Positions 1 to 64,000 of a stretch of DNA of 64,000 nt are shown here, piece after piece. Source of the DNA: Flectobacillus sp. BAB-3569 (GTDB taxonomy: Bacteria > Bacteroidota > Bacteroidia > Cytophagales > Spirosomataceae). Location: the NCBI RefSeq assembly GCF_002270355.1, contig NZ_NJFZ01000005.1:124001-188000 (forward strand), written 5' to 3'. The first letter of the stretch is position 1; each line of letters begins with the position of its first letter. The notes below the pieces were generated by a model. It was not told the origin of the DNA and did no database searches. It saw only the letters and a program-made list of their open reading frames with translations. A program made the translations under genes and the position numbers.

Positions 1-1
1 C

Positions 2-328
2 CAAGCTTTTCAAGTAGCTGAACTAGCCAAAATGGATAGGGAAGATTGGGAACGATACGAATACAGTCTTAAAGTATTTAGAGACAATAAAGCCACCTAC
101 GATTATGCTGTCGAAACAGCACGTGAGGAAGGACTCCTAGAGGGTATGATGGTAGGAAAACAAGAAGGTAGACAGGAAGGTAGAAAAGAAGGTAGACAAG
201 AAGGTAAACAAGAAGGTAAACAAGAAGAGCAACGAAATATTGCTCGACAAGCTAAGATGATGGGACTTGACACTTCTAGCATTCAACAATTAACAGGGCT
301 TTCTTTGGAGGAAATTGAAAACCTTTAA
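2..328 (+). CDS. Rpn-family recombination-promoting nuclease/putative transposase, C-terminal part (truncated by window edge)
   Basis: The reading frame is open from base 2 with no start, so the gene enters from the left. The visible part begins QAFQVAELAKMDREDWERYE, the usual C-terminal region of Rpn/PD-(D/E)XK transposase-like proteins, after the catalytic core, which is off the window. It is followed by six 4-residue repeats (G-K/R-Q/K-E, bases 155-226) that make a charged helical linker, and a short HTH-like tail (MMGLDTSSIQQLTGLSLEEI). Rpn proteins are chromosomal nucleases that promote RecA-independent recombination. An internal ATG at base 32 is not the true start. The assignment rests on recalled family similarity of the C-terminus only. 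Confidence 0.7.
   Translation, partial: QAFQVAELAKMDREDWERYEYSLKVFRDNKATYDYAVETAREEGLLEGMMVGKQEGRQEGRKEGRQEGKQEGKQEEQRNIARQAKMMGLDTSSIQQLTGLSLEEIENL
155..226 (+). repeat. Six tandem 12-bp coding repeats
   Basis: Units of the form GGTAGACAAGAA encode GKQE/GRQE/GRKE. Such arrays are common in Rpn-like proteins and can change copy number by slippage. Confidence 0.85.
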
Positions 329-382
329 ATCTGAGCAATCACATATTTTAAGATTCGTGCTAGTCTCTAATTTTTCATCAAA

Positions 383-411
383 AACGGTCGAAATAGTAAT
401 TTTCGACCGTT
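383..411. terminator. Bidirectional terminator hairpin
   Basis: A perfect 11-bp stem AACGGTCGAAA / TTTCGACCGTT with a 7-nt loop lies between two convergent genes. It can serve both the Rpn-like gene and the GH65 gene. Confidence 0.75.
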
Positions 412-465
412 ATTGATTTTAGACGCCACGCAAAGAATTGTATCTCTGTTTGATATTTTTTACAC

Positions 466-2499
466 TTACTTGTTATTTATTGTATATGTTTTTTTATGAA
501 CCCCTACACCCTTTATGCTTAATGATTTCCAATGTTTAGGAAGTTTGATAGACTTTATTTGTTCGACTCCATTTTCTTCAATTTCTAGCCCACCAAAGCC
601 ATTCATAAGAGTTTGTAAAAAACCTCCTGCACCCGTGGCAAAATAAGGGTTATCACCTCCGGCAGTTTCTGCCAAGACCTTAAATGGTGGTACCTCATTA
701 GGCTGGTAGCTTTTTACCATTAAATCAAGAGCCTTCTCGGATTCTCCCAAACGTGCATATAAAATCGATAAAATAGCCCAAGACATAGCTGGTCCGTCAG
801 GAGACATTTTTGCTTCATAATAGTGTAAGTCTCGTTTAATATCCTCAGGATTGCTTACTTGATGCATGGGATACGATAACAAGTTTACATCTGCCTGTTT
901 GATAATTTCGCCCTTGTAAGTAGCGTGCTCCATTGTCACACCGTTGGTATCTTTTAGAATTACAAGATTTTTCATAACCTCCTCCCACAAAGGATTTGCC
1001 TCTAGATGTAGCTCGTCAGCGGCATCTATCGCAAATTCAAGAACTTCTTTCGTCATTCCATTAGTGTAGGCATTGTCGTCCACATTTTCAGCCCATTCAT
1101 CTGCACAAACTACGTTGATAATATGGTATTTTCCGTCAGAACCTTTCTCTGCACGACTTATCCAAAAATCAGCTACTTCTTTTAACATGGGATAACCACG
1201 AGTTTTAAGCCATTCTTTATCTTTGGTTACTTGGTAATATTTCCAAAATGCCCAGCCAACGTCTGCTGTGATATGATGCTGAAAAGGACCTGTCAATGCC
1301 CATACGGGAGTTGACTCTTGCCCCTTGTCATCCGACTCCCATGGAAACATAACTCCTTTATAGCCATGCACTTTGGCATTGTTACGAGCGGCCTCCATTC
1401 GTTGAAAACGATATTCTAGCAATGATTTAGCCATTTCTGGATGTAATAACAAGATGGGAGGAAACATCCATACTTCTGTGTCCCAAAATACATGACCATT
1501 ATACCCTAAGCCTGACAAACCCATAGGAGACAAACTATAAGCTTGTCCTTCACGACAAAACGAATACAAATGATATAAAGCAAAATGTGCAGCTCGTTGA
1601 ACTTCATCATCACCTTCTATCTGAATATCTGATTGCCAAAGTTCATCCCAAGCAGCTTTGTGACGAGCCAATAAACGATCATGCTTTTCAAGTGCTGCAT
1701 AAATCGTCAACCGTTCTGCCTCGTTTAGTGGATCTACATTTTGTTCAGTCGAAATAGTAGAACCAACAACGCTAAAACGATAAGTTTGACCTGCTTCAAG
1801 TTTTTTAGTGAACTTCAATCGGTGCAACCCATAATCCCATTCCTCATGAATAACCTTTGGTTCAGCACCTCTTGGCTCTTCAAAAATGAAAGAATTAGAA
1901 GCGGCTAAAGTATGTTTTCCCGTTGGAGATTTAGCGACGGAAGTTAACAATGGAATTTGAGCATGAGGACGGTCTATCAAATGAAAAGTATTTTTGACAT
2001 CTCGTAAAATATCTGGTGCTGACATCAAGCTATAAGGCGTTATTTCACACGCTTTTTGAGCCGTAATCTCAATGTCAATCATCATGGAATGAGGCAAGTG
2101 CCGCAAGGCCATCATGGATGACTTTACACTTACTTTTCCCTGATAATCAAAACTGGTGGAGAAGATAGCATTTCTCATATCAAGGGATTGTTGATAGGAA
2201 GAGATATCATTTTTACTAACCTTTTTTCCATCAACCTCTAAATCCATATTCGCAAAATCAAACGTTTTGAGAATATTAGACACACGTCCGCGACCATAAG
2301 TGTCAAATGCTCCATTGAGAACGACATCCTTCACATGAAGAGGCTCAGGCGACGAAACTATACCAATCATTCCATTAGCAACCGTAACGCCATAATATCC
2401 CTTTGCGTCAATATTATCAGCTTTTACTATCCAAGGATCTTGCGCCATCAGCTTTACACTCGCAATGCAAAGACTCAAAACAAGAGTAAGTTTTTTCAT
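466..2499 (-). CDS. Exported GH65-family glycoside hydrolase (kojibiose/trehalose-type)
   Basis: 677 aa with a Sec signal peptide (MKKLTLVLSLCIASVKLMAQ). The (alpha/alpha)6-barrel signatures include GYNGHVFWDTEVWMFPP and the catalytic-region motif CADEWAENVDDNAYTN at about residues 465-480, equivalent to the GPDEYxENVxDNAYTN motif of GH65 enzymes. The expected general acid is one of the two Glu in this motif (E468 or E471). Characterised GH65 members act on alpha-glucobioses such as kojibiose, trehalose or maltose. Exported Bacteroidota members are often hydrolases rather than phosphorylases, but which applies here cannot be read directly. The gene starts 36 bp after kynU stops and probably shares its transcript. 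It is full length, ending in a C-terminal beta-rich part. Confidence 0.85.
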   Translation of the reverse strand: MKKLTLVLSLCIASVKLMAQDPWIVKADNIDAKGYYGVTVANGMIGIVSSPEPLHVKDVVLNGAFDTYGRGRVSNILKTFDFANMDLEVDGKKVSKNDISSYQQSLDMRNAIFSTSFDYQGKVSVKSSMMALRHLPHSMMIDIEITAQKACEITPYSLMSAPDILRDVKNTFHLIDRPHAQIPLLTSVAKSPTGKHTLAASNSFIFEEPRGAEPKVIHEEWDYGLHRLKFTKKLEAGQTYRFSVVGSTISTEQNVDPLNEAERLTIYAALEKHDRLLARHKAAWDELWQSDIQIEGDDEVQRAAHFALYHLYSFCREGQAYSLSPMGLSGLGYNGHVFWDTEVWMFPPILLLHPEMAKSLLEYRFQRMEAARNNAKVHGYKGVMFPWESDDKGQESTPVWALTGPFQHHITADVGWAFWKYYQVTKDKEWLKTRGYPMLKEVADFWISRAEKGSDGKYHIINVVCADEWAENVDDNAYTNGMTKEVLEFAIDAADELHLEANPLWEEVMKNLVILKDTNGVTMEHATYKGEIIKQADVNLLSYPMHQVSNPEDIKRDLHYYEAKMSPDGPAMSWAILSILYARLGESEKALDLMVKSYQPNEVPPFKVLAETAGGDNPYFATGAGGFLQTLMNGFGGLEIEENGVEQIKSIKLPKHWKSLSIKGVGVHKKTYTINNK

Positions 2500-2535
2500 A
2501 ATTTTAATGGATTGTTTATAAAAATGGACAAAGCA

Positions 2536-3798
2536 CTATGACACGCCTAATGCCACTCCTACTTTATAGACTTCAGTAAAAGTATTGTACAAAGGTACAG
2601 GCGATAGTCTAATGACATTAGGCTCACGCCAATCACCGATAATTTGGTGGTCTACTAATCGATTAAAGAGCTCTTTTCCATTTTTTTCTGCTAAAATAGA
2701 AATCTGACAACCATTTTGTTGAGTATCTGCAGGGGTAATGATTTTCAGAATATGATTATTTTGCTCATTAAATTTTTCCAAAATAAACCTTAAAAAGCCG
2801 GAAAGCTTAATACTTTTAGCTCGTAAGGCTGGTAGGCTAGCAGAATCTGTTATTTCTAAGGCGGCACGATGACAAGCCATAGCCAGAATTGTTGGAGTGC
2901 TCAGCTGCCAACCGTCTGCGCCTTGCATTGGGACAAAGCCTTTTTCCATTTTAAAGCGTGTAGCTTGGTCATATCCCCACCAACCCGCCAATCTTGGTAA
3001 ATTAGAGGCATGATGTTTTTCATGAACAAATACACCAGAGACCCCTCCCATACCAGAATTGAGGTATTTGTAGGAACACCAAACCGCAAAATCAATGCCC
3101 CATTCATGTAGTTGAAGCGGGATATTGCCCACACAATGCGCCAAATCAAAACCTACGACGATTCCATAAGCTTGCGCAGTTTGAGTAATCAGAGGCATAT
3201 CTAACACCTGCCCATTATAGTAATTGATTCCGCCTAGCATCACCATAGCCAAGCTATCTTTATTTTCATGAATCAACTGAAGTATATCTTCTGTGTAAAA
3301 AATATGCTCATTTTCTCTTGGAAAAACTTCAAGAATTGCTGTTTCAGGATTGATATCTCTTGTTTTGAGATGTGTTTCTAAAGCATACTGATCTGAAGGG
3401 AAAGCTCCTGCCTCGGTCAAGATTTTGAAGCGAGTAGAAGTTGGCTGGTAAAAAGTCGTTAGCATCAAGTGTAGATTTACCGTCAGGTTATTCATCACTG
3501 TAACCTCCGAAGGCTTAGCTCCTACGATTTTAGACAAAGGTGTTTTAAGGTGCTGTAAATAATCAATCCAATTATCATCACCTGTAAACCAGCCTTCTAC
3601 GGCAAGATTACGCCATTTTTCGAGTTCTTGATCTAAATAAAGGGAGGTATTTTTGGGTTGAAGCCCCAATGAATTACCACAAAAGTAGATTTGTTCCTGA
3701 CCTTTATGGATAGGAATATGAAATTGAGAACGAAAATCTTTTAGTACATCTTCTGTATCAAGTTGTTCTGCAAATTGCTGTTGGTTGAAGTATTCCAT
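2536..3798 (-). CDS. kynU: Kynureninase
   Basis: 420 aa, the normal length. This cytosolic PLP enzyme cleaves L-kynurenine (or 3-hydroxykynurenine) to anthranilate (or 3-hydroxyanthranilate) plus alanine in tryptophan breakdown (EC 3.7.1.3). Visible family signatures are YFCGNSLGLQPK near residue 40, GFDLAHCVGN with the PLP-ring Asp near residue 218, and WCSYKYLNSG carrying the Schiff-base lysine K244. The N-terminus (LDTEDVLKDFRSQFHIP) is typical, so the ATG at 3798 is preferred although it lies 58 bp inside the upstream frame. No other kynurenine-pathway gene is in the window. Confidence 0.95.
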   Translation of the reverse strand: MEYFNQQQFAEQLDTEDVLKDFRSQFHIPIHKGQEQIYFCGNSLGLQPKNTSLYLDQELEKWRNLAVEGWFTGDDNWIDYLQHLKTPLSKIVGAKPSEVTVMNNLTVNLHLMLTTFYQPTSTRFKILTEAGAFPSDQYALETHLKTRDINPETAILEVFPRENEHIFYTEDILQLIHENKDSLAMVMLGGINYYNGQVLDMPLITQTAQAYGIVVGFDLAHCVGNIPLQLHEWGIDFAVWCSYKYLNSGMGGVSGVFVHEKHHASNLPRLAGWWGYDQATRFKMEKGFVPMQGADGWQLSTPTILAMACHRAALEITDSASLPALRAKSIKLSGFLRFILEKFNEQNNHILKIITPADTQQNGCQISILAEKNGKELFNRLVDHQIIGDWREPNVIRLSPVPLYNTFTEVYKVGVALGVS

Positions 3799-4295
3799 TT
3801 TGTTGATGATTCCTCGTAATGTTTTAGTTCATCAAATTTAATCATTCCTGAGAAAATTTGGTTGTTGCTATATACTGGGAATCCCAAAATCAAATACTTT
3901 ATTTTACCCCTAACCTGAAAATGAATATCTGAAAAACTTGTTTGTTTTATAAGCGAATCTTGTTGCCACTGCAATCCTGCAACAAGCCCTTTTAGCTTTG
4001 ATACAACATAAACACTAGAGTCTTGAGCTTGAGGACTAGGAAAGAAAGAGAACTCCACTTGACAAAGTGGATCAATAGTATAAGTACGATTTACAGAATG
4101 TGCCGAAAAGGTCGAGTTATGGAGTGTTGGATTATTAATCGTAGAAATGGTAAAACATATAAAAACAAGCATTAAGGTAAATAACAAGTGTAGGGTTGTT
4201 TTCTTGGTAGGAAATATCCTTTGTACTAATAAAAACAAAAAAACAATTGTATAAATATTAAGAAGGATGATGAGTAAATGAATGACAATATTCAT
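3741..4295 (-). CDS. Small membrane protein of unknown function upstream of kynU
   Basis: 184 aa. Two hydrophobic segments (about residues 5-27 and 35-52) are followed by a soluble domain of about 130 residues rich in beta-type sequence. I do not recognise the family. The 3' end overlaps the kynU start by 58 bp, so the two genes are likely co-transcribed and kynU translation may be coupled to it. The C-terminal 20 residues are Ser/Thr/Asn-rich and may have little structure. It sits 141 bp after the NlpC/P60 gene. Confidence 0.6.
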   Translation of the reverse strand: MNIVIHLLIILLNIYTIVFLFLLVQRIFPTKKTTLHLLFTLMLVFICFTISTINNPTLHNSTFSAHSVNRTYTIDPLCQVEFSFFPSPQAQDSSVYVVSKLKGLVAGLQWQQDSLIKQTSFSDIHFQVRGKIKYLILGFPVYSNNQIFSGMIKFDELKHYEESSTKWNTSTNSNLQNNLIQKMY

Positions 4296-4436
4296 TGTGG
4301 TATAGATTTCTGGTGTCTAAACGATACAGTTTAATCAAAGCGTTGGTAGACAAGTACTAGGGCTCTCCCCTACAAACAAACGAAAGAACGAAAATCAATT
4401 TTATAATAATAGTGTGGTATGTTATACAAACGTATC

Positions 4437-4982
4437 TTACTTCTTAGAAGAGCGGGCTTTTCGCTGTGGAACCATATCGAGCAATCCTACTACACGCTTG
4501 ATACTAATAAATCGTCTACGATAATAATCAGACTCTAGATAGTCATAACGTACGCCACCATTCCAAGCTGAGTGTATAAACTTGATGTAGGTATCACCAA
4601 CTTCTGTAATAATACCAACGTGTCCAATGCGACTACTCCCTGAATTATGTCCTTTAAAAAAGATTAAATCGCCTGGAAGAGCTTCTGCTTTTGCTATTTC
4701 ATCTCCAATTAAAGATTGTGCTGCACTACCGTGAGGGAGCATCATACCAAAGTTGCGAAAACAGTAGCGTACAAAGCCCGAACAGTCAAATCCACTGGTT
4801 GAGCTTCCTCCCGAACGATACCTAAAATGCAAGTGATCATGTGCAAAATCGAGAAGATTGTTGACAATCGACAACGGATGATAACTAGACCTTGTTTCGG
4901 CAGTATCTTTCCGAATTTGTTGTGCTTTGGAGGCTACACCAGAAGTAATGAGAATGCAGGTTAGAAATATTTTTTTTAGCAT
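4437..4982 (-). CDS. Exported NlpC/P60-family peptidoglycan endopeptidase
   Basis: 181 aa with a signal peptide (MLKKIFLTCILITSGVASKA). The C40 cysteine-peptidase core shows the nucleophile C67 in SGFDCSGFVRYC, the general base H121 in IGHVGI and the third polar residue H137 in FIHSAW, with LPGDLIFFKG between them. Such enzymes cut the D-Glu/DAP bond or stem-peptide cross-links of peptidoglycan in the periplasm. There is no SH3b or LysM domain, so it is a minimal single-domain hydrolase. About 200 bp of AT-rich non-coding DNA separates it from the GH30 gene. Confidence 0.9.
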   Translation of the reverse strand: MLKKIFLTCILITSGVASKAQQIRKDTAETRSSYHPLSIVNNLLDFAHDHLHFRYRSGGSSTSGFDCSGFVRYCFRNFGMMLPHGSAAQSLIGDEIAKAEALPGDLIFFKGHNSGSSRIGHVGIITEVGDTYIKFIHSAWNGGVRYDYLESDYYRRRFISIKRVVGLLDMVPQRKARSSKK

Positions 4983-5188
4983 AATATTAAGGCTTCTAAA
5001 AAGGTAACTATTTGCAAATTAGTACAAAATCTTCATAATTAAAAGATTCTGTACTAATTGCAACGGATTTTTTCGTCCTTTAATTATACTTTTTTTCAGA
5101 AAAAATAATTTTTAGTCGTTTATCACCAAAGAACATGATTCATTTTATGTAGTAATTTATTGCCTTTTTCCATGATAAACCTAATACT

Positions 5189-6586
5189 TTACCAAACATA
5201 AGTCGCCACAGCGCCAGCGGATAAAGTCTGTTGAATTTTCTTATTTTGATGACTAATCATAAAGGTGGAAGGTTTATTGCTTTCATTCAAAACTATCAGT
5301 ACAATACGCCCTTCAGCTGTTTTAAAAGCAATATTTTGTAACCCTACCGTCGTATTTGAGACAATTCTCTGGGCATTAGGACGTACAAATTTAGAAGCAT
5401 GCGCTACAATATAATAGGCTGGATTGCGCTTAATTTCATTTTTATCAATCGTCAATGCACCTAAGCATTCGGTACAACCGCCGTCGGTATGTGGATTTTG
5501 CTGAGGATCAGCCGCTAGATTCCATTCCAAAACCGTTTTACACCAGTTACGTGGTGCTCCAATAATCAACGTTTTAGTATGCCATGCTAAATCTCCTGCA
5601 AAATTCCCTGGCGCTCCTATCCACTGTTCGGTAAAATAAAGGTTCTTATCAGGATGTGCTTCGTGTACCTGACGAATATTTTCTACGCTTCCCCCGTATA
5701 GGTGAAAAGCCGAGCCGTCTACATACTGACGTACTTCTGGATCATTTAAGATGGCGATTGGATAATCTGGACGGTCAGCATTATGGTCATACAACCAGAT
5801 TTTGGTAGTAATTTTTGCCAATTTAAACGCCTTCCCTAAACTTTGTTTGATGAAGGCTCCTTGTTCTTCAGGTTGCATCAGCAAACTTGGATTATTGCCT
5901 GGATGCAATGGCTCATTTTGAATCGTGACAGCATCAATATTGATACCTTCCTTTTTCATACTCTGGATATATTTAACAAAGTATAAAGCGTAAGCATCAT
6001 AATATTTGGGTAAAAGACTTCCTCCTTTCGAGTTACTATTGGTTTTCATCCATACGGGTGGTGTCCAAGGTGACCCTAAAATCTTAATGGCTGGATTAAT
6101 TGCCAAAATTTCTTTCAAAACAGGAATCAAGGCTTTTTTTTCTTCCGATAAATCAAACTTTTGAATTTTCTCGTCTGTTTGACCTCCAGTTAAATCATTG
6201 TAAGTAAATACATGATCACTCAAATCCGAAGCTCCGATACTAACCCGTAGATAGCTGATACCGATGTTTTTGCCATCAAAAGCAAACAGTTCTTTTAAAA
6301 GTGCCTTACGCTTGTCGGCATCCATTTGCCATAACAAGGTTGCACTTCCACCCGTTAAGGTGAAGCCAAAACCATCCATTGATTGAAATTTCTGTTTTTC
6401 ATCCACAAAAATCGTAGGAAGTGTACTCGATTGAGGGCTGAAAGTAAAGGTTTCTGCTTGCTTCTCAAATAGTTTTGATTGGTCTGCATGAGTCAGCCAT
6501 ACCTCGGCAGTTCGTGGTCCTTGAGCATGAGTTACTTGCCAGCTCACAAGCGTGGCCAGTAAGATTTTTGAGATTGTTTTTTTCAT
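5189..6586 (-). CDS. Exported GH30-family glucosylceramidase-like glycosidase
   Basis: 465 aa with a signal peptide ending at about residue 22 (VTHAQ). The GH30 core starts with MDGFGFTLTGGSATLLWQM and contains LGSPWTPPVWMKT. The retaining pair is visible as acid/base E225 in TIQNEPLHPG and nucleophile E320 in LYFTEQW. A small C-terminal beta domain follows (VLIVLNESNKPSTFMI). Known substrates of subfamily-1 relatives are beta-glucosides including glucosylceramide and beta-1,6-glucan; the true substrate is unknown. The ATG start directly precedes a good signal peptide. Confidence 0.9.
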   Translation of the reverse strand: MKKTISKILLATLVSWQVTHAQGPRTAEVWLTHADQSKLFEKQAETFTFSPQSSTLPTIFVDEKQKFQSMDGFGFTLTGGSATLLWQMDADKRKALLKELFAFDGKNIGISYLRVSIGASDLSDHVFTYNDLTGGQTDEKIQKFDLSEEKKALIPVLKEILAINPAIKILGSPWTPPVWMKTNSNSKGGSLLPKYYDAYALYFVKYIQSMKKEGINIDAVTIQNEPLHPGNNPSLLMQPEEQGAFIKQSLGKAFKLAKITTKIWLYDHNADRPDYPIAILNDPEVRQYVDGSAFHLYGGSVENIRQVHEAHPDKNLYFTEQWIGAPGNFAGDLAWHTKTLIIGAPRNWCKTVLEWNLAADPQQNPHTDGGCTECLGALTIDKNEIKRNPAYYIVAHASKFVRPNAQRIVSNTTVGLQNIAFKTAEGRIVLIVLNESNKPSTFMISHQNKKIQQTLSAGAVATYVW

Positions 6587-6653
6587 AAAAATAGTTTTAA
6601 ACGAAGGGGAGTATTAATTGTAAATGATGAGTTTTGAATTGTGAATATGAATT

Positions 6654-6932
6654 TTCAAGATAAGCGTCAGCAACTAGGCACAGTTAAATAACAGGGATAG
6701 AGCCTTTGTTGCTTACGCAAGTTTGTTGGAGAAAAAACTCCAACAAAGGCAGGAAATTTTCAAGATAAGCTTCAGCAACTAGGCACAGTTAAATAACAGG
6801 GATAGTGCCTTTTTCGCCCTCGTTGAAGTTTTCTCCAACGAGAGGAGCGTCAGTAACTAACCACAGTTAAATAACAAGGTTAGTACCTTTGTCGCTTACG
6901 CAAGTTTGTTGGAGAGAAAACTCCAACAAAGG
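6654..6932. repeat. Three tandem intergenic repeats, each ending in a stem-loop
   Basis: Copies begin near 6654, 6760 and 6845. Each carries a conserved word close to GTCAGCAACTAGGCACAGTT, then AAATAACAGGGATAG, then a hairpin. Hairpin stems are TTTGTTGGAG/CTCCAACAAA (6722-6747 and 6905-6930) and CTCGTTGAAG/CTCCAACGAG (6819-6842). The middle stem differs from the outer two at two paired positions with compensating changes. This fills most of the 411-bp gap between the GH30 gene and the next gene. Confidence 0.8.
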
Positions 6933-6998
6933 TGGTAGAGAAAATCCCAGCAAATCTGCAATCCAATATCCGACATCCGAAATTGTTGCTCTCTATTT

Positions 6999-7610
6999 TT
7001 ATTCAAAGCTTTCTTCCACTTTGAACTTATTCCATTGTTTTTTAGCAAAATCTAAAAAGCCTTTTGGTGCTGTGGTAAAACTCTTATCTACCGTAAATTT
7101 ACCGCCTTCTTTAATCATTTTGACATAGGTATCACCACGAAGGATGTACTTATTTTTTTGTTCATAAATCAATAATTTCAATGAAGCAGGACTCACATCG
7201 CCACGGCAGGCTGTTTTATACAAAAAAGACACCTCTCCTTTTTGATTTGCATCTACATCACTGACTTGTAAAGATTTAGGAATAAAAGTAGCCGCAACAT
7301 CCAAAGGGCATTCGTCTATGCCATCTTTCAATTCCCAAACAAGTTGGTATTTATCCCCTTGTTTGTTATACTGATATGCATGCACTTTAGCAGTTTGGGC
7401 ATCTCCAGAAGGTGTATCTACTCCAGTGACTTGTTTTCTTTCAACACTCAAAAAAACAATATTTTCACCCGTCTGATCTTGCCACTTGATGGCATCTGAT
7501 ACTTTACCTTTTACAGATACACCCACAGGTACTTTTTTATCAAAAGGATGTGTTTTGACTTGCGCTTTAGCTCCAACAGCTAAGCAGAGAAGAAGGATTG
7601 TTTTTTTCAT
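6999..7610 (-). CDS. Exported protein of unknown function (resembles the M949_RS01915 surface polysaccharide family)
   Basis: 203 aa with a short signal peptide (MKKTILLLCLAVGAKA). The mature part has no enzyme motif I can identify. It contains the pattern ENIVFLSVERK, then HAYQYNKQGDKYQLVWELKDGIDECPLDVAATFIPKSL, which resembles a Bacteroidota family annotated in connection with surface polysaccharide biosynthesis. Two cysteines (in DECPLD and TACRGD) could form a disulfide. The family link is from memory and is moderate. It lies 103 bp downstream of the P1 peptidase gene on the same strand. Confidence 0.6.
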   Translation of the reverse strand: MKKTILLLCLAVGAKAQVKTHPFDKKVPVGVSVKGKVSDAIKWQDQTGENIVFLSVERKQVTGVDTPSGDAQTAKVHAYQYNKQGDKYQLVWELKDGIDECPLDVAATFIPKSLQVSDVDANQKGEVSFLYKTACRGDVSPASLKLLIYEQKNKYILRGDTYVKMIKEGGKFTVDKSFTTAPKGFLDFAKKQWNKFKVEESFE

Positions 7611-7628
7611 GAGGAATTATTAAATGAA

Positions 7629-7713
7629 GGGAACAGGGACAGAGGCACATAGGGTCAAAGTGTTTACTTTAATTTTAAACACTGGATTACTTTGTGCCTT
7701 TACAACTGTTCCC
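7629..7713. repeat. Palindromic intergenic element with nested arms
   Basis: Outer arms GGGAACAG (7629-7636) and CTGTTCCC (7706-7713) enclose the pairs AGGCACA/TGTGCCT and AAGTGTTT/AAACACT. The element starts directly after the P1 peptidase stop on its strand, so it may end that transcript. A looser relative with the words GGGAACAGGCACAAAGG and GCCTTTGTGCC lies at 32281-32409. Confidence 0.6.
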
Positions 7714-8838
7714 TCAATTGATTTTCTTATACTCTTTCAACAACTTAATAGTTTGATCAATGGGCAAGGATTGGATAGTGCCATTTTTACCTTTGAGGGT
7801 TTTGGCTGCAAAAAGCGAATTAAGAATAGCCTCCTCTGTAGCTTCAATGGTAGCCAAAAACAAAGGCGAAACCTCGTCATTTCGTAGCTCTTGCACGGTT
7901 TGCAATTTTTCTTTAGACTCGTGTGGTACTCGGAGCCCCTCGGCATTGGATATAGCTATCACATAATCTCCACTGCCATTGGAGGCAATACCACCCGTTT
8001 TGGCCAAGCCCATCATGGCTCGTTTGGCAATACGTTCTAAATTCCTAGCGGTAACAGGCGCATCAGTAATCACCACAATCATACAAGAACCATCGGCAGG
8101 GTCATTAAGCTGGCTATTGAGAAAATATTGATTCAACGCCACACCTACGGGCACTCCATCGATTTGTAATACACCTCCAAAATTGGTTTGTACCAATACG
8201 CCAACGGTATATCCTCCCGACGCTTTGGGCAATACTCTTGAGGCTGTGCCGATACCACCCTTAAAACCAAAACAAACCGTTCCGGTTCCAGCGCCTACAT
8301 TGCCCTCTGCTACGACGCCATTTTTAGCATTCTCAATTGCAGTAAGGATATGCTGCTTTTTGACATGACGACCCACTATGTCGTTGAGATAGCTATCATT
8401 AGTTTCACCAACAATGGCATTGACAGAACGTAGATTTTGATTTTCTTTTTGAGATACAGAATAATCAATAATAGCGTCGGCTGCCGTGGCAATAGACAAG
8501 GTATTGGTCAATACGATAGGTGTTTCGAGATTGCCCAATTCCTTTACCTGAGATATTCCCATGAGTTTGCCAAAGCCATTTCCAATATAAATCGCTGCTG
8601 GGACTTTACTTTGAAAAAGATTCCCTTCGGCAGGAATAATGGCCGTTACACCTGTATTAATGCTATCTCCTTGCTGAATAGTCGTATGTCCCACTTTCAC
8701 GCCCTTGACATCGGTGATGGCATTGAGTGCTCCAGTTTTCATAACACCAATTTTGACGCCATAATCACGAAGTCTTTTTTGCGCCGATATGTTCAAGGAC
8801 ATCGACACAAAAATCAAGAAGAGGTAAGTTTGTTTCAT
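7714..8838 (-). CDS. P1-family (DmpA/BapA-like) aminopeptidase
   Basis: 374 aa with a signal peptide (ends near residue 19, ISAQ). P1 peptidases are Ntn-type enzymes that self-cleave to expose an N-terminal nucleophile and release N-terminal D- or beta-amino acids. The expected cleavage site is visible as DG250-S251 in NDPADGSCMIVVITDAPV. Other signatures are DVKGVKVGHTTI, GAGTGTVCFGFKGGIGTASR and the oxyanion-region Asn in VLTNTLSIATAADAI. It lies 14 bp after a small gene on the same strand. Confidence 0.9.
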   Translation of the reverse strand: MKQTYLFLIFVSMSLNISAQKRLRDYGVKIGVMKTGALNAITDVKGVKVGHTTIQQGDSINTGVTAIIPAEGNLFQSKVPAAIYIGNGFGKLMGISQVKELGNLETPIVLTNTLSIATAADAIIDYSVSQKENQNLRSVNAIVGETNDSYLNDIVGRHVKKQHILTAIENAKNGVVAEGNVGAGTGTVCFGFKGGIGTASRVLPKASGGYTVGVLVQTNFGGVLQIDGVPVGVALNQYFLNSQLNDPADGSCMIVVITDAPVTARNLERIAKRAMMGLAKTGGIASNGSGDYVIAISNAEGLRVPHESKEKLQTVQELRNDEVSPLFLATIEATEEAILNSLFAAKTLKGKNGTIQSLPIDQTIKLLKEYKKIN

Positions 8839-8852
8839 GAGTGAAAATTGAT

Positions 8853-9023
8853 TTAGGAATTATAACCTTTCAACATTTTCACAAAATCATCTTCATATTT
8901 TTTCAATGCTTTCAATAGCTCTTGTAATTCTTTGTGCTCGGGTGTGCCAGGTTTTGCACCAAAAATTTCGTCTGCGCGGTCTGAAGCTTTTTCGTATTCG
9001 CCTTCGTTGTTGATAGTAATCAT
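8853..9023 (-). CDS. 56-residue acidic protein resembling the N-terminal helix region of HigA-type antitoxins
   Basis: Read directly from the sequence: an ATG at 9023 and TAA at 8853 give 56 aa beginning MITINNEGEYEKASDRADEI and containing AKPGTPEHKELQELLKALKKYE. The pattern IxxExEYExA...I...KPGTPEhxEL resembles the start of HigA-like antitoxins and related regulators, but the HTH domain is missing. It ends 14 bp before the P1 peptidase start, so it is probably the first gene of that transcript. Its function is unknown. Confidence 0.6.
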   Translation of the reverse strand: MITINNEGEYEKASDRADEIFGAKPGTPEHKELQELLKALKKYEDDFVKMLKGYNS

Positions 9024-9163
9024 GTTACAAATGTTTTATTGTTTGATAAAATAAAGTTACTGAGATTTTTTGGGGAGTTATATTTTACCTTGAAAAACTC
9101 TAGAAAAAAGGAGTTTCATTTTCAAAAACCTAAACGGGTATTGTTTTCCAAGATATTTCAACA

Positions 9164-9197
9164 AAAACGCCTAGTAAGCGAACTTACTAGGCGTTTT
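9164..9197. terminator. Terminator hairpin downstream of glyS
   Basis: A perfect 15-bp stem AAAACGCCTAGTAAG / CTTACTAGGCGTTTT with a 4-nt loop lies 22 bp past the glyS stop. On the minus strand it is followed by a T-rich run, as expected for an intrinsic terminator. Confidence 0.85.
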
Positions 9198-9218
9198 GAT
9201 ATTTTGAAAAAGAATCTT

Positions 9219-10712
9219 TTACAATTGTTCAAAAACTCTCTCCATCGAAACGGCAAAACCGATTTTCTCACGAAGATCAGCTATCGCTACACGCTCCTGC
9301 TCCATGCTATCACGGTGACGAATCGTAACGGTATTATCTTCCATTGTTTGATAATCCACAGCAATACAGAAAGGTGTTCCTGCCAAGTCTTGGCGAGTAT
9401 ATCGCTTCCCAATCGCACCACCGTCGTCATACGTTACGTTAAACGAACGCTTCAATGAATGATAGATATCTTGTGCTTTTTCTGCTAAACCGTCTTTTTT
9501 CACCAATGGCAATACAGCTGCCTTGATTGGCGCAACCGATGGGTGGAATTTCAAATACGTTCTTTCTTTAGCTGCTTCGCCTTCGCCAACTACTTCGTTG
9601 GTGTAAGCATTACAAAGTACTGCTAAGAACAAACGGTCTGCTCCTACCGACGTTTCTACCACGTAAGGAATATAGTTTCCGTAAGGTTTACCATTTTCGT
9701 CCAAGTCTGCATCGAAGTATTGTTGTTTTTTCTTCGAAAGTCCTTGGTGAGATTTTAAGTCAAAATCTGTACGAGAGTGAATACCTTCCATTTCTTTGAA
9801 ACCGAATGGGAATTCATACTCAATATCCACAGCGGCATTAGCATAGTGAGCTAATTTTTCGTGGTCATGATAACGTAACTTTTCTGCTGGCAAACCAATA
9901 GCTTTGTGGAATTTTAAACGCGTTTCTTTCCAAGCATTGTACCATTGCATTTCGGTACCAGGGCGACAGAAAAATTGCATTTCCATTTGTTCAAATTCAC
10001 GCATACGGAAAATGAAGTTACGAGCTACAATCTCGTTACGGAAAGCTTTACCAATTTGGGCAATACCAAATGGCACTTTCATACGACCTGATTTTTGTAC
10101 GTTCAAGAAGTTTACAAAGATACCCTGTGCCGTTTCTGGACGAAGGTAAATCAATGAAGCATCTTCTGAAACAGCACCTACTTGTGTCGAGAACATCAAG
10201 TTGAACTGACGAACTTCAGTCCAGTTGCCAGTACCTGAAATTGGACATTTAATTTCTTCATCCAAAATCAATTGACGTAAGCCAGACATATCGTCGTCGG
10301 TCATGGCTTTTGCCATAGCTTCCAATAAAGCTTTACCTTTTTCTGGAGTACCTGCCTTTTCGTATTCTTCAGCGCGACCTTCCAACAACTGGTCGGCACG
10401 GTAGCGTTTTTTCGAATCTTTGTTATCAATCATTGGGTCGTTGAAAGAGTCAACGTGCCCAGAAGCTTTCCAAGTGAGAGGGTGCATAAAGATGGAAGCA
10501 TCAATACCTACTACGTTGTCGTTCAACATAGTCATCGCTTTCCACCACAAAGTTTTAAGGTTGTTTTTTAACTCAACACCATTTTGACCGTAGTCGTATA
10601 CGGCTTGTAGACCGTCATAAATCTCAGAAGAAGGAAACACAAAGCCATATTCTTTGGCATGTGAAATAATGTCTTTTAATGCAGATGCCGTATCTTGTTT
10701 CTGTTCAGCCAT
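9219..10712 (-). CDS. glyS: Glycine--tRNA ligase (dimeric type)
   Basis: A class II aminoacyl-tRNA synthetase that charges tRNA-Gly in the cytosol (EC 6.1.1.14). From the start at 10712 (MAEQKQDTASALKDIISHAKEYGF) it has 497 aa, normal for the alpha2 (eukaryote/archaea-like) form. Signatures are VVGIDASIFMHPLTWKASGHV, class II motif 2 around FRMREFEQMEMQFF and the motif 3 region ADRLFLAVL, followed by the anticodon-binding domain (APIKAAVLPLVKKDGL). The frame is open to an ATG at 10736, but that would add eight residues (MIFETEKT) not typical of the family. A terminator lies just beyond the stop. Confidence 0.95.
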   Translation of the reverse strand: MAEQKQDTASALKDIISHAKEYGFVFPSSEIYDGLQAVYDYGQNGVELKNNLKTLWWKAMTMLNDNVVGIDASIFMHPLTWKASGHVDSFNDPMIDNKDSKKRYRADQLLEGRAEEYEKAGTPEKGKALLEAMAKAMTDDDMSGLRQLILDEEIKCPISGTGNWTEVRQFNLMFSTQVGAVSEDASLIYLRPETAQGIFVNFLNVQKSGRMKVPFGIAQIGKAFRNEIVARNFIFRMREFEQMEMQFFCRPGTEMQWYNAWKETRLKFHKAIGLPAEKLRYHDHEKLAHYANAAVDIEYEFPFGFKEMEGIHSRTDFDLKSHQGLSKKKQQYFDADLDENGKPYGNYIPYVVETSVGADRLFLAVLCNAYTNEVVGEGEAAKERTYLKFHPSVAPIKAAVLPLVKKDGLAEKAQDIYHSLKRSFNVTYDDGGAIGKRYTRQDLAGTPFCIAVDYQTMEDNTVTIRHRDSMEQERVAIADLREKIGFAVSMERVFEQL

Positions 10713-10866
10713 TGTTTTTTCGGTTTCAAAAATCAATCATCTACGTCCAACCTCAACCTTGTAAATTGAGAGGTTTACGTTCAGTCTGTAAAGTTATCCC
10801 TTTTCTTGCTGACTTTTGTAATATTTCACTAACTTGCTACCGCTGAACCCTAAATTTTTTCTCAAA

Positions 10867-11577
10867 ATGACCTCTCGTTATTTCAAAATCTTCGTTTTCC
10901 TATTCGGATTAACGCCAAATCTTTTTGCTCAAACCAATCCTTTCGCTGGCCAGTGGATTAATGAAAAGTATTATAATACCGTCATGAAAACCAAGTCGCC
11001 GATGAAAGCTTTTTCTAGTTACTTTCAGAGTAACATTGTTTTTACCAAACAACTCAAAGGTGGGCACTTTTTGGGTTGGAATTTTCATGAAGGGGAAGAA
11101 ACCATCTTAAAACAGGTAGGCAATGGCTATGAACTTTGGCGTACTGAACCAAAAGAAAAAATCGGTGCGATAAGTATTGTGGAAGCTGATAAGAAAATTA
11201 AAGTAGGAAAAGAAACCTTTGTTAAAATCAAATCGACCGACCCTACGATGTGTTTGGAAGAAATGCTTTTTGAAGGTAATTATGAATGGAATGGAAAACC
11301 TGTAAAATTTAATGCTAATGGGACTGTCACAGGGCTTTCTGGTGTTAAATATTTTTTTCCTAAATGTGATTTTATTGAAAAAATTCTCCCATTTGACCTC
11401 ATTGTTCTCAACAAAGTCAAAGACGCTATGACTGGTCAATCTTACATTTATGAGTTTAAAGACAACTCTTTGATTATCTATAATATCGACTGCCAACAGC
11501 AAGACCCCGATACCAAAGATTGTATGAAAGGGCGCAAAGGAAAAGAAAAATATATCTTAAAAAAGATTGCTAACTAA
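10867..11577 (+). CDS. Exported protein of unknown function
   Basis: 236 aa from the ATG at 10867, which directly precedes a clear signal peptide (MTSRYFKIFVFLFGLTPNLFAQ). The same frame has an ATG at 10834 that would put 11 residues in front of the signal. The mature protein is predicted beta-rich, with FAGQWINEKYY near the N-terminus as in lipocalin-like or copper-resistance-like small domains. Four cysteines (in TMCLEEM, FPKCDF, NIDCQQ and KDCMKG) lie in the second half. I do not recognise the family. It is transcribed divergently from glyS. Confidence 0.65.
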   Translation: MTSRYFKIFVFLFGLTPNLFAQTNPFAGQWINEKYYNTVMKTKSPMKAFSSYFQSNIVFTKQLKGGHFLGWNFHEGEETILKQVGNGYELWRTEPKEKIGAISIVEADKKIKVGKETFVKIKSTDPTMCLEEMLFEGNYEWNGKPVKFNANGTVTGLSGVKYFFPKCDFIEKILPFDLIVLNKVKDAMTGQSYIYEFKDNSLIIYNIDCQQQDPDTKDCMKGRKGKEKYILKKIAN

Positions 11578-11750
11578 CCAGTTGTTAGTTCAATTCGCCC
11601 ATATATAAAACCAAACCTACCAATCACAAACCGTTGATTGGAGACATGCAACTTAATTACTGATATTTGTATGTGTGTGTAATCTCCTTGTATCAAAAGA
11701 TATTCACTGAGATTCTCATCAAATAACAATTAGTGGTTAGGTAATCTTAT

Positions 11751-11781
11751 TAATAGGCTTCCCCTGTCGGGATGCCTATTA
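11751..11781. terminator. Intrinsic terminator-like hairpin
   Basis: Stem TAATAGGC / GCCTATTA with inner CCC/GGG pairing, followed by TTGTTTTTA. It lies 174 bp after the upstream + strand gene. The rest of the 296-bp gap holds nothing else I can name apart from the promoter below. Confidence 0.55.
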
Positions 11782-11843
11782 TTGTTTTTAGTGATTAGGT
11801 CAGGAATGAAAAGACGCAAAGTGATTCGAAAAAGTATTTTGTG

Positions 11844-11851
11844 TATCTTTG
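11844..11851 (+). promoter_or_regulatory. Bacteroidota -7 box (TATCTTTG) for the GT9 gene
   Basis: TATCTTTG matches TAnnTTTG and lies 22 bp before the preferred GT9 start at 11874. No convincing -33 TTTG is seen at the usual spacing. Confidence 0.5.
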
Positions 11852-11873
11852 CGAAAAATTAACACTGGCCACC

Positions 11874-12866
11874 ATGCCTCAGACAAAATTCCTTATTCTC
11901 CGCTTTTCATCCATCGGCGATATTGTGCTGACCACTCCTGTGATTCGCTGTATCAAACAACAGTATCCCAATGCTCAAGTACATTTTGCGACCAAAAAAA
12001 GCTACCAGTCTTTACTAAATAACAACCCTTATGTGGATAAAACTCACGTATTGGAAGGCTCTTTGTCGACTTTTGTAGATGAACTAAAAGCAGAGCAATT
12101 TGATTATGTCATCGACCTCCATAATAATTTGCGAACACGAATTATTAAGTTTAGGTTGGGCGTTAAAGCCTTTAGTTTTGACAAACTCAATTTCAGAAAA
12201 TGGATTTTAGTCAAGTTTAAAAAGAATTTAATGCCCAATGTTCACATCGTAGACCGCTATTTGGCCACTACCTCAACGCTGGGAATTAAGAATGACAACA
12301 AAGGTTTGGATTATTTTATTCCTGAAAAAGACCAACTACCAACTAGCTGGCTTCCAGAGGAATATCGTAAGGGATTTGTGGTTTATGCCATTGGCGGACA
12401 ACATGCGACGAAAAAATTGCCCGTTGCCAAAATGATCGAGTTGTGTAAACAGGTATCTCTTCCTTTGATATTGATTGGAGGACCAGAAGATAAATCTGAA
12501 GCAACACAAATCGTTGAAGCACTCAAAGAAAAAGCCATTTTGAATACTTGTGGCAATTGTAATCTGAACCAATCAGCCTCTTTGATTCAGCAATCACTTT
12601 GGGTAATTAGCCACGATACAGGCATGATGCACGTAGCGGCGGCCTTGAAAAAAAAAGTTGTGTCGATTTGGGGAAATACCGTTCCTGAATTTGGGATGTA
12701 TCCATATCAAACGCCATTTGTAGCTATCGAAAATAAAGAAATCGGATGCAGACCATGTTCCAAAATTGGATTTGAAAAATGTCCCTTGGGTCATTTTAAG
12801 TGTGCAAACGAGTTAGAGTTTAGTGATTTAGAGAAAAAAATATTTAAAACAAATTATACATCATGA
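11874..12866 (+). CDS. Glycosyltransferase family 9 (heptosyltransferase-like)
   Basis: 330 aa from the ATG at 11874 (MPQTKFLILRFSSIGDIVLTTPVI); an upstream ATG at 11841 lies over the -7 box and is unlikely. GT9 signatures are RFSSIGDIVLTTP at the N-terminus, AIGGQHATKKLP, ILIGGPEDK and SHDTGMMHVAAALKKKVVSIWG, the nucleotide-sugar donor site. GT9 enzymes transfer ADP-heptose or similar sugars to the LPS core at the inner face of the inner membrane. A CRPCSKIGFEKCPLGHFKC cluster near the C-terminus is usual in the family. The stop overlaps the next start by 4 bp (ATGA). An intact run of nine A (12648-12656) lies in this gene. Confidence 0.9.
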   Translation: MPQTKFLILRFSSIGDIVLTTPVIRCIKQQYPNAQVHFATKKSYQSLLNNNPYVDKTHVLEGSLSTFVDELKAEQFDYVIDLHNNLRTRIIKFRLGVKAFSFDKLNFRKWILVKFKKNLMPNVHIVDRYLATTSTLGIKNDNKGLDYFIPEKDQLPTSWLPEEYRKGFVVYAIGGQHATKKLPVAKMIELCKQVSLPLILIGGPEDKSEATQIVEALKEKAILNTCGNCNLNQSASLIQQSLWVISHDTGMMHVAAALKKKVVSIWGNTVPEFGMYPYQTPFVAIENKEIGCRPCSKIGFEKCPLGHFKCANELEFSDLEKKIFKTNYTS

Positions 12867-13729
12867 AAAAGGTAAATATTGGTTTGGTGCAGATGTCATG
12901 CTCTGATAACGTGGCTGACAATATGCAAAAAGCCATTTCGGGTATTCGTGAAGCAGCAGCTAAAGGAGCCCAAATCGTTTGTCTTCAAGAATTATTTACT
13001 TCATTATATTTCTGCGATGTTGAAGACCATGAAAACTTCAAGTTAGCAGAAGCAATTCCTGGGCCATCGACAGATACTCTATCTGCTGTTGCCAAAGAAT
13101 TGGGCGTAGTAATCATCGCTTCATTATTTGAAAAAAGAGCCGCTGGATTGTATCACAATACTACAGCTGTTTTGGATGCTGACGGAACGTATTTAGGAAA
13201 ATATCGTAAAATGCACATTCCAGACGACCCAGGGTATTATGAGAAATTCTATTTTACGCCAGGTGATTTAGGCTACAAGGTATTTGAAACCAAATTTGCT
13301 AAAATTGGTATCCTAATCTGCTGGGATCAGTGGTACCCAGAAGCATCTCGCATTACAGCTTTGATGGGAGCTGAAGTATTGTTCTACCCAACTGCTATTG
13401 GTTGGGATACTAACGAAACAGATCCGAACACCAACCGTGAGCAATACAATGCTTGGCAAACGATTCAGCGTTCACACGCAATCGCAAATGGTGTACACGT
13501 GGTATCTGTAAACCGTGTGGGTCGTGAAGCTGACCAACAGTTTTGGGGTGGAAGTTTTGTGGCAAATCCGTTTGGTTCATTGCTTTATCTTGGCTCACAC
13601 GAAAACGAAGAAGTGCATGTTCAAGAAATAGATTTAGCTAAAACAGAGTACTATAGAAGCACATGGCCGTATTTGCGCGACCGTCGTATTGATAGCTATG
13701 ACCCGATTTTGAAGAGATATATTGATTAG
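12863..13729 (+). CDS. aguB: N-carbamoylputrescine amidase-like carbon-nitrogen hydrolase
   Basis: 288 aa, nitrilase superfamily. The Glu-Lys-Cys triad is visible: E43 in CLQELFTS, K116 in KYRKMHIP and C153 in LICWDQWYPE. The motif YFTPGDLGYKVFET and the length fit N-carbamoylputrescine amidase (EC 3.5.1.53), which turns N-carbamoylputrescine into putrescine, CO2 and ammonia. Its usual partner, agmatine deiminase, is not in the window. Translation is probably coupled to the GT9 gene through the 4-bp overlap. Exact substrate is inferred from similarity. Confidence 0.85.
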   Translation: MKKVNIGLVQMSCSDNVADNMQKAISGIREAAAKGAQIVCLQELFTSLYFCDVEDHENFKLAEAIPGPSTDTLSAVAKELGVVIIASLFEKRAAGLYHNTTAVLDADGTYLGKYRKMHIPDDPGYYEKFYFTPGDLGYKVFETKFAKIGILICWDQWYPEASRITALMGAEVLFYPTAIGWDTNETDPNTNREQYNAWQTIQRSHAIANGVHVVSVNRVGREADQQFWGGSFVANPFGSLLYLGSHENEEVHVQEIDLAKTEYYRSTWPYLRDRRIDSYDPILKRYID

Positions 13730-13980
13730 AAAGCTTTCAGCTGTCAGCTATGGGCACTCGGTAGAATACTTCTATGGTTTCATAAAAAGCATATTCAAAT
13801 TTTTAGTCTATTGCTTAGAGCTTAAAGCGGGTAAAATTAAATTGCATTATTAAGCTGTAAGCCGTAGGCATTAGGCAAAAGCTCGTATTATTTCATAAGA
13901 AGTATTTTTTAACTTTTAGCCTACTGCATAAAGCCTAGAGCTTAAAGCAGTGAAATTATTTTAATTTTGCCTTAGTACTT

Positions 13981-14158
13981 AAGTAATCGTGCAGAATAAG
14001 ATTTAAGTTATGTGTTTTAGGGATAAGGCAACAGGCACAAGGCAAAGAGTGTTAAAATGTTTTTATTAACCACCATGCTTTTTTACAAAGCCCGCCGCCG
14101 AAAGCCGATACCTGAAAGCTCAAAGCACAATCTTAAACTTTATTTTGCTTACTAACTT
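13981..14158. repeat. Dispersed inverted-repeat element, copy A (178 bp)
   Basis: Starts AAGTAATCGTGCAGAATAAG and ends TATTTTGCTTACTAACTT. The two ends are imperfect inverted repeats of about 23 bp. The interior carries the words AGGCACAAGGCAAAG and AAAGCCCGCCGCCGAAAGCC. The 250 bp before it (13730-13980) hold only related short palindromic words (for example GCTGTAAGCCGTAGGCATT) and no gene. Confidence 0.8.
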
Positions 14159-14336
14159 AAGTAATCGAGCAGAATAAGATTTAAGTTATGTGTTTAGGGA
14201 CAAGGCAACAGGCACAAGGCAAAGAGTGTTAAAATGTTTTTATTAACCACCATGCTTTTTTACAAAGCCCACCGCCGAAAGCTGGTACCTGAATGCCTTG
14301 GGCACAAAAATCAAATTCTATTTTGCCCACTAACTT
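14159..14336. repeat. Dispersed inverted-repeat element, copy B (178 bp)
   Basis: A near-identical head-to-tail copy directly abutting copy A. It starts AAGTAATCGAGCAGAATAAG and ends TTTTGCCCACTAACTT. A third, shorter copy is at 28717-28860 and a diverged relative at 17945-18099. Confidence 0.8.
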
Positions 14337-14340
14337 ACAA

Positions 14341-14373
14341 AAAAAGACCGTTCGGGTGTAGAACGGTCTTTTT
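14341..14373. terminator. Bidirectional terminator between aguB and fbp
   Basis: A perfect 13-bp stem AAAAAGACCGTTC / GAACGGTCTTTTT with a 7-nt loop, and T-runs on both strands. It ends 33 bp from the fbp stop. Confidence 0.85.
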
Positions 14374-14406
14374 TGTATCATATTTTTCAGGAAATTATCA
14401 TAGATT

Positions 14407-15459
14407 TTATACAATCGTCTCGCTGAGCTGGCTGCTCATGGATTCTTGGTAATTTGCCAAACGTGCACCAAGATCATCAACCAATTCGGACGAGCCCACA
14501 TAAATCGCAGAACGCTGGTGTATCTGCGTAGGTTCAACATCCAAAATCGGACAAACACCATTGGTAGCCTTCCCTCCTGCTTGTTCGGTAATCATCGCAA
14601 GTGGATAGCATTCATACAACAAACGTAGTTTACCATCCTTCGCCTTTAGCGTAGGCGGATACAAATAGATTCCTCCTTTGAGTAAATTACGATGAAAATC
14701 ACCTACTAATGAACCAATATAACGAGCCATTGAACCAGAAGTTTTGCGCATATCCCCAATAAACGATTTGATTGGCTCTGCAAACTCATCATAGTAAGCA
14801 TCATTAATTGAATAGATTTTACCCGTGGTAGGCATTTCCATATCTGCATGAGAAAAGAAATACTCACCAAGTGCATTTTCATACGTAAAGCAATTTACTC
14901 CTTTACCAGTAGTGTAAACCATCACGGTCGACGAACCATACAGAATATAGCCCGCTGCCACTTGTTTACGACCACCTTGCATAAAGTCTTCGAGGGTAGC
15001 TGGTGTACCAATCGGACTTACACGGCGATAAATGGAAAAAATTGTCCCAATCGAAACATTTACGTCAATGTTTGACGAACCATCGAGAGGATCCATTGCT
15101 ACTACATACTTTGCATTTTTGTTACCTGTTTGGATGATATCATCCTCCTCTTCTGAAAGAATACCACAAACTTCACCACCATTCACTAATGCTCTTTTGA
15201 AACGAATGTTGGCAATTACGTCTAGTTTTTGTTGGCTCTCACCTTGTACATTTTCTCGACCCAATGCTCCCATAATATCAGTCAAACCAGCACGGTTGAT
15301 TTCACGGCCGATAATTTTGGAGGCAAGGGCAATATCACGCAATAACTGTGAAAGCTCTCCTTTAGCAAAAGCAAAAGCTTCTTGTTGACGCATAATAAAG
15401 CGGTCGAGGGTTGTACCAACGGGTAGTGCAAGGGTTGATTCTGCTGTCATATTCTTCAC
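14407..15459 (-). CDS. fbp: Class I fructose-1,6-bisphosphatase
   Basis: 350 aa. Hydrolyses fructose 1,6-bisphosphate to fructose 6-phosphate, the irreversible last control step of gluconeogenesis (EC 3.1.3.11). Metal and substrate motifs are visible: SEEEDD at about 102-107, [10 protein letters not shown] with D123, [19 protein letters not shown] and [13 protein letters not shown]. It heads a stretch of genes (pckA, aceA, aceB) that together convert acetate carbon to sugar. The start [22 protein letters not shown] is typical. Confidence 0.95.
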
Positions 15460-16279
15460 TTGGTTTTAAGAGTAACTCGTGATTTTTAAGTACAGTGGTT
15501 ATGGTCGCTTTTTCAAACTTTTCACCGCGCCAACAGAATCAATCATAAGGTATGTGAGCCAAGAAACATGAACTTATATGTCAACCAACAGAAATATTTC
15601 AAGCATAAGAACCTAATCCCTTTCTTGAATATATCCAATAATTGACCTTCTAGCTTCATGTTACTCTTTGAGTGTCATATAAGAAATTACACTTTTCTAA
15701 AACTAAACCGTTAGCAAGTATATTTACCAGTTCTACTTACCCTGATTTAATTTATTAAAGCACCATACTTATTTATGATTCCATCGAGCAAACAGTTTTA
15801 CGCTAGACGAAGCCCACCAAATACCCATAAGATTTATTAGATTGTTTTGGTAGCTATTCAACTAAAGGTTTTGGCATTGAAGTCATGATTTGAAAATGAT
15901 TTACCAGCTCATCGAAACTCCAAATCATGAACTTTTTACGCCAACAACCAATAACCGAACAAGTTAATTTATGCAAACCTATTGAACAGAAATCATATAA
16001 CTTTCCTATTCCGTCCTGCTTGAGTGATTTTTTTTTGATTTTTTTTAAAAATTAAAATCAAAATCTCTTAAAAATCAACACGAGATTAGGATTGTCCATT
16101 AGGCTTACTCATTTTAAAAGTAAAGCATTAAACAAATCTAATCTCGTGGGTAGGCATTATCCTAAAATATTGCAATGAATAGGTAATATAATACTAAATC
16201 TCATTGAATTGCATTGGACTTTTTGAAGAAAATCTAGCTTTCTGATATATTAAAAAAATCCTAATTTATTAAGCTGTGA
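15460..16279. other. 820-bp non-coding gap between fbp and pckA
   Basis: No supported gene on either strand. It is very AT-rich with a long T/A tract around 16026-16075. The one structure I see is an 11-bp inverted repeat, CACGAGATTAG (16079-16089) and CTAATCTCGTG (16138-16148). This lies 130-200 bp beyond the pckA stop and could be a late terminator or processing site. The fbp promoter must lie in the left part, but I cannot pick it with confidence. Confidence 0.5.
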
Positions 16280-17857
16280 CTAGCCAACATATTTTTTATA
16301 GTTTTCTTCAAACAAACCTTCCAAATATTTAGCCTTTTCGGTGTAGGCCTCTGGGCTTTCCCAAGTATTGATTGGGTTCAAAATTTCTGTTGGTACATTC
16401 GGGCATTCTGTTGGGATTTCGATGCCAAAAATTGGATGCTTTTCAAAAACTGTTTCAGCAAATTTCCCCTCCAATGCCGCATGAATCATCGCACGCGTAT
16501 ATTTCAACTTCATACGTGAGCCAATGCCATAAGGTCCTCCAGTCCAGCCAGTGTTAATCAACCATACATTTACTTCTCCATTATTGATTTTTTTCCCTAA
16601 CAAATCGGCATATTTTAAAGGATGTAAAGGTAAAAATGCCGCTCCAAAACAAGCTGAAAACGTAGCTTGTGGCTCTTTAACGCCCATTTCGGTACCTGCT
16701 AATTTTGAGGTATATCCTGAGACGAAATAAAACATTGCTTGCTCCTTATTTAACTTGGCAATCGGAGGCAATACCCCAAAAGCATCAGCTGTAAGGAAAA
16801 ATATATTTTTAGGTGCACTACCTATCGAAGGCTCCGCAACATTTGGAATATAGTTGATGGGATATGCCGTACGAGTATTTTCGGTTACACTTTGGTTGGT
16901 GTAATCTACTGTGGTGGTTCCTTCAACAAATCGAGTATTTTCTAGAATTGCCCCATAACGAATGGCGCCAAAGATTTCAGGCTCTTGCTCAGCACTCAAG
17001 TTAATCACCTTCGCATAGCAACCTCCCTCGAAATTGAATACCTCCTCATCTGACCAGCCATGTTCGTCATCACCAATTAACTTACGATCAGGGTCGGCAG
17101 ATAGCGTTGTTTTGCCAGTGCCTGATAAGCCGAAAAATAATGCAGTATCCCCCTCAGCGCCAATATTGGCTGAGCAGTGCATCGATAAAACTTGTTTTTC
17201 TTGTGGTAAAATATAGTTCAGAACGGTGAAAATACCTTTTTTCATTTCACCTGCATAACCAGTACCTCCAATCAAAATAATCTTACGGGTAAAATCAATA
17301 ATCGTAAAATTACCTTGACGCGTACCATCTACAGCAGGGTCAGCTTCAAATTCGGGCACATTCAAGATTACCCATTCTGGTTCGAATGTATTAAGTTCTT
17401 CTTCTTCTGGGCGAAGAAAAAGATGGTTACAAAACAAATTGTGCCATGCCAAAGTATTAATCACCAAAATGTTCAATCTATGTGTGGGCGATGCACAAGC
17501 ATATGCATAACGGGCATATAACTTTTTGTTTGCCACAAACGCAGTCATTTTTTGATATAAAGCCTCAAACTTATCGGCATCAAACGCCTGATTGATTTCG
17601 CCCCACCAAACTGTATTAGCAGTTTTATCATCAAACACACAAAACTTATCTTTAGGCGAGCGACCTGTAAATTTGCCAGTATCGCACATAAATGCGCCTG
17701 TATCAGTCAATACGCCTTCCTGATTCTTTAATGCTTCTTGAATCAAAGTCGATACACGCAAATTAAGGTGAATATCACCATGCAATTTGAATACTGGATG
17801 ATTAACCATTGGTTTGGCAGTTTTACTGAGATCCACTGCTAGCATATCATGTTTCAT
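16280..17857 (-). CDS. pckA: ATP-dependent phosphoenolpyruvate carboxykinase
   Basis: 525 aa. Converts oxaloacetate plus ATP to phosphoenolpyruvate, CO2 and ADP (EC 4.1.1.49), the entry point of gluconeogenesis from C4 acids. The P-loop GLSGTGKTTLS is at 243-253 and the metal-binding kinase-2 motif LIGDDEHGW at 260-268. GRSPKDKF near 65-72 binds oxaloacetate. It sits beside the glyoxylate-shunt genes that feed it with malate/oxaloacetate when acetate is the carbon source. The start MKHDMLAVDLSK is the only in-frame ATG near the expected N-terminus. Confidence 0.97.
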   Translation of the reverse strand: MKHDMLAVDLSKTAKPMVNHPVFKLHGDIHLNLRVSTLIQEALKNQEGVLTDTGAFMCDTGKFTGRSPKDKFCVFDDKTANTVWWGEINQAFDADKFEALYQKMTAFVANKKLYARYAYACASPTHRLNILVINTLAWHNLFCNHLFLRPEEEELNTFEPEWVILNVPEFEADPAVDGTRQGNFTIIDFTRKIILIGGTGYAGEMKKGIFTVLNYILPQEKQVLSMHCSANIGAEGDTALFFGLSGTGKTTLSADPDRKLIGDDEHGWSDEEVFNFEGGCYAKVINLSAEQEPEIFGAIRYGAILENTRFVEGTTTVDYTNQSVTENTRTAYPINYIPNVAEPSIGSAPKNIFFLTADAFGVLPPIAKLNKEQAMFYFVSGYTSKLAGTEMGVKEPQATFSACFGAAFLPLHPLKYADLLGKKINNGEVNVWLINTGWTGGPYGIGSRMKLKYTRAMIHAALEGKFAETVFEKHPIFGIEIPTECPNVPTEILNPINTWESPEAYTEKAKYLEGLFEENYKKYVG

Positions 17858-17944
17858 AACGATTGTATTGAGTTGAATGAATAGCTGTTTTTAGACAGCC
17901 GTTTTATTTGGTGAATACGTTTATGTCACTTTAGCAAGAATAGG

Positions 17945-18099
17945 TATGTGGGCAAAACTAAATTTAGGTCGTCAGGGTATAGGCATTAGGCAAATAGTGA
18001 TAAAAATGTTATTTCACAACTACAGGAATGTTTTTTGCTGAATGCCCATAGCTGAAAGCTAATAGCCCACCAATTGAATTTTATTTTGCACGATTACTA
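17945..18099. repeat. Diverged copy of the dispersed inverted-repeat element
   Basis: The right end (TTTTATTTTGCACGATTACT) is close to the reverse complement of the left end of copy A, and the left end (ATGTGGGCAAAACTAAATTT) to the reverse complement of its right end, so this copy appears inverted. The interior has the same AGGCATTAGGCAAATAGTG-type words. It occupies part of the 541-bp gap between pckA and aceA. Confidence 0.6.
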
Positions 18100-18300
18100 A
18101 ATAGGCTGTAATAAGGCTAAAAATTATAAACAGCCAATGGGGAAAAGCAGTCATTTTACTTTTCCTTTTATTTACCTGAAACTATCATGATTCTCTATCT
18201 TTTGCACTGATGAATCTTGGTCAAAAAACTGATTTTTGGAAGAAAAGCCTGCCTGACATACGAGACAGACTTTATCCAAACCAAACTATTCACCTAATTT

Positions 18301-18395
18301 GAATTGTGAGTTAGTGAATTGTGAATTAGTGAATGTAATAACTAATGATGCTTTCTATTCCACAATTCACAATTCAACATTCACAACTCATAATT
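18301..18395. repeat. AATTCACAACTCA-type repeats in inverted arrangement
   Basis: GAATTGTGAGTTAGTGAATT and related words on the left face CACAATTCACAATTCAACAT and CACAACTCATAATT on the right, making a large imperfect hairpin just beyond the aceA stop. Similar words recur at 6612-6650, 19747-19855, 20287-20328, 28340-28382 and 35096-35118. Confidence 0.65.
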
Positions 18396-18398
18396 ATT

Positions 18399-19688
18399 CT
18401 AATGAAACTGCTCTTCTTCGGTTGAGCCTTTCAAGGCGCCAGTAGATGCCAAGCCTCCTGTAACGGTATTTTGAATTGCGTCAAAATAACCTGTTCCTAC
18501 AAATGCTTGGTGTTTTACGGCCTTGAAGCCTTTTGATTGTAGTGCAAATTCACGTTGTTGTAATTCTGAGAAACCAGCCATTCCACGTTGTACATACGCA
18601 CTTGATAATTCGAACATAGCGGTATTCAAGGCATGGAAACCTGCCAAAGTAATAAACTGGAATTTGTAGCCCATATCTGCCAACTCCTCACGGAATGTTT
18701 CCATTTTTTTCTCGTCCATAAACTTCGCCCAGTTAAACGATGGCGAACAGTTGTAAGCCAACTTTTTGCCAGGATATTTGGCATGGATACCTTGAGCAAA
18801 CTCACGAGCCATTCCCAAATCTGGATTTCCTGTTTCCATCCAAATTAAGTCTGAATATGGCGCATAGCTCAAACCACGGTCGATACCTTGTTCAAGCCCA
18901 TTTTTCACATAAAAGAACCCTTCTGAAGTTCTTCCTTTATCGGCTTGAATAAATTTCAAATCTCTTTCATCTACATCCGCCGTAATCAAATTGGCTGCCT
19001 CTGCATCGGTACGAGCAATTACCAAAGTCGGAACGCCCATTACATCGGCTGCCAAACGAGCAGCAACTAATTTATTGATAGCCTCTTGTGTAGGCACTAA
19101 TACTTTTCCTCCTAAGTGACCGCACTTTTTAGCAGAAGATAACTGGTCTTCAAAGTGTACGCCTGATGCTCCTGCTTCAATCATCCATTTCATCAACTCA
19201 AAGGCGTTCAAATTACCTCCAAAACCAGCCTCTGCATCGGCTACGATAGGTACCATCCAGTGCACGTCGCCATCACCATTGACATTTTGAATTTGATCGG
19301 CACGTAACAAAGCGTTATTAATTCTTCTCACCACCGCAGGAACGCTATCAGCTGGATACAAACTTTGGTCAGGATACATATTACCTGACAAGTTAGCATC
19401 GGCTGCTACTTGCCAGCCAGACAAATAGATAGCTTTCATACCTGCTTGGACTTCCTGTACAGCTTGGTTGCCCGTCAAAGCGCCCAGTCCAGCTACCCAA
19501 TGATCATTTTTCAACAAGTTCCAAAGACGCTCTGCACCCATACGTGCAATACTGTAATCAAGTTTGTAAGAACCCGCCAAACGAGCTACTTCTTCAGCAC
19601 TATAAGGTCTTTCGATTCCTTCCCAACGAGGGTTTGTAGTCCAGTCAGTTACCAACTGTTGGATTCTTTCTTCTTGTGAAATTTTCAT
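18399..19688 (-). CDS. aceA: Isocitrate lyase
   Basis: 429 aa. Cleaves isocitrate to succinate and glyoxylate (EC 4.1.3.1), the first glyoxylate-shunt step, which lets cells grow on acetate. The catalytic signature KKCGH is at 187-191 (C189). [10 protein letters not shown] at 149-158 binds metal and glyoxylate. NCSPSFNW near residue 315 is also typical. Length fits the short bacterial form. Its leader holds ATAACAAAACAA 16 nt before the ATG, a word shared with aceB and two more genes here. Confidence 0.97.
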
Positions 19689-19704
19689 GGTTTTAATTAG
19701 TTTT

Positions 19705-19716
19705 TTGTTTTGTTAT
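19705..19716 (-). promoter_or_regulatory. Shared leader word ATAACAAAACAA upstream of aceA
   Basis: On the minus strand the exact 12-mer ends 16 nt before the aceA ATG. Identical copies precede aceB (21964-21975), the porin gene (25044-25055) and the prpE-like gene (32995-33006). Confidence 0.6.
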
Positions 19717-19746
19717 AAGAAAAGCATACACATAGTAGAACCTGAC

Positions 19747-20185
19747 TATTGATGAGTTGTGAGTGGCGAATTGTGAATCATTAAAGTGAAATTCAATTTA
19801 TATACAACTGAATAACAGATACTTGACTTCAAAACTCATAACTCAGCATTCATCAAAGTACTATCGTTCTAAAAATAGTAGCAAATAAGCTCATTGGGGT
19901 GTCTCAAGGCTAACACCCCGCCGAACTAAAATTGGTTATTAATATGCTTTAGGCTGTAAGCCTTAGGCAGAAAAGCTTCGATTATTTTATGAGAAATATC
20001 TTTAAATACATAGTAAACAGTTTTAAACTGTTGAAAATTGAGTCCAAGACTAAGTCTTGAACTAGAGAAAACAAAAACAATCCATCAGATAAATTCCTAA
20101 TAATTAGAAACTTACACCAACAATTAGGATTGTAAGAAAGATATTCTTTTGTCCAAAAGCGTTCTTATCATTAGTGTTTTTTGAT
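19747..20185. other. Non-coding gap upstream of aceA / downstream of aceB
   Basis: No supported gene. It contains AATTCACAACTCA-type words (19747-19855), a GCTTTAGGCTGTAAGCCTTAGG palindromic patch near 19945-19966 that resembles one at 13855-13876, and AT-rich DNA. The aceA promoter should lie near 19717-19760, but no full -33/-7 pair is convincing. Confidence 0.45.
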
Positions 20186-20244
20186 GTAGTGGCAACCCTT
20201 GCGGTTGCCATTCTGAATGTGGCAACTGCAAGGGTTGCCGCTAC
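20186..20244. repeat. 59-bp palindromic repeat (25-bp stem)
   Basis: Arms 20186-20210 and 20220-20244 (built around GGCAACCCTTGC / GCAAGGGTTGCC) pair over all 25 positions as RNA, with only two G-U pairs, around a 9-nt loop. It lies 79 bp past the aceB stop. The form is that of a REP/MITE-type mobile palindrome, or it may act as a transcript end or barrier. Confidence 0.8.
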
Positions 20245-20322
20245 TGCAATTTTACTTTAAAAACAAAACTTAATCCTTCGTAAAGTACTGATTCACAACT
20301 CACAATTCATCATTCAAAACTC

Positions 20323-21948
20323 CTAACTCTGTAGCGCTTCCTCTTGACTGAGAAGTACTTCATAGGCATCGGTTGTTAGGAAATAATCGAATCCTTCTTG
20401 TGTTACGAGCTTGTCAAACAGTTGAATAGCCTCTATAAATTTGCCAGCATCATATTTTTCAATTCCTACTAAATGCTTGATTCTCTGGACTTCATCACTG
20501 AGCAAATACTTGTAATAGTCTGTATCAATTAATTGTCCTTGGTCGGTTTTGGCGCCATGATGAAGCCATTGCCATACTTGGGCTCTGGAGATTTCGGCTG
20601 TAGCGGCATCTTCCATAAGGTTATGGATCGCTGCTGCTCCTACTCCTCTCAACCATGACTCTATGTACAAAATACCTACTTGGATATTCATTCTGATACC
20701 AGCTTCAGTAATGGCGGTATTCGGAATCGTAAAGTTGATTAGCTCGGCACCTGTAATGACTTCATTTTCAAGTATTACCTGTTTTTGGTTAGGATTTTCG
20801 CCCAAAGCTTTATTAAATGGTACTAGTGCTACTGCCACCAAATCGGGATGAGCTACCCATGTGCCATCAAAGCCAGTACTTGCTTCTAGTTCTTTATCGG
20901 CGTTCACTCGCTCAAAAGCCATTTTATTCACAGCTTCATCCTTACGGTTAGGTATAAACGCAGACATTCCTCCGATAGCATGAGCTTTGCGTTTATGACA
21001 AGTTTGCACTAATAATTTTGCATAAGCTCGCATAAACGGCACGGCCATCGTTACCTGAACGCGATCTGGAAGAAGGCAGTCGGCATATTGATGAAATTTC
21101 TTGATACAACTAAAGATATAATCCCAACGACCTGCATTGAGTGCCGCAATATGGTTGCGAAGTTCGTACAGGATTTCATCCATCTCAAAGGCTGCCATGA
21201 TGGTTTCAATCAAAACCGTCACTTTGGTCGTACCTTGCGGAACCTCTAAAGTATCTTGTGCCGCTACAAATAGGTCATTCCAAAGACGAGCCTCTAGGTG
21301 ACTTTCCATTTTTGGTAAATAGAAATATGGTCCACTTCCACGCTTGATTAATTCCCAAGCATTATGAAAGAAATACAAACCAAAGTCAAAAATCGAAGCC
21401 GAAGCTGGCTCTCCGTCGATTAGCACGTGTTTTTCTTCCATGTGCCAGCCACGAGGACGCACTTTCAAAACCGCCACTTCAGGATTTAGCGCATAAAATT
21501 TACCATTGTCGGCCGTAAAGTCTATTTGTTTACGAATAGCATCACGCAAATTAATTTGCCCTTCGATGACATTGCTCCAAGAAGGCGTGTTGGCATCTTC
21601 AAAATCAGCCATAAAGACTTTCGCCCCAGAGTTGAGCGCATTGATTACCATACGACGATCAACAGGTCCTGTGATTTCGACACGACGGTCTTGTAAGTCT
21701 TGCGGAATTGGGGCAACACTCCAGTCAGCCTGACGAATCTCAGCAGTTTCTAGCAAAAAATCTGGCAAAATACCTTGATTGATTTGTTCTTGACGCAGAA
21801 CACGATTATTGAGCAAAGCCAAGCGCTGACGATTGAACATTCTTTGCAAATCGCGCACAAAGGTCAATGCCTCTTTGGTCAGAATAGTCTCAAACTGCGG
21901 TGATACTTCTCCCAATATCTCCACTCCTTGAATTGAATGCTGATTCAT
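20323..21948 (-). CDS. aceB: Malate synthase A
   Basis: 541 aa. Condenses glyoxylate with acetyl-CoA to malate (EC 2.3.3.9), the second glyoxylate-shunt step. Signatures are FMADFEDANTPSW near residue 115, LIETIMAAFEMDEILYELRNHIAALNAGRWDYIFS near 250 and ESWLRGVGAAAIHNLMEDAATAEISRAQVWQW near 430, the last holding the catalytic Asp region. It is divergent from a RamB/ScfR-like regulator gene, the classical arrangement for local control. A promoter and the shared ATAACAAAACAA leader word lie just upstream. Confidence 0.97.
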   Translation of the reverse strand: MNQHSIQGVEILGEVSPQFETILTKEALTFVRDLQRMFNRQRLALLNNRVLRQEQINQGILPDFLLETAEIRQADWSVAPIPQDLQDRRVEITGPVDRRMVINALNSGAKVFMADFEDANTPSWSNVIEGQINLRDAIRKQIDFTADNGKFYALNPEVAVLKVRPRGWHMEEKHVLIDGEPASASIFDFGLYFFHNAWELIKRGSGPYFYLPKMESHLEARLWNDLFVAAQDTLEVPQGTTKVTVLIETIMAAFEMDEILYELRNHIAALNAGRWDYIFSCIKKFHQYADCLLPDRVQVTMAVPFMRAYAKLLVQTCHKRKAHAIGGMSAFIPNRKDEAVNKMAFERVNADKELEASTGFDGTWVAHPDLVAVALVPFNKALGENPNQKQVILENEVITGAELINFTIPNTAITEAGIRMNIQVGILYIESWLRGVGAAAIHNLMEDAATAEISRAQVWQWLHHGAKTDQGQLIDTDYYKYLLSDEVQRIKHLVGIEKYDAGKFIEAIQLFDKLVTQEGFDYFLTTDAYEVLLSQEEALQS

Positions 21949-21963
21949 GTCTTACTGGTGGTT

Positions 21964-21975
21964 TTGTTTTGTTAT
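21964..21975 (-). promoter_or_regulatory. Shared leader word ATAACAAAACAA upstream of aceB
   Basis: Exact 12-mer on the minus strand, 15 nt before the ATG and about 21 nt downstream of the -7 box, so it lies within the transcribed leader. Confidence 0.6.
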
Positions 21976-21996
21976 TTTCAGAGCTATGGCTTTGAG

Positions 21997-22029
21997 CAAA
22001 AGTATCTGAGAAACACTATTTACATCAAA
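21997..22029 (-). promoter_or_regulatory. aceB: aceB promoter (TTTG - 21 bp - TACTTTTG)
   Basis: Minus-strand TTTG (22026-22029) and TACTTTTG (21997-22004) match the Bacteroidota -33/-7 consensus with a 21-bp spacer. The predicted transcript start leaves a leader of about 40 nt. Confidence 0.6.
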
Positions 22030-22116
22030 CGCCATTTTTAGGTTTTCCTCTCTGTCTTCTGCATTGGTTTTGGCACTTGGGCGCTACATTGATAGAGGAA
22101 ATGGCTTTTTATTTTT

Positions 22117-22128
22117 GTGAAATTTCGC
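22117..22128. promoter_or_regulatory. Operator-like site GTGAAATTTCGC
   Basis: One base from the perfect palindrome at 22216-22227 and followed by the same TAA. The two sites lie 99 bp apart in the aceB-regulator divergent region. This one is 88 bp upstream of the aceB -33 element. Confidence 0.5.
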
Positions 22129-22215
22129 TAAATCTTTTCTTTATATCTGATGAAAAAGAAATAACTTATCGCTGAACTTCGAAACAAAGTTAAAAATGCG
22201 AAAATTAAAAAACAA

Positions 22216-22227
22216 GCGAAATTTCGC
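22216..22227. promoter_or_regulatory. Operator-like perfect palindrome GCGAAATTTCGC
   Basis: A 12-bp palindrome, extending to 14 bp as AGCGAAATTTCGCT. It lies 67 bp before the regulator ATG and about 40 bp upstream of its -7 box (TAATTTTG, 22269-22276). A half-site-like TTTCGTTA follows at 22241-22248. It is a likely binding site for the adjacent HTH regulator. Confidence 0.55.
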
Positions 22228-22293
22228 TAATCTATAATATTTCGTTATTTTCTTTAAAAATTTATACGTAATTTTGGAAAAACAATAAACGAC

Positions 22294-23784
22294 ATGAGTG
22301 CAAACAGCGATAAAGTAAAAATAATCTTCGGACTGAAAATCAGACAGTTACGATTAGACAAAAAGCTCTCACTGAGCGAAGTTGCCGAAAAATCGGGCTT
22401 ATCTATCTCCTATTTGAATGAGATAGAAAAAGGGAAAAAATATCCCAAAACCGAAAAAATCATGGCGCTATCCGATGCTTTAAATATAGATTATGACTCT
22501 TTGGTATCGCTAAAATTGAGTAAACAGCTCGAACCTATCGCCGAATTACTCAATTCGAATATCCTTACAGAGCTGCCTTTAGAGATTTTTGGGGTTGAAC
22601 CAGCCGACTTCATTGAGCTAATGTCGGAAGCGCCAGCCAAAATTTCAGCCTTTATTAGTACGATTATCGAAATTAGTCGTAACTACGATATGCGCGTGGA
22701 GCAGTTTTACTTTTCGGTATTGCGCTCCTATCAGGAAATGTATGACAATTATTTTCCTGATATTGAAGAATCAGCACAGCAGTTTCGCAAGCTTTTCGAG
22801 ATTTCGGAAATCACTTCACCCAACGATACCTTATTATCTGACATTCTCCAAAATTTCTATGGCTATCAGATAGAAGAATTCACACGTGAAAGTCATCCTG
22901 ATTTGACTACCATTCGTTCGGTGTACAATCCCAAAACATCGAAACTGTTGGTCAATGGTGATTTAAGTCCCGAACAAAGAGCTTTTACTTTTGGACGTGA
23001 GTTAGGATACCAATTTTTGCAACTCAAAAATCGCCCTTATATCTCGTCGGTAATAGAAGTGAATTCGTTTGAGCAGGTTCTCAACAATTTCAAGGCATCG
23101 TATTTTGCAGGCGCGATTTTGATTAATAAGAATGTATTAGTTGATCGTTTGACGTATTTCTTTGCTAGTCCTAAATGGAACGGCGATATGATGTTGAGCA
23201 TTATGCGCTTGTTTAATGCAACGCCCGAAATGTTCTATCATCGCCTATCGAATTTGATGACTAGCCATTTCAAAATCAATAATCTGTTCTTTTTGCGTTT
23301 CAACAACGAGGTAGACCATGAATTGTTCTATTTGACGAAGGAAATGCACTTGGCAAAACTACATACCCCACATGGCACTGCACTCAACGAACACTACTGT
23401 CGTCGCTGGGTATCCTTGACCATTTTGAAAGATTTAGAAAAAATCCAAAAAGAAGAAGGTTACGACCCAGAAAAAGTATTGTGTAAGGCGCAAGTATCCG
23501 AATATATCGACACCAACAACCATTATTTTGTGATGTCCTTGGCAAAGCCTTCGCCTCCTAACAAAAAGATGAACAGCAGCGTAACACTTGGTTTTGCGAT
23601 TGACGATAATTTGAGAAGTATGGCGCAGTTTCTCAACGACCCAGCTTTACCAAGACGAAAAGTGAACGAAACTTGTGAAAGATGCGGCGCTGTAGATTGT
23701 GCCGAACGAATGAAACCACCATTAGTTCTTGATAAAAAACATTCGCTCGAACGACTCAAGCAAGCAATTGCCTCTTTGGAATAA
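22294..23784 (+). CDS. RamB/ScfR-like transcriptional regulator (XRE HTH + degenerate IrrE-like domain + Cys cluster)
   Basis: 496 aa. An N-terminal Cro/CI-type HTH (residues about 10-65, SLSEVAEKSGLSISYLNEIEKG) is followed by a long middle domain and an IrrE-like segment where the HExxH zinc site is lost (FTFGRELGYQFLQL, near 230-243). A C-terminal Cys cluster, CERCGAVDCAERMKPP (about 461-476), is typical of short-chain fatty acyl regulators. Actinobacterial RamB has this architecture and controls aceA/aceB and acetate genes. Here the gene is divergent from aceB with palindromic sites between them, so it probably controls the same pathway, perhaps sensing an acyl-CoA. Regulation direction is unknown. 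Confidence 0.85.
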   Translation: MSANSDKVKIIFGLKIRQLRLDKKLSLSEVAEKSGLSISYLNEIEKGKKYPKTEKIMALSDALNIDYDSLVSLKLSKQLEPIAELLNSNILTELPLEIFGVEPADFIELMSEAPAKISAFISTIIEISRNYDMRVEQFYFSVLRSYQEMYDNYFPDIEESAQQFRKLFEISEITSPNDTLLSDILQNFYGYQIEEFTRESHPDLTTIRSVYNPKTSKLLVNGDLSPEQRAFTFGRELGYQFLQLKNRPYISSVIEVNSFEQVLNNFKASYFAGAILINKNVLVDRLTYFFASPKWNGDMMLSIMRLFNATPEMFYHRLSNLMTSHFKINNLFFLRFNNEVDHELFYLTKEMHLAKLHTPHGTALNEHYCRRWVSLTILKDLEKIQKEEGYDPEKVLCKAQVSEYIDTNNHYFVMSLAKPSPPNKKMNSSVTLGFAIDDNLRSMAQFLNDPALPRRKVNETCERCGAVDCAERMKPPLVLDKKHSLERLKQAIASLE

Positions 23785-24364
23785 ATTGATTTTACCAATA
23801 TTAGGTTTTTAGTCGTATGCTAACAGCGTATCTATGTTTCTTTGGAAAAGCTAGAAACATTTTGTCCAATGCCTACCACTAATCCGCCCAAATCGTAAAA
23901 ATGCCATCTTGGAGAGAATTATTAATTAACTATGAAATAGTTGATTAACGGATATGTAAAGTTATCAGAAACCAAAATATTTTGTCAAAAAGCATGAAAT
24001 ATTAGGCACTTTTGTCTTTGTCATGTACAACATCCAGATTCAACAAGTCACAGACTATGAGAATTTTGCGTGTGGGTTTGAGCAATTATGAGAAATTTAT
24101 TATTTCGACCTATCCTAAAATGACAAAAATTTCATTTTTACTGAAAAAAAATTAAGTCTAATTATTCTTCGTTTTGTACAACGTTTTATACTCGACTTTG
24201 GACAAAACAAATAATATTTCGATAATTATCCATTTTTAGAATAATATTTTGAATAAAACCTTTATTTCGGATTATTTCAGTAGAAAAAATAAGTATCTAA
24301 AAACTTTTATATTGTTGCTCAAATGATATATATTTGCTAACCGTAATATATCACAAAAAAATCT
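23785..24364. other. 580-bp AT-rich non-coding gap
   Basis: No supported gene or clear repeat. A -7 box TATATTTG at 24329-24336 lies 28 bp before the next ATG and probably starts that transcript. Confidence 0.5.
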
Positions 24365-24784
24365 ATGAAAAACCCAAATTGCCCAAAATGTGACTCATCA
24401 TTAGTCACCAAAAGCGGAGTTATCAAGGATAAGCAGCGCTTCAAGTGTAAAACTTGTAATTATAACTTCACTGTAGAGAAGCTTGGTAAAGGTATTTCTC
24501 AATACTATGTTATCAAAGCGCTTCAGCTCTATATTGAAGGTGTTACTTACCGCGAAATTGAGCGATTATTGGGTGTTTCACACGTTTCTGTGATGAACTG
24601 GGTTAAGAAATATCAGATAAAAGTACCTAAAGGAAACGAATACCATCCTACTTATAAAATACTGAACCACAAAGAATTAGCAGAATTTTATGCGAATAGG
24701 GAAAATCTTAAAGGAGCAGGTATGATTGTAACCGAGTTAGGGGACAAATTCATGCTCATTAAATGGGAAAGACTAAAGCACTAA
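24365..24784 (+). CDS. InsA-like zinc-ribbon/HTH protein without a transposase catalytic domain
   Basis: 139 aa. A zinc ribbon with C6-x2-C9 and C28-x2-C31 (NPNCPKC ... RFKCKTC) is followed by an HTH (about residues 47-83, GVTYREIERLLGVSHVSVMNWVKKY), as in the DNA-binding InsA part of IS1-type transposases. No DDE/InsB frame follows; a terminator lies 111 bp on, and I see no terminal inverted repeats. The C-terminal 45 residues (HPTYKILNHKELAEFY...MLIKWERL) are unlike a transposase. It stands between the RamB-like regulator and the porin gene in the acetate cluster. A domesticated DNA-binding regulator is likely; a transposon remnant is the alternative. Confidence 0.7.
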   Translation: MKNPNCPKCDSSLVTKSGVIKDKQRFKCKTCNYNFTVEKLGKGISQYYVIKALQLYIEGVTYREIERLLGVSHVSVMNWVKKYQIKVPKGNEYHPTYKILNHKELAEFYANRENLKGAGMIVTELGDKFMLIKWERLKH

Positions 24785-24894
24785 GCAAGTACGATGGGTT
24801 TTTCAATATAGATTTATTACCGAAAACACCACCTAACCACCGATTTCATTATTTTTCGAAGAATAATTGGTAGTCAAAACTATACAAAAATTGC

Positions 24895-24928
24895 AAAACT
24901 ATACCACTGCTATTGCTGGTATAGTTTT
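24895..24928 (+). terminator. Intrinsic terminator after the InsA-like gene
   Basis: Stem AAAACTATACC / GGTATAGTTTT with a 12-nt loop, followed by an uninterrupted T-run. It insulates the porin gene from the upstream gene. Confidence 0.85.
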
Positions 24929-25043
24929 TTTTATGAGGTTTGTATCATAAACCAGTGCAAAAAAAGCACAGAATATTACAACAAAACAAAACCATAGAAC
25001 TGTTATTAGTTCTTTTTGAAAAATACCCTCATTAGGCAATTTT

Positions 25044-25055
25044 ATAACAAAACAA
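25044..25055 (+). promoter_or_regulatory. Shared leader word ATAACAAAACAA upstream of the porin gene
   Basis: Exact 12-mer 24 nt before the ATG. A second near-copy, ACAACAAAACAA, occurs earlier in the same leader near 24979-24990. Confidence 0.6.
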
Positions 25056-25079
25056 GACCACAAAAACCATTCTTCGATT

Positions 25080-26555
25080 ATGAAAAGATTTTTATTGTCG
25101 GTGTTAGGCACGGCTATTTGCACGTCTAGCATTGTTGCTCAAACTAGTACAACCTCTAGTTCAACAACGGCATCAACGCCAGCCAAAACAGAGGCACCTG
25201 CCGAGCAAAAAGTGACAGTGTACGGGTTTGTGAGAAATGATATTTACTATAATACAAGAAGAAATTTAGATTTGAGAGATGGGGTATTAGATGTATATCC
25301 ATCAGATGCAACCAACCTCCCAACTCGTTCAGGAACAACCTTAACACCCAACGGTAGCGACGATGCAAACGCCATTCCACAACTCGGTTACTCGGCCATT
25401 GTAACAAGATTAGGAGTAAAATTCGGTGGGATAAGTGCTTTTGGAGCCAAAGCAAGTGGTATACTTGAAACCGACTTTTTTGGTATTACCAACGGAACAG
25501 CAGGTACATCGGGAGGCGGAACAGAAAACTTACTTCGTTTGCGCCACGCTTATGTAGCGCTGGATTGGGCAAAAACTCAATTACTAGTAGGTCAATACTG
25601 GAACCCAAACTTTATACCAAAGTGCTTTCCAGGAACAGCCAACTTTAATACAGGGATTCCGTTCAACCCATTCTCGTTTATACCACAAGTTCGCTTGACA
25701 CACAAACTTTCGAACCTCGTATCATTTACCGGAATATTGTTTGGTTACGATTTACAAGGATTTAGTCCAGCAGGTGCATTTGGTTCAGGAACAGGAGTTG
25801 ACGCTTACAAATATGCCACTACACCATCATTTGCAGCGCAACTTGGTGTAGAAAACAAGAAGTTTTTGGCAAGCTTCGGTTTAGAAGGAAACACAATCCG
25901 CCCAAGAATTACAGATACACAAAACCCAAGCACAGGTGCTTGGGGAGGAACAGGAGCTCCAAATATTTCTAAAAATATTTCGACAAACCTATTTACGCTC
26001 AACTTGTTGGCTTATGCAAAATATACCTCTAGTAAGCTAACAGCAAAGTTCCATACAACCTATGGACAAAGCTATACACAGTATGTAGGTTTAGGTGGTT
26101 TGGCAGAATATCGTAACGCTACCACTGGCGAATGGAAATATGCGGCTCAAAATCAATGGAACCTTTGGGGTGAGTTGATTTCTACCAAATCAAAATCTGT
26201 ACAACCAGCTATTTTTGTAGGTTATCTGAAAAACTTAGGTTTATCAGATGCTATCAACAAATCTGATATCCAAAGCGGTAGCTTAGCATTTTTGGGCAGA
26301 GGTATCAGTGCTACAAGAACTTTTGATAGCATGTTCAGATTGGCGCCAAGAGTTGATTTTTATTCTGGCAAAATGAAGTTTGCCCTTGAGTACGAAATCA
26401 GCGCTATGAAATGGGCAGATGTAGATGGCACAGTGCCAAACGCAGCAGGAACCCTACCAAGTAGCATCTCATTCAAGCCTGCAAGCGGTGATTTAGCTCG
26501 TTCGTTCACAGCTACAAACCATCGTTTACAAGCAGTAGTAGTATATAATTTCTAA
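25080..26555 (+). CDS. Outer-membrane porin (beta-barrel)
   Basis: 491 aa with a signal peptide (MKRFLLSVLGTAICTSSIVAQ), then a Ser/Thr/Ala-rich linker to about residue 45. The barrel begins VTVYGFVRNDIYYNTRR and ends in the aromatic HRLQAVVVYNF, a C-terminal Phe as in outer-membrane barrels. Alternating polar/hydrophobic strands and Gly/aromatic girdles run throughout (for example GQYWNPNFIPKCFPGTANFNTG). Its place before an MHS-family transporter and within an acetate cluster suggests it lets short-chain organic acids through the outer membrane; that is inference. It shares the ATAACAAAACAA leader word with aceA, aceB and the prpE-like gene. Confidence 0.85.
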   Translation: MKRFLLSVLGTAICTSSIVAQTSTTSSSTTASTPAKTEAPAEQKVTVYGFVRNDIYYNTRRNLDLRDGVLDVYPSDATNLPTRSGTTLTPNGSDDANAIPQLGYSAIVTRLGVKFGGISAFGAKASGILETDFFGITNGTAGTSGGGTENLLRLRHAYVALDWAKTQLLVGQYWNPNFIPKCFPGTANFNTGIPFNPFSFIPQVRLTHKLSNLVSFTGILFGYDLQGFSPAGAFGSGTGVDAYKYATTPSFAAQLGVENKKFLASFGLEGNTIRPRITDTQNPSTGAWGGTGAPNISKNISTNLFTLNLLAYAKYTSSKLTAKFHTTYGQSYTQYVGLGGLAEYRNATTGEWKYAAQNQWNLWGELISTKSKSVQPAIFVGYLKNLGLSDAINKSDIQSGSLAFLGRGISATRTFDSMFRLAPRVDFYSGKMKFALEYEISAMKWADVDGTVPNAAGTLPSSISFKPASGDLARSFTATNHRLQAVVVYNF

Positions 26556-26561
26556 GATCAC

Positions 26562-26640
26562 TTTTACAAAAAATTGTAAAGTAAAGCCAGAGGGGCTGAG
26601 CGCGTAGAACTAAGCCCTTCGAACCTCAACTTTACCCTAA
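26562..26640 (+). ncRNA. Structured porin-transporter intercistronic region (candidate RNA element)
   Basis: Hairpin TTTACAA/TTGTAAA (26563-26580) is followed by a closing stem GTAAAG (26581-26586) / CTTTAC (26630-26635) enclosing GGGCT/AGCCC pairing. The interior words GGGGCTGAG and CTTCGAACCT recall TPP riboswitch words, but the conserved P4-P5 part is missing. It may be a processing site, an attenuator or a small cis element for the transporter gene. Confidence 0.35.
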
Positions 26641-26675
26641 ATCAAAGTATTAACCCCGTTTAACCATTAGCAACT

Positions 26676-28238
26676 ATGTCAGAAAAGAAATCTACCGCAG
26701 GACTAGCATCCATCATTGGAGCTTCATCGGTTGGAACCCTCATCGAATGGTATGACTTTTATATCTTCGGAAGCTTAGCCACTATTATCTCAACACAGTT
26801 TTTTCCAAAAGACAACCCTACAGCGGCATTTTTGTCAACACTTGCGACCTTCGCAGCGGGCTTTGTAGTTCGTCCTTTTGGTGCACTTTTCTTCGGTCGT
26901 CTTGGTGACTTGATTGGTCGTAAATACACATTCATGGTAACACTCGTATTGATGGGTGGAGCTACATTTGCCATCGGTTGTGTGCCAGGTTATGAAACCA
27001 TTGGTTTCTTTGCGCCACTATTGGTATTGGTACTTCGTTTGTTACAAGGCTTGGCCTTGGGCGGCGAGTACGGTGGCGCTGCTACGTATGTTGCAGAGCA
27101 CGCACCTGCCAACGAAAAAGGTTTTTGGACCTCTTGGATTCAAATTACTGCAACGGCAGGTTTGTTTATCTCATTGGCTGTGATTTTGATTACACAATCG
27201 TCTTTAGGTAAAGAAAAGTTTGAAGATTGGGGATGGAGAGTTCCGTTTTGGGTATCTATCATCATGGTATATGTATCTGTCTTAATCCGTAAAAATATGC
27301 ACGAGTCGCCTTTGTTTGCAAAAGCTAAAGCAGAAGGTAAGACATCGGCAAATCCATTGAAAGAGTCATTTGGTAATAAGTATAACTTCAAATATGTATT
27401 GCTTGCATTGTTTGGTGCTACGATGGGTCAAGGGGTGATTTGGTACACAGGTCAGTTCTACGCGCAGACCTTCTTGTTGAAAATTTGTAATATCGATTTC
27501 CAACAAGCCAACACCCTTTTGATTATCGCCTTGATGATGGGTACTCCATTCTTCGTATTCTTTGGATGGTTATCAGACAAAATTGGTCGTAAAGGTATCA
27601 TGTTGACTGGTATGTTATTAGGTGTACTTTGCTACCGTCCTATTTATGAGAAAATCTACCAGACTGCAAACATTAAGAGCAAAGAGGAAATCACGGCTAA
27701 AACAACTGAAGAAGTTAAACGAGGCTTGGTAGAAGGTACAGCCGATTCTTTGATTACTACAACAGTTACTAAAGAGTTTACTGATGGTACAAAATATAAA
27801 GAAGTGAAAAAAGTAACAGTTTTGGCTGATGCTTCAAAAGAGGCGCCAAAACCAGATGTTGTTAAAACCGTAAAATTGAACGAAGGCGATAAGTGGACCA
27901 TGATTTGGATGGTATTTATTCAATTGTTGTTTGTAACAATGGCTTATGGACCAATTGCGGCATTCTTAGTAGAAATGTTCCCTGTAAAAATCCGCTACAC
28001 GTCTATGTCTTTGCCATACCACATTGGTAACGGTGTATTCGGAGGTTTGATGCCAGCAATTGCTACTTACTTGGTGTCAAAAGCAAAAGATGCGAATGAT
28101 GCAGCCGAAAAAGCTGGTCAGGCAGTGGTAAACGCTCAGCCATACTTAGAGGGTTTGAAATATCCAATGTTGATTGCAGGTATCTGTTTTGTCATCGGCT
28201 TGCTTTATATCAAAGAGAAAAAAGGAGGAGTAGAGTAA
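26676..28238 (+). CDS. MFS transporter, metabolite:H+ symporter (MHS) family
   Basis: 520 aa, about 12 membrane segments. The N-terminus GTLIEWYDFYIFGSLATI and the loop GRLGDLIGRKYTFM, then LRLLQGLALGGEYGGAATYVAEHAP, are diagnostic of the MHS group (ProP/ShiA/KgtP-like proton symporters for organic acids and osmolytes). A second conserved loop is FGWLSDKIGRKGIM. An 80-residue hydrophilic insertion (about 326-405, with repeated KEVKKVTV/KTVKL words) separates two helices in the C-terminal half. It lies 120 bp behind the porin gene in the same direction. With acyl-CoA synthetases downstream, acetate or propionate uptake is the best guess. Confidence 0.85.
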   Translation: MSEKKSTAGLASIIGASSVGTLIEWYDFYIFGSLATIISTQFFPKDNPTAAFLSTLATFAAGFVVRPFGALFFGRLGDLIGRKYTFMVTLVLMGGATFAIGCVPGYETIGFFAPLLVLVLRLLQGLALGGEYGGAATYVAEHAPANEKGFWTSWIQITATAGLFISLAVILITQSSLGKEKFEDWGWRVPFWVSIIMVYVSVLIRKNMHESPLFAKAKAEGKTSANPLKESFGNKYNFKYVLLALFGATMGQGVIWYTGQFYAQTFLLKICNIDFQQANTLLIIALMMGTPFFVFFGWLSDKIGRKGIMLTGMLLGVLCYRPIYEKIYQTANIKSKEEITAKTTEEVKRGLVEGTADSLITTTVTKEFTDGTKYKEVKKVTVLADASKEAPKPDVVKTVKLNEGDKWTMIWMVFIQLLFVTMAYGPIAAFLVEMFPVKIRYTSMSLPYHIGNGVFGGLMPAIATYLVSKAKDANDAAEKAGQAVVNAQPYLEGLKYPMLIAGICFVIGLLYIKEKKGGVE

Positions 28239-28428
28239 TGGCTGTAGGCTATCAGCTCTAGGCTTTTGGCAAAATGACTCTTTGGTATTAATGCTAAATT
28301 GCGAGTAGTGTGTTTTGAATATAGAATTCTGGTAATTAAAAATTTACAATCACAATTCACCACTCACAATTCAGCACTCATACTTAACAAATAACTTCTA
28401 TTGAATACATTCTAAATTTTTATATAAA

Positions 28429-28656
28429 ATGGACGGAATTAAAAAAATCTTAGGTATCGTTTGGATCCTCCTCGGTATCGCAGCGGCATGGTTTGGCATC
28501 ACAGTGTTGGGTCTTCCAAAGCTAGCTTCAGGCAAACAAGATGACTTAGTATTTGGAATTATCATCATGTTTATCTTAACGCCAATCATTACAGGAGGTT
28601 TGCTAATTTTTGGTAAATATGCTCTACAAGGAGAATTTAACGAAGAGAATGCTTAA
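28429..28656 (+). CDS. Small two-helix membrane protein (DUF6814-like)
   Basis: 75 aa: helix 1 at about residues 5-28 (LGIVWILLGIAAAWFGITVLGL), a short loop KLASGKQDD, helix 2 at 41-62 (IIIMFILTPIITGGLLIF) and a charged tail. It resembles a Bacteroidota small-protein family found next to transporters. The family name is from memory. The 190-bp gap before it carries AATTCACAACTCA-type repeats (28340-28382), so it may have its own promoter. Possibly a transporter accessory. Confidence 0.65.
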   Translation: MDGIKKILGIVWILLGIAAAWFGITVLGLPKLASGKQDDLVFGIIIMFILTPIITGGLLIFGKYALQGEFNEENA

Positions 28657-28716
28657 TTAAGCTAATGGCTTTTAACCTTTTGAAAATTGTTGATGGTGTA
28701 AAGTTATTTAGTTACC

Positions 28717-28860
28717 AAGTAATCGTGCAGAATAAGATTTGAGTTATGTGTTTAGGTACTAGGCAAAGAGTGTTAAAATGCTTTTTTCAAAGCCCACCGC
28801 CGAAAGCCGTTACCTGAAAGCCCAAAGTACAATCTTAAATTTTATTTTGCTCACTAACTT
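28717..28860. repeat. Dispersed inverted-repeat element, copy C (144 bp)
   Basis: Starts AAGTAATCGTGCAGAATAAG and ends TTTTGCTCACTAACTT, like copies A and B, but lacks about 34 bp of the interior. The rest of the 684-bp gap (28861-29340) holds a short inverted repeat AATGTATG/CATACATT (28920-28961) and no gene I can support. Confidence 0.8.
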
Positions 28861-29340
28861 GAATACTTTACACCAAAAACCAAAGCATAAAATAGTTTTT
28901 AGGGATAGATGAGTTGAGTAATGTATGTCAATGAAGTCATTTTTGGCTCTTGGCATACATTCTTAGTTTATGGGAATACCTCTTTCCAAAAACTCTACCA
29001 ACTTAGCTAAGTAATTGTCTATTTTTTATTGAATAAGTCTTATTTGTTATTATTTTGCTTGACACAGTCAGTAATTATGTATATATACTAGATATAGCCT
29101 CCTCGGAGGGACTTGACGAGTCAGTTTTCCTCAAAGAAACAGGTATTTGGGGCAATTTGAACCATCAAAAATCAAGAGTAAGTATATTTCTGGTAAATTG
29201 GTAATGATGCAAATACGTAAAATAGACAAATTCAGTATTAAGCTTCCCGCCATTGGTAAAATACCATAAAGCAACCATCATTTGCTTTCAATATTAACCT
29301 TATAGCGGTGCTGTAGCAAATCGACCGTATTCCTAAAAAC

Positions 29341-29565
29341 ATGAAAGAATCACTAAAAGAGCAAAGACTTTTTATCATAAGTTGCTTGTTTTTGCTGCTA
29401 TACAATTTTCCGATTATATCAATCTTCAATCTGGATACCCAAATAGCAGGCATTCCAAGCCTATTTCTATATGTTTTTGTACTTTGGCTGATTTTGATTG
29501 TTGTAATCTACTTAAATGTCAGAGAGGTAAACAAAAACCAAGACCATTCAAATCACGATGAATAG
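29341..29565 (+). CDS. Small membrane protein preceding the SSF-domain kinase (DUF3311-like)
   Basis: 74 aa with two hydrophobic helices (about residues 9-30 and 39-61) and a charged tail KNQDHSNHDE. Its stop overlaps the next start by 8 bp, so the two are translated from one message. Small two-helix partners of this kind often sit before sodium:solute symporter genes. Its role is unknown. Confidence 0.7.
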   Translation: MKESLKEQRLFIISCLFLLLYNFPIISIFNLDTQIAGIPSLFLYVFVLWLILIVVIYLNVREVNKNQDHSNHDE

Positions 29566-32266
29566 CTTAATCTTAGTTTTGGCGTCTTTGCTATATCTGG
29601 CATTCTTATTTGGTGTAGCATATTGGGCCGAAAAACGTTCTGGAAAAGGCAAAAGCCTTGTTACCAACCCATACATATATGCGCTTTCTTTGGCGATTTA
29701 TTGTACCGCATGGACTTTCTATGGCTCGGTTGGTCGAGCTGTAGGTTATGGCATCGAATACCTTTCGGTGTACATAGGCCCCACACTTATGATGCCTCTT
29801 TGGTGGTTGGTGATTCGCAAAATTATTCGTATCTCCAAAGTATATCGTATTACTTCTATCGCAGATTTTATTTCTTCCAGATATGGCAAAAATGTAACGC
29901 TAGGTATTATCGTCACACTTGTTTCTCTGGTGGGAGTATTACCCTATATTGCGATTCAGCTCAAGGCTATCTCAAGTAGTTTTAGAATCCTAACACGTAC
30001 TGACTCGCCCTCTAATAGTCATATTTTCTTGGATGACCTTACTTTCTATATCTCAATGGGGTTGGGGCTATTTACCATTATTTTTGGTACCAGAAAAATC
30101 GACTCTACCGAGCGCCATGAAGGAATGGTGGCAGCCATTGCCGCCGAATCAATCATCAAAGCGTTGGCCTTTATCGTCGTTGGTATTTTTGTAACCTACG
30201 GAATTTTCAATGGTTTTGGTGATATTTTCAATAAAGCAGCTTTACATCCTCAGCTAAAATCTCAGTTTTTGATGGATGGCAACAAAGGAGAATATTCCTC
30301 TTGGTTTTGGCATACGGCATTATCAATGAGTGCTATCTTATTTTTACCGAGGCAGTTTCAGGTAGCCGTAGTCGAAAATGTCAACGAAAAACACCTCAAC
30401 AAAGCCATGTGGTTGTTTCCACTGTACTTGTTGATTATTAATATTTTTGTGTTGCCGATCGCCTTTGGAGGAGAATTGCTGTTTCCCAATCATGATGTCA
30501 ATCCCGACAATTATTTATTAGCAATTCCTTTAAAATACGATGCAAAATTCTTGGCGTTATTGACCTATATCGGAGGATTTTCGGCTGCTACAAGTATGGT
30601 TATTGTCGAAACCATTGCCCTCAGTATCATGGTTTCGAATAGCTTAATCATGCCGATTTTATTGGCCTATCCCAAGGTCATTGGCAAATATGAAAACAAC
30701 CTCAGTGGTTTAGTCAACAATATTCGAAGAGTTAGCATTTTTATCATTTTACTTTTGGCATATATCTATGCCAAAGCCATTGCACGCTATTTTTCGCTGG
30801 TATCTATCGGCATGGTTTCTTTTGCGGCCGTTGCCCAATTTGCACCAGCTATTATTGGTGGTATTTATTGGAAAGAAGGTAATCGAAAAGGAGCGATTAT
30901 TGGATTATTATCAGGAACATTTATTTGGTTTTATACCCTCGTACTTCCTTCTCTGATTGGTGCAGGGCTGTTTCCTCATTCTATTTTGGAGGAAGGTCTT
31001 TGGGGAATCAAAGCCCTACGCCCTTCTGCCCTATTTGGCTTAGAAGGGATGGACGACATTTCGCATGGGGTATTCTGGAGTATGTTTTTCAATATTGGTA
31101 GTTATGTTTCGTTTTCGTTAATCACCAAATCTACCTCTATTGAACTCAATCAGGCCGTCACTTTTGTAGATATATTTAGTCATTCCAAGTTTACAGATAA
31201 TACTACCATTTGGCGTGGCACGGCCTATTTGAATGACATCAGAACGCTATTATTCAACTTTTTTGGCGAACGACGAACCGATAGGGTATTACGGCTTTTT
31301 GCCCAAAAACATAGTTTAAATTTAGAAAACAAAAAGGCTGACCCAAAGTTAGTTACTTATTCCGAAAAGCTTTTGGCGGGCGTCGTAGGCGCAGCTTCCG
31401 CTCGTATTATGGTGGCTTCAATTTCGAAAGAAGAACATATTTCGATGGATGAAGTAGTCAATATTCTTCGAGCCTCTCAAGAATTGATGGTCAATAATAA
31501 AGAGCTTCGCAGAAAATCTATCGAGCTTGAAAAAGCGACTTCCGAACTCAAAGAGGCTAATGAAATTTTGAAACGTACCGACAAGCTCAAAGATGACTTC
31601 TTGTCGACAGTCGCACACGAAATACGTACTCCGCTGACTTCTATTAGGGCTTTATCAGAAATTGTGTACGACAATCCAGATATGGATCAAGAAGAACGAG
31701 AACATTTTTTAGGTACTGTCGTAAAAGAGTCGGACCGCTTGAGTCGATTAATTAATCAGGTGCTAGATTTAGAAAAATATGAATCTGGTCGACAGAAATT
31801 GATTAAAGAAAATGTAGATATACAGGAAATTGTGAAAGATAGTATCGATGCACTTTATCAACCTGCAAAAGAAAAGGGAATCAAAGTGGTATTCTTGCCA
31901 GATCGTTTTGCGCCAAAATTTGAGGCAGATAGAGATAAGTTGATACAAGTCGTGGTAAATCTTATATCCAATGCCATCAAGTATTGCGAAGCAGATAAAG
32001 GCGAAATCCAAATAGCCACACATTATGTCGAAGGTGCGATTTATACCAGTATCCAAGACAATGGCGTAGGGATTGCCAAAGAGTTTCAACGACTGATTTT
32101 TGACAAATTTTTTCAAGCAGAAGATCAAACTATCAAAAAACCAAAAGGAAGCGGATTGGGATTGGCTATTTCCAAAAAAATCGTTGAACTACACCAAGGA
32201 CAAATCTGGGTAGAAAGCGAAGTAGGACATGGTTCTAAATTTACCTTTATGCTTCCAGTGGTATAG
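29558..32266 (+). CDS. Sensor histidine kinase with N-terminal sodium:solute symporter (SSF) domain (CbrA/CrbS-like)
   Basis: 902 aa. Residues 1 to about 510 form a 12-13-helix SSF domain (YCTAWTFYGSVGRAVGYGIEYLSVYIGPTL). A linker and a coiled coil (about 640-680, NKELRRKSIELEKATSELKEANEILK) lead to the HisKA domain with the phosphorylated H687 in STVAHEIRTPLTSIRAL. The HATPase domain shows the N box NLISNAIKY and G boxes DNGVGIAKE and GSGLGLAISKKI. CbrA and CrbS are kinases of this design; CrbS controls acs in Vibrio and Pseudomonas. Position just upstream of the response regulator and acyl-CoA synthetase genes supports a similar acetate-switch role. Confidence 0.92.
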   Translation: MNSLILVLASLLYLAFLFGVAYWAEKRSGKGKSLVTNPYIYALSLAIYCTAWTFYGSVGRAVGYGIEYLSVYIGPTLMMPLWWLVIRKIIRISKVYRITSIADFISSRYGKNVTLGIIVTLVSLVGVLPYIAIQLKAISSSFRILTRTDSPSNSHIFLDDLTFYISMGLGLFTIIFGTRKIDSTERHEGMVAAIAAESIIKALAFIVVGIFVTYGIFNGFGDIFNKAALHPQLKSQFLMDGNKGEYSSWFWHTALSMSAILFLPRQFQVAVVENVNEKHLNKAMWLFPLYLLIINIFVLPIAFGGELLFPNHDVNPDNYLLAIPLKYDAKFLALLTYIGGFSAATSMVIVETIALSIMVSNSLIMPILLAYPKVIGKYENNLSGLVNNIRRVSIFIILLLAYIYAKAIARYFSLVSIGMVSFAAVAQFAPAIIGGIYWKEGNRKGAIIGLLSGTFIWFYTLVLPSLIGAGLFPHSILEEGLWGIKALRPSALFGLEGMDDISHGVFWSMFFNIGSYVSFSLITKSTSIELNQAVTFVDIFSHSKFTDNTTIWRGTAYLNDIRTLLFNFFGERRTDRVLRLFAQKHSLNLENKKADPKLVTYSEKLLAGVVGAASARIMVASISKEEHISMDEVVNILRASQELMVNNKELRRKSIELEKATSELKEANEILKRTDKLKDDFLSTVAHEIRTPLTSIRALSEIVYDNPDMDQEEREHFLGTVVKESDRLSRLINQVLDLEKYESGRQKLIKENVDIQEIVKDSIDALYQPAKEKGIKVVFLPDRFAPKFEADRDKLIQVVVNLISNAIKYCEADKGEIQIATHYVEGAIYTSIQDNGVGIAKEFQRLIFDKFFQAEDQTIKKPKGSGLGLAISKKIVELHQGQIWVESEVGHGSKFTFMLPVV

Positions 32267-32431
32267 GATAAAAGAGATAAAGGGAACAGGCACAAAGGGG
32301 CAAAGTGGAAGAAAGTATTGGAGGACAAGAAAAATAATCATCTGTTTATCAAGTATTTATCAATCTAAAAATCACTCTACCGCTTTACCACTGTATGCCT
32401 TTGTGCCTCTTAATAAAAAAACTCATTAAAG

Positions 32432-32818
32432 ATGAAACAGCAATTAAAAGTATTAGTAGTTGACGACGAGCCTGGCATTTTGATGTCGCTTGAATTCCTG
32501 ATGAAAAAAGAGGGTTATCAGGTATTTATTGCTCGTGATGGAGAGGAAGCACTTGACATCATCGAACGTGAGATTCCATCTATAATTTTATTGGACATTA
32601 TGATGCCCAATGTGGATGGCTATGAAGTATGCCATTTTGTAAAAAGCACCCTCAAGCTAAGTCATATCAAAATTGTGTTTTTGAGCGCTAAAAATAAAGA
32701 ATCAGATATGGAAAAGGGATATGCTATTGGAGCCGACCTATATGTGCCAAAACCCTTTTCTACTCGTACTTTGGTCTCAAAAGTAAACGCTTTAGCCCTT
32801 GGTATCGCAACTAGCTAA
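32432..32818 (+). CDS. Single-domain response regulator (receiver only)
   Basis: 128 aa, only a CheY-type receiver. Acidic pocket D11-D12, phospho-acceptor D55 in IILLDIMMPNVDGYE, S85 in VFLSAK and K107 in VPKPFS are all present. There is no DNA-binding output, unlike CrbR or CbrB. It lies 165 bp after the SSF kinase gene and 208 bp before the prpE-like gene. It probably takes phosphate from the upstream kinase and acts through protein contact or a phosphorelay. Confidence 0.9.
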   Translation: MKQQLKVLVVDDEPGILMSLEFLMKKEGYQVFIARDGEEALDIIEREIPSIILLDIMMPNVDGYEVCHFVKSTLKLSHIKIVFLSAKNKESDMEKGYAIGADLYVPKPFSTRTLVSKVNALALGIATS

Positions 32819-32994
32819 GTTTAGCGGAGTTTTTCACGATTTTTCGGTGTAAACACTTAATTTAGTATTGTGAAAATATTCATGTTTTCTCATGGAATCA
32901 GTCAAACTGATAGTTATTCATAAACCAACGAATACGATGAATAACTAGGGTACTTTTAACTAAAATCACCAACCTGACTGCTCCTATTAAATAC

Positions 32995-33006
32995 ATAACA
33001 AAACAA
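32995..33006 (+). promoter_or_regulatory. Shared leader word ATAACAAAACAA upstream of the prpE-like gene
   Basis: Exact 12-mer 20 nt before the ATG. A TACTTTTA box at 32951-32958, close to the TACTTTTG of aceB, lies 36 nt upstream of it and may be the -7 element. Confidence 0.6.
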
Positions 33007-33026
33007 ACATATAAGCTTATATACCA

Positions 33027-34937
33027 ATGTCTTACGCAGAAAAATACCAATTCAGCATTGATAATCGTGAGGCTTTTTGGGCCGAACAAGCTCAGCAAAT
33101 CTCGTGGTTTGAAGCTCCCGAGCAAACCTTATCTGTAGATGAGAAAGGTTTCTATCGCTGGTTTAAAGGTGGCAAGATGAATACTGCCTATTTGGCACTT
33201 GACTACCACGTAGAAAACGGCAGAGGTGACCAAACTGCTATCATTTACGACTCTCCAGCTACCAAAAGTATAAAAAAGTATAGCTATAGCGAACTTACCA
33301 AAGAGGTAGCTAAATTGGCGGGTGGACTCAAAACTTTAGGCGTTCAAAAAGGAGACACTGTCGTGATTTATATGCCGATGGTTCCCGAAGCAGCCATTGC
33401 TATGCTAGCTTGCGCTCGCTTAGGCGCTGTACACTCGGTGGTATTTGGAGGTTTTGCGCCTCATGAACTAGCGGTGCGTATCGACGATGCCAAACCGAAG
33501 GTCATGATTTCGGCATCTTGCGGCATTGAGTTCGAAAAAGTAATCTCCTATAAACCTCTTCTCGACGAAGCCATCGAAGCCTCTGAGCACAAACCTGCGC
33601 ACTGTGTAATTCTTCAGCGTCCACAGGCTCAGGCAAGCATGATTGAGATTCGCGATGTGGATTATACTCAATTAGTCGAGCAGTCAGACGAAACTCCTTG
33701 CGAAATAGTAGACGCAACGGATCCTTTATATATCCTTTACACTTCAGGAACTACAGGCAAACCCAAAGGTATTGTCCGAGACAATGGCGGTCATGCGGTA
33801 GCTATGAATTTTTCGATGCGTGCTATCTATGATGTACAACCAGGCGATGTCTATTGGGCAGCCTCGGATGTAGGTTGGGTAGTGGGACACTCATACATCG
33901 TATATGCCCCTTTGATTTATGGTTGTACAACCATTTTATTCGAAGGAAAGCCTATCAAAACGCCTGATGCTGGAACGTTCTGGCGTGTTATTGAAGAGCA
34001 TAAAGTGAAATGCTTTTTTACAGCGCCAACTGCTTTTAGAGCAATCAAAAAAGAAGACCCTCATGCCGAATTAAAGGCAAAATATGATATTAGTTCACTC
34101 AAAGCTATTTACTTGGCGGGTGAGCGCTGCGACCCTCCTACCCTTGAATGGTTACAACAAATTACACAATTGCCAATTCTCGACCACTGGTGGCAAACCG
34201 AAACGGGTTGGGGAATTGTAGGCAACATGGTTGGTATCGAAGCTTTTCCTGTAAAAGCGGGTTCGGCAACCAAGCCTGTCTGTGGTTTTGAGTTGAAAAT
34301 CTTGAACGAAGCTGGCGAAGAACTTGGCCCTAATCAGGATGGATATGTTTGTATCAAACTCCCAATGCCTCCAGGCTGTTTGCCAACACTTTGGAATGAC
34401 GACGATCGCTTCAGAACCTCTTACTTAACTACTTTTGAAGGCTATTACCTCACGGGCGATGGCGGTTTTATCGACCAAGATGGCTATGTCTTCATTATGG
34501 GTCGTATCGACGATGTAATCAATGTGGCAGGTCACCGACTTTCGACTGGTGCTATGGAAGAAATCATTGCCTCACACCCAGCAGTCGCCGAATGCGCCGT
34601 AGTGGGTATCGCCGACGAACTACGTGGACAGCGTCCTGTGGGTTTTGCTGTACTGAAAGATGGACAAGATATTGACGAAAATACGCTTGAGCAACAAAGC
34701 ATCGCTTTGATTCGTGAGCAAATAGGTGCCGTAGCTTTTTATAGAAATACCATTTTAGTAAAACGTTTACCTAAAACTCGTTCAGGAAAAATCCTCCGCA
34801 AAATTATCCGTCAAATTGCCGATGGCGAAAGCTTCAATGTGCCGTCGACTATCGATGATCCTGCTATTTTAGATGAAATCACCCAACGTTTGCAAGAGCG
34901 CAACATTGGCTTAGCATATACAGAAAAACAAGTTTAA
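33027..34937 (+). CDS. prpE: Propionyl-CoA synthetase-like acyl-CoA synthetase
   Basis: 636 aa, ANL superfamily. Activates a short-chain acid with ATP and CoA. The P-loop-like motif is YILYTSGTTGKPKGIVRDNGGHAVA (about 237-261). DVGWVVGHSYIVYAPL and HWWQTETGW follow, and the C-terminal lysine is in LPKTRSGKILRKI. RDNGGHAVA, MPPGCLPTLW and AGHRLSTGAMEE resemble PrpE (EC 6.2.1.17) more than acetyl-CoA synthetase, whose gene lies just downstream. The Lys in SGKILRK is the usual target of inhibitory acetylation. Substrate preference is inferred from motifs. Confidence 0.85.
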   Translation: MSYAEKYQFSIDNREAFWAEQAQQISWFEAPEQTLSVDEKGFYRWFKGGKMNTAYLALDYHVENGRGDQTAIIYDSPATKSIKKYSYSELTKEVAKLAGGLKTLGVQKGDTVVIYMPMVPEAAIAMLACARLGAVHSVVFGGFAPHELAVRIDDAKPKVMISASCGIEFEKVISYKPLLDEAIEASEHKPAHCVILQRPQAQASMIEIRDVDYTQLVEQSDETPCEIVDATDPLYILYTSGTTGKPKGIVRDNGGHAVAMNFSMRAIYDVQPGDVYWAASDVGWVVGHSYIVYAPLIYGCTTILFEGKPIKTPDAGTFWRVIEEHKVKCFFTAPTAFRAIKKEDPHAELKAKYDISSLKAIYLAGERCDPPTLEWLQQITQLPILDHWWQTETGWGIVGNMVGIEAFPVKAGSATKPVCGFELKILNEAGEELGPNQDGYVCIKLPMPPGCLPTLWNDDDRFRTSYLTTFEGYYLTGDGGFIDQDGYVFIMGRIDDVINVAGHRLSTGAMEEIIASHPAVAECAVVGIADELRGQRPVGFAVLKDGQDIDENTLEQQSIALIREQIGAVAFYRNTILVKRLPKTRSGKILRKIIRQIADGESFNVPSTIDDPAILDEITQRLQERNIGLAYTEKQV

Positions 34938-34959
34938 AACACTAAAACCCCATTGTAAC

Positions 34960-35090
34960 ATGAGCACAGAAACTGAAAAAAACCGAACTGGATTTTAAGA
35001 ATCATTATCGCCGCAGCAATCATTGGCGCTGCTATTTGGTTGGTAAACGTTATGTCAACTAGCGAAATTGAAATTGGTGGAGGACACTAG
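34960..35090 (+). pseudogene. Small single-helix membrane peptide gene with a -1 frameshift at a run of seven A
   Basis: The ATG at 34960 reads MSTETEKN.. but stops at 34996-34998. The -1 frame continues PNWILRIIIAAAIIGAAIWL and ends EIEIGGGH at 35090, giving a plausible peptide of about 43 aa with one transmembrane helix. The junction is the run 34976-34982, which forms A AAA AAC in the correct phase for -1 ribosomal slippage. One more A would also restore the frame. It sits between the two acyl-CoA synthetase genes. It could be a real short gene read by slippage, a recent mutation or an assembly error. Confidence 0.6.
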
Positions 35091-35212
35091 GAAGTGTTGA
35101 GTTTTGAGTGAGGAGTTTTGAAAATTTTATTTCGGAGGGTGTAGCAAAAAGCAGATATATCTAAAAAACTTTTCTTAAAACGCTTTCATCAAATCAAATT
35201 TCTTGACATTTT

Positions 35213-35247
35213 AAGATTGGCAAAGCACTTGTGGCTTTGCCAATCTT
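35213..35247. terminator. Terminator hairpin downstream of the prpE-like operon
   Basis: A perfect 14-bp stem AAGATTGGCAAAGC / GCTTTGCCAATCTT with a 7-nt loop, followed by GTTTTATT. Confidence 0.75.
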
Positions 35248-35259
35248 GTTTTATTGGAT

Positions 35260-35443
35260 GAAGCTGTTTAAACTTTCGTAATATTTCTTGCGTCAGCAAT
35301 GAATTTATACTGTTTGAGCGAAGCGAGTTTATAAATTCTTGAATTTTTTGCGGCCGCCGCTGCGGTTACTTTTTGTTTCAAGACAAAAAGTAAGGCTAAG
35401 AATTATCCAATAAAACTGTTTTTTGAAAAGTTTAAACAGCTTC
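35260..35443. repeat. 184-bp element bounded by 17-bp inverted repeats
   Basis: The ends GAAGCTGTTTAAACTTT (35260-35276) and AAAGTTTAAACAGCTTC (35427-35443) are perfect inverted repeats. A second pair, TTATTGGAT (35251-35259) / ATCCAATAA (35405-35413), overlaps. Inside is a GC-rich GCGGCCGCCGCTGCGG patch and a hairpin TTACTTTTTG/CAAAAAGTAA. No reading frame of note. The form suggests a MITE-like element. The remaining 430 bp before acs are AT-rich with no gene I trust. Confidence 0.6.
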
Positions 35444-35879
35444 GATTTATCTATTTTATACATACAAAGAAATACCATTTTAACTATAATCAAGTCACTT
35501 GACAATCGACAATATTTTCTATATCAATTTTTCTTACCAAACACTTGTCACACTTTAACTCAAAACTATTTTTTATTTTTTTACTTCAATAAAAAATACA
35601 ATTTTCTTCAAAAACTCTTCGAAAAATGCAACATCTACTTTTCAACTTGTATTATATTACTAGTATATAATATTTTAGCAAAAAAATATATATTAAATTA
35701 GCATAAAACATTTTCAAGAGTTAGTATAAAGAAAAAAACATCTTGTATTTTTACAGTATAAAATTTAACAATTCGTACCTTCTATTCTGACCTGTCGATT
35801 TGACTATGAAAGGAAATGGCTTTGTAATGAAGTTATTTATCAAAGAAGACACGAGCAGGCCAAAAAACATAATCACACA

Positions 35880-37775
35880 ATGGACTTAAGAATAAAATCA
35901 TTCGAAGACTATCAAGAAAAGTATCAGTATAGTGTTGAAGACCCAGAAAGCTTTTGGGGTGAAATTGCTCAGAACTTCTATTGGAGAAAACCTTGGAAAA
36001 AGACCTTAGAATGGAATTTTACCGATCCAAAGGTGACTTGGTTTAAAGGTGGAAAGTTAAATATTACCGAAAACTGTCTTGACCGCCATTTGGCAACAAG
36101 AGGTGATCAGCCTGCGATTATTTGGGAATCAAATAGCCCAGATGAGCCTTCTCAAACAATTACTTATAAGGTATTACATGAGCAAGTTTGTCGCTTTGCA
36201 AATGTATTGAAAAGAAATGGCGCCAAAAAAGGCGACCGTATCTGTATATATATGCCAATGATTCCAGAATTGGCGATTGCTGTATTAGCTTGTGCTCGTA
36301 TTGGTGCGATTCACTCGGTAGTATTTGGTGGTTTTTCTGCCCAATCTATCGCCGACCGTATCAACGATGCGCAATGTAATATCGTAGTAACAACCGATGG
36401 TGCTTTCCGTGGCAACAAAGAGATTCCTTTGAAAGCTACCGTAGACGATGCCTTGATTCAGTGCCCAAGTGTTGAGCGCGTAATTGTTTCGACTCGTACT
36501 CGCACACCTGTATTTATGCTCAAAGGTCGTGACTGCTGGTGGGAAGACGAAGTAAAATTGGTTTCGGCCGACTGTCCAGCTGAAGAAATGGACTCGGAAG
36601 ATATGTTGTTTATCCTATATACTTCTGGTTCGACTGGCAAGCCAAAAGGAGTAGTTCACACAGTAGGAGGCTATATGGTGTATTCATCGTATACCTTTGC
36701 CAATGTTTTTCAGTATGAAGAAGGACAAACGCACTTCTGTACAGCTGACATTGGTTGGATTACAGGTCACTCTTACATCGTGTATGGCCCTTTGGCTTGT
36801 GGGGCTACAACCTTAATGTTTGAAGGTATTCCAACATATCCAGATGCGGGTCGTTTCTGGGATATTGTTGAAAAGCATAAAGTAAACATTCTTTATACTG
36901 CTCCTACGGCGATTCGCTCATTGATGTCATTTGGAGATCAGTTTGTGGAAGGCAAAGACCTAAGTTCATTGAAAGTATTAGGTTCAGTAGGTGAGCCAAT
37001 CAACGAAGAAGCTTGGAACTGGTACAACGAAAAAATTGGTAAAGGTCTTTGTCCAATTGTGGATACATGGTGGCAAACAGAAACGGGTGGTATTTTGATT
37101 TCACCAATAGCCAATATTACGAAAACAAAACCTGCCTACGCTACTTTACCATTGCCAGGTGTACAGCCAATTTTGGTAGACGAAAACGGTGTTGAAATTG
37201 AAGGAAATGGCGTTTCGGGTAATTTGTGTATTAAATTCCCTTGGCCATCTATCATTCGTACCACTTATGGCGACCATGAGCGTTGTCGTCAAACGTATTT
37301 CTCAACTTACAAAAACTTGTATTTCACAGGCGACGGTTGTATGAGAGATGAAGATGGTTATTATCGCATTACAGGTCGTGTAGATGACGTGATCAACGTA
37401 TCTGGACACCGTATTGGTACTGCTGAGGTAGAAAATGCCATCAACATGCACTTGGGTGTGGTTGAATCTGCAGTAGTGGGTTATCCTCACGACATCAAAG
37501 GACAAGGTATCTATGCATATGTTATTTGCGAAAAACATGTTGGCGATACAGATTTGACGCGCAAAGATATTTTGGCAACGGTAACACGCATTATCGGACC
37601 AATTGCCAAACCAGATAAAATCCAGTTTGTATCAGGCTTACCAAAAACACGTTCTGGCAAAATCATGCGTCGTATTCTTCGCAAAGTAGCCGAAGGTGAT
37701 ACGGGCAACTTAGGCGATACTTCAACCTTGCTTGATCCATCGGTAGTTGATGAAATCAAAGTAGGTGCGTTGTAG
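35880..37775 (+). CDS. acs: Acetyl-CoA synthetase
   Basis: 631 aa. Makes acetyl-CoA from acetate, ATP and CoA through acetyl-AMP (EC 6.2.1.1), the scavenging route for acetate. Motifs: FILYTSGSTGKPKGVVHTVGGYMV (P-loop), DIGWITGHSYIVYGPLACGATTLMFEG, DTWWQTETGG, TGDGCMRDEDGYYRITGRVDDVINVSGHR (hinge) and PKTRSGKIMRRILRK, in which K594 is the expected acetylation/active-site lysine. The ATG at 35880 gives the typical N-terminus. It lacks the ATAACAAAACAA leader word of its neighbour prpE. Confidence 0.97.
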   Translation: MDLRIKSFEDYQEKYQYSVEDPESFWGEIAQNFYWRKPWKKTLEWNFTDPKVTWFKGGKLNITENCLDRHLATRGDQPAIIWESNSPDEPSQTITYKVLHEQVCRFANVLKRNGAKKGDRICIYMPMIPELAIAVLACARIGAIHSVVFGGFSAQSIADRINDAQCNIVVTTDGAFRGNKEIPLKATVDDALIQCPSVERVIVSTRTRTPVFMLKGRDCWWEDEVKLVSADCPAEEMDSEDMLFILYTSGSTGKPKGVVHTVGGYMVYSSYTFANVFQYEEGQTHFCTADIGWITGHSYIVYGPLACGATTLMFEGIPTYPDAGRFWDIVEKHKVNILYTAPTAIRSLMSFGDQFVEGKDLSSLKVLGSVGEPINEEAWNWYNEKIGKGLCPIVDTWWQTETGGILISPIANITKTKPAYATLPLPGVQPILVDENGVEIEGNGVSGNLCIKFPWPSIIRTTYGDHERCRQTYFSTYKNLYFTGDGCMRDEDGYYRITGRVDDVINVSGHRIGTAEVENAINMHLGVVESAVVGYPHDIKGQGIYAYVICEKHVGDTDLTRKDILATVTRIIGPIAKPDKIQFVSGLPKTRSGKIMRRILRKVAEGDTGNLGDTSTLLDPSVVDEIKVGAL

Positions 37776-37791
37776 GGAGAATATTTCCAAT

Positions 37792-37848
37792 AAATAAACA
37801 ATAACCCCCTCATAAAGATATTCTTTATGAGGGGGTTATTGTTTATTT
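37792..37848. terminator. Very strong bidirectional terminator after acs
   Basis: Perfect 26-bp arms (37792-37817 and 37823-37848, core ATAACCCCCTCATAAAG) around a 5-nt loop, 17 bp after the acs stop. It marks the boundary between the acetate cluster and the accessory island. Confidence 0.9.
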
Positions 37849-37915
37849 GGAATTATTTTACCTTGCAGCGTTAACTGATATATTTATATAACGTTTTACC
37901 TTAATAACATAACTA

Positions 37916-38473
37916 ATGAAGACTATTGTTCATCAATTATCTACAAAGTCGTTTTATATACCGGAGTGGGAAATCAAACATCTATTTCTAGGAACATTTA
38001 ACCCTTCTGGTGGCGAGACTGTCAAATATTATTATGGCCGCCCAAGAAATCAAACATGGAATCTAGTGTCAAAAATCTTCAATGATAGTCTAAATCCCAA
38101 TAGTAAGGATTTTTTTGAAAAATTAAAAGCGCATAAAATTGGCTGTATAGACCTAATTCATTCAGTGACCTGTCCTGACGGAGACATATCAAATATTATC
38201 GGTCACGGGTATAGTGATAGTAAAATAATCAATGGAAGTGTAAAGAGAGTTTATAACACTGAAATAATACTTGACTTGATCAGGACAAATCCAAATTGTA
38301 CTATCTATTCAACTTGGGGAAAAGGATCAACGATAAAAGATTGGAAAAAGGAGATTGAAAAAATAAAAAATATTACTCCATTAGTCTCACCAAGTCTTGT
38401 TGCTAGAGTTCCAGCAGGGGTAGAAAAGTATGAATTTATGCTTTCAAATTGGCAAAGATTAATACAACCTTAG
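37916..38473 (+). CDS. Uracil-DNA glycosylase superfamily-like protein
   Basis: 185 aa. The UDG fold is suggested by HLFLGTFNPSGG (residues about 22-33, the active-site motif 1 position, comparable to GINPG/GEAPG) and by LVSPSLVARVPAG near residue 155-167 (motif 2 position, comparable to HPSP). TIYSTWGKGS lies between. No Cys cluster for an Fe-S centre is seen, so it is not a family 4/5 enzyme. The substrate base is unknown. It lies 92 bp before the ATPase gene in the same direction and starts the accessory island. It may act with that operon or be a separate cargo gene. Confidence 0.6.
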   Translation: MKTIVHQLSTKSFYIPEWEIKHLFLGTFNPSGGETVKYYYGRPRNQTWNLVSKIFNDSLNPNSKDFFEKLKAHKIGCIDLIHSVTCPDGDISNIIGHGYSDSKIINGSVKRVYNTEIILDLIRTNPNCTIYSTWGKGSTIKDWKKEIEKIKNITPLVSPSLVARVPAGVEKYEFMLSNWQRLIQP

Positions 38474-38536
38474 TTCTTTTAGCTCAAATCCATCTTTATG
38501 TAAGATTATTTTCATCTAAAATGTAAAGTGAGTCGG

Positions 38537-38544
38537 TATATTTG
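38537..38544 (+). promoter_or_regulatory. -7 box TATATTTG for the AAA/TOPRIM/DUF262 operon
   Basis: Matches TAnnTTTG 21 bp before the ATPase ATG. It suggests the three-gene operon can be transcribed independently of the UDG-like gene. No clear -33 element. Confidence 0.45.
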
Positions 38545-38565
38545 TAAATGAAAATTTGATTTGAC

Positions 38566-39759
38566 ATGGTTAAAGATATAACATTCAAAAACTACAAAGT
38601 ATTCAATAGTGAGCAAACTCTTGAGTTAGCACCTATAACAATTTTAATAGGTAAAAATAGCTCTGGGAAAAGCGCACTAGCAAAATTACCTACACTAATT
38701 TCTGTAAGTCTAAATGGCATACTTGAAGAACCATTCAGTTGGGAAAATAATGGTGTAATTTTAGGTAACGATTATTCTGATTTGAACTATGAAAAGGATA
38801 CTACAGGAGAGTTTGAATTTAAGTTAGAATTAAAAGATAACAGATTTTTACATATAGTTATCTTATTTGGAAACCATAGCTTGATTGTTCGTTCATGGAA
38901 TTATAATAATGAATTTAAAGCTCAATATCACATAAAAGAGAAGCTTTATTCCATCAATGATAGCCCAAGACTATATGATTGTAAGTTTAAAGGTTTTTTA
39001 CTGAAAAGTATCGTTGATTTTGAAGAGACAATTCCAAGTTTAAAAGATTTCGACTTTGACTTTGATTATATATGCTCATACAGAATAGAACCGAAAGATA
39101 TTAAAGAAGACCAGCCTAAAGAAAAGAATATTAGAAAAGTTGGAATAGATGGCAAACACGCCTACGAGATATTAATCAATGATGTTATTTATTCAGATGG
39201 TCAACTACTAAACAAGGTAAGCAATTGGTACAAAAAAGTATTCGAAAACTGGGAAGTGAATATAGACAGGGATACGTTGCGGAATAAATTTTACTTTGAA
39301 CTAAAAAGGGATTCCCCAAGATTTTTCAAAACCTCTTTAGTAAATGTAGGACAAGGAATGAGTCAAACATTGCCTCTAATCACAAAATCATTTATTGAAG
39401 AAGAAAAACCTTCTCTTACAATTATAGAAGAACCAGAATTACACTTACATCCTTCCGCACATGGAGATTTAGCTGAACGATTTGCTGAATCTTTAACAGA
39501 TATAAATAAAAGATACTTGATTGAAACTCATTCTGAAAACTTTATTCTAAGGCTAAGACGGTTAATCGCTGAAAGTAAGTATCCACATTTTACGGAAGAA
39601 AACCTTAAAATTTATTATGTTGATTATGATGAAGATTTGAATGAGAGCTTTTTGAGAGAAGTCGTAGTCGAAGGAAATGGAAATGTTAGAAATTGGCCAA
39701 AAGGGGTATTTAGCGAATCAATGGATGAATTGTTAGCAATGAAAAACGCTCAAAAATAG
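38566..39759 (+). CDS. AAA-family ATPase (RecF/OLD-like, DUF3696-type), probable defence component
   Basis: 397 aa. An SMC/RecF-type ATPase: Walker A LIGKNSSGKSALAK (G29-S36), Walker B TIIEEPELHLHPSAH (about 285-299) with E288/E289, a signature-like GQGMSQTLP near 264-272 and the switch His H322 in IETHSE. The C-terminal WPKGVFSESMDELL resembles the DUF3696 tail found in many defence ATPases. It is the first gene of a tight operon: 8 bp to the TOPRIM gene, which then overlaps the DUF262 gene. ATPase plus TOPRIM nuclease pairs occur in OLD, Gabija and PARIS systems; this set is not one I can match to a named system. Confidence 0.82.
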   Translation: MVKDITFKNYKVFNSEQTLELAPITILIGKNSSGKSALAKLPTLISVSLNGILEEPFSWENNGVILGNDYSDLNYEKDTTGEFEFKLELKDNRFLHIVILFGNHSLIVRSWNYNNEFKAQYHIKEKLYSINDSPRLYDCKFKGFLLKSIVDFEETIPSLKDFDFDFDYICSYRIEPKDIKEDQPKEKNIRKVGIDGKHAYEILINDVIYSDGQLLNKVSNWYKKVFENWEVNIDRDTLRNKFYFELKRDSPRFFKTSLVNVGQGMSQTLPLITKSFIEEEKPSLTIIEEPELHLHPSAHGDLAERFAESLTDINKRYLIETHSENFILRLRRLIAESKYPHFTEENLKIYYVDYDEDLNESFLREVVVEGNGNVRNWPKGVFSESMDELLAMKNAQK

Positions 39760-39767
39760 ATACATCT

Positions 39768-40832
39768 ATGCGAATAGAAATAAAAGACGATATATTTAAC
39801 TCCAATGACTTTACTAATTTAACACACCTTATTCGGATAGTGTTTCAACGTCCAAGTAAATCAATAAATACTAAAGCTAAGGTATTTATTGATTTAGATA
39901 AGTGCACCAATACTGTGCTATATAATCGGCTGGATTCAATAGATAGAGAACTCTTAGAGGCCTCGACAAAAGAATATTTTTACGAAAGCTCTCCCTGTAT
40001 TAATTATATTGTTTCAAACAATAATTCAAAAGAATCTTATAATTTAGAAGAAGCTATTGAATTATTAAAAGAGCCGTTTTGGATACTTCTCGAAAACTCA
40101 AAAAATGACCAAGAGTTTATCAAATCTATAATCTTTCATTTTGAAGTTGATAATGAGTATCTTAAAGAATGTTTGAAAAACAGATGGATACAGTTTGATA
40201 ACGCTGGTGGTTGTGGTAATGTAAAGAATTTACTGACTCATAGAATTAATTCTTTTGAGAATTTAGCTGTTTCTCAAGGTAGTTTACCTCGAAAATATTA
40301 TAGAGGTATGGTAATCTTGGATAGTGATAGAGAATTTTCAACCCAAAGTACTAAACAAGACTACGAAAAGCTTATTGAGTATTTTACAAAATACAACATA
40401 CCGTTTCATATTCTTGAAAAAAGAGCGATGGAAAACTATATGCCAGATGAAGTTCTTTTTGATATACAACGTGAAAAGTCCAATTCAAAAAATCCAGATG
40501 ATAAAAAATTTGTAAGGTGGGTAAATGTCTATCGTCATCTATCTAATATGCAAAAAGATTTTTTAAAATATGATGGTTTAGATTCATTTGAAAAACTGAA
40601 ACCAGAAGTCAAAAATTTATATCAAAATCAAGTACCATCCAACTTTAGCTTATTAGTATCAGGTATCAGCTACAGAGATCACAATGCTTTAGAAGACGAT
40701 GAAAAAAGATTTAAGAACGCTTTTCCTAAACTGTTTACACAATCCCCACTGGTTAACAAAGCCTCCCTTAAAGCAAGAAGTGGAACAGATGAGCTAGATC
40801 GTATATTTAATAAAATCAATCAACTACTATGA
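39768..40832 (+). CDS. TOPRIM-domain protein (OLD/DUF4435-like nuclease candidate)
   Basis: 354 aa. Residues about 100-260 fit a TOPRIM fold: E109 in WILLENSKNDQEFI, glycine-rich AGGCGNVKNLL at 146-156, the DxD acids D185 and D187 in RGMVILDSDREF, and LEKRAMENYMPDEVLFD at 216-232, which resembles the HxxxKRxxENYLP motif of OLD and DUF4435 (AriB) proteins. The first 95 residues are unassigned. The acids needed for metal-dependent cleavage are present, so nuclease activity is plausible. Its stop overlaps the DUF262 start by 4 bp (ATGA). Confidence 0.7.
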   Translation: MRIEIKDDIFNSNDFTNLTHLIRIVFQRPSKSINTKAKVFIDLDKCTNTVLYNRLDSIDRELLEASTKEYFYESSPCINYIVSNNNSKESYNLEEAIELLKEPFWILLENSKNDQEFIKSIIFHFEVDNEYLKECLKNRWIQFDNAGGCGNVKNLLTHRINSFENLAVSQGSLPRKYYRGMVILDSDREFSTQSTKQDYEKLIEYFTKYNIPFHILEKRAMENYMPDEVLFDIQREKSNSKNPDDKKFVRWVNVYRHLSNMQKDFLKYDGLDSFEKLKPEVKNLYQNQVPSNFSLLVSGISYRDHNALEDDEKRFKNAFPKLFTQSPLVNKASLKARSGTDELDRIFNKINQLL

Positions 40833-42486
40833 GTTCATTAATCAGTTTAAAACCATCAAATAATAAGTTTGAAATTTATCTGAATGATATTAATTCGGGA
40901 TTATTACAAATTCCAGAATTTCAACGTGATTTTGTTTGGGAGCTTGACAATGTACTCAAGTTGTTAAATAGTATTAAAAAAAATTACCCCATCGGTTCAT
41001 TTTTATTTTGGACTCCAGAAACAGAATTTAGAATAGCCAAACAGGTTGGTCCTTATTTTATTAAAGAATCTATTTTTGATACTTTTGAAAAAAGGCAACG
41101 AAAATATATTTTGGATGGCTATCAGAGAATGTCCGCTTTGTTTGGTGTGCTTTCTAATCCTGAAACGATTGTAAACTTCACGTTGGACGAGAAGTTATAT
41201 AATTCTAAATTCAACATTTACTATAATCTTGATTCTGAACGGTTTGATGTATTCGACCGTAACATTGAACTTTATTGTGTTCCAGCTTATATCTTATTGG
41301 ATTTCGAATCTTTTCTTACTCACTCAGAAAAAATACAACGAGAATATTCCCCTGAACTCTCAAAAAGCTACACAGATAGGCTAAAAAAATTGTCACTACT
41401 TTTAGTAGGTACGAAATGCCCGTAATTGAGATAGCTGGCGGGACTTTAGACGAAGCTATCGACATATTTACCTTACTCAATAAAGAAGGTAAGCCAATAA
41501 CGCCCGACTGGATATTGTCGGCTAAAACTTATACAGATAACTTTAGATTGGGTGATAAAATCGATGATGTTCTCGAACAAATAGAGAAATATAATTTTAT
41601 TGATAAAAAACCAAGAGAAGTGGCGGTAAGAGATTTAGTTTTTAGGAGTATTCAAAGCTCATTTGGAGATTTATATTTAGACAATAAAAAAACAGATATT
41701 ATCTCCCTTTCTAAAAAAGAAAACTTTCAAAGTCAAATAGAAATTACCGTAAAAAGTATAGAACATGTGGCTAAATTTTTATTTGAAGAGCTATTAATTG
41801 TTGACAACAAACTATTACCAGCTAATATCCAATTTATCTTTTTGGTAGAGTTCTTTAACCATGTACAACAACCAAGCAAAAATCAAATAGAAAAGTTAAA
41901 AGAGTGGTTTTGGATTACAACATATTCAAACTACTTTTCAATTTTTAGCCCTAGTAAAAGAAAAACCGCCTTTCAACATTTTCAAAAGTTTATTAAGGAT
42001 GAAAATATTCATCCTGTTTATAACGATAATCCAAATCAAAAATTTATTGTACCTACTTTATCAGAGAAGATTAATTTAACATCTGTTCGTTCAAAAGCAC
42101 ATATATTATTTTTGCTAAATTCATCTAACAACTTCAACCCTATTGAAGCTGATTATATCGAAGGATATAAAATCTTTAAGTTATTGCCTGAAAGTCATAT
42201 CGACAGCTCAACTAGCGATAGTGCGAATATGGTAGTATGCCTCCACAAAGTTAGCGATAATGTTTTTGTGGATGGTGGGAAAAGAACTAATGGCTTATCT
42301 CACTTACTGTTAAAGAAAAATCAGAATAAATATGAGGAATATTTTATTACAGATGATATGCGTTTTTCGTTTGAAAATGGACACTTTAACCAAATACTAT
42401 CTGCTCGATTAGAATTAATCAATAGAAAAGAGAGAGAGTTTGTTGAAAAGCTGGGTTTGATATATGAAGAGAAACCTAAATCATAG
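40829..42486 (+). pseudogene. DUF262-domain protein split by a -1 frameshift at a run of seven A
   Basis: Frame 1 (40829-41425) holds the DUF262 core: LLQIPEFQRDFVWELDNVLKLLNSI and LDGYQRMSALFG (residues 95-106, usually DGQQR). Frame 2, open across the junction to 42486, continues IVTTFSRYEMPVIEIAGGTLDEAIDIFTLLNKEG, the expected next part. Joining at the A7 run 41383-41389 gives about 552 aa. One extra A, or -1 slippage, restores it. No DUF1524 HNH motif is seen in the C-terminal half, unlike GmrSD-type nucleases. DUF262 proteins are ParB-like nucleotide-dependent enzymes common in defence systems. Confidence 0.75.
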
Positions 42487-42509
42487 ATTATCATTCAGAA
42501 TTTTAATAT

Positions 42510-43964
42510 CAAACATGAGTCATCCCGAATTTTGTTGTGCGAAGTAGCACCATAGCATGTTTTGGATGGCAGTTCTCAATCGATAAATCGGTGTCAAAGC
42601 ATTTTGGCACCGATTTCCTGTTCTATGAGCAAATTGATTGATGATTATCTTGATAATAGATGGCCAATTCCTGATGAGTTTCATCAAGAAGTCGTAAATG
42701 AGCGTGACAATGGCTAATAATTTGAGGGTATTCTCGAAAAACCATAACCTTGGAGATTCAATAGCTAGCTCAGTTTTGGCGAATCTAAACGCCTGTTCAA
42801 TATTCCATCGGTGCATGTAGCTATGACATATTTCCCAAGCATCCTTAGCTGATTCTACAGGCAATGAGGTTAATAAATAGAGTGGTGACTGATAGTTTTT
42901 GGTATCTCTCACTATTACTAACGACAAGTTAATATCTTCAAAACTAGGGTGTTGTACTTGAGTCCAAGCAATAGAAATGCTCTTGAGAATCTTTCTCTGA
43001 GAATCGAGCACAATCTTTTTACTTCTAGCTTTAAAAGAGCGAGCTAGAAGATGGGTTTGCTTTTTACCTTTAGTTGAGTGTATAAGTAAATGATTCTTCT
43101 TCCATCGGACTAGGAAATCTTGTTCGAAGTTCGTAAACCACTCGATGGTCCACTCATTAGCGTAACCACGGTCAAGCACATGTAGGATGCCTTTTCCTAC
43201 TTGTGCTTGTAGTTTTTCTAGCATCCGAAACATAATGTTTCGACCATATTCCTTGTATTTACCTCTGGTAGTCCACCAACTCATCTGACATACACTTACA
43301 GACTCACCCAAAGCTGAGAGCAACGTACTTGTCCAATGATAACCAGGAACACAAATACGTTTATTAGGAGGAGAATAGTATCCTTTTTTTATCCGTGTTA
43401 GTCGTTTTGCCTTTGAGCTTTCTACACTACAAAGCCCTTCCAAAAACCAAGATTCAGCCTTTTCTAGCCGACTATCATCCCAAAGCATTAGCGGACGTTT
43501 TCCCTGTTTTACTAACGATTCTAGCCTTTTTCGAGTTTGACTAAAGAGAAAATTATCAATGATAGTAGATGTCCATTTTTTGGAACGTAACAGATTACTA
43601 ATGCGTTTTGTCCCAGCGGGAGCATGTGAAAAACCGCAAATATAGCCACCTAACTCACTAAGCAATAAGCCCATAGAGTTGTGTCGATGCAATAAAATGG
43701 CAACTATTAAATCGTAAAAAGTACGAACTAAACGCTTATCCAGAACAGAATCTAACGATAACTGGACGTCAGCAAGATAAAGATCAAGTTTATGAAGAAG
43801 TAAATGAGAGAGTCTTGACTTACTCGATTTTATGTCATTATTTTGTAGAAATGCTTTATGCATAGAAACCTCCTGTTTGTTTGTGTTTGTCGTAATTCAC
43901 AAAGTAAACAAGGAGGTTTCTTTTTTAAAAGTCTTCACGAAAAATTCGGGATGACTCATGTTTG
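42510..43964. mobile_element. IS4-family insertion sequence
   Basis: Bounded by perfect 24-bp inverted repeats at 42510-42533 and 43941-43964 (core CATGAGTCATCCCGAATTTT), extendable by 2 bp outward. One complete transposase gene fills it. I find no clear target-site duplication. It lies 24 bp after the DUF262 stop, at the island edge. Confidence 0.88.
42520..43863 (-). CDS. IS4-family transposase
   Basis: 447 aa, DDE transposase. First Asp in RPLMLWDDSRLEK, second in GILHVLDRGYANEW, and the IS4 signature Y-(2)-R-(3)-E-(6)-K is exact in YMHRWNIEQAFRFAK. The frame is intact, so the element may be active. The gene's stop lies within the left inverted repeat and the start is 77 bp inside the right repeat. 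Confidence 0.93.
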   Translation of the reverse strand: MHKAFLQNNDIKSSKSRLSHLLLHKLDLYLADVQLSLDSVLDKRLVRTFYDLIVAILLHRHNSMGLLLSELGGYICGFSHAPAGTKRISNLLRSKKWTSTIIDNFLFSQTRKRLESLVKQGKRPLMLWDDSRLEKAESWFLEGLCSVESSKAKRLTRIKKGYYSPPNKRICVPGYHWTSTLLSALGESVSVCQMSWWTTRGKYKEYGRNIMFRMLEKLQAQVGKGILHVLDRGYANEWTIEWFTNFEQDFLVRWKKNHLLIHSTKGKKQTHLLARSFKARSKKIVLDSQRKILKSISIAWTQVQHPSFEDINLSLVIVRDTKNYQSPLYLLTSLPVESAKDAWEICHSYMHRWNIEQAFRFAKTELAIESPRLWFFENTLKLLAIVTLIYDFLMKLIRNWPSIIKIIINQFAHRTGNRCQNALTPIYRLRTAIQNMLWCYFAQQNSG

Positions 43965-43995
43965 ATGAAAACTTGAAGAATCATTCCTATCCTAC

Positions 43996-44012
43996 AATTC
44001 GGAATGACTCAT
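43996..44012. repeat. Solo IS-end-like sequence
   Basis: AATTCGGAATGACTCAT resembles the IS right end (AATTCGGGATGACTCAT, one mismatch) but stands alone 32 bp outside the element. It is probably the scar of another insertion or deletion. The rest of 44013-44224 is AT-rich without a gene. Confidence 0.6.
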
Positions 44013-44224
44013 CTTAGTTTTTCAAAATCCATTCTACGTTCGGCACTTTTCACTTCGGTTCCTGTTATTTCAATTTTCTTCAAAATTTAATATTAAATAA
44101 TTGTTAAATTTTTGTAATATTATCATTAAGTCATGATGGCAAAAGAGTGTTTGAAACACAATCGCCAATACCTCCTAAGGTATATGACTATAATAAAATG
44201 TTGGACCATTAACCCAATAGCAAG

Positions 44225-44767
44225 ATGAAACAATTATTCTTTTTATTACTACTTGCAACGATAACGATGTCGTGTAGCAATCAGAAATTTGCTGTTCGTG
44301 CTAATAATGATCATTTGATGGTAAATAATCTCAATCAGACTTACCAGATTGTTATTGGGCAAAGTGAAGCAAAACTGTCAGAAGAAACCGAACGTGCCAT
44401 TCAAGATGAAGTTGAAAATCAGATGGAGGCTCGTGGTTTTGTGCGTACCAGCAAATCTCCTGATATTGTAGTGGTATGCTCGGTTTTTGAAACTAAACTA
44501 AAAATTAAGGACAGTCGTAAAGTAGAGGAAGAAAAATCTGAGTATGCCACTCGTAGAATCACACTCAACGGTGGGACTTTGATGATTCAAATGATTGACG
44601 AAAACTTGAATAAGTCTGTTTGGCTCGGAATGGCTTCGGGTTTTATCAAGCCTAACAAACTGGTAGAAGAGCGTGAATTAAAAGCTATTACTCGCAGTAT
44701 ATTTGATGAATACAAATTGGTAGCTTATGGATATATGCCAAAGCAAGAAATGACGGCTACTCGTTAG
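44225..44767 (+). CDS. DUF4136-like lipoprotein
   Basis: 180 aa. A lipoprotein signal with a Cys lipobox (LLLLATITMSC, acylated C17) directs it to the envelope. The mature domain has the DUF4136 pattern, with ETERAIQDEVENQMEARGFVRTSKSPDIVVVCSVF and GTLMIQMIDENLNKSVWLGMASG. The function of the family is unknown. A terminator lies 73 bp downstream. The gene stands alone between the IS and its MITE relative. Confidence 0.8.
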   Translation: MKQLFFLLLLATITMSCSNQKFAVRANNDHLMVNNLNQTYQIVIGQSEAKLSEETERAIQDEVENQMEARGFVRTSKSPDIVVVCSVFETKLKIKDSRKVEEEKSEYATRRITLNGGTLMIQMIDENLNKSVWLGMASGFIKPNKLVEERELKAITRSIFDEYKLVAYGYMPKQEMTATR

Positions 44768-44786
44768 TCATTTAACTATAAAGTAA

Positions 44787-45006
44787 AACATGAGTCATCT
44801 CGAATTTTTAGGATTGGGATTATTCTCCAAGTTTTTATCAAAAAAGGGGTCGAAAAATATTATTTGACCCCTTTTTTGATGCTACTATGCTAGATATGAC
44901 TCAGCTTAAGACGCAATCATTGCGTCTCTACAGATGGAATATAAATTTTAAATTAATCACTCATTCATTCAGTCGCTAAATCCCTAAATTAGGAATGACT
45001 CATGTT
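44787..45006. mobile_element. 220-bp non-autonomous (MITE-like) relative of the IS4 element
   Basis: Left end AACATGAGTCATCTCGAATT and right end AATTAGGAATGACTCATGTT are inverted repeats that match the ends of the nearby IS4 element with few changes. There is no transposase. The interior holds a terminator hairpin (44840-44877) and the palindrome GACGCAATCATTGCGTC (44910-44926), itself a sequence of dispersed-repeat type. Confidence 0.65.
44840..44877. terminator. Terminator hairpin inside the MITE-like element
   Basis: Perfect 12-bp stem AAAAAAGGGGTC / GACCCCTTTTTT with a 14-nt loop. It serves the DUF4136 gene and possibly, on the other strand, the cupin gene. Confidence 0.8.
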
Positions 45007-45027
45007 TGGCCAAACCAAAATACTTTT

Positions 45028-45540
45028 TTACCGTGTTAAACTTTCAATTAAATAAGTATGCTGAGGAAATAGCGCTTGCAAACTAGCTCGCTCAGCTAGC
45101 TCAAATCCTTCAAAATCAAAACCTGGTGCCACTGTACAGCCAACTAATGAGTAAGCCGATTCTTTTTGGGGTTTTGACGCAAACCAATATCCTGCTGGAA
45201 CTACCGCCTGAAATACTTGTCCTTCGTCGGGATTATTACCCAAATGAATAATGTTGAGTTGACCATCTGGACTAATCATAAATACATCGAGGGCACCGCC
45301 AGCATAAAAATGCCACATCTCGTCAGCTTCTATCCTATGGAAAGCAGAGAAATGATGATTTTCTAGTAAAAAATAAATACCTGTCGAGAAAACTCTTTTT
45401 CCTTTAAATCTTTCTGGTAAAGCTTCCTGAGGAATACTTTCGGTCGAGCGATAAGTTTCGGCAAAGTAGCCACCCTCTGGATGTTCGAGCATCTTAAACT
45501 TTTCGACCCAATATTGGGCATTTTTTATAATTTGATTCAT
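45028..45540 (-). CDS. Cupin-domain protein (DUF985 type)
   Basis: 170 aa, one cupin barrel. The family motifs are LEHPEGGYFAETYRS, STGIYFLLENHHFSAFHRIEADEMWHFYAG (cupin motif 1 with the metal-ligand His/Glu positions) and GCTVAPGFDFEGFELAER at the C-terminal end. Relatives have been linked to sugar-phosphate or nucleotide-sugar epimerisation, but the reaction here is unknown. Confidence 0.85.
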   Translation of the reverse strand: MNQIIKNAQYWVEKFKMLEHPEGGYFAETYRSTESIPQEALPERFKGKRVFSTGIYFLLENHHFSAFHRIEADEMWHFYAGGALDVFMISPDGQLNIIHLGNNPDEGQVFQAVVPAGYWFASKPQKESAYSLVGCTVAPGFDFEGFELAERASLQALFPQHTYLIESLTR

Positions 45541-45910
45541 TGATAATGATATTTCGAATAAAAGAAGGCAAAGTTTAATCAGAAACTCTTTCTTTGTATT
45601 CTGTTAAAAATCAGACGGTTGGTTGTTGAAAATTTAGATAGAATCAAAAAAAACTAATGCAATAGCTAGCTTCTAGGTTATTATTGCTTGAAAGTTAAGA
45701 ATCTATGATGCAAAAAAATCATATTTTTTTAATTCTCATGCAACATTAGTTTACCGATCTGTTTCATTGGTATGAAATTCAGTTAATTGTTATTCGCAAA
45801 TAAGCCTCTAAGACTATCGAAGATTGACGATTAACCAACCAACTAAGTTTATTCACGAATAACAATTTAATACGCTGGAACAAACGCTATACATAGACAG
45901 AAATGTTCAT
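45541..45910. other. 370-bp gap before the ECF sigma operon
   Basis: No gene found. The sigma frame is open leftward to a TAA at 45860-45862 without an ATG. The promoter of the sigma operon must lie here; none stands out. Confidence 0.4.
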
Positions 45911-46420
45911 TTGGTGGAGGCTTGTCGCAGGGGCGAACGCAAGGCTCAGTATGAGATTTATCGTCTCTACTCAAAGTCTATGTTCAACGTGGCTGTCCGA
46001 ATACTGAATCATGTCGGCGAGGCCGAAGATGTACTGCAAGAGGCATTTTTGGACGCATTTATCAAAATTCATGAGTTTCGTCAAACAAGTACCTTTGGCG
46101 CTTGGCTCAAACAAATTGTAATCAATCGGGCTCTCAATCAGCTCCGGCAGCGTAAAGTTGCCTTTCAGGACATCGATGGTGTACCTGATGATTTTGAGGA
46201 CGAGCAATTTGATGACGAGGAAATAGAATGGGAAGTAACTAAGGTGCAGCGCGCGATGCATCAACTTCCCGATGGCTTTAGAACGGTTCTAAGCTTGTAT
46301 CTTTTTGAAGGATACGACCATGAAGAAATTGCGGAAATTTTGCAAGTAGCAGAATCCACTTCAAGAACTCAGTATATAAGAGCCAAAAAACGTTTATTAG
46401 AAATACTTAAAAAGGCATAA
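45911..46420 (+). CDS. ECF-type RNA polymerase sigma factor
   Basis: 169 aa from a TTG at 45911. Region 2 is AQYEIYRLYSKSMFNVAVRILNHVGEAEDVLQEAFLDAF and GAWLKQIVINRALNQLRQRK. Region 4 is LPDGFRTVLSLYLFEGYDHEEIAEILQVAESTSRTQYIRAKKRL. There is no in-frame ATG: the frame stays open for 16 more codons (LEQTLYIDRNVH...), so the true start may be a CTG, TTG or GTG. It is followed after 44 bp by a membrane anti-sigma gene and then a surface protein, forming an envelope-response operon. Confidence 0.88.
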   Translation: MVEACRRGERKAQYEIYRLYSKSMFNVAVRILNHVGEAEDVLQEAFLDAFIKIHEFRQTSTFGAWLKQIVINRALNQLRQRKVAFQDIDGVPDDFEDEQFDDEEIEWEVTKVQRAMHQLPDGFRTVLSLYLFEGYDHEEIAEILQVAESTSRTQYIRAKKRLLEILKKA

Positions 46421-46464
46421 TTGATTGTCGAGTTTATTTTCAACAAAAGATATGTCATAGTCTT

Positions 46465-47064
46465 ATGAATCAGTCAAAAAAAGCATCAAATCGTTTAGAA
46501 AGGTTTGTTAGAGACCATCGAGATGAATTTGAAAATCTTGAACCATCGTTGGATTTGTGGGAAAAATTAGAAGCAAAATTACCTACCGACACCGCTTTGG
46601 CTCAACCAGTAGAGAAAAATACTATTATTCCATTTTTCCCTAAAATCCAACGCTATTGGCGTGTTGCTGCAAGTATTGTGGTGGTTATAGGAGCATTAGG
46701 ATTATGGTATGCCAATCAATCTTCGAGCAATTCGGACATAATCGTGAGCCAAGTTGGCGATCAGTACAAAAAGCAAATGGTACATTACGCTAGCTTAATA
46801 GAAACAAAGAGGGATGAAATCCGACAAATTGCCGATAACGAACCTGCTTTGTATCAAGAATTTTCATCAGAAATCGAACGTCTCAACAAAGACTATCAAA
46901 GCTTGAAGGCGGAACTGCCCCAAACGCCCAATCAAGAAGAGTTAGTAAAAGCTATGATTCAAAATTTACAATTACAATTAGATATTTTGAATCAACAATT
47001 ATCAATCATTCAACGAGTTAAAGAAGCAAAACAAGGCCATGGAAAAAGTATGCAAACTATTTAA
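46465..47064 (+). CDS. Membrane anti-sigma factor
   Basis: 199 aa. A cytoplasmic N-terminal segment (residues 1-65, EFENLEPSLDLWEKLEAKL) is followed by one transmembrane helix (about 66-84, WRVAASIVVVIGALGLWYA) and a periplasmic part with long coiled-coil helices (YQSLKAELPQ ... LQLQLDILNQQLSIIQRV). This layout and the position after an ECF sigma gene fit a Bacteroidota anti-sigma factor. It has no classic zinc-binding HxxxCxxC motif. Its 3' end overlaps the next gene by 26 bp. Confidence 0.75.
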   Translation: MNQSKKASNRLERFVRDHRDEFENLEPSLDLWEKLEAKLPTDTALAQPVEKNTIIPFFPKIQRYWRVAASIVVVIGALGLWYANQSSSNSDIIVSQVGDQYKKQMVHYASLIETKRDEIRQIADNEPALYQEFSSEIERLNKDYQSLKAELPQTPNQEELVKAMIQNLQLQLDILNQQLSIIQRVKEAKQGHGKSMQTI

Positions 47065-48270
47065 GGTGGTTGTTGCCATGTACGGGGTGTTGGTTATCTC
47101 TCCGAGTATGGCGCAGCAAATGCGAGTTACGGCCTCTGCTAATGGCAATGTATATGCCAGCAATAAAAATAGTAGAACTATTACCGTAACTGTTAATTCT
47201 AATAACAATACAACAGTTAGCTGCCAGGAGGTAGCCTCAGTCGAAAAAGGAGAATCTGTAGCTTTGGTCGAAAAAAAGAAGTTGATTACCAAGGTATATT
47301 CTGTTGAACCGAAGGATTTGTTACAAATTAATAATCAGCACGGTCACGTAAATGTTGAGCTATGGAATCGTAATGAAATAAAAATAGAAATCAATATCGT
47401 AGGACACGGCAGTACTGAAGAAAAAGCACAAGCGTACGTAGATGGAGTAGATATTGCAGAAGTTCGTGTAAAAAACAAAATTACCTTACGAACCAATATA
47501 ACCTCTGAAAATAATGGAGATTGGTGGGATAAGTTATCTTTTAAAAGCAGTAGCAAAGACTCTGACAATGAGAAGCAAGGCGTAGAAGTCAACTATCAGG
47601 TATATATGCCAAAGAATAATCCACTGATGGTGTCGAATAGATATGGTAATACGAATGTTCCAGAATTTTCAGCTCCTTTGTCAATCGTTACTTCTTATGG
47701 AAACTTTGTAAGTGACCGACTTTCTGGCAATGAAAAAATATCAATGTTCAATATGGAAAAGCTAATATCAAGCAATTAGACGAAGCAGAGTTGAAAATTT
47801 CTTATTCTAAATTGAATATTGATAAAGCTAATATTATCAAACTTGCTAATATGTTTGGCTCTGTGATGTTGGATCAAGTCAATACCATTGAGGGAAATCT
47901 TCAGTATTCTAACGGAAAAATCGGTACGATTAAAGAAAATGGCAAAATTTACATTAGCTATTCAGATGGATTAGAGCTTCGTGAATTACCAAATTCGTTG
48001 AAGTCCCTAGATTTGAAATGTAATTATACGACTGTAAAATTACCTGTGACTTCAGACTGCAATGCCGACTTTGATGTTACGGTGAACTATGCCAATTTCA
48101 AATACCCATCAGATAAGTGTACGCTTACGGTAAATCCAGATGATGAAAATTCTCAAAAACGAATGGGATTCATTCCTCAAAAGAATTATAAAGGTAAAAT
48201 CGGCAAAGGTACAGGAACCAAAATTGTCATTCACTCAAATTATGGTGGTGTGAAGTTTTTGGAGAAATAG
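47039..48270 (+). pseudogene. Exported DUF4097-like/head-GIN-type surface protein gene, split by a frameshift
   Basis: A signal peptide (KVVVAMYGVLVISPSMAQQ) and repeated beta-helix-like units (LLQINNQHGHVNVELWNRNEIKIEI ... NPLMVSNRYGNTNVPEF) run to 47779. The second part (INVQYGKANIKQLDEAELKISYSKLNIDKA ... NYGGVKFLEK) is in the -1 frame and ends at 48270. Joining at the A6 run 47733-47738 by one added A gives about 410 aa without a gap. The phase here is poor for ribosomal slippage, so mutation or assembly error is more likely. As the third gene of the ECF operon it may be its target or envelope sensor. Confidence 0.72.
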
Positions 48271-48294
48271 TAAACGCTCAAAATATATATTGCT

Positions 48295-48373
48295 AATAAA
48301 AAAGCTGTGTGCGACATGAGACAAGATATAAGCTCGGAGGTATATCTTACTCGAAGCATACAGCTTTTTTATT
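48295..48373. terminator. Bidirectional terminator with nested stems between the ECF operon and recF
   Basis: Arms AATAAAAAAGCTGTGTGC (48295-48312) and GCATACAGCTTTTTTATT (48356-48373) match over 17 of 18 positions. An inner AAGATATA/TATATCTT stem lies within. It overlaps the recF stop codon. Confidence 0.7.
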
Positions 48374-49462
48374 TTCCTTGAGTCACATCAAAATAAAGTA
48401 CCTCTACTGTCAAATGACTTAATAGCTGTTGTGTTCTTTCAGGGCGCGCATCTGTCAAAAAAACCTGCTGAAAGGTTCCATCTACCATCATATTGATCAA
48501 CTGCTGAATACGTCTGTCATCAAGCTTGTCAAAAATATCATCGAGTAATAATATCGGTTGAAATCCCTTTTCAAGTGCCAAAAGCTCAAATTGGGCTAAT
48601 TTAAGCGCAATTACATAAGATTTTTGTTGACCTTGCGAACCGTATTTTTTGAGTGGGAAAGCATTGATTTCGAAAGAAAAGTCATCTTTATGAATCCCTA
48701 AGGTTGTTCTTTGTGCCGCCAAATCTCGTTGACGATTTTTGGTAAAATCATTTCTGAAAGTGTCAGCGTCTACGTCGGTTTCATAAACGAGTCGTACGTC
48801 CTCCCTACTTTCTGAAAGATTAGCATAATGTTTTTGGAAGATTGGGGTAAATTTCGACAAAAACACTGCTCTTTTTTTCTGTAACTCAATTCCACATTCG
48901 ATAATTGGTTCAGAGTAGATATCTAATAAATCAGCATCAAAATAGTTTTTTTCTGCAAACTGTTTTAGCAAAGCATTTCTTTGTAATAAAACCTTATTGT
49001 ATTTGATAAGCGTTTCAAGATACTCACGATCGATTTGAGAGATAACACCATCAAAAAACTTTCTTCTTTCCTCACTCCCATCTCTTACAATATCGGTATC
49101 ATTGGGTGAAATCAACACGACAGGATAGAGTCCTATATGTTCTGAAATTTTCTCATAAGGTTTTGTATCGTGGAGCACGGCCTTTTTTTGACCTTTTTGA
49201 AAAGAACAGGTTATTTGCACATCCCCTTTTTCTCCACCAACAAATAGCCCATCAATCATCATAAAATCAGCTTCGTGAGTAACGCACAAGGCATCTTGCG
49301 TGCTAACTGAGCTTTTGGTTAATGCCAAAAATAAATAGCATCAAGCAAATTGGTTTTACCACTACCATTTTCACCCACAATACAGTTTACACGATGAGAA
49401 AACTTAAAATCGCCAAAGTCATAGCTTTTGAAGTTTGTGAGACTGATACGTTGTAAATACAT
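48369..49462 (-). pseudogene. recF: recF, DNA replication/repair ATPase, split by a one-base frameshift
   Basis: RecF loads RecA at gaps (RecFOR). The N-terminal part from the ATG at 49462 ([16 protein letters not shown]) holds Walker [18 protein letters not shown]. The rest, in another frame, runs [14 protein letters not shown] ... KSYVIALKLAQFELLALEKGFQPILLLDDIFDKLD (Walker B, DDIFDKLD) to 48369. One more T (an A on the + strand) in the run at 49327-49331 joins them exactly at the conserved AIYFLALTKS. The full product would be about 364 aa, normal for RecF. Loss of recF is possible but a sequence error is quite likely. Confidence 0.88.
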
Positions 49463-49872
49463 ATTTGGATGAGTAAGAAAGCTTAGGTAATTGACTTTAT
49501 AAAATGAGCAAAATGCCAAAGACATATTGCTTGAGGCGAAATGATATCGTGCCGAACGCTGAACAATATCCAATGCAAAGCTGTTTAGATTTGTACTTTA
49601 GTTCTGATACCTGTCAGGTAAATAGCTAATAAAGTTGTTTATAACTAATAATCAAGAGTCTATTGTGATATTTTTTTGGTCGGTTCTTGGTTTTGTACTA
49701 ATTTCGCATTGCAAATTAACGCCTGTTTCGGGGGATTACAAAATCCTATGTGGCCCACAATGGGATAGCAGTTCCAGGTGAGCAAGAGCGAATAAGACGT
49801 TTATTTTATTCCCTCATTTACTTAATCGTAAGATTCAACGCAAGTTAATCACTCATTCACTCATTTTGAAAA
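49463..49872. other. Divergent recF-pdhA intergenic region
   Basis: About 410 bp without a supported gene. The right half holds the pdhA promoter and a long leader containing GGGGGATTACAAAATCC. No repeat family from elsewhere in the window is present. Confidence 0.45.
49675..49706 (+). promoter_or_regulatory. pdhA: pdhA promoter candidate (TTTG - 20 bp - TAATTTCG)
   Basis: TTTG at 49675-49678 and TAATTTCG at 49699-49706 fit the Bacteroidota -33/-7 pattern with one mismatch. A leader of about 160 nt follows. Confidence 0.4.
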
Positions 49873-50880
49873 ATGGCAAAGAAAGCTGAAAACAAAGTAA
49901 AATACTCGAAAGAGACCTACATGGAATGGTACGAGTCAATGATGCTTCAACGTAAATTTGAAGAACGTACTGGTCAATTGTATGGTCAACAAAAGATTCG
50001 TGGTTTTTGCCACCTTTACATCGGACAAGAGGCTTGTTCTTCAGGAGCAGCGTCGGCACTTCGTAAAGGCGACAAATATATAACAGCTTACCGTGATCAC
50101 GGTATTCCATTGGCATTAGGTTCAGACCCTAACACTATCATGGCGGAAATGTTCGGAAAAGCTACTGGTATTTCGAAAGGTAAAGGTGGATCAATGCACA
50201 TTTTCGATAAATCAGTGGGTTTTGTAGGTGGTCATGGTATCGTAGGTGCTCAAATTCCTCTTGGAGCGGGTTTGGCATTTGCTGAAAAATATAACAAAAC
50301 TGGAAACGTTTGTATCTGTTATTTCGGTGACGGTGCAGTTCGTCAGGGTGCTTTGCACGAAGCCTTCAACATGGCTATGACTTGGAAGTTGCCAGCGATT
50401 TTTGTTGTTGAAAACAACGGATACGCTATGGGTACTTCGGTTACTCGTACATCAAACGTTACAGATCTTTACACAATTGGTGAAGCTTATGATATGCCAT
50501 CTGAGCCAGTTGATGCGATGAGTGTAGAAGCAGTTCATGAGGCAGTTTCTCGTGCAGCTGAGCGTGCTCGTGCAGGTGAAGGACCAACATTCTTAGAATT
50601 CAAAACTTACCGTTATAGAGGTCACTCTATGTCTGACCCTCAGAAGTACCGTACTAAAGAGGAAGTTGAGGCATATAAAATGCGTGACCCAATCGAGCAA
50701 GTTAGACAAGCCATCTTAGAAAACGATTTTGCTACAGAAGAAGATTTAGCGGCTATCGATGCTAAAATCAAGGCAAGAGTTGAAGAGTCTGTTAAATTTG
50801 CAGAAGAGTCTCCTTGGCCAGATGCTTCTGAAGCATACAAAGATGTGTATGTAGACGAATATCCATTCCCAGTGGAATAA
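49873..50880 (+). CDS. pdhA: Pyruvate dehydrogenase E1 component, alpha subunit
   Basis: 335 aa. With the beta subunit it decarboxylates pyruvate on thiamine diphosphate and passes acetyl to lipoyl-E2 (EC 1.2.4.1). The ThDP/Mg motif runs from GDGAVRQGALHEAFNMA to VVENNGYAMGTS (about 157-191). YRDHGIPLALG and TYRYRGHSMSDPQKYRTKEEV (phosphorylation-loop region) are typical. No beta-subunit or E2 gene follows; a terminator closes the unit after one gene, so the complex is encoded at several sites. Confidence 0.95.
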   Translation: MAKKAENKVKYSKETYMEWYESMMLQRKFEERTGQLYGQQKIRGFCHLYIGQEACSSGAASALRKGDKYITAYRDHGIPLALGSDPNTIMAEMFGKATGISKGKGGSMHIFDKSVGFVGGHGIVGAQIPLGAGLAFAEKYNKTGNVCICYFGDGAVRQGALHEAFNMAMTWKLPAIFVVENNGYAMGTSVTRTSNVTDLYTIGEAYDMPSEPVDAMSVEAVHEAVSRAAERARAGEGPTFLEFKTYRYRGHSMSDPQKYRTKEEVEAYKMRDPIEQVRQAILENDFATEEDLAAIDAKIKARVEESVKFAEESPWPDASEAYKDVYVDEYPFPVE

Positions 50881-50894
50881 TCATCTTGTATGAT

Positions 50895-50938
50895 AAAAGC
50901 CCCAATAGCTTTACTCACGTAAAACTATTGGGGCTTTT
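50895..50938. terminator. Bidirectional terminator after pdhA
   Basis: Stem AAAAGCCCCAATAG / CTATTGGGGCTTTT, with an inner TTTAC/GTAAA continuation, and T-runs on the + strand. Confidence 0.9.
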
Positions 50939-50961
50939 TTATTTTTTCTCAACAAATCGTT

Positions 50962-51306
50962 TTATGATTGAAAGATACCTTCAAATAATTCTGGTTTGAA
51001 ACCTACCGAAATAATCTCCTCTTTTTCTAAAACAGGACGCTTGATTACAGAGGTTTGTTCCATCATCAATTGGATTGCCGAAGCAGTATCTGTTGCTTTT
51101 TGACTTTCGTCTAGTTTTTTCCAAGTTGTTCCTGCTTTATTCACAAGCGTTTCCCAAGGATATTTTTCTAACCAAGCCTCTAATTTTTCCTGTGAAATTC
51201 CTTCTTTTTTGAAATTATGGAATTCAAAAGGAATATCATGTTCCTTAAGCCAAGTAAGGGCTTTTTTTACCGTATCACAATTCGGTATTCCGTAAACTTT
51301 GTACAT
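50962..51306 (-). CDS. ArsC/Spx-family thioredoxin-fold protein
   Basis: 114 aa. The ArsC-like fold begins MYKVYGIPNCDTVKKALTWL with one active-site Cys (C10); the CxxC of Spx is absent. KLDESQKATDTASAIQLMMEQTSVIKRPVL is the conserved central part with the R-P substrate-loop motif. It resembles the YffB/uncharacterised ArsC-like group more than true arsenate reductase. The substrate is unknown. It lies 100 bp upstream of the uvrB stop. Confidence 0.85.
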   Translation of the reverse strand: MYKVYGIPNCDTVKKALTWLKEHDIPFEFHNFKKEGISQEKLEAWLEKYPWETLVNKAGTTWKKLDESQKATDTASAIQLMMEQTSVIKRPVLEKEEIISVGFKPELFEGIFQS

Positions 51307-51406
51307 GGGGTGTTTTTTTATATGAAAATTTACTTCCAGATGATATAGTCCGTCAATAGAGTTTTTTAGGTAAGGACAAAAGAAAACTCAAAACTCCGCA
51401 CTCCAT

Positions 51407-53434
<2,028 letters not shown>

Positions 53435-53648
53435 TCCGCTTGATTTTTTGTTTATAAATTTAAGTGTAATCTAATAATGAGCCAATCGAATCTCCTAAAA
53501 TATAGTGCCCATTCAATAATAACCCTAAAGAAAACGCTTTGGTTTCGGACTTGTAATCCCAAATATTTAATACACCTATCACTCAAAACCCAACAGAGTA
53601 TTAATGTGTATTTTGTACTTTTCTGAATAAAACCAATTCCCTCATTCT

Positions 53649-55052
53649 ATGAAAAGAAATTTTTTAAAAACTTGTTTAACAGTACTTTGTGGAGGACTTC
53701 TTAGTTTATCCACATCGAGTGCCCAACAATACCAAGCCAATTGGGCATCTATAGACTCGCGTCCTATTCCCAACTGGTTTGAGGATGCCAAATTCGGGAT
53801 CTTTATTCACTGGGGACTATTCTCTGTGCCTGCTTGGGGACCAACCGCCAAAAATAATGTAGGTATTTACGACCGATATTCAGAATGGTATTGGCAAACC
53901 TTGACTAATTCCAAAAGACCTGGGTATGCTTCTACCCTAGCCTTTCATGAAAAAGCTTTTGGTAAAGATTTTAAGTATCAAGATTTTGCCAAAGGGTTTA
54001 CTTGCGAAATGTATGACCCTAGCGACTGGGCAAATATTTTTGAAAATGCTGGTGCCAAATATGTTGTGCTCACTTCCAAGCACCACGAAGGATATACGCT
54101 TTGGCCAAGCGCTCAGGCTTGGAATTGGAATGCTGTTGATTTGAATCCGCATCGTGATATTGCAGGTGATTTGACCAAGGCTGTAAAAGGCAAAGGCTTG
54201 CGCATGGGTTTTTATTATTCTTTGTACGAATGGTTTAACCCTTTATACAAAAAGGATGTGGATACTTATGTTACTGCTCACATGATTCCGCAAATGAAGG
54301 ATTTGGTGACACGCTATACGCCAGATATTTTGTGGACTGATGGCGAATGGGATCATCCTTCAGAAAAATGGAAAAGTACGGAGTTTTTGGCATGGCTCTA
54401 TAACGACTCTCCATCAAAGGCTGAGGTCGTAGTAAATGACCGCTGGGGAAAAGAAACACGTAGCAAACACGGAGGAATTTATACTACCGAATATGACTTG
54501 GTACATGATGCTAATTCGAGCAGCATGGAAATAGCCCATCCTTGGGAAGAGTGTAGAGGTATTGGCTCTTCTTTTGGCTATAATAGAAATGAAAATTTGG
54601 AAGATTATTCCTCGTCAAAGCAGTTAATAGATATTCTTATTGACAAAGTAGCTCGTGGAGGAAACTTGTTACTAAATGTTGGTCCAACAGCCGATGGACG
54701 TATTCCTGTGATTATGCAACAGCGTTTGGCAGATATAGGAAAATGGTTGAAAATTAACGGAGAAGCTATTTATGGTACTCGTAAATGGGAAAAATCACCC
54801 AAGGTTACTCCAGAAACTAAGGTTTTCTATACCAAGAAAAATAAAGATTTATATGTGCTATTAACTCAATGGAAAAATACACCTGTTACTATCGAAGGTG
54901 TTTCGGGTGGTACAGTAAGTATGTTGGGATACAACGGAGCTATTAAAGTTCAGAAAAAAGGAAATACGCTGACCATAACGCTTCCTGTGCTCACGCCTGA
55001 TGTCAATCCAAGTGAATATGCTTGGGTCTTTAAGATTTCGGGTGCATTATAA
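53649..55052 (+). CDS. Exported alpha-L-fucosidase (GH29)
   Basis: 467 aa with a signal peptide (MKRNFLKTCLTVLCGGLLSLSTSSAQ). The GH29 catalytic domain shows WFEDAKFGIFIHWGLFSVPAWG, the substrate-binding HHEGYTLW with H145-H146, and the nucleophile D231 in ILWTDGEWDHP. A small C-terminal beta-sandwich begins near VTPETKVFYTKK. It removes fucose from glycans outside the cytoplasm. The precise linkage is unknown. Confidence 0.93.
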   Translation: MKRNFLKTCLTVLCGGLLSLSTSSAQQYQANWASIDSRPIPNWFEDAKFGIFIHWGLFSVPAWGPTAKNNVGIYDRYSEWYWQTLTNSKRPGYASTLAFHEKAFGKDFKYQDFAKGFTCEMYDPSDWANIFENAGAKYVVLTSKHHEGYTLWPSAQAWNWNAVDLNPHRDIAGDLTKAVKGKGLRMGFYYSLYEWFNPLYKKDVDTYVTAHMIPQMKDLVTRYTPDILWTDGEWDHPSEKWKSTEFLAWLYNDSPSKAEVVVNDRWGKETRSKHGGIYTTEYDLVHDANSSSMEIAHPWEECRGIGSSFGYNRNENLEDYSSSKQLIDILIDKVARGGNLLLNVGPTADGRIPVIMQQRLADIGKWLKINGEAIYGTRKWEKSPKVTPETKVFYTKKNKDLYVLLTQWKNTPVTIEGVSGGTVSMLGYNGAIKVQKKGNTLTITLPVLTPDVNPSEYAWVFKISGAL

Positions 55053-55059
55053 AAAATAA

Positions 55060-55088
55060 AAACCCGAAGGCTACAAGCTAACGGGTTT
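55060..55088. terminator. Weak terminator hairpin after the GH29 gene
   Basis: 7-bp stem AAACCCG / CGGGTTT with a 15-nt loop, 8 bp after the stop. Confidence 0.5.
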
Positions 55089-55145
55089 CTGGTTTCACTC
55101 TCAAAATTAAATTTTGAATTTTTGACTTGAACGTTGTTCGTTCAA

Positions 55146-55952
55146 TTACAGCCTTTTCGCCTCTTCCCAATACACATCCATCTCGGCTAGGGTCATATCT
55201 TGTAAGGTTTTACCTTGTTCTTTTGCTCTTGATTCAATATGTTGGAATCGCTTGATGAACTTTTTGTTGGTTCTTTCTAAAGCGGATTCAACATTGATGT
55301 TGACAAATCTTGCGTAATTGACTAGAGAAAACAATAAATCTCCAAATTCAGCTTCTGCCTTTTCAGTATCAATGGCTGATTTTTCAACCACATTAAATTC
55401 AGCTTTGAATTCTTGCATTTCTTCCTCGACTTTCTCCCAAACCTGTTCTTTTTCTTCCCAGTCGAAGCCAGCTCCACGAGCTTTTTCCTGAATACGCATA
55501 GCCTTTACTAAAGCTGGAAGCGATTTTGGTACACCAGCCAATACAGACTTGTTACCTTCTTTCATCTTAAGTGCTTCCCAATTTTGCTTGACTTGCTCCT
55601 CGGTTTCAGCTTTTACATCACCATAAATATGTGGATGACGGAAAATCAGTTTTTCACAAAGACCATTCAATACATCAGCAATATCAAAAGTATTGGTTTC
55701 TGAAGCAATTTTTGAGTAAAATACCATGTGAAGCATAATATCGCCGATTTCCTTTTTGATTTCGAGCATATCTCCTTCTACAATGGCATCCGAAAGTTCG
55801 TAGGTTTCTTCAATCGTCAAGTGACGCAATGAATTAATGGTTTGTTTTTTATCCCAAGGACACTGCTCTCTCAACTCATCCATGATTGTTAAGAGGCGGT
55901 TAAACGCCATCAATTGATCTTTTCTTCTTTCGGGTAAAGCTTCAAATTCCAT
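55146..55952 (-). CDS. mazG: Nucleoside triphosphate pyrophosphohydrolase
   Basis: 268 aa, two MazG domains. It cleaves non-canonical or excess NTPs to NMP plus pyrophosphate. Domain 1: QCPWDKKQTINSLRHLTIEETYELSDAI and KKEIGDIMLHMVFYSKIA, with the metal-binding E-E-x-x-E and E-x-x-D acids. Domain 2: KAEAEFGDLLFSLVNYARFVNINVESALERTNKKFIKRF. Length and order match E. coli MazG. Confidence 0.94.
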   Translation of the reverse strand: MEFEALPERRKDQLMAFNRLLTIMDELREQCPWDKKQTINSLRHLTIEETYELSDAIVEGDMLEIKKEIGDIMLHMVFYSKIASETNTFDIADVLNGLCEKLIFRHPHIYGDVKAETEEQVKQNWEALKMKEGNKSVLAGVPKSLPALVKAMRIQEKARGAGFDWEEKEQVWEKVEEEMQEFKAEFNVVEKSAIDTEKAEAEFGDLLFSLVNYARFVNINVESALERTNKKFIKRFQHIESRAKEQGKTLQDMTLAEMDVYWEEAKRL

Positions 55953-56084
55953 CCTTTCCTGTTCCCAATACGTTTGTTGTGCTTACAAAGTTAGTGAAAG
56001 TTATTTATAAAATCCCCAATGTATAATAGGACTTTTTGGGTTTTGTGGGAATAAAACTCAAAAAAATATGCATTTTCTCGTTGG

Positions 56085-56137
56085 TTAGATACAAAAAAGA
56101 GGGCATCGCTAAGCAATACCCTCTTTTTTGTATCTAA
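56085..56137. terminator. Bidirectional terminator between mazG and the thioredoxin-like gene
   Basis: Perfect 19-bp arms (56085-56103, 56119-56137; core ACAAAAAAGAGGG) around a 15-nt loop. It lies 9 bp beyond the stop of the minus-strand gene to its right. Confidence 0.88.
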
Positions 56138-56146
56138 TTTCCTGTA

Positions 56147-56794
56147 TTAGAAGCTCTTCCATTTAATAGCACAACCAACAGCTTTGGTATTATTTACCAT
56201 CACTGGTCGTCCGCTCAACAGATTGTTGACAGCATCTTCTACAAATTTTTTGTTCACCGCGCTGGCGTCTTGTGAATTGTCGTCGATCGCCCCTATATAT
56301 TGAACCGTAAATCTATCTCCTTCTTTTTTGAGTACGAAGCACGAAGGTGTTCTGGTTGCCCCAAAAGCTTTGGCTACCTCTTGAGTTTCATCTTGCAAAT
56401 ACGGAAATGTAAAACCTTTACTTGGAGCTGTCAGGCGCATATTGGCAAATGAATCTTCTTCGTAAGCATTTGGGTCATTTGGATTAATAGCAATCACTGG
56501 GTATCCTTTTGATGCAAATTTGTTGTTCAAATCTACAACTCTTGAATCGTATGCCTTCGAAAATGGGCAGTGATTGCAAGTAAACACCACAATATATCCT
56601 TTTACATTGCGATTGTCGCTCAAGGATAACATGCGACCATCAATATTTTTCAGTTGAAAATCGCTAACGGTTTGCCCAATGTTATAACCAGATTGGGCAT
56701 TAATAGTGCCTATATTCGCCAACAGAGTAATGATAATGAACAAATATTTGGCGAAAAGGGCTTTTTTGATGATATGATGAATGACTGATTTCAT
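56147..56794 (-). CDS. Exported thioredoxin-fold (AhpC/TSA-like) protein
   Basis: 215 aa. A long N-region with a signal or anchor segment (about 17-33, YLFIIITLLANIGTINAQ) precedes an AhpC/TSA-type domain: IGQTVSDFQLKNIDGRMLSLSD, then the CxxC-like TCNHCPFSKAY and FPYLQDETQEVAKAFGATRTPSCFVL (cis-Pro). Relatives with xCNHCPf are annotated as thioredoxin family proteins. A redox role in the periplasm is likely; the partner is unknown. Confidence 0.85.
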   Translation of the reverse strand: MKSVIHHIIKKALFAKYLFIIITLLANIGTINAQSGYNIGQTVSDFQLKNIDGRMLSLSDNRNVKGYIVVFTCNHCPFSKAYDSRVVDLNNKFASKGYPVIAINPNDPNAYEEDSFANMRLTAPSKGFTFPYLQDETQEVAKAFGATRTPSCFVLKKEGDRFTVQYIGAIDDNSQDASAVNKKFVEDAVNNLLSGRPVMVNNTKAVGCAIKWKSF

Positions 56795-57207
56795 TTTAGA
56801 TAGTGTATTAAAGAGCGCACAAAATAGTACAAAATGCCAGACAAATAAATAATTACTACAAGATAATTACCAGAATTGAAAAATCTGACTGGTTGTGAAT
56901 GGATATGAGAAGTGCTACATGCGTGAAAAAGAGTAGGTAAATTGTGCCTTAATTACAATGCAAATACGTAATAATAAAAGACTTAGTTCATTTTTGATTG
57001 AGTATTTTACCTTTAAACGTGGGATTGTTTAAAATGGTACTATTCTTAAAAAAATATTTACTAAACGGTCTATTTTTGAATGAATGCTTAAGTAAAATAA
57101 CCTACAAAAGCCAAATACTTATGCCTAAGTATCTAAAGTTTTGATTGTTAGTTGATTATATTTCTAAAAAAGTCGTTATAAGATTTCGAAAATTCAAAAT
57201 CTCTTGT
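56795..57207. other. Intergenic region upstream of rplU
   Basis: About 410 bp, AT-rich, no supported gene or known repeat. Confidence 0.4.
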
Positions 57208-57215
57208 TAAATTTG
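57208..57215 (+). promoter_or_regulatory. rplU: rplU -7 box (TAAATTTG)
   Basis: Perfect TAnnTTTG match with TTCG 19 bp upstream as a weak -33. It leaves a leader of about 95 nt before rplU. Confidence 0.55.
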
Positions 57216-57229
57216 CATCCCTTTTAGGG

Positions 57230-57279
57230 GCAAATGGGATTTGTCAAACCCTCTAATTAGCTTCAGAAAATCCATTTGC
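57230..57279 (+). promoter_or_regulatory. rplU: Leader hairpin of rplU (candidate r-protein autoregulatory site)
   Basis: GCAAATGGGATTT (57230-57242) pairs with AAATCCATTTGC (57268-57279), leaving one bulged G, in the rplU leader. L21 operons in other phyla have leader structures that bind the protein; here this is only an inference from position and pairing. Confidence 0.4.
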
Positions 57280-57315
57280 TTGAATTATAGCTAGTTAGTT
57301 TAAAAATACAATACA

Positions 57316-57627
57316 ATGTACGCAATCGTAGAAATCGCTGGTCAGCAATTTAAAGTTGAGAAAGACCGTTACCTTTACACGCATCGTTTAGCGGGTGAGG
57401 AAGGCGCTGCACTAGTTTTCGACAAGGTTCTTCTTGTTGACAATGATGGAGATATTAAAGTAGGTGCTCCAATCGTTGAAGGTGCAACTGTATCAGGTAA
57501 AATTTTGGCTCACGTTCGTGGCGAAAAAGTTATCGTTTTCAAAAAGAAACGTCGTAAAGGCTATCAAAAACAAAACGGTCACCGTCAAGATTTGACTAAA
57601 GTTTTAATCGAAGGTATTACATTCTAA
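57316..57627 (+). CDS. rplU: 50S ribosomal protein bL21
   Basis: 103 aa. MYAIVEIAGQQFKVEKDRYLYTHRL and the C-terminal signature KKKRRKGYQKQNGHRQDLTKVLIEGI identify L21, which binds 23S rRNA. First gene of the rplU-rpmA pair (80-bp gap). Confidence 0.98.
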   Translation: MYAIVEIAGQQFKVEKDRYLYTHRLAGEEGAALVFDKVLLVDNDGDIKVGAPIVEGATVSGKILAHVRGEKVIVFKKKRRKGYQKQNGHRQDLTKVLIEGITF

Positions 57628-57707
57628 TTTAGTCTTAAGTTATTAGTTGAAAGACTTCTGGTTTAGGTCGTATTATTCATAACTTAACGTAAAAACATTA
57701 CAAAAAA

Positions 57708-57968
57708 ATGGCACACAAGAAAGGTGCGGGTAGTTCGAAGAACGGCCGTGAGTCACATAGCAAACGCTTAGGCGTTAAAATCTACGGTGGTCAACCTGCT
57801 ATTGCTGGTAATATCATCATCCGTCAGAGAGGTACTGCTCACAATCCTGGCAAAAACGTAGGTATCGGTAAAGACCATACTTTGTTTGCTTTGGTTAGTG
57901 GTACTGTACAATTCAAAAAAGGTTTCAAAGGTCGTTCTTTCGTAGAAGTTATTCCTGCTGAAGCTTAA
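57708..57968 (+). CDS. rpmA: 50S ribosomal protein bL27
   Basis: 86 aa. [28 protein letters not shown] and [29 protein letters not shown] are diagnostic. L27's N-terminus reaches the peptidyl transferase centre. There is no cleavable Firmicutes-type extension. Confidence 0.98.
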
Positions 57969-57985
57969 TAACGATTTTACCCATA

Positions 57986-58018
57986 AAAAAGGATGCTTGT
58001 TTAACAAGCATCCTTTTT
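57986..58018. terminator. Bidirectional terminator after rpmA
   Basis: Perfect 15-bp stem AAAAAGGATGCTTGT / ACAAGCATCCTTTTT with a 3-nt loop, placed between convergent genes. Confidence 0.9.
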
Positions 58019-58021
58019 GCT

Positions 58022-58669
58022 TTATAATGCATATATCGCGTCGGACTCGATGAAGGTAGTTCTTTCTGGAAAACTTTCTTTCGATGCCTTTATCAACATC
58101 CTTACTATTTTGTCTACATGGACTCCTCTATATTTCTTCAATGGACCTATCATCAGTGGACTTAGTATACTATCTAATACAACGCCCAATTTCTCACCAA
58201 AACGAAACTCTCCTCGATTTCCTAAAATTAATGACGGTCGAACACAAACAAGCTTGGCGAATTCTAACGCACTAAGTTTTTGTTCTAATTCTCCTTTGGT
58301 TCTTAAATAATAACTTGAAGAATTGGCATCTGCCCCTATCGAGGATACAAGGATATAATTTTCGATTCCATTTGAGTGTGCTATCTGACCAACTTGGTAT
58401 GGATATTCGCAGTCAATCAAATATTGAGCTTTCTTACTGCCTGCTTTCTTGAGAGTTGTCCCCATCGCACAGAATAACACATCTCCTTTTACTTTGCTAG
58501 TATCTGGATGCTCAAAATCAAAAATGACTTGTTCTAGTTTAGGATTTGTAATAGAGAGAGGCTTGCGAACTAATAGGGTTACTTTTAAGAAGTAATCATC
58601 TTGAAGAAGCTGTTGAGTAAGCGTGCTACCGACTAAGCCAGTAGCACCAATGATAATAGCATGTTTCAT
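58022..58669 (-). CDS. NAD(P)-binding atypical SDR (TIP30-like)
   Basis: 215 aa from the ATG at 58669 (MKHAIIIGATGLVGSTLTQQLL), where the dinucleotide-binding GxTGxxG begins at once. An ATG 30 bp upstream would add ten residues and lies inside the previous gene. LFCAMGTTLKKAGSKKAQYLIDCEYPYQVGQIAHSNGIENYILVSSIGAD and the YxxxK-like YYLRTKGELE follow, as in HTATIP2/TIP30-type proteins. The substrate is unknown. Its ATG shares one base with the upstream gene's TAA (TAATG), so translation is coupled. Confidence 0.82.
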   Translation of the reverse strand: MKHAIIIGATGLVGSTLTQQLLQDDYFLKVTLLVRKPLSITNPKLEQVIFDFEHPDTSKVKGDVLFCAMGTTLKKAGSKKAQYLIDCEYPYQVGQIAHSNGIENYILVSSIGADANSSSYYLRTKGELEQKLSALEFAKLVCVRPSLILGNRGEFRFGEKLGVVLDSILSPLMIGPLKKYRGVHVDKIVRMLIKASKESFPERTTFIESDAIYAL

Positions 58670-59406
58670 TATCCTAGAATATTCCATTTGATGCCCCACT
58701 TAGCTAAGCGGTACAATACAGAAACACGAAGTACGCCGAGTCCATATTTAGAACTTCTCATAAAATTGATGGAAGAAGCCTCTTCAAAATATTTGGTTGG
58801 ACAGGTTACTTCTGCAATCTCAAATCCATGCCAAAAGATTTGAGCAATCATTTCGTTATCAAATACAAAGTCGTCGTCGCAACGTTCAAATGGTACTTTT
58901 TGAAGAACCTCTCTTGAGAACGCACGGTAGCCTGTATGATATTCAGAAAGCTTTTGACCTAACAAAACGTTTTGGAAAAACGTTAGAAATCTGTTAGCAA
59001 TGTATTTGTACATAGGCATGCCTCCTTTGAGTGCACCCATGCCTAAGATACGTGAACCAAATACTACTGGATATAACTCATTACCGATGATAGAAATCAT
59101 CGCAGTAAGCAACATTGGCGTATATTGATAGTCTGGGTGTAACATAATAACAATATCACCGCCCAACTCCAATGCTTTGTTGTAACAAGTTTTTTGATTA
59201 CCCCCGTAGCCTTTGTTTTTGTCATGGCGAATTACATATTTGATTCCCAGTGATTTAGCTACATCTACGGTATTGTCAGGGCTGTGGTCATCTACTAAAA
59301 TTACCTCATCGACAAGGTCGAAGGGTATTTCACGATATGTTCGTTCAAGTGTCAACGAAGCCTTATAGGCTGGCATTACAACGATAACTTTTTTGTTGTT
59401 ATACAT
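58669..59406 (-). CDS. Glycosyltransferase family 2 (DPM1-like)
   Basis: 245 aa, cytoplasmic GT-A fold. VIVVMPAYKASLTLERTYREIP, VDEVILVDDHSPDNT and GYGGNQKTCYNKALELGGDIVIMLHPDYQYTP (the DxD position is HPDYQY) are visible, as in dolichyl/polyprenyl-phosphate mannosyltransferase-like enzymes. There are no C-terminal membrane helices. It probably transfers a sugar to a polyprenyl carrier or surface glycan. Coupled to the SDR gene downstream. Confidence 0.88.
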   Translation of the reverse strand: MYNNKKVIVVMPAYKASLTLERTYREIPFDLVDEVILVDDHSPDNTVDVAKSLGIKYVIRHDKNKGYGGNQKTCYNKALELGGDIVIMLHPDYQYTPMLLTAMISIIGNELYPVVFGSRILGMGALKGGMPMYKYIANRFLTFFQNVLLGQKLSEYHTGYRAFSREVLQKVPFERCDDDFVFDNEMIAQIFWHGFEIAEVTCPTKYFEEASSINFMRSSKYGLGVLRVSVLYRLAKWGIKWNILG

Positions 59407-59828
59407 TTTTAATCAATTTTCTATGAATCAATAATTGAGTCAAATTTAAAGTAAAAATAGTCGCAAAAATACCTGAAAATCAATACAGTGAAAAGAAATG
59501 GAGCTATTAATATGCTCGAAGATTACAAGTGGTATACATTGGTATGACTAAAAGTTTGGCAATTTAAGATTTTACTAAATTTTAAACAAAATCAAGGCCA
59601 AACTTATATTTATCTCTCGCTTGTTGCCAATTCCTTTATCTTTGTGTTTTTTTGCCCTTTTACGAATGTTTAAAAGCTATCAGTATAACGAGTAAATATT
59701 TGTAACAACTTGTAGCTTAGATTATTGACAAAAATAGTACTTTGCAAAGTTTATCATTGCCTATCTTTTCCTGTTAATTATTCATTTGAATTTTCGGAGT
59801 CGTACGACTCTTTAAAAATATTTTGTAC
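59407..59828. other. Divergent gap between the GT2 gene and the large helicase gene
   Basis: About 420 bp, no supported gene. A -7 box TATCTTTG lies at 59637-59644 on the + strand and may start the helicase transcript, with a leader of about 180 nt. Confidence 0.4.
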
Positions 59829-62800
59829 GTGATAGATTATTCCTTACAAACCATACTCAAAGCTTACGCAAAACGCTTAACCAACCTAAGCGCCAAGAAT
59901 AAGTCTTTGCTATTATTGAATCTCCCCAATGAGCAATTTATAGACTTACACGAACTTGATTTTTTACATAATCAACCATCGTTTATGTTGATTGAGCAGC
60001 TTATAGCTCAAAAAAATGCTATTTCTCTGTGTGATACGCTCGACCCTCGAAATGTAAAAGTTAACGAGGTAAGCAAGAGACTGAAGAAGATTTCTCGTAC
60101 CGAAAAATTTATTGAAGAAGAGCGTGGAGCCAAAGACTTATATGTTGGGTATCCGATGGTAAAAGGGAAGCTGATGGACGGCACTGTAGTACGCTGTCCA
60201 TTATTATTTTTCCCAGTTACGCTTACGCAAAAAGCACAGCGTTTGTCGCTCAATTCGAGTACAGATACTGGTTCTGGGATTAAGTGGCACTTACAGCGCC
60301 GAGAAGAGCCTGTGACCTTTAACCGTAGTTTTTTGCTAGCCTATTCGCACTTCAATGAGATTAAAATTTTCGATAATTTTTTAGAATATACCTTTGAAGA
60401 TTTTTCGAAAACCTCGCTTGAGTTTCGAACACAACTCTATGAATTACTGAAGGTTTCGCCACTAAATGTCAATTTTAATCAAGAGCTTTTTACAAATCAA
60501 TTACAGTATTTTGAAAAAAGTACCAAGGCTGATTTAGAGCAAATGGAGAAAAACGGCGAACTAAAATTATATCCTCAGGCAGTGCTTGGAATATTTCCTC
60601 AAGCAGGATCGTTTTTAGTGCCAGATTATGATTTTTTGATAGAAGAATCTCAAAACAATATTACTGGATTATTCCGTGAAGGTGAGGCACAGTGGTTACA
60701 CCCTAGCTTAAGCATGATTCAGCCCACTAAAATCCGAGAAGAGAAGCTATTAACTCCGCTGGCGATAGATGCTTCACAGGAAGAAATTATTCGGGAAGTA
60801 AAGATTGGGAAATCGCTTGTGGTGCAAGGCCCTCCAGGCACAGGCAAGTCACAGTTGATATGCAACTTGGTCGCTGACTTTACTGCACGCGGCAAATCGG
60901 TTTTGGTTGTGTCGCAGAAACGTGCGGCGCTTGATGTGGTTTATGAACGTTTGCGCCAAATTGGGATGGAACAATTTGTGGGAAGTGTTCACGATTTTAA
61001 GAATGACAGAAAAGCGCTGTACAGTCAAATTTTGCACCAAGTAGAGCAAATAGACGCTTACAAAAAGCATAATTATAGTTTAGATGGTATCTTTTTGGAA
61101 CGTAGTTTTGACCAAGAATCTCGTCGGATCGACAAAATTGTAGAGGAGTTGGATTCTTTCAAAACGGCCTTGTTTGATACTTCCTTATGCGGTGTTTCGG
61201 TCAAAGAATTATATCTCACTAGCCAGCCGGATGCCCCCTATGTTGATTTAAGCAATTTTTATCAAGACTATCGTTTTGACCAGTTAGACGATTTTTTGAC
61301 TCGTTTTCAAAAATATTGTCAATATACTCGTCTATTTCGTCATGATTCGATTGGGAAGAATTTTTGGAATAAAAGAAAGCGATTCAATAGCCTGACTTTT
61401 TCGGATGTAAAACACTGGCAGGAGCTTTTTTCTAAGACTTTTAAAGCTACTCAAACGGTATTTCAAGAACTTGAAAGCTTATTAGAGTCAAAAATCCAAT
61501 ATGATGATTTGCAGAATCTTATTCAGGAAAGAGACGAACTGAAAAGTATTAGCGCTATTTTGACCTCAAATAGCTATTTTGATGCGCTAAAGTATCGAAA
61601 ACAACAAAAACACTCATTGCGAGCCTTAGAGTTTTCGCAGCTTTTTGAGCAAATCAAAGCAATTTTTGGCGTAGAAGGCATCGAAATCACGTTGGATTCT
61701 TCGGCATTAAAACCATTTTTACATAAGTTAATTGAGGCACTAGATGCCAAATCTAATGCGATTGGAGGAATGGTTTGGTCACTTTTCTCTAAACAAAAAA
61801 AGGATATACAAGACGTGGTCGTAGCCAATGGGCTCACGATGTCTGCCGATGATTTGAGACGCTTACAAATGCGTATTCAAAACCGTATTAAACTTGAGGA
61901 ATGGTGGACAGAGTTTGGGCATCTATTTTGGGTAAAATCTCAAGGTAATATTTCCTCAGAACGTCCTATCTGGCTAGGCAAGGGCTTTCGATGGTTTGAA
62001 CGCCATTTTGAGATGATGCACAAGGCGATTCAGACAGATATGGTTTGGCAAGAAACGCACTTAAGTTTGTTAGTTGATATTTCATCATTTGATTACGAAT
62101 CGGTAAAAAATCTTTTAGAAGATATACACGCATCGCTTGAAGGGTACGCGGAGATGCATGTCTATTCACAACCTTATCTGAGTGAATCTCAGTTAGAGAT
62201 GTTGGTGAACATCAAAGCGTCCGAAGCGAGCGATATCATCGCTTATCTTGATGAACACTTTGATTTGATGCTCGAAGCAGATGAAATCCATCGCTCCTTT
62301 TCTACCAGAGAAATGGATTTAATTAGCTTGCTAGAAAAAGAGGCTAATCTCGAAGATTCGCCTATCGAATTATTTACCAATAATTTAAAACTAGCTTGGA
62401 TTGAGGCGATAGAGCAGCGTTACCCCATTTTACGAGGTGCTAGCACACTCAAATTACAACAATTAGAAGAAGATTTACAAAAATCTATCGAACAAAAGCA
62501 GCAGCTCAGTAAGGAGATTTTGCAGCTCAAACTCCGTGAAAAAACGTACCAGTCGATAGAAGTTAACAGGCTTCAAAACGTTACAACCTATCGTGATTTG
62601 AAGCATCAGGTTTCGAAAAAACGTAAGATTTGGTCTATTCGAAAACTTATTGCAGAGCTTTCAGATGAAGTATTTAATCTGATTCCTTGCTGGTTAGCCT
62701 CACCAGAGACAGTTTCGGCAATTTTTCCTCTGACGACTCATAATTTGGCTATTTCGGAGAAAAATTCCACAGGATATCACCCTGTTATCTTTGATTTAGT

Positions 62801-63920
62801 CATTTTTGATGAAGCTTCCCAATGTTACGCTGAGCAAGGAATTCCTTCGATTTTTAGAGGAAAACAAACGGTAATTGCTGGGGATTCGAAACAACTGCAA
62901 CCCTCCGATTTATATCGTATCCGTTTTGATGATGAGGATGAAGATATTCCTGCTTTAGAAGTCGATTCATTCTTGGATTTAGGATGTCAATTTTTACCAC
63001 AAATGCAGTTGCGTGGGCATTATCGAAGTCGTTCGCTAGATTTGATAGATTTTTCAAATCAACATTTTTATCAGAACTCTCTTCAGCTTTTACCAAGATT
63101 TGAGGATATGAATGATAGTGACTCCTCAATTGAGTATATTCAAGTATCAGAAGGTATTTGGAATAATCATTGTAATGCCGTTGAAGCTGATGTTATTTTG
63201 ACCTTAGTAAAAGAATTACGGGCAAATACACCCGATAAATCCATTGGAATCGTAACTTTCAACTATCGTCAGCAAGTTTATATTCAAGATTTGCTAGAGC
63301 AGCATTTGCATGCTCAAGAGAAATTGACTAAAAATGGACAAGAGCCTATTTTTGTCAAGAACATAGAAAATGTTCAAGGCGACGAAAGAGATATTATTAT
63401 TTTCTCGGTAGGTTATGCGCCTGATGCTACAGGGCGTTTTACGATGAACTTTGGTGCCTTGAATATGTCTGGGGGAGAAAACCGCCTAAATGTTGCTGTA
63501 ACGCGTGCCAGAGAGCGTGTGTATGTCATTACCAGTATTGCTCCTGAGCAATTGAAAGTAGATGATGCCACGCATGAAGGACCTAAATTATTAAAACAGT
63601 ATTTGGAATATGCTCGTCGAGTTTCGGAGGGATTATATTCTCCTCAACCTCATATTTCAAAAAACTATTGGGCTGAATGGCTGTTGAAAGAACAATTAAG
63701 CAAGAAAGTAGTTTCGTTCGTAAAAGAACTTCCTTTTGCAGATTTGACCATTAAATCTGCGCAACAGTACCAAGGTGTTGTGCTTACCGACGATGATTTG
63801 TTCTATGATGCACGTTCTGTAAAAGAGTCTTTTGCTTATTTACCATTGGAATTACAGCGTAAAGGGTGGAGTTTTACCCGTTATTATAGCCGTCAGCTTT
63901 GGAAAAAGGTTATCCCTTGA
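59829..63920 (+). CDS. Large superfamily 1 (DNA2/NAM7-type) helicase, AAA domain protein
   Basis: 1363 aa from a GTG at 59829 (a TTG two codons upstream is the alternative; there is no ATG). The N-terminus YSLQTILKAYAKRLTNLSAKNKSLLLLNLP is the DUF4011-like region. Walker A is VVQGPPGTGKSQLICNL (about 337-352). A long helical insert follows to about residue 980, then Walker B DLVIFDEASQCYAEQGIPSIF, motif III AGDSKQLQPSD, LRGHYRSRS and the motif V/VI region NVQGDERDIIIFSVGYAPD and GGENRLNVAVTRARERVYVI. Such proteins unwind nucleic acid and appear both in core repair and in defence loci. No nuclease motif is obvious in the C-terminal 100 residues. Confidence 0.88.
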   Translation: MIDYSLQTILKAYAKRLTNLSAKNKSLLLLNLPNEQFIDLHELDFLHNQPSFMLIEQLIAQKNAISLCDTLDPRNVKVNEVSKRLKKISRTEKFIEEERGAKDLYVGYPMVKGKLMDGTVVRCPLLFFPVTLTQKAQRLSLNSSTDTGSGIKWHLQRREEPVTFNRSFLLAYSHFNEIKIFDNFLEYTFEDFSKTSLEFRTQLYELLKVSPLNVNFNQELFTNQLQYFEKSTKADLEQMEKNGELKLYPQAVLGIFPQAGSFLVPDYDFLIEESQNNITGLFREGEAQWLHPSLSMIQPTKIREEKLLTPLAIDASQEEIIREVKIGKSLVVQGPPGTGKSQLICNLVADFTARGKSVLVVSQKRAALDVVYERLRQIGMEQFVGSVHDFKNDRKALYSQILHQVEQIDAYKKHNYSLDGIFLERSFDQESRRIDKIVEELDSFKTALFDTSLCGVSVKELYLTSQPDAPYVDLSNFYQDYRFDQLDDFLTRFQKYCQYTRLFRHDSIGKNFWNKRKRFNSLTFSDVKHWQELFSKTFKATQTVFQELESLLESKIQYDDLQNLIQERDELKSISAILTSNSYFDALKYRKQQKHSLRALEFSQLFEQIKAIFGVEGIEITLDSSALKPFLHKLIEALDAKSNAIGGMVWSLFSKQKKDIQDVVVANGLTMSADDLRRLQMRIQNRIKLEEWWTEFGHLFWVKSQGNISSERPIWLGKGFRWFERHFEMMHKAIQTDMVWQETHLSLLVDISSFDYESVKNLLEDIHASLEGYAEMHVYSQPYLSESQLEMLVNIKASEASDIIAYLDEHFDLMLEADEIHRSFSTREMDLISLLEKEANLEDSPIELFTNNLKLAWIEAIEQRYPILRGASTLKLQQLEEDLQKSIEQKQQLSKEILQLKLREKTYQSIEVNRLQNVTTYRDLKHQVSKKRKIWSIRKLIAELSDEVFNLIPCWLASPETVSAIFPLTTHNLAISEKNSTGYHPVIFDLVIFDEASQCYAEQGIPSIFRGKQTVIAGDSKQLQPSDLYRIRFDDEDEDIPALEVDSFLDLGCQFLPQMQLRGHYRSRSLDLIDFSNQHFYQNSLQLLPRFEDMNDSDSSIEYIQVSEGIWNNHCNAVEADVILTLVKELRANTPDKSIGIVTFNYRQQVYIQDLLEQHLHAQEKLTKNGQEPIFVKNIENVQGDERDIIIFSVGYAPDATGRFTMNFGALNMSGGENRLNVAVTRARERVYVITSIAPEQLKVDDATHEGPKLLKQYLEYARRVSEGLYSPQPHISKNYWAEWLLKEQLSKKVVSFVKELPFADLTIKSAQQYQGVVLTDDDLFYDARSVKESFAYLPLELQRKGWSFTRYYSRQLWKKVIP

Positions 63921-63930
63921 TTTTAAGTAT

Positions 63931-63998
63931 GAAGGTTTTGATTCTCTCACATTGAATCTGTCTCATCGAGGCAGATTCAATATACAATTTTAACCTTC
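63931..63998. terminator. Hairpin after the helicase gene
   Basis: Inner stem ATTGAATCTG (63951-63960) / CAGATTCAAT (63972-63981) with an outer pair GAAGGTT/AACCTTC. The T-run is weak, so it may be a terminator or another palindromic repeat. Confidence 0.5.
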
Positions 63999-64000
63999 AA

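Follow-up and report, generated by a model that had tools for sequence, protein, structure and literature searches.

The 12-mer ATAACAAAACAA, which recurs in the leaders of acetate and short-chain-acid genes of Flectobacillus sp. BAB-3569, is very probably the mRNA half of a pairing with a trans-encoded small RNA (sRNA) that would repress glyoxylate-shunt, propionate and related genes without the help of Hfq. The window in which the word was noticed is a stretch of 64,000 nucleotides (contig NZ_NJFZ01000005.1, positions 124,001 to 188,000); genome-wide counts refer to the 6.6-Mb genome of the same strain (G000).

The 12-mer and its genes

The first-pass annotation had reported four exact copies of the word, all on the coding strand and 15-24 nt before an ATG. 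These were recovered at 19705-19716 and 21964-21975 (minus strand) and at 25044-25055 and 32995-33006 (plus strand), at distances of 16 nt (aceA), 15 nt (aceB), 24 nt (porin) and 20 nt (prpE-like). Protein models bear out the names of aceA (isocitrate lyase, 18399..19688, minus strand; NF011645, 733.9 bits, cut-off 562), aceB (malate synthase A, 20323..21948, minus strand; TIGR01344, 766.1 bits, cut-off 594.5) and the prpE-like propionate/acetate--CoA ligase (33027..34937, plus strand), which scores 779 bits with the propionate--CoA ligase model NF007815, below its cut-off of 955, and 689 bits with the acetate--CoA ligase model NF001208, above its cut-off of 657. The putative outer-membrane/porin-like protein (25080..26555, plus strand) carries the name given by the first-pass annotation and had no match in Pfam or NCBIfam. 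A near-copy of the word had also been noted in the porin leader and is present at 24978-24989, as part of ACAACAAAACAAAACCATAG (24978..24997, plus strand, 83-102 nt before the ATG); it is identical in genomes G001 and G002 and was not found in the 150 nt inspected for G003 and G004.

Dinucleotide shuffling of the window predicts 0.04 copies, and none of 100 shuffles contained four or more. Genome-wide there are 14 copies, compared to six of the reversed control word. Ten of the 14 lie before an ATG, all of them on the coding strand, three lie elsewhere and one is opposite an intergenic RNA gene; none of the six control copies precedes an ATG. The word is thus not scattered at the background rate. 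Five Flectobacillus genomes together hold 74 copies, 23 of which lie outside the RNA gene and precede no ATG. The annotation had seen the word as a mark of acetate and short-chain-acid genes. These genes do carry it, but the set is wider: six other leaders contain it as well, namely those of methylmalonyl-CoA mutase, a long GAPDH, a gamma-carbonic-anhydrase-like protein, an ABM-domain protein, a Rieske-like gene and a protein of no known identity. An acetate-only gene set was thus rejected.

Being rich in A and placed in front of ATGs, the word could in principle be a generic translational enhancer of Bacteroidota (Kozak-like or bS1-type) that is selected only as an unstructured stretch. Initiation in this phylum favours adenines at -3, -6, -12 and -13 (PMC6847099). 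We nevertheless regard this explanation as very improbable. Composition-preserving shuffles of 232 leaders give 0.007 copies where four are observed, so the A-rich composition of the leaders does not account for the word. Nor do position-specific adenines fit, given a distance to the ATG of 16, 13 or 4 nt in aceA leaders and of 24 nt in the porin leader. Among orthologous leaders, the word is conserved in all 12 inspected for aceA, its exact bases kept, Cs included, while the flanks drift to only 33% identity between genera (G001, G002 and G118 were left out of the 12 as near-duplicates for this figure). Finally, the sequence matches the sRNA beyond the word, as set out below. Among the roles that the annotation had proposed, that of an sRNA target is therefore the one supported by the pairing evidence, and the varying spacing disfavours that of a translational enhancer.

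A candidate sRNA gene antisense to the word

The candidate sRNA gene lies outside the window (G000:C30:23741-23817), in an intergenic region and convergent with mtaB, and would encode an RNA of about 75 nt. Its -7 box TANNTTTG is followed by a 5' hairpin (ACCACAAG-loop-CUUGUGGU), then by a linker UUGUUUUGUUAU that is single-stranded and exactly antisense to the 12-mer, and finally by an intrinsic terminator. In the predicted fold the unpaired bases 28-39 (unpaired probability 0.49-1.0) coincide exactly with this antisense stretch. As the locus was found via the complement of the 12-mer, the match between word and linker is by itself not independent evidence.

The gene is conserved. Its aligned 77 nt are identical in all five Flectobacillus genomes except for one terminator-loop base, and it is also present in Arcicella and Pseudarcicella. 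The fold has a z-score of -5.4. In an alignment of nine sequences that includes the latter two genera, 96.5% of the cells are paired and four pairs show changes on both sides; the terminator hairpin, which is followed by a U-tract, varies compensatorily between loci. In G061, an unchanged hairpin and linker are followed by a different terminator sequence. The -7 box reads TANNTTTG in nine of the 11 loci and ends in A in the remaining two. With its own promoter box and terminator the locus has, by sequence, the make-up of a free-standing gene for a trans-encoded sRNA, and the RNA is presumably expressed from it. A comparison of five of the loci with Rfam release 15 gave 15 matches at E values up to 5, none of which reached the gathering score, and the sRNA is apparently undescribed. 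Hfq (PF17209) was detected in none of 14 genomes, while the same search was positive in five of 14 control genomes.

The presence of such a gene also bears on the possibility that the word is a DNA operator. The gene for a RamB-related HTH/IrrE protein (22294-23784; NF038139, E value 6e-13, 48 bits with a cut-off of 700) adjoins aceB and lies between it and the porin gene, and the acetate genes form the core of the set, as might be expected if such a transcription factor bound the word. However, the word is not palindromic and keeps to the coding strand in all ten leaders of G000. In the aceB leader it lies 21 nt downstream of TACTTTTG (21997..22004, minus strand), a -7 box noted by the annotation that fits the Bacteroidota motif TAnnTTTG (as given in PMC7366714), which would place the aceB site inside the transcript. 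An operator would moreover explain neither the base changes that preserve G:U pairs (see below) nor the existence of an antisense gene complete with hairpins, a terminator and a promoter box. We therefore give an operator even less credence than the enhancer.

Pairing, conservation and distribution

When the leaders of 232 genes (304 kb) were ranked by the energy of their duplex with the sRNA, the top three were those of the porin, aceB and aceA, and prpE was sixth (genes were taken as the longest ORF from its first ATG, a simple rule that may misplace some starts). The porin site (25043..25064, plus strand; -29.3 kcal/mol) is a 22-nt antisense match with two mismatches, and its pairing extends through GACCACAA to 24 nt with one G:U pair counted. 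The aceB site (21955..21976, minus strand; -25.0 kcal/mol) is likewise a 22-nt antisense match with two mismatches and has 18 uninterrupted complementary bases, while in the aceA site (19703..19724, minus strand; -21.1 kcal/mol) the 12-mer is embedded in 22 uninterrupted bases. The prpE-like site (32995..33006, plus strand; -16.7 kcal/mol) has 13. None of 150 shuffled 24-nt pairing segments reached the observed counts. As the annotation had stated, the word is absent from the leaders of acs, pckA and a gene which we take to be fbp (a name with no model match behind it); their predicted pairing amounts to -12.4, -11.2 and -11.8 kcal/mol, compared to -16.7 to -29.3 kcal/mol for the four sites. 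One unrelated leader in the window, that of 47039-47779, ranks better than prpE (-20.6), probably by chance.

Over the sites in general, uninterrupted pairing spans 13-25 bases; at the best sites it spans 18-25 and continues into the hairpin arm, once opened, or into the foot of the terminator. To assess this extension independently of the word, the sequences flanking its copies were compared with the sRNA, with identical near flanks counted only once (leader copies reduced from 46 to 34, others from 23 to 22) and five RNA-gene copies set aside. Out of 14 flanking positions, leader sites pair at 8.8 and other copies at 5.9, against a shuffled expectation of 6.0; none of 20,000 permutations and none of 2,000 shuffles was as good. 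Pairing above chance past the 12-mer is thus found at leader sites only. An accessible seed is accordingly present: the linker is unpaired and finds ten leader sites in G000 whose flanks extend the match.

The target sites are not universal across relatives. Complementarity in the aceB leader is kept in the four congeners, two of which, G003 and G004, have lost the exact 12-mer yet retain 17 and 16 complementary bases. No clear aceB site was seen in G134, G126 and Pseudarcicella, and the variants of G099 and G118 reach only -14.3 and -13.8, values that some non-target neighbours equal or surpass. At the porin sites of G076 and G118, C has changed to T with the pairing kept as G:U, which yields 28 and 27 nt of pairing, the counterpart in Arcicella G099 has 25 uninterrupted Watson-Crick bases, and in G003 the same leader and site stand in front of an unrelated protein. 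The prpE 12-mer is kept in four congeners; in Arcicella the sites are weak or missing in five of five copies. Before methylmalonyl-CoA mutase the word is found in five of five Flectobacillus genomes and at none of nine loci from Arcicella and Pseudarcicella; in G003 it lies 64 nt before the ATG, which is far for an initiation block.

Among 31 genomes (30 in addition to G000), the sRNA was identified in 11 of the 12 with aceA and in none of the 19 without. The genomes lacking both include two of Arcicella, and the co-occurrence is clustered on the tree. The exception is G118, an 86%-complete MAG that has aceA with its site, yet no sRNA was found there; a partial model match (C440) was rejected as it contains neither linker nor hairpin word. 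In the family as a whole, the covariance model matches at E values up to 0.01 in 104 of 222 genomes, mostly weakly. Only matches of at least 84 bits (11 of 222 genomes) were counted as the sRNA, because the weak matches examined were of the amtB type described below or seemingly unrelated: 19 of 19 (L232-L250) were amtB-3'-UTR paralogues or alike in sequence, and of ten more, two are located behind an amtB-type gene and the other eight resemble unrelated hairpin-terminator sequence. Searches over more than 40 genomes use stricter filters, with which weak matches are lost. A survey of 291 genomes of the order gave nine with matches at E values up to 1e-4, namely G000, six genomes of group g12 and two outside the family; the g12 matches inspected (L240, L243) were of the amtB type.

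Proposed mode of action and relation to known sRNAs

We propose that the exposed linker pairs with the word in the aceA, aceB, porin-like and prpE-like leaders and the six others, and that at the best sites the duplex would spread into the opened hairpin arm or terminator foot. With most sites placed 4-24 nt upstream of the AUG, loading of the 30S subunit should be blocked by the duplex, which would thereby repress translation of the glyoxylate-shunt, propionate and related genes, with no need for Hfq. The signal is probably a preferred carbon source. The sRNA might instead activate or stabilise its mRNAs, or act as a sponge; the sign of regulation cannot be read from sequence, and some sites are at least 20 nt upstream of the ATG. 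We consider this unlikely, although less so than an enhancer or an operator. The leaders are A-rich and, as judged by eye, have no evident inhibitory structure to open. In aceA of Arcicella and Pseudarcicella only 4 nt separate the word from the AUG, so that any duplex there is bound to compete with the ribosome. Repression through pairing at initiation regions is also how GibS and FopS of Bacteroides act. Repression thus remains our preferred reading.

A paralogue of the sRNA forms the 3' UTR of amtB, and the two share the core CUUGUGGUUUUGUUU. It is conceivable, though we put it forward only tentatively, that the two are siblings in a module coupling nitrogen with C2/C3-carbon assimilation: an amtB 3'-UTR RNA that pairs back to the amtB leader would have been duplicated beside amtB, gained a promoter and a new linker, and taken over the glyoxylate shunt and propionate genes as their dedicated post-transcriptional repressor, gained and lost with aceA. 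The two RNAs might also cross-regulate; this is not claimed here, because the paralogue pairs with unrelated leaders at least as well as with those of aceB and the porin (-18.8 and -18.3).

To our knowledge, sRNA regulation in Bacteroidota beyond Bacteroides is little charted, and we know of no Shine-Dalgarno initiation in this phylum. The present case offers a comparatively defined sRNA: its pairing site is long and conserved exactly, its metabolic target set is coherent, its distribution follows its main target, and it has a paralogue in the amtB 3' UTR. It opens to test both how sRNAs silence mRNAs where Hfq and Shine-Dalgarno sequences are missing and how an sRNA is born from a 3' UTR.

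Several known systems resemble it in part. Spot 42 of E. coli, which serves carbon regulation, pairs near the start codons of several catabolic genes and represses them as a regulon; it depends on Hfq and CRP and pairs through short, imperfect regions, in contrast to the 13-25 uninterrupted bases here. The NmsRs (NgncR_162-163), sibling sRNAs of Neisseria likened here by their general description, are paralogues encoded side by side that tune central carbon metabolism in another phylum. The GlnZ-type sRNA of Enterobacteriaceae derives from the 3' UTR of glutamine synthetase. According to PMC9731577, this 3'-UTR sRNA touches carbon metabolism. Like the amtB 3'-UTR paralogue it represents the 3' end of a nitrogen-assimilation mRNA, but host gene and phylum differ. 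From the same phylum come GibS and the FopS family of Bacteroides thetaiotaomicron, trans-acting sRNAs that repress metabolic genes via translation-initiation regions; FopS also targets a SusC porin, and its members are paralogues that end in an intrinsic terminator (PMC7366714, PMC11697453). They share with the sRNA described here the phylum and, as proposed for the latter, the action in trans and the repressive pairing at initiation regions. Targets and host order differ, and, comparing by description, their seed is a single-stranded 5' stretch, whereas here it is a linker between two hairpins.

Distribution of the 12-mer

The four copies of ATAACAAAACAA that the first-pass annotation reported before aceA, aceB, the porin-like gene and the prpE-like gene are exact and real, and each lies in its gene's orientation. 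The 6.62 Mb genome that holds the window (G000) contains the word 14 times and the reversed word 6 times. One criterion served for both words: a leader copy is followed within 80 nt, on the same strand, by the start codon (ATG) of a reading frame of 60 aa or more. This holds for 10/14 copies of the word versus 0/6 of the reversed word, which argues against a scatter at the background rate. Base composition does not explain the leader copies either, as shuffled leaders gave 0.007 copies compared with 4 observed. All 74 copies in the five Flectobacillus genomes (G000-G004) were read: 46 are leader copies, 23 lie in other places, and 5, one per genome, lie opposite an intergenic RNA gene. G000 belongs to a Flectobacillus relative, its AceB being 98% identical to that of 'Cellulophaga sp. 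BC115SP' and 96% to that of Flectobacillus longus.

A predicted small RNA antisense to the word

The copy at the RNA gene is antisense to a compact intergenic sequence in G000-G004. In order, this intergenic sequence has TATCTTTG, 3-4 bases, ACCACAAG-UUUGGUUU-CUUGUGGU, then UUUUGUUUUGUUAUAAG, and lastly the hairpin and U-tract of a terminator. Bases 28-39 of the small RNA, which are predicted to be unpaired, are the precise antisense of ATAACAAAACAA. The aligned 77 nt are the same in 5/5 Flectobacillus genomes except for one terminator-loop base, and the flanks diverge. G002 and the Arcicella genome G061 also keep the small RNA, although its surroundings differ there; G061 has a wholly different terminator sequence with hairpin and linker unchanged. 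Four more Arcicella genomes have a shorter hairpin loop and altered arm ends, with pairing retained. In G000, G001, G003, G004 and the Arcicella loci covering that place, the RNA gene converges with mtaB, whose product was called as MtaB in G003.

Nine distinct small RNA sequences were aligned. The structure was derived from the same nine sequences, which biases the slid control in its favour. It has 96.5% of its cells paired, compared with 44-64% in slid controls. The covariation score is 0.196 (slid controls at most 0.096; reached by 0/500 shuffles), and the 4 two-sided pairs (slid controls 0-3) all lie within the terminator helix. The small RNA has no match in Rfam 15 at any family's gathering score, and among titles in the open PubMed Central literature on Flectobacillus, Cytophagales, Bacteroidetes isocitrate lyase and glyoxylate/aceA sRNAs we found none describing an sRNA of this kind. 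Upstream of the gene, the partly palindromic TAGTA-T-TTCTAAGAA (L004:1433-1464), conserved in the five Flectobacillus loci, lies a short way upstream of the -7 box, where there is no clear TTTG -33 element; it is a candidate regulator site.

Predicted pairing with leaders and its conservation

A 24-nt linker-plus-arm segment was paired with 232 leaders, of which 46 are from the window and the others from elsewhere in G000 (twelve stretches of 20 kb each). The three strongest predicted duplexes were those of the porin (-29.3 kcal/mol), aceB (-25.0) and aceA (-21.1), followed by an unrelated window leader (-20.6), a leader from another stretch (-17.2) and prpE (-16.7); whichever of four cut-offs was applied, 0/150 shuffled segments equalled the counts obtained with the real one. 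Uninterrupted Watson-Crick complementarity spans 22 nt in aceA, 18 in aceB, 14 in the porin (24 with one G:U) and 13 in prpE. These pairing results are partly circular because the small RNA was found via the word. Independent of the discovery, the 14 bases outside the word were scored: 8.8/14 positions pair at 34 distinct leader sites, compared with 5.9 at 22 distinct other copies and 6.0 in shuffles (0/2,000 shuffles and 0/20,000 label permutations as good). The 22-nt antisense, with up to three mismatches, was found in the whole of G000 only at the RNA gene, aceB, the porin and one other leader (reversed control, 1 match). At L002:1501-1980, a leader carries the 22-nt antisense with 1 mismatch; the reading frame behind it is open in G002 (L161) and apparently frameshifted in G000; from its CSHEG/CTAHG motifs we take the gene to be Rieske-like.

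Within Flectobacillus, the aceA, aceB, porin and prpE leaders are complementary in 5/5 genomes (-18.5 to -29.3, except -16.7 for G000 prpE), including aceB of G003 and G004, where the 12-mer is lost and 17 and 16 complementary bases are left. Cluster neighbours, where covered (pckA, fbp, RamB-like, IS1-like, MFS, kinase, response regulator and acs), score -7.6 to -14.9. Conservation in orthologous leaders, which the first-pass annotation had named as support for a shared element, is borne out for aceA: the word is present in 12/12 leaders, including 7/7 in Arcicella/Pseudarcicella. It is kept though the flanks are 33% identical across genera (9 leaders, 23 pairs), and its distance to the ATG is 4 nt in Arcicella/Pseudarcicella versus 13 or 16 nt.

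Arcicella porin leaders reach 25 uninterrupted bases in G099, and 28 and 27 in G076 and G118 when C-to-T changes that preserve G:U are counted. In G003 the porin position holds an unrelated protein (BLASTP E 0.66; L126:7861-9273, minus strand), with the porin leader and site retained. Arcicella aceB sites (G076 -18.4, G099 -14.3, G118 -13.8) each carry a G:U-preserving A-to-G, to which G099 adds one true mismatch; the aceB leaders of G134, G126 and Pseudarcicella have no clear site. For prpE, G126 and G134 retain part of the site, and G076, G099 and G118 lack it. Methylmalonyl-CoA mutase has the 12-mer in 5/5 Flectobacillus, with a distance to the ATG of 64 nt in G003, but in 0/9 Arcicella/Pseudarcicella and in 0/7 other genomes; the G061 leader scores -15.6 without it. 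Because target conservation is this uneven across genera, the ancestral core of the set would seem to be aceA plus the porin position, and the remaining targets appear to have been recruited lineage by lineage.

Two neighbouring genes were also noted. One, at 24365-24784, encodes 139 aa, part of which resembles the zinc/HTH region of IS1 transposases (NF033558, E 1.6e-21, below cut-off). Possibly a domesticated transposase, it adjoins the porin position in 5/5 Flectobacillus clusters and in the three Arcicella and one Pseudarcicella clusters covering the place. The other (22294-23784), which adjoins aceB in clusters covering that place, encodes a RamB-like HTH/IrrE-domain protein; its match to RamB, an acetate regulator, is distant and scores far below the cut-off (E 6e-13).

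Distribution, a sister RNA and proposed function

The small RNA was matched at 84 bits or more in 11/222 family genomes. aceA was found in 11/30 genomes searched (partial in G118), 12 with G000; a weak match in G024 (E 5e-12) is probably a different enzyme of the superfamily. The small RNA is present in 11/12 aceA genomes, the exception being G118 (86% complete), and in 0/19 genomes without aceA, including two 95%-complete Arcicella (G088, G109). Since the distribution clusters on the tree, this co-occurrence is supportive of a link and no proof.

A sister RNA, ACCACAAGUAAUGGUUCUUGUGGUUUUGUUUCAG plus terminator, follows the amtB stop codon in 5/5 Flectobacillus and in Arcicella loci (L251:1928-2040 on G000:C30; counterparts L252-L255, L267, L269, L294-L296), and a variant form occurs in g12 genomes. 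Its pairing with the amtB leader (-17.2 to -18.7 kcal/mol in 10/10 Flectobacillus/Arcicella loci read) beats all 60 shuffles in 9/10; it also stands out in one g16 locus (-17.6, 0/60 as good) and is not outstanding in 18/18 g12 loci (at least 5/60 as good). This paralogue, which makes up the amtB 3' UTR, is possibly an autoregulatory 3'-UTR sRNA. In 9/11 genomes both RNAs are on one contig, and there they lie 0.16-4.5 kb apart; this proximity suggests local duplication.

At the sequence level, the anatomy, predicted accessibility, complementarity and conservation of the small RNA are demonstrated. Its predicted transcript, of about 75 nt, would use the linker to anneal to the leader a few bases before the AUG. 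The best sites may also draw in the hairpin arm or the foot of the terminator, which would have to open, and the duplex would then stop 30S loading. Targets named by models are isocitrate lyase, malate synthase, propionate/acetate-CoA ligase, methylmalonyl-CoA mutase, long GAPDH, an ABM-domain protein and a gamma-carbonic-anhydrase-like protein. This set fits a change from growth on acetate/propionate to a better carbon source once one is available; that such a source is the signal is a guess. A profile search for the Hfq domain (PF17209) gave no match in 14/14 genomes, and Bacteroides is not known to encode Hfq. GibS and FopS of Bacteroides repress by pairing of the type proposed here (PMC7366714, PMC11697453).
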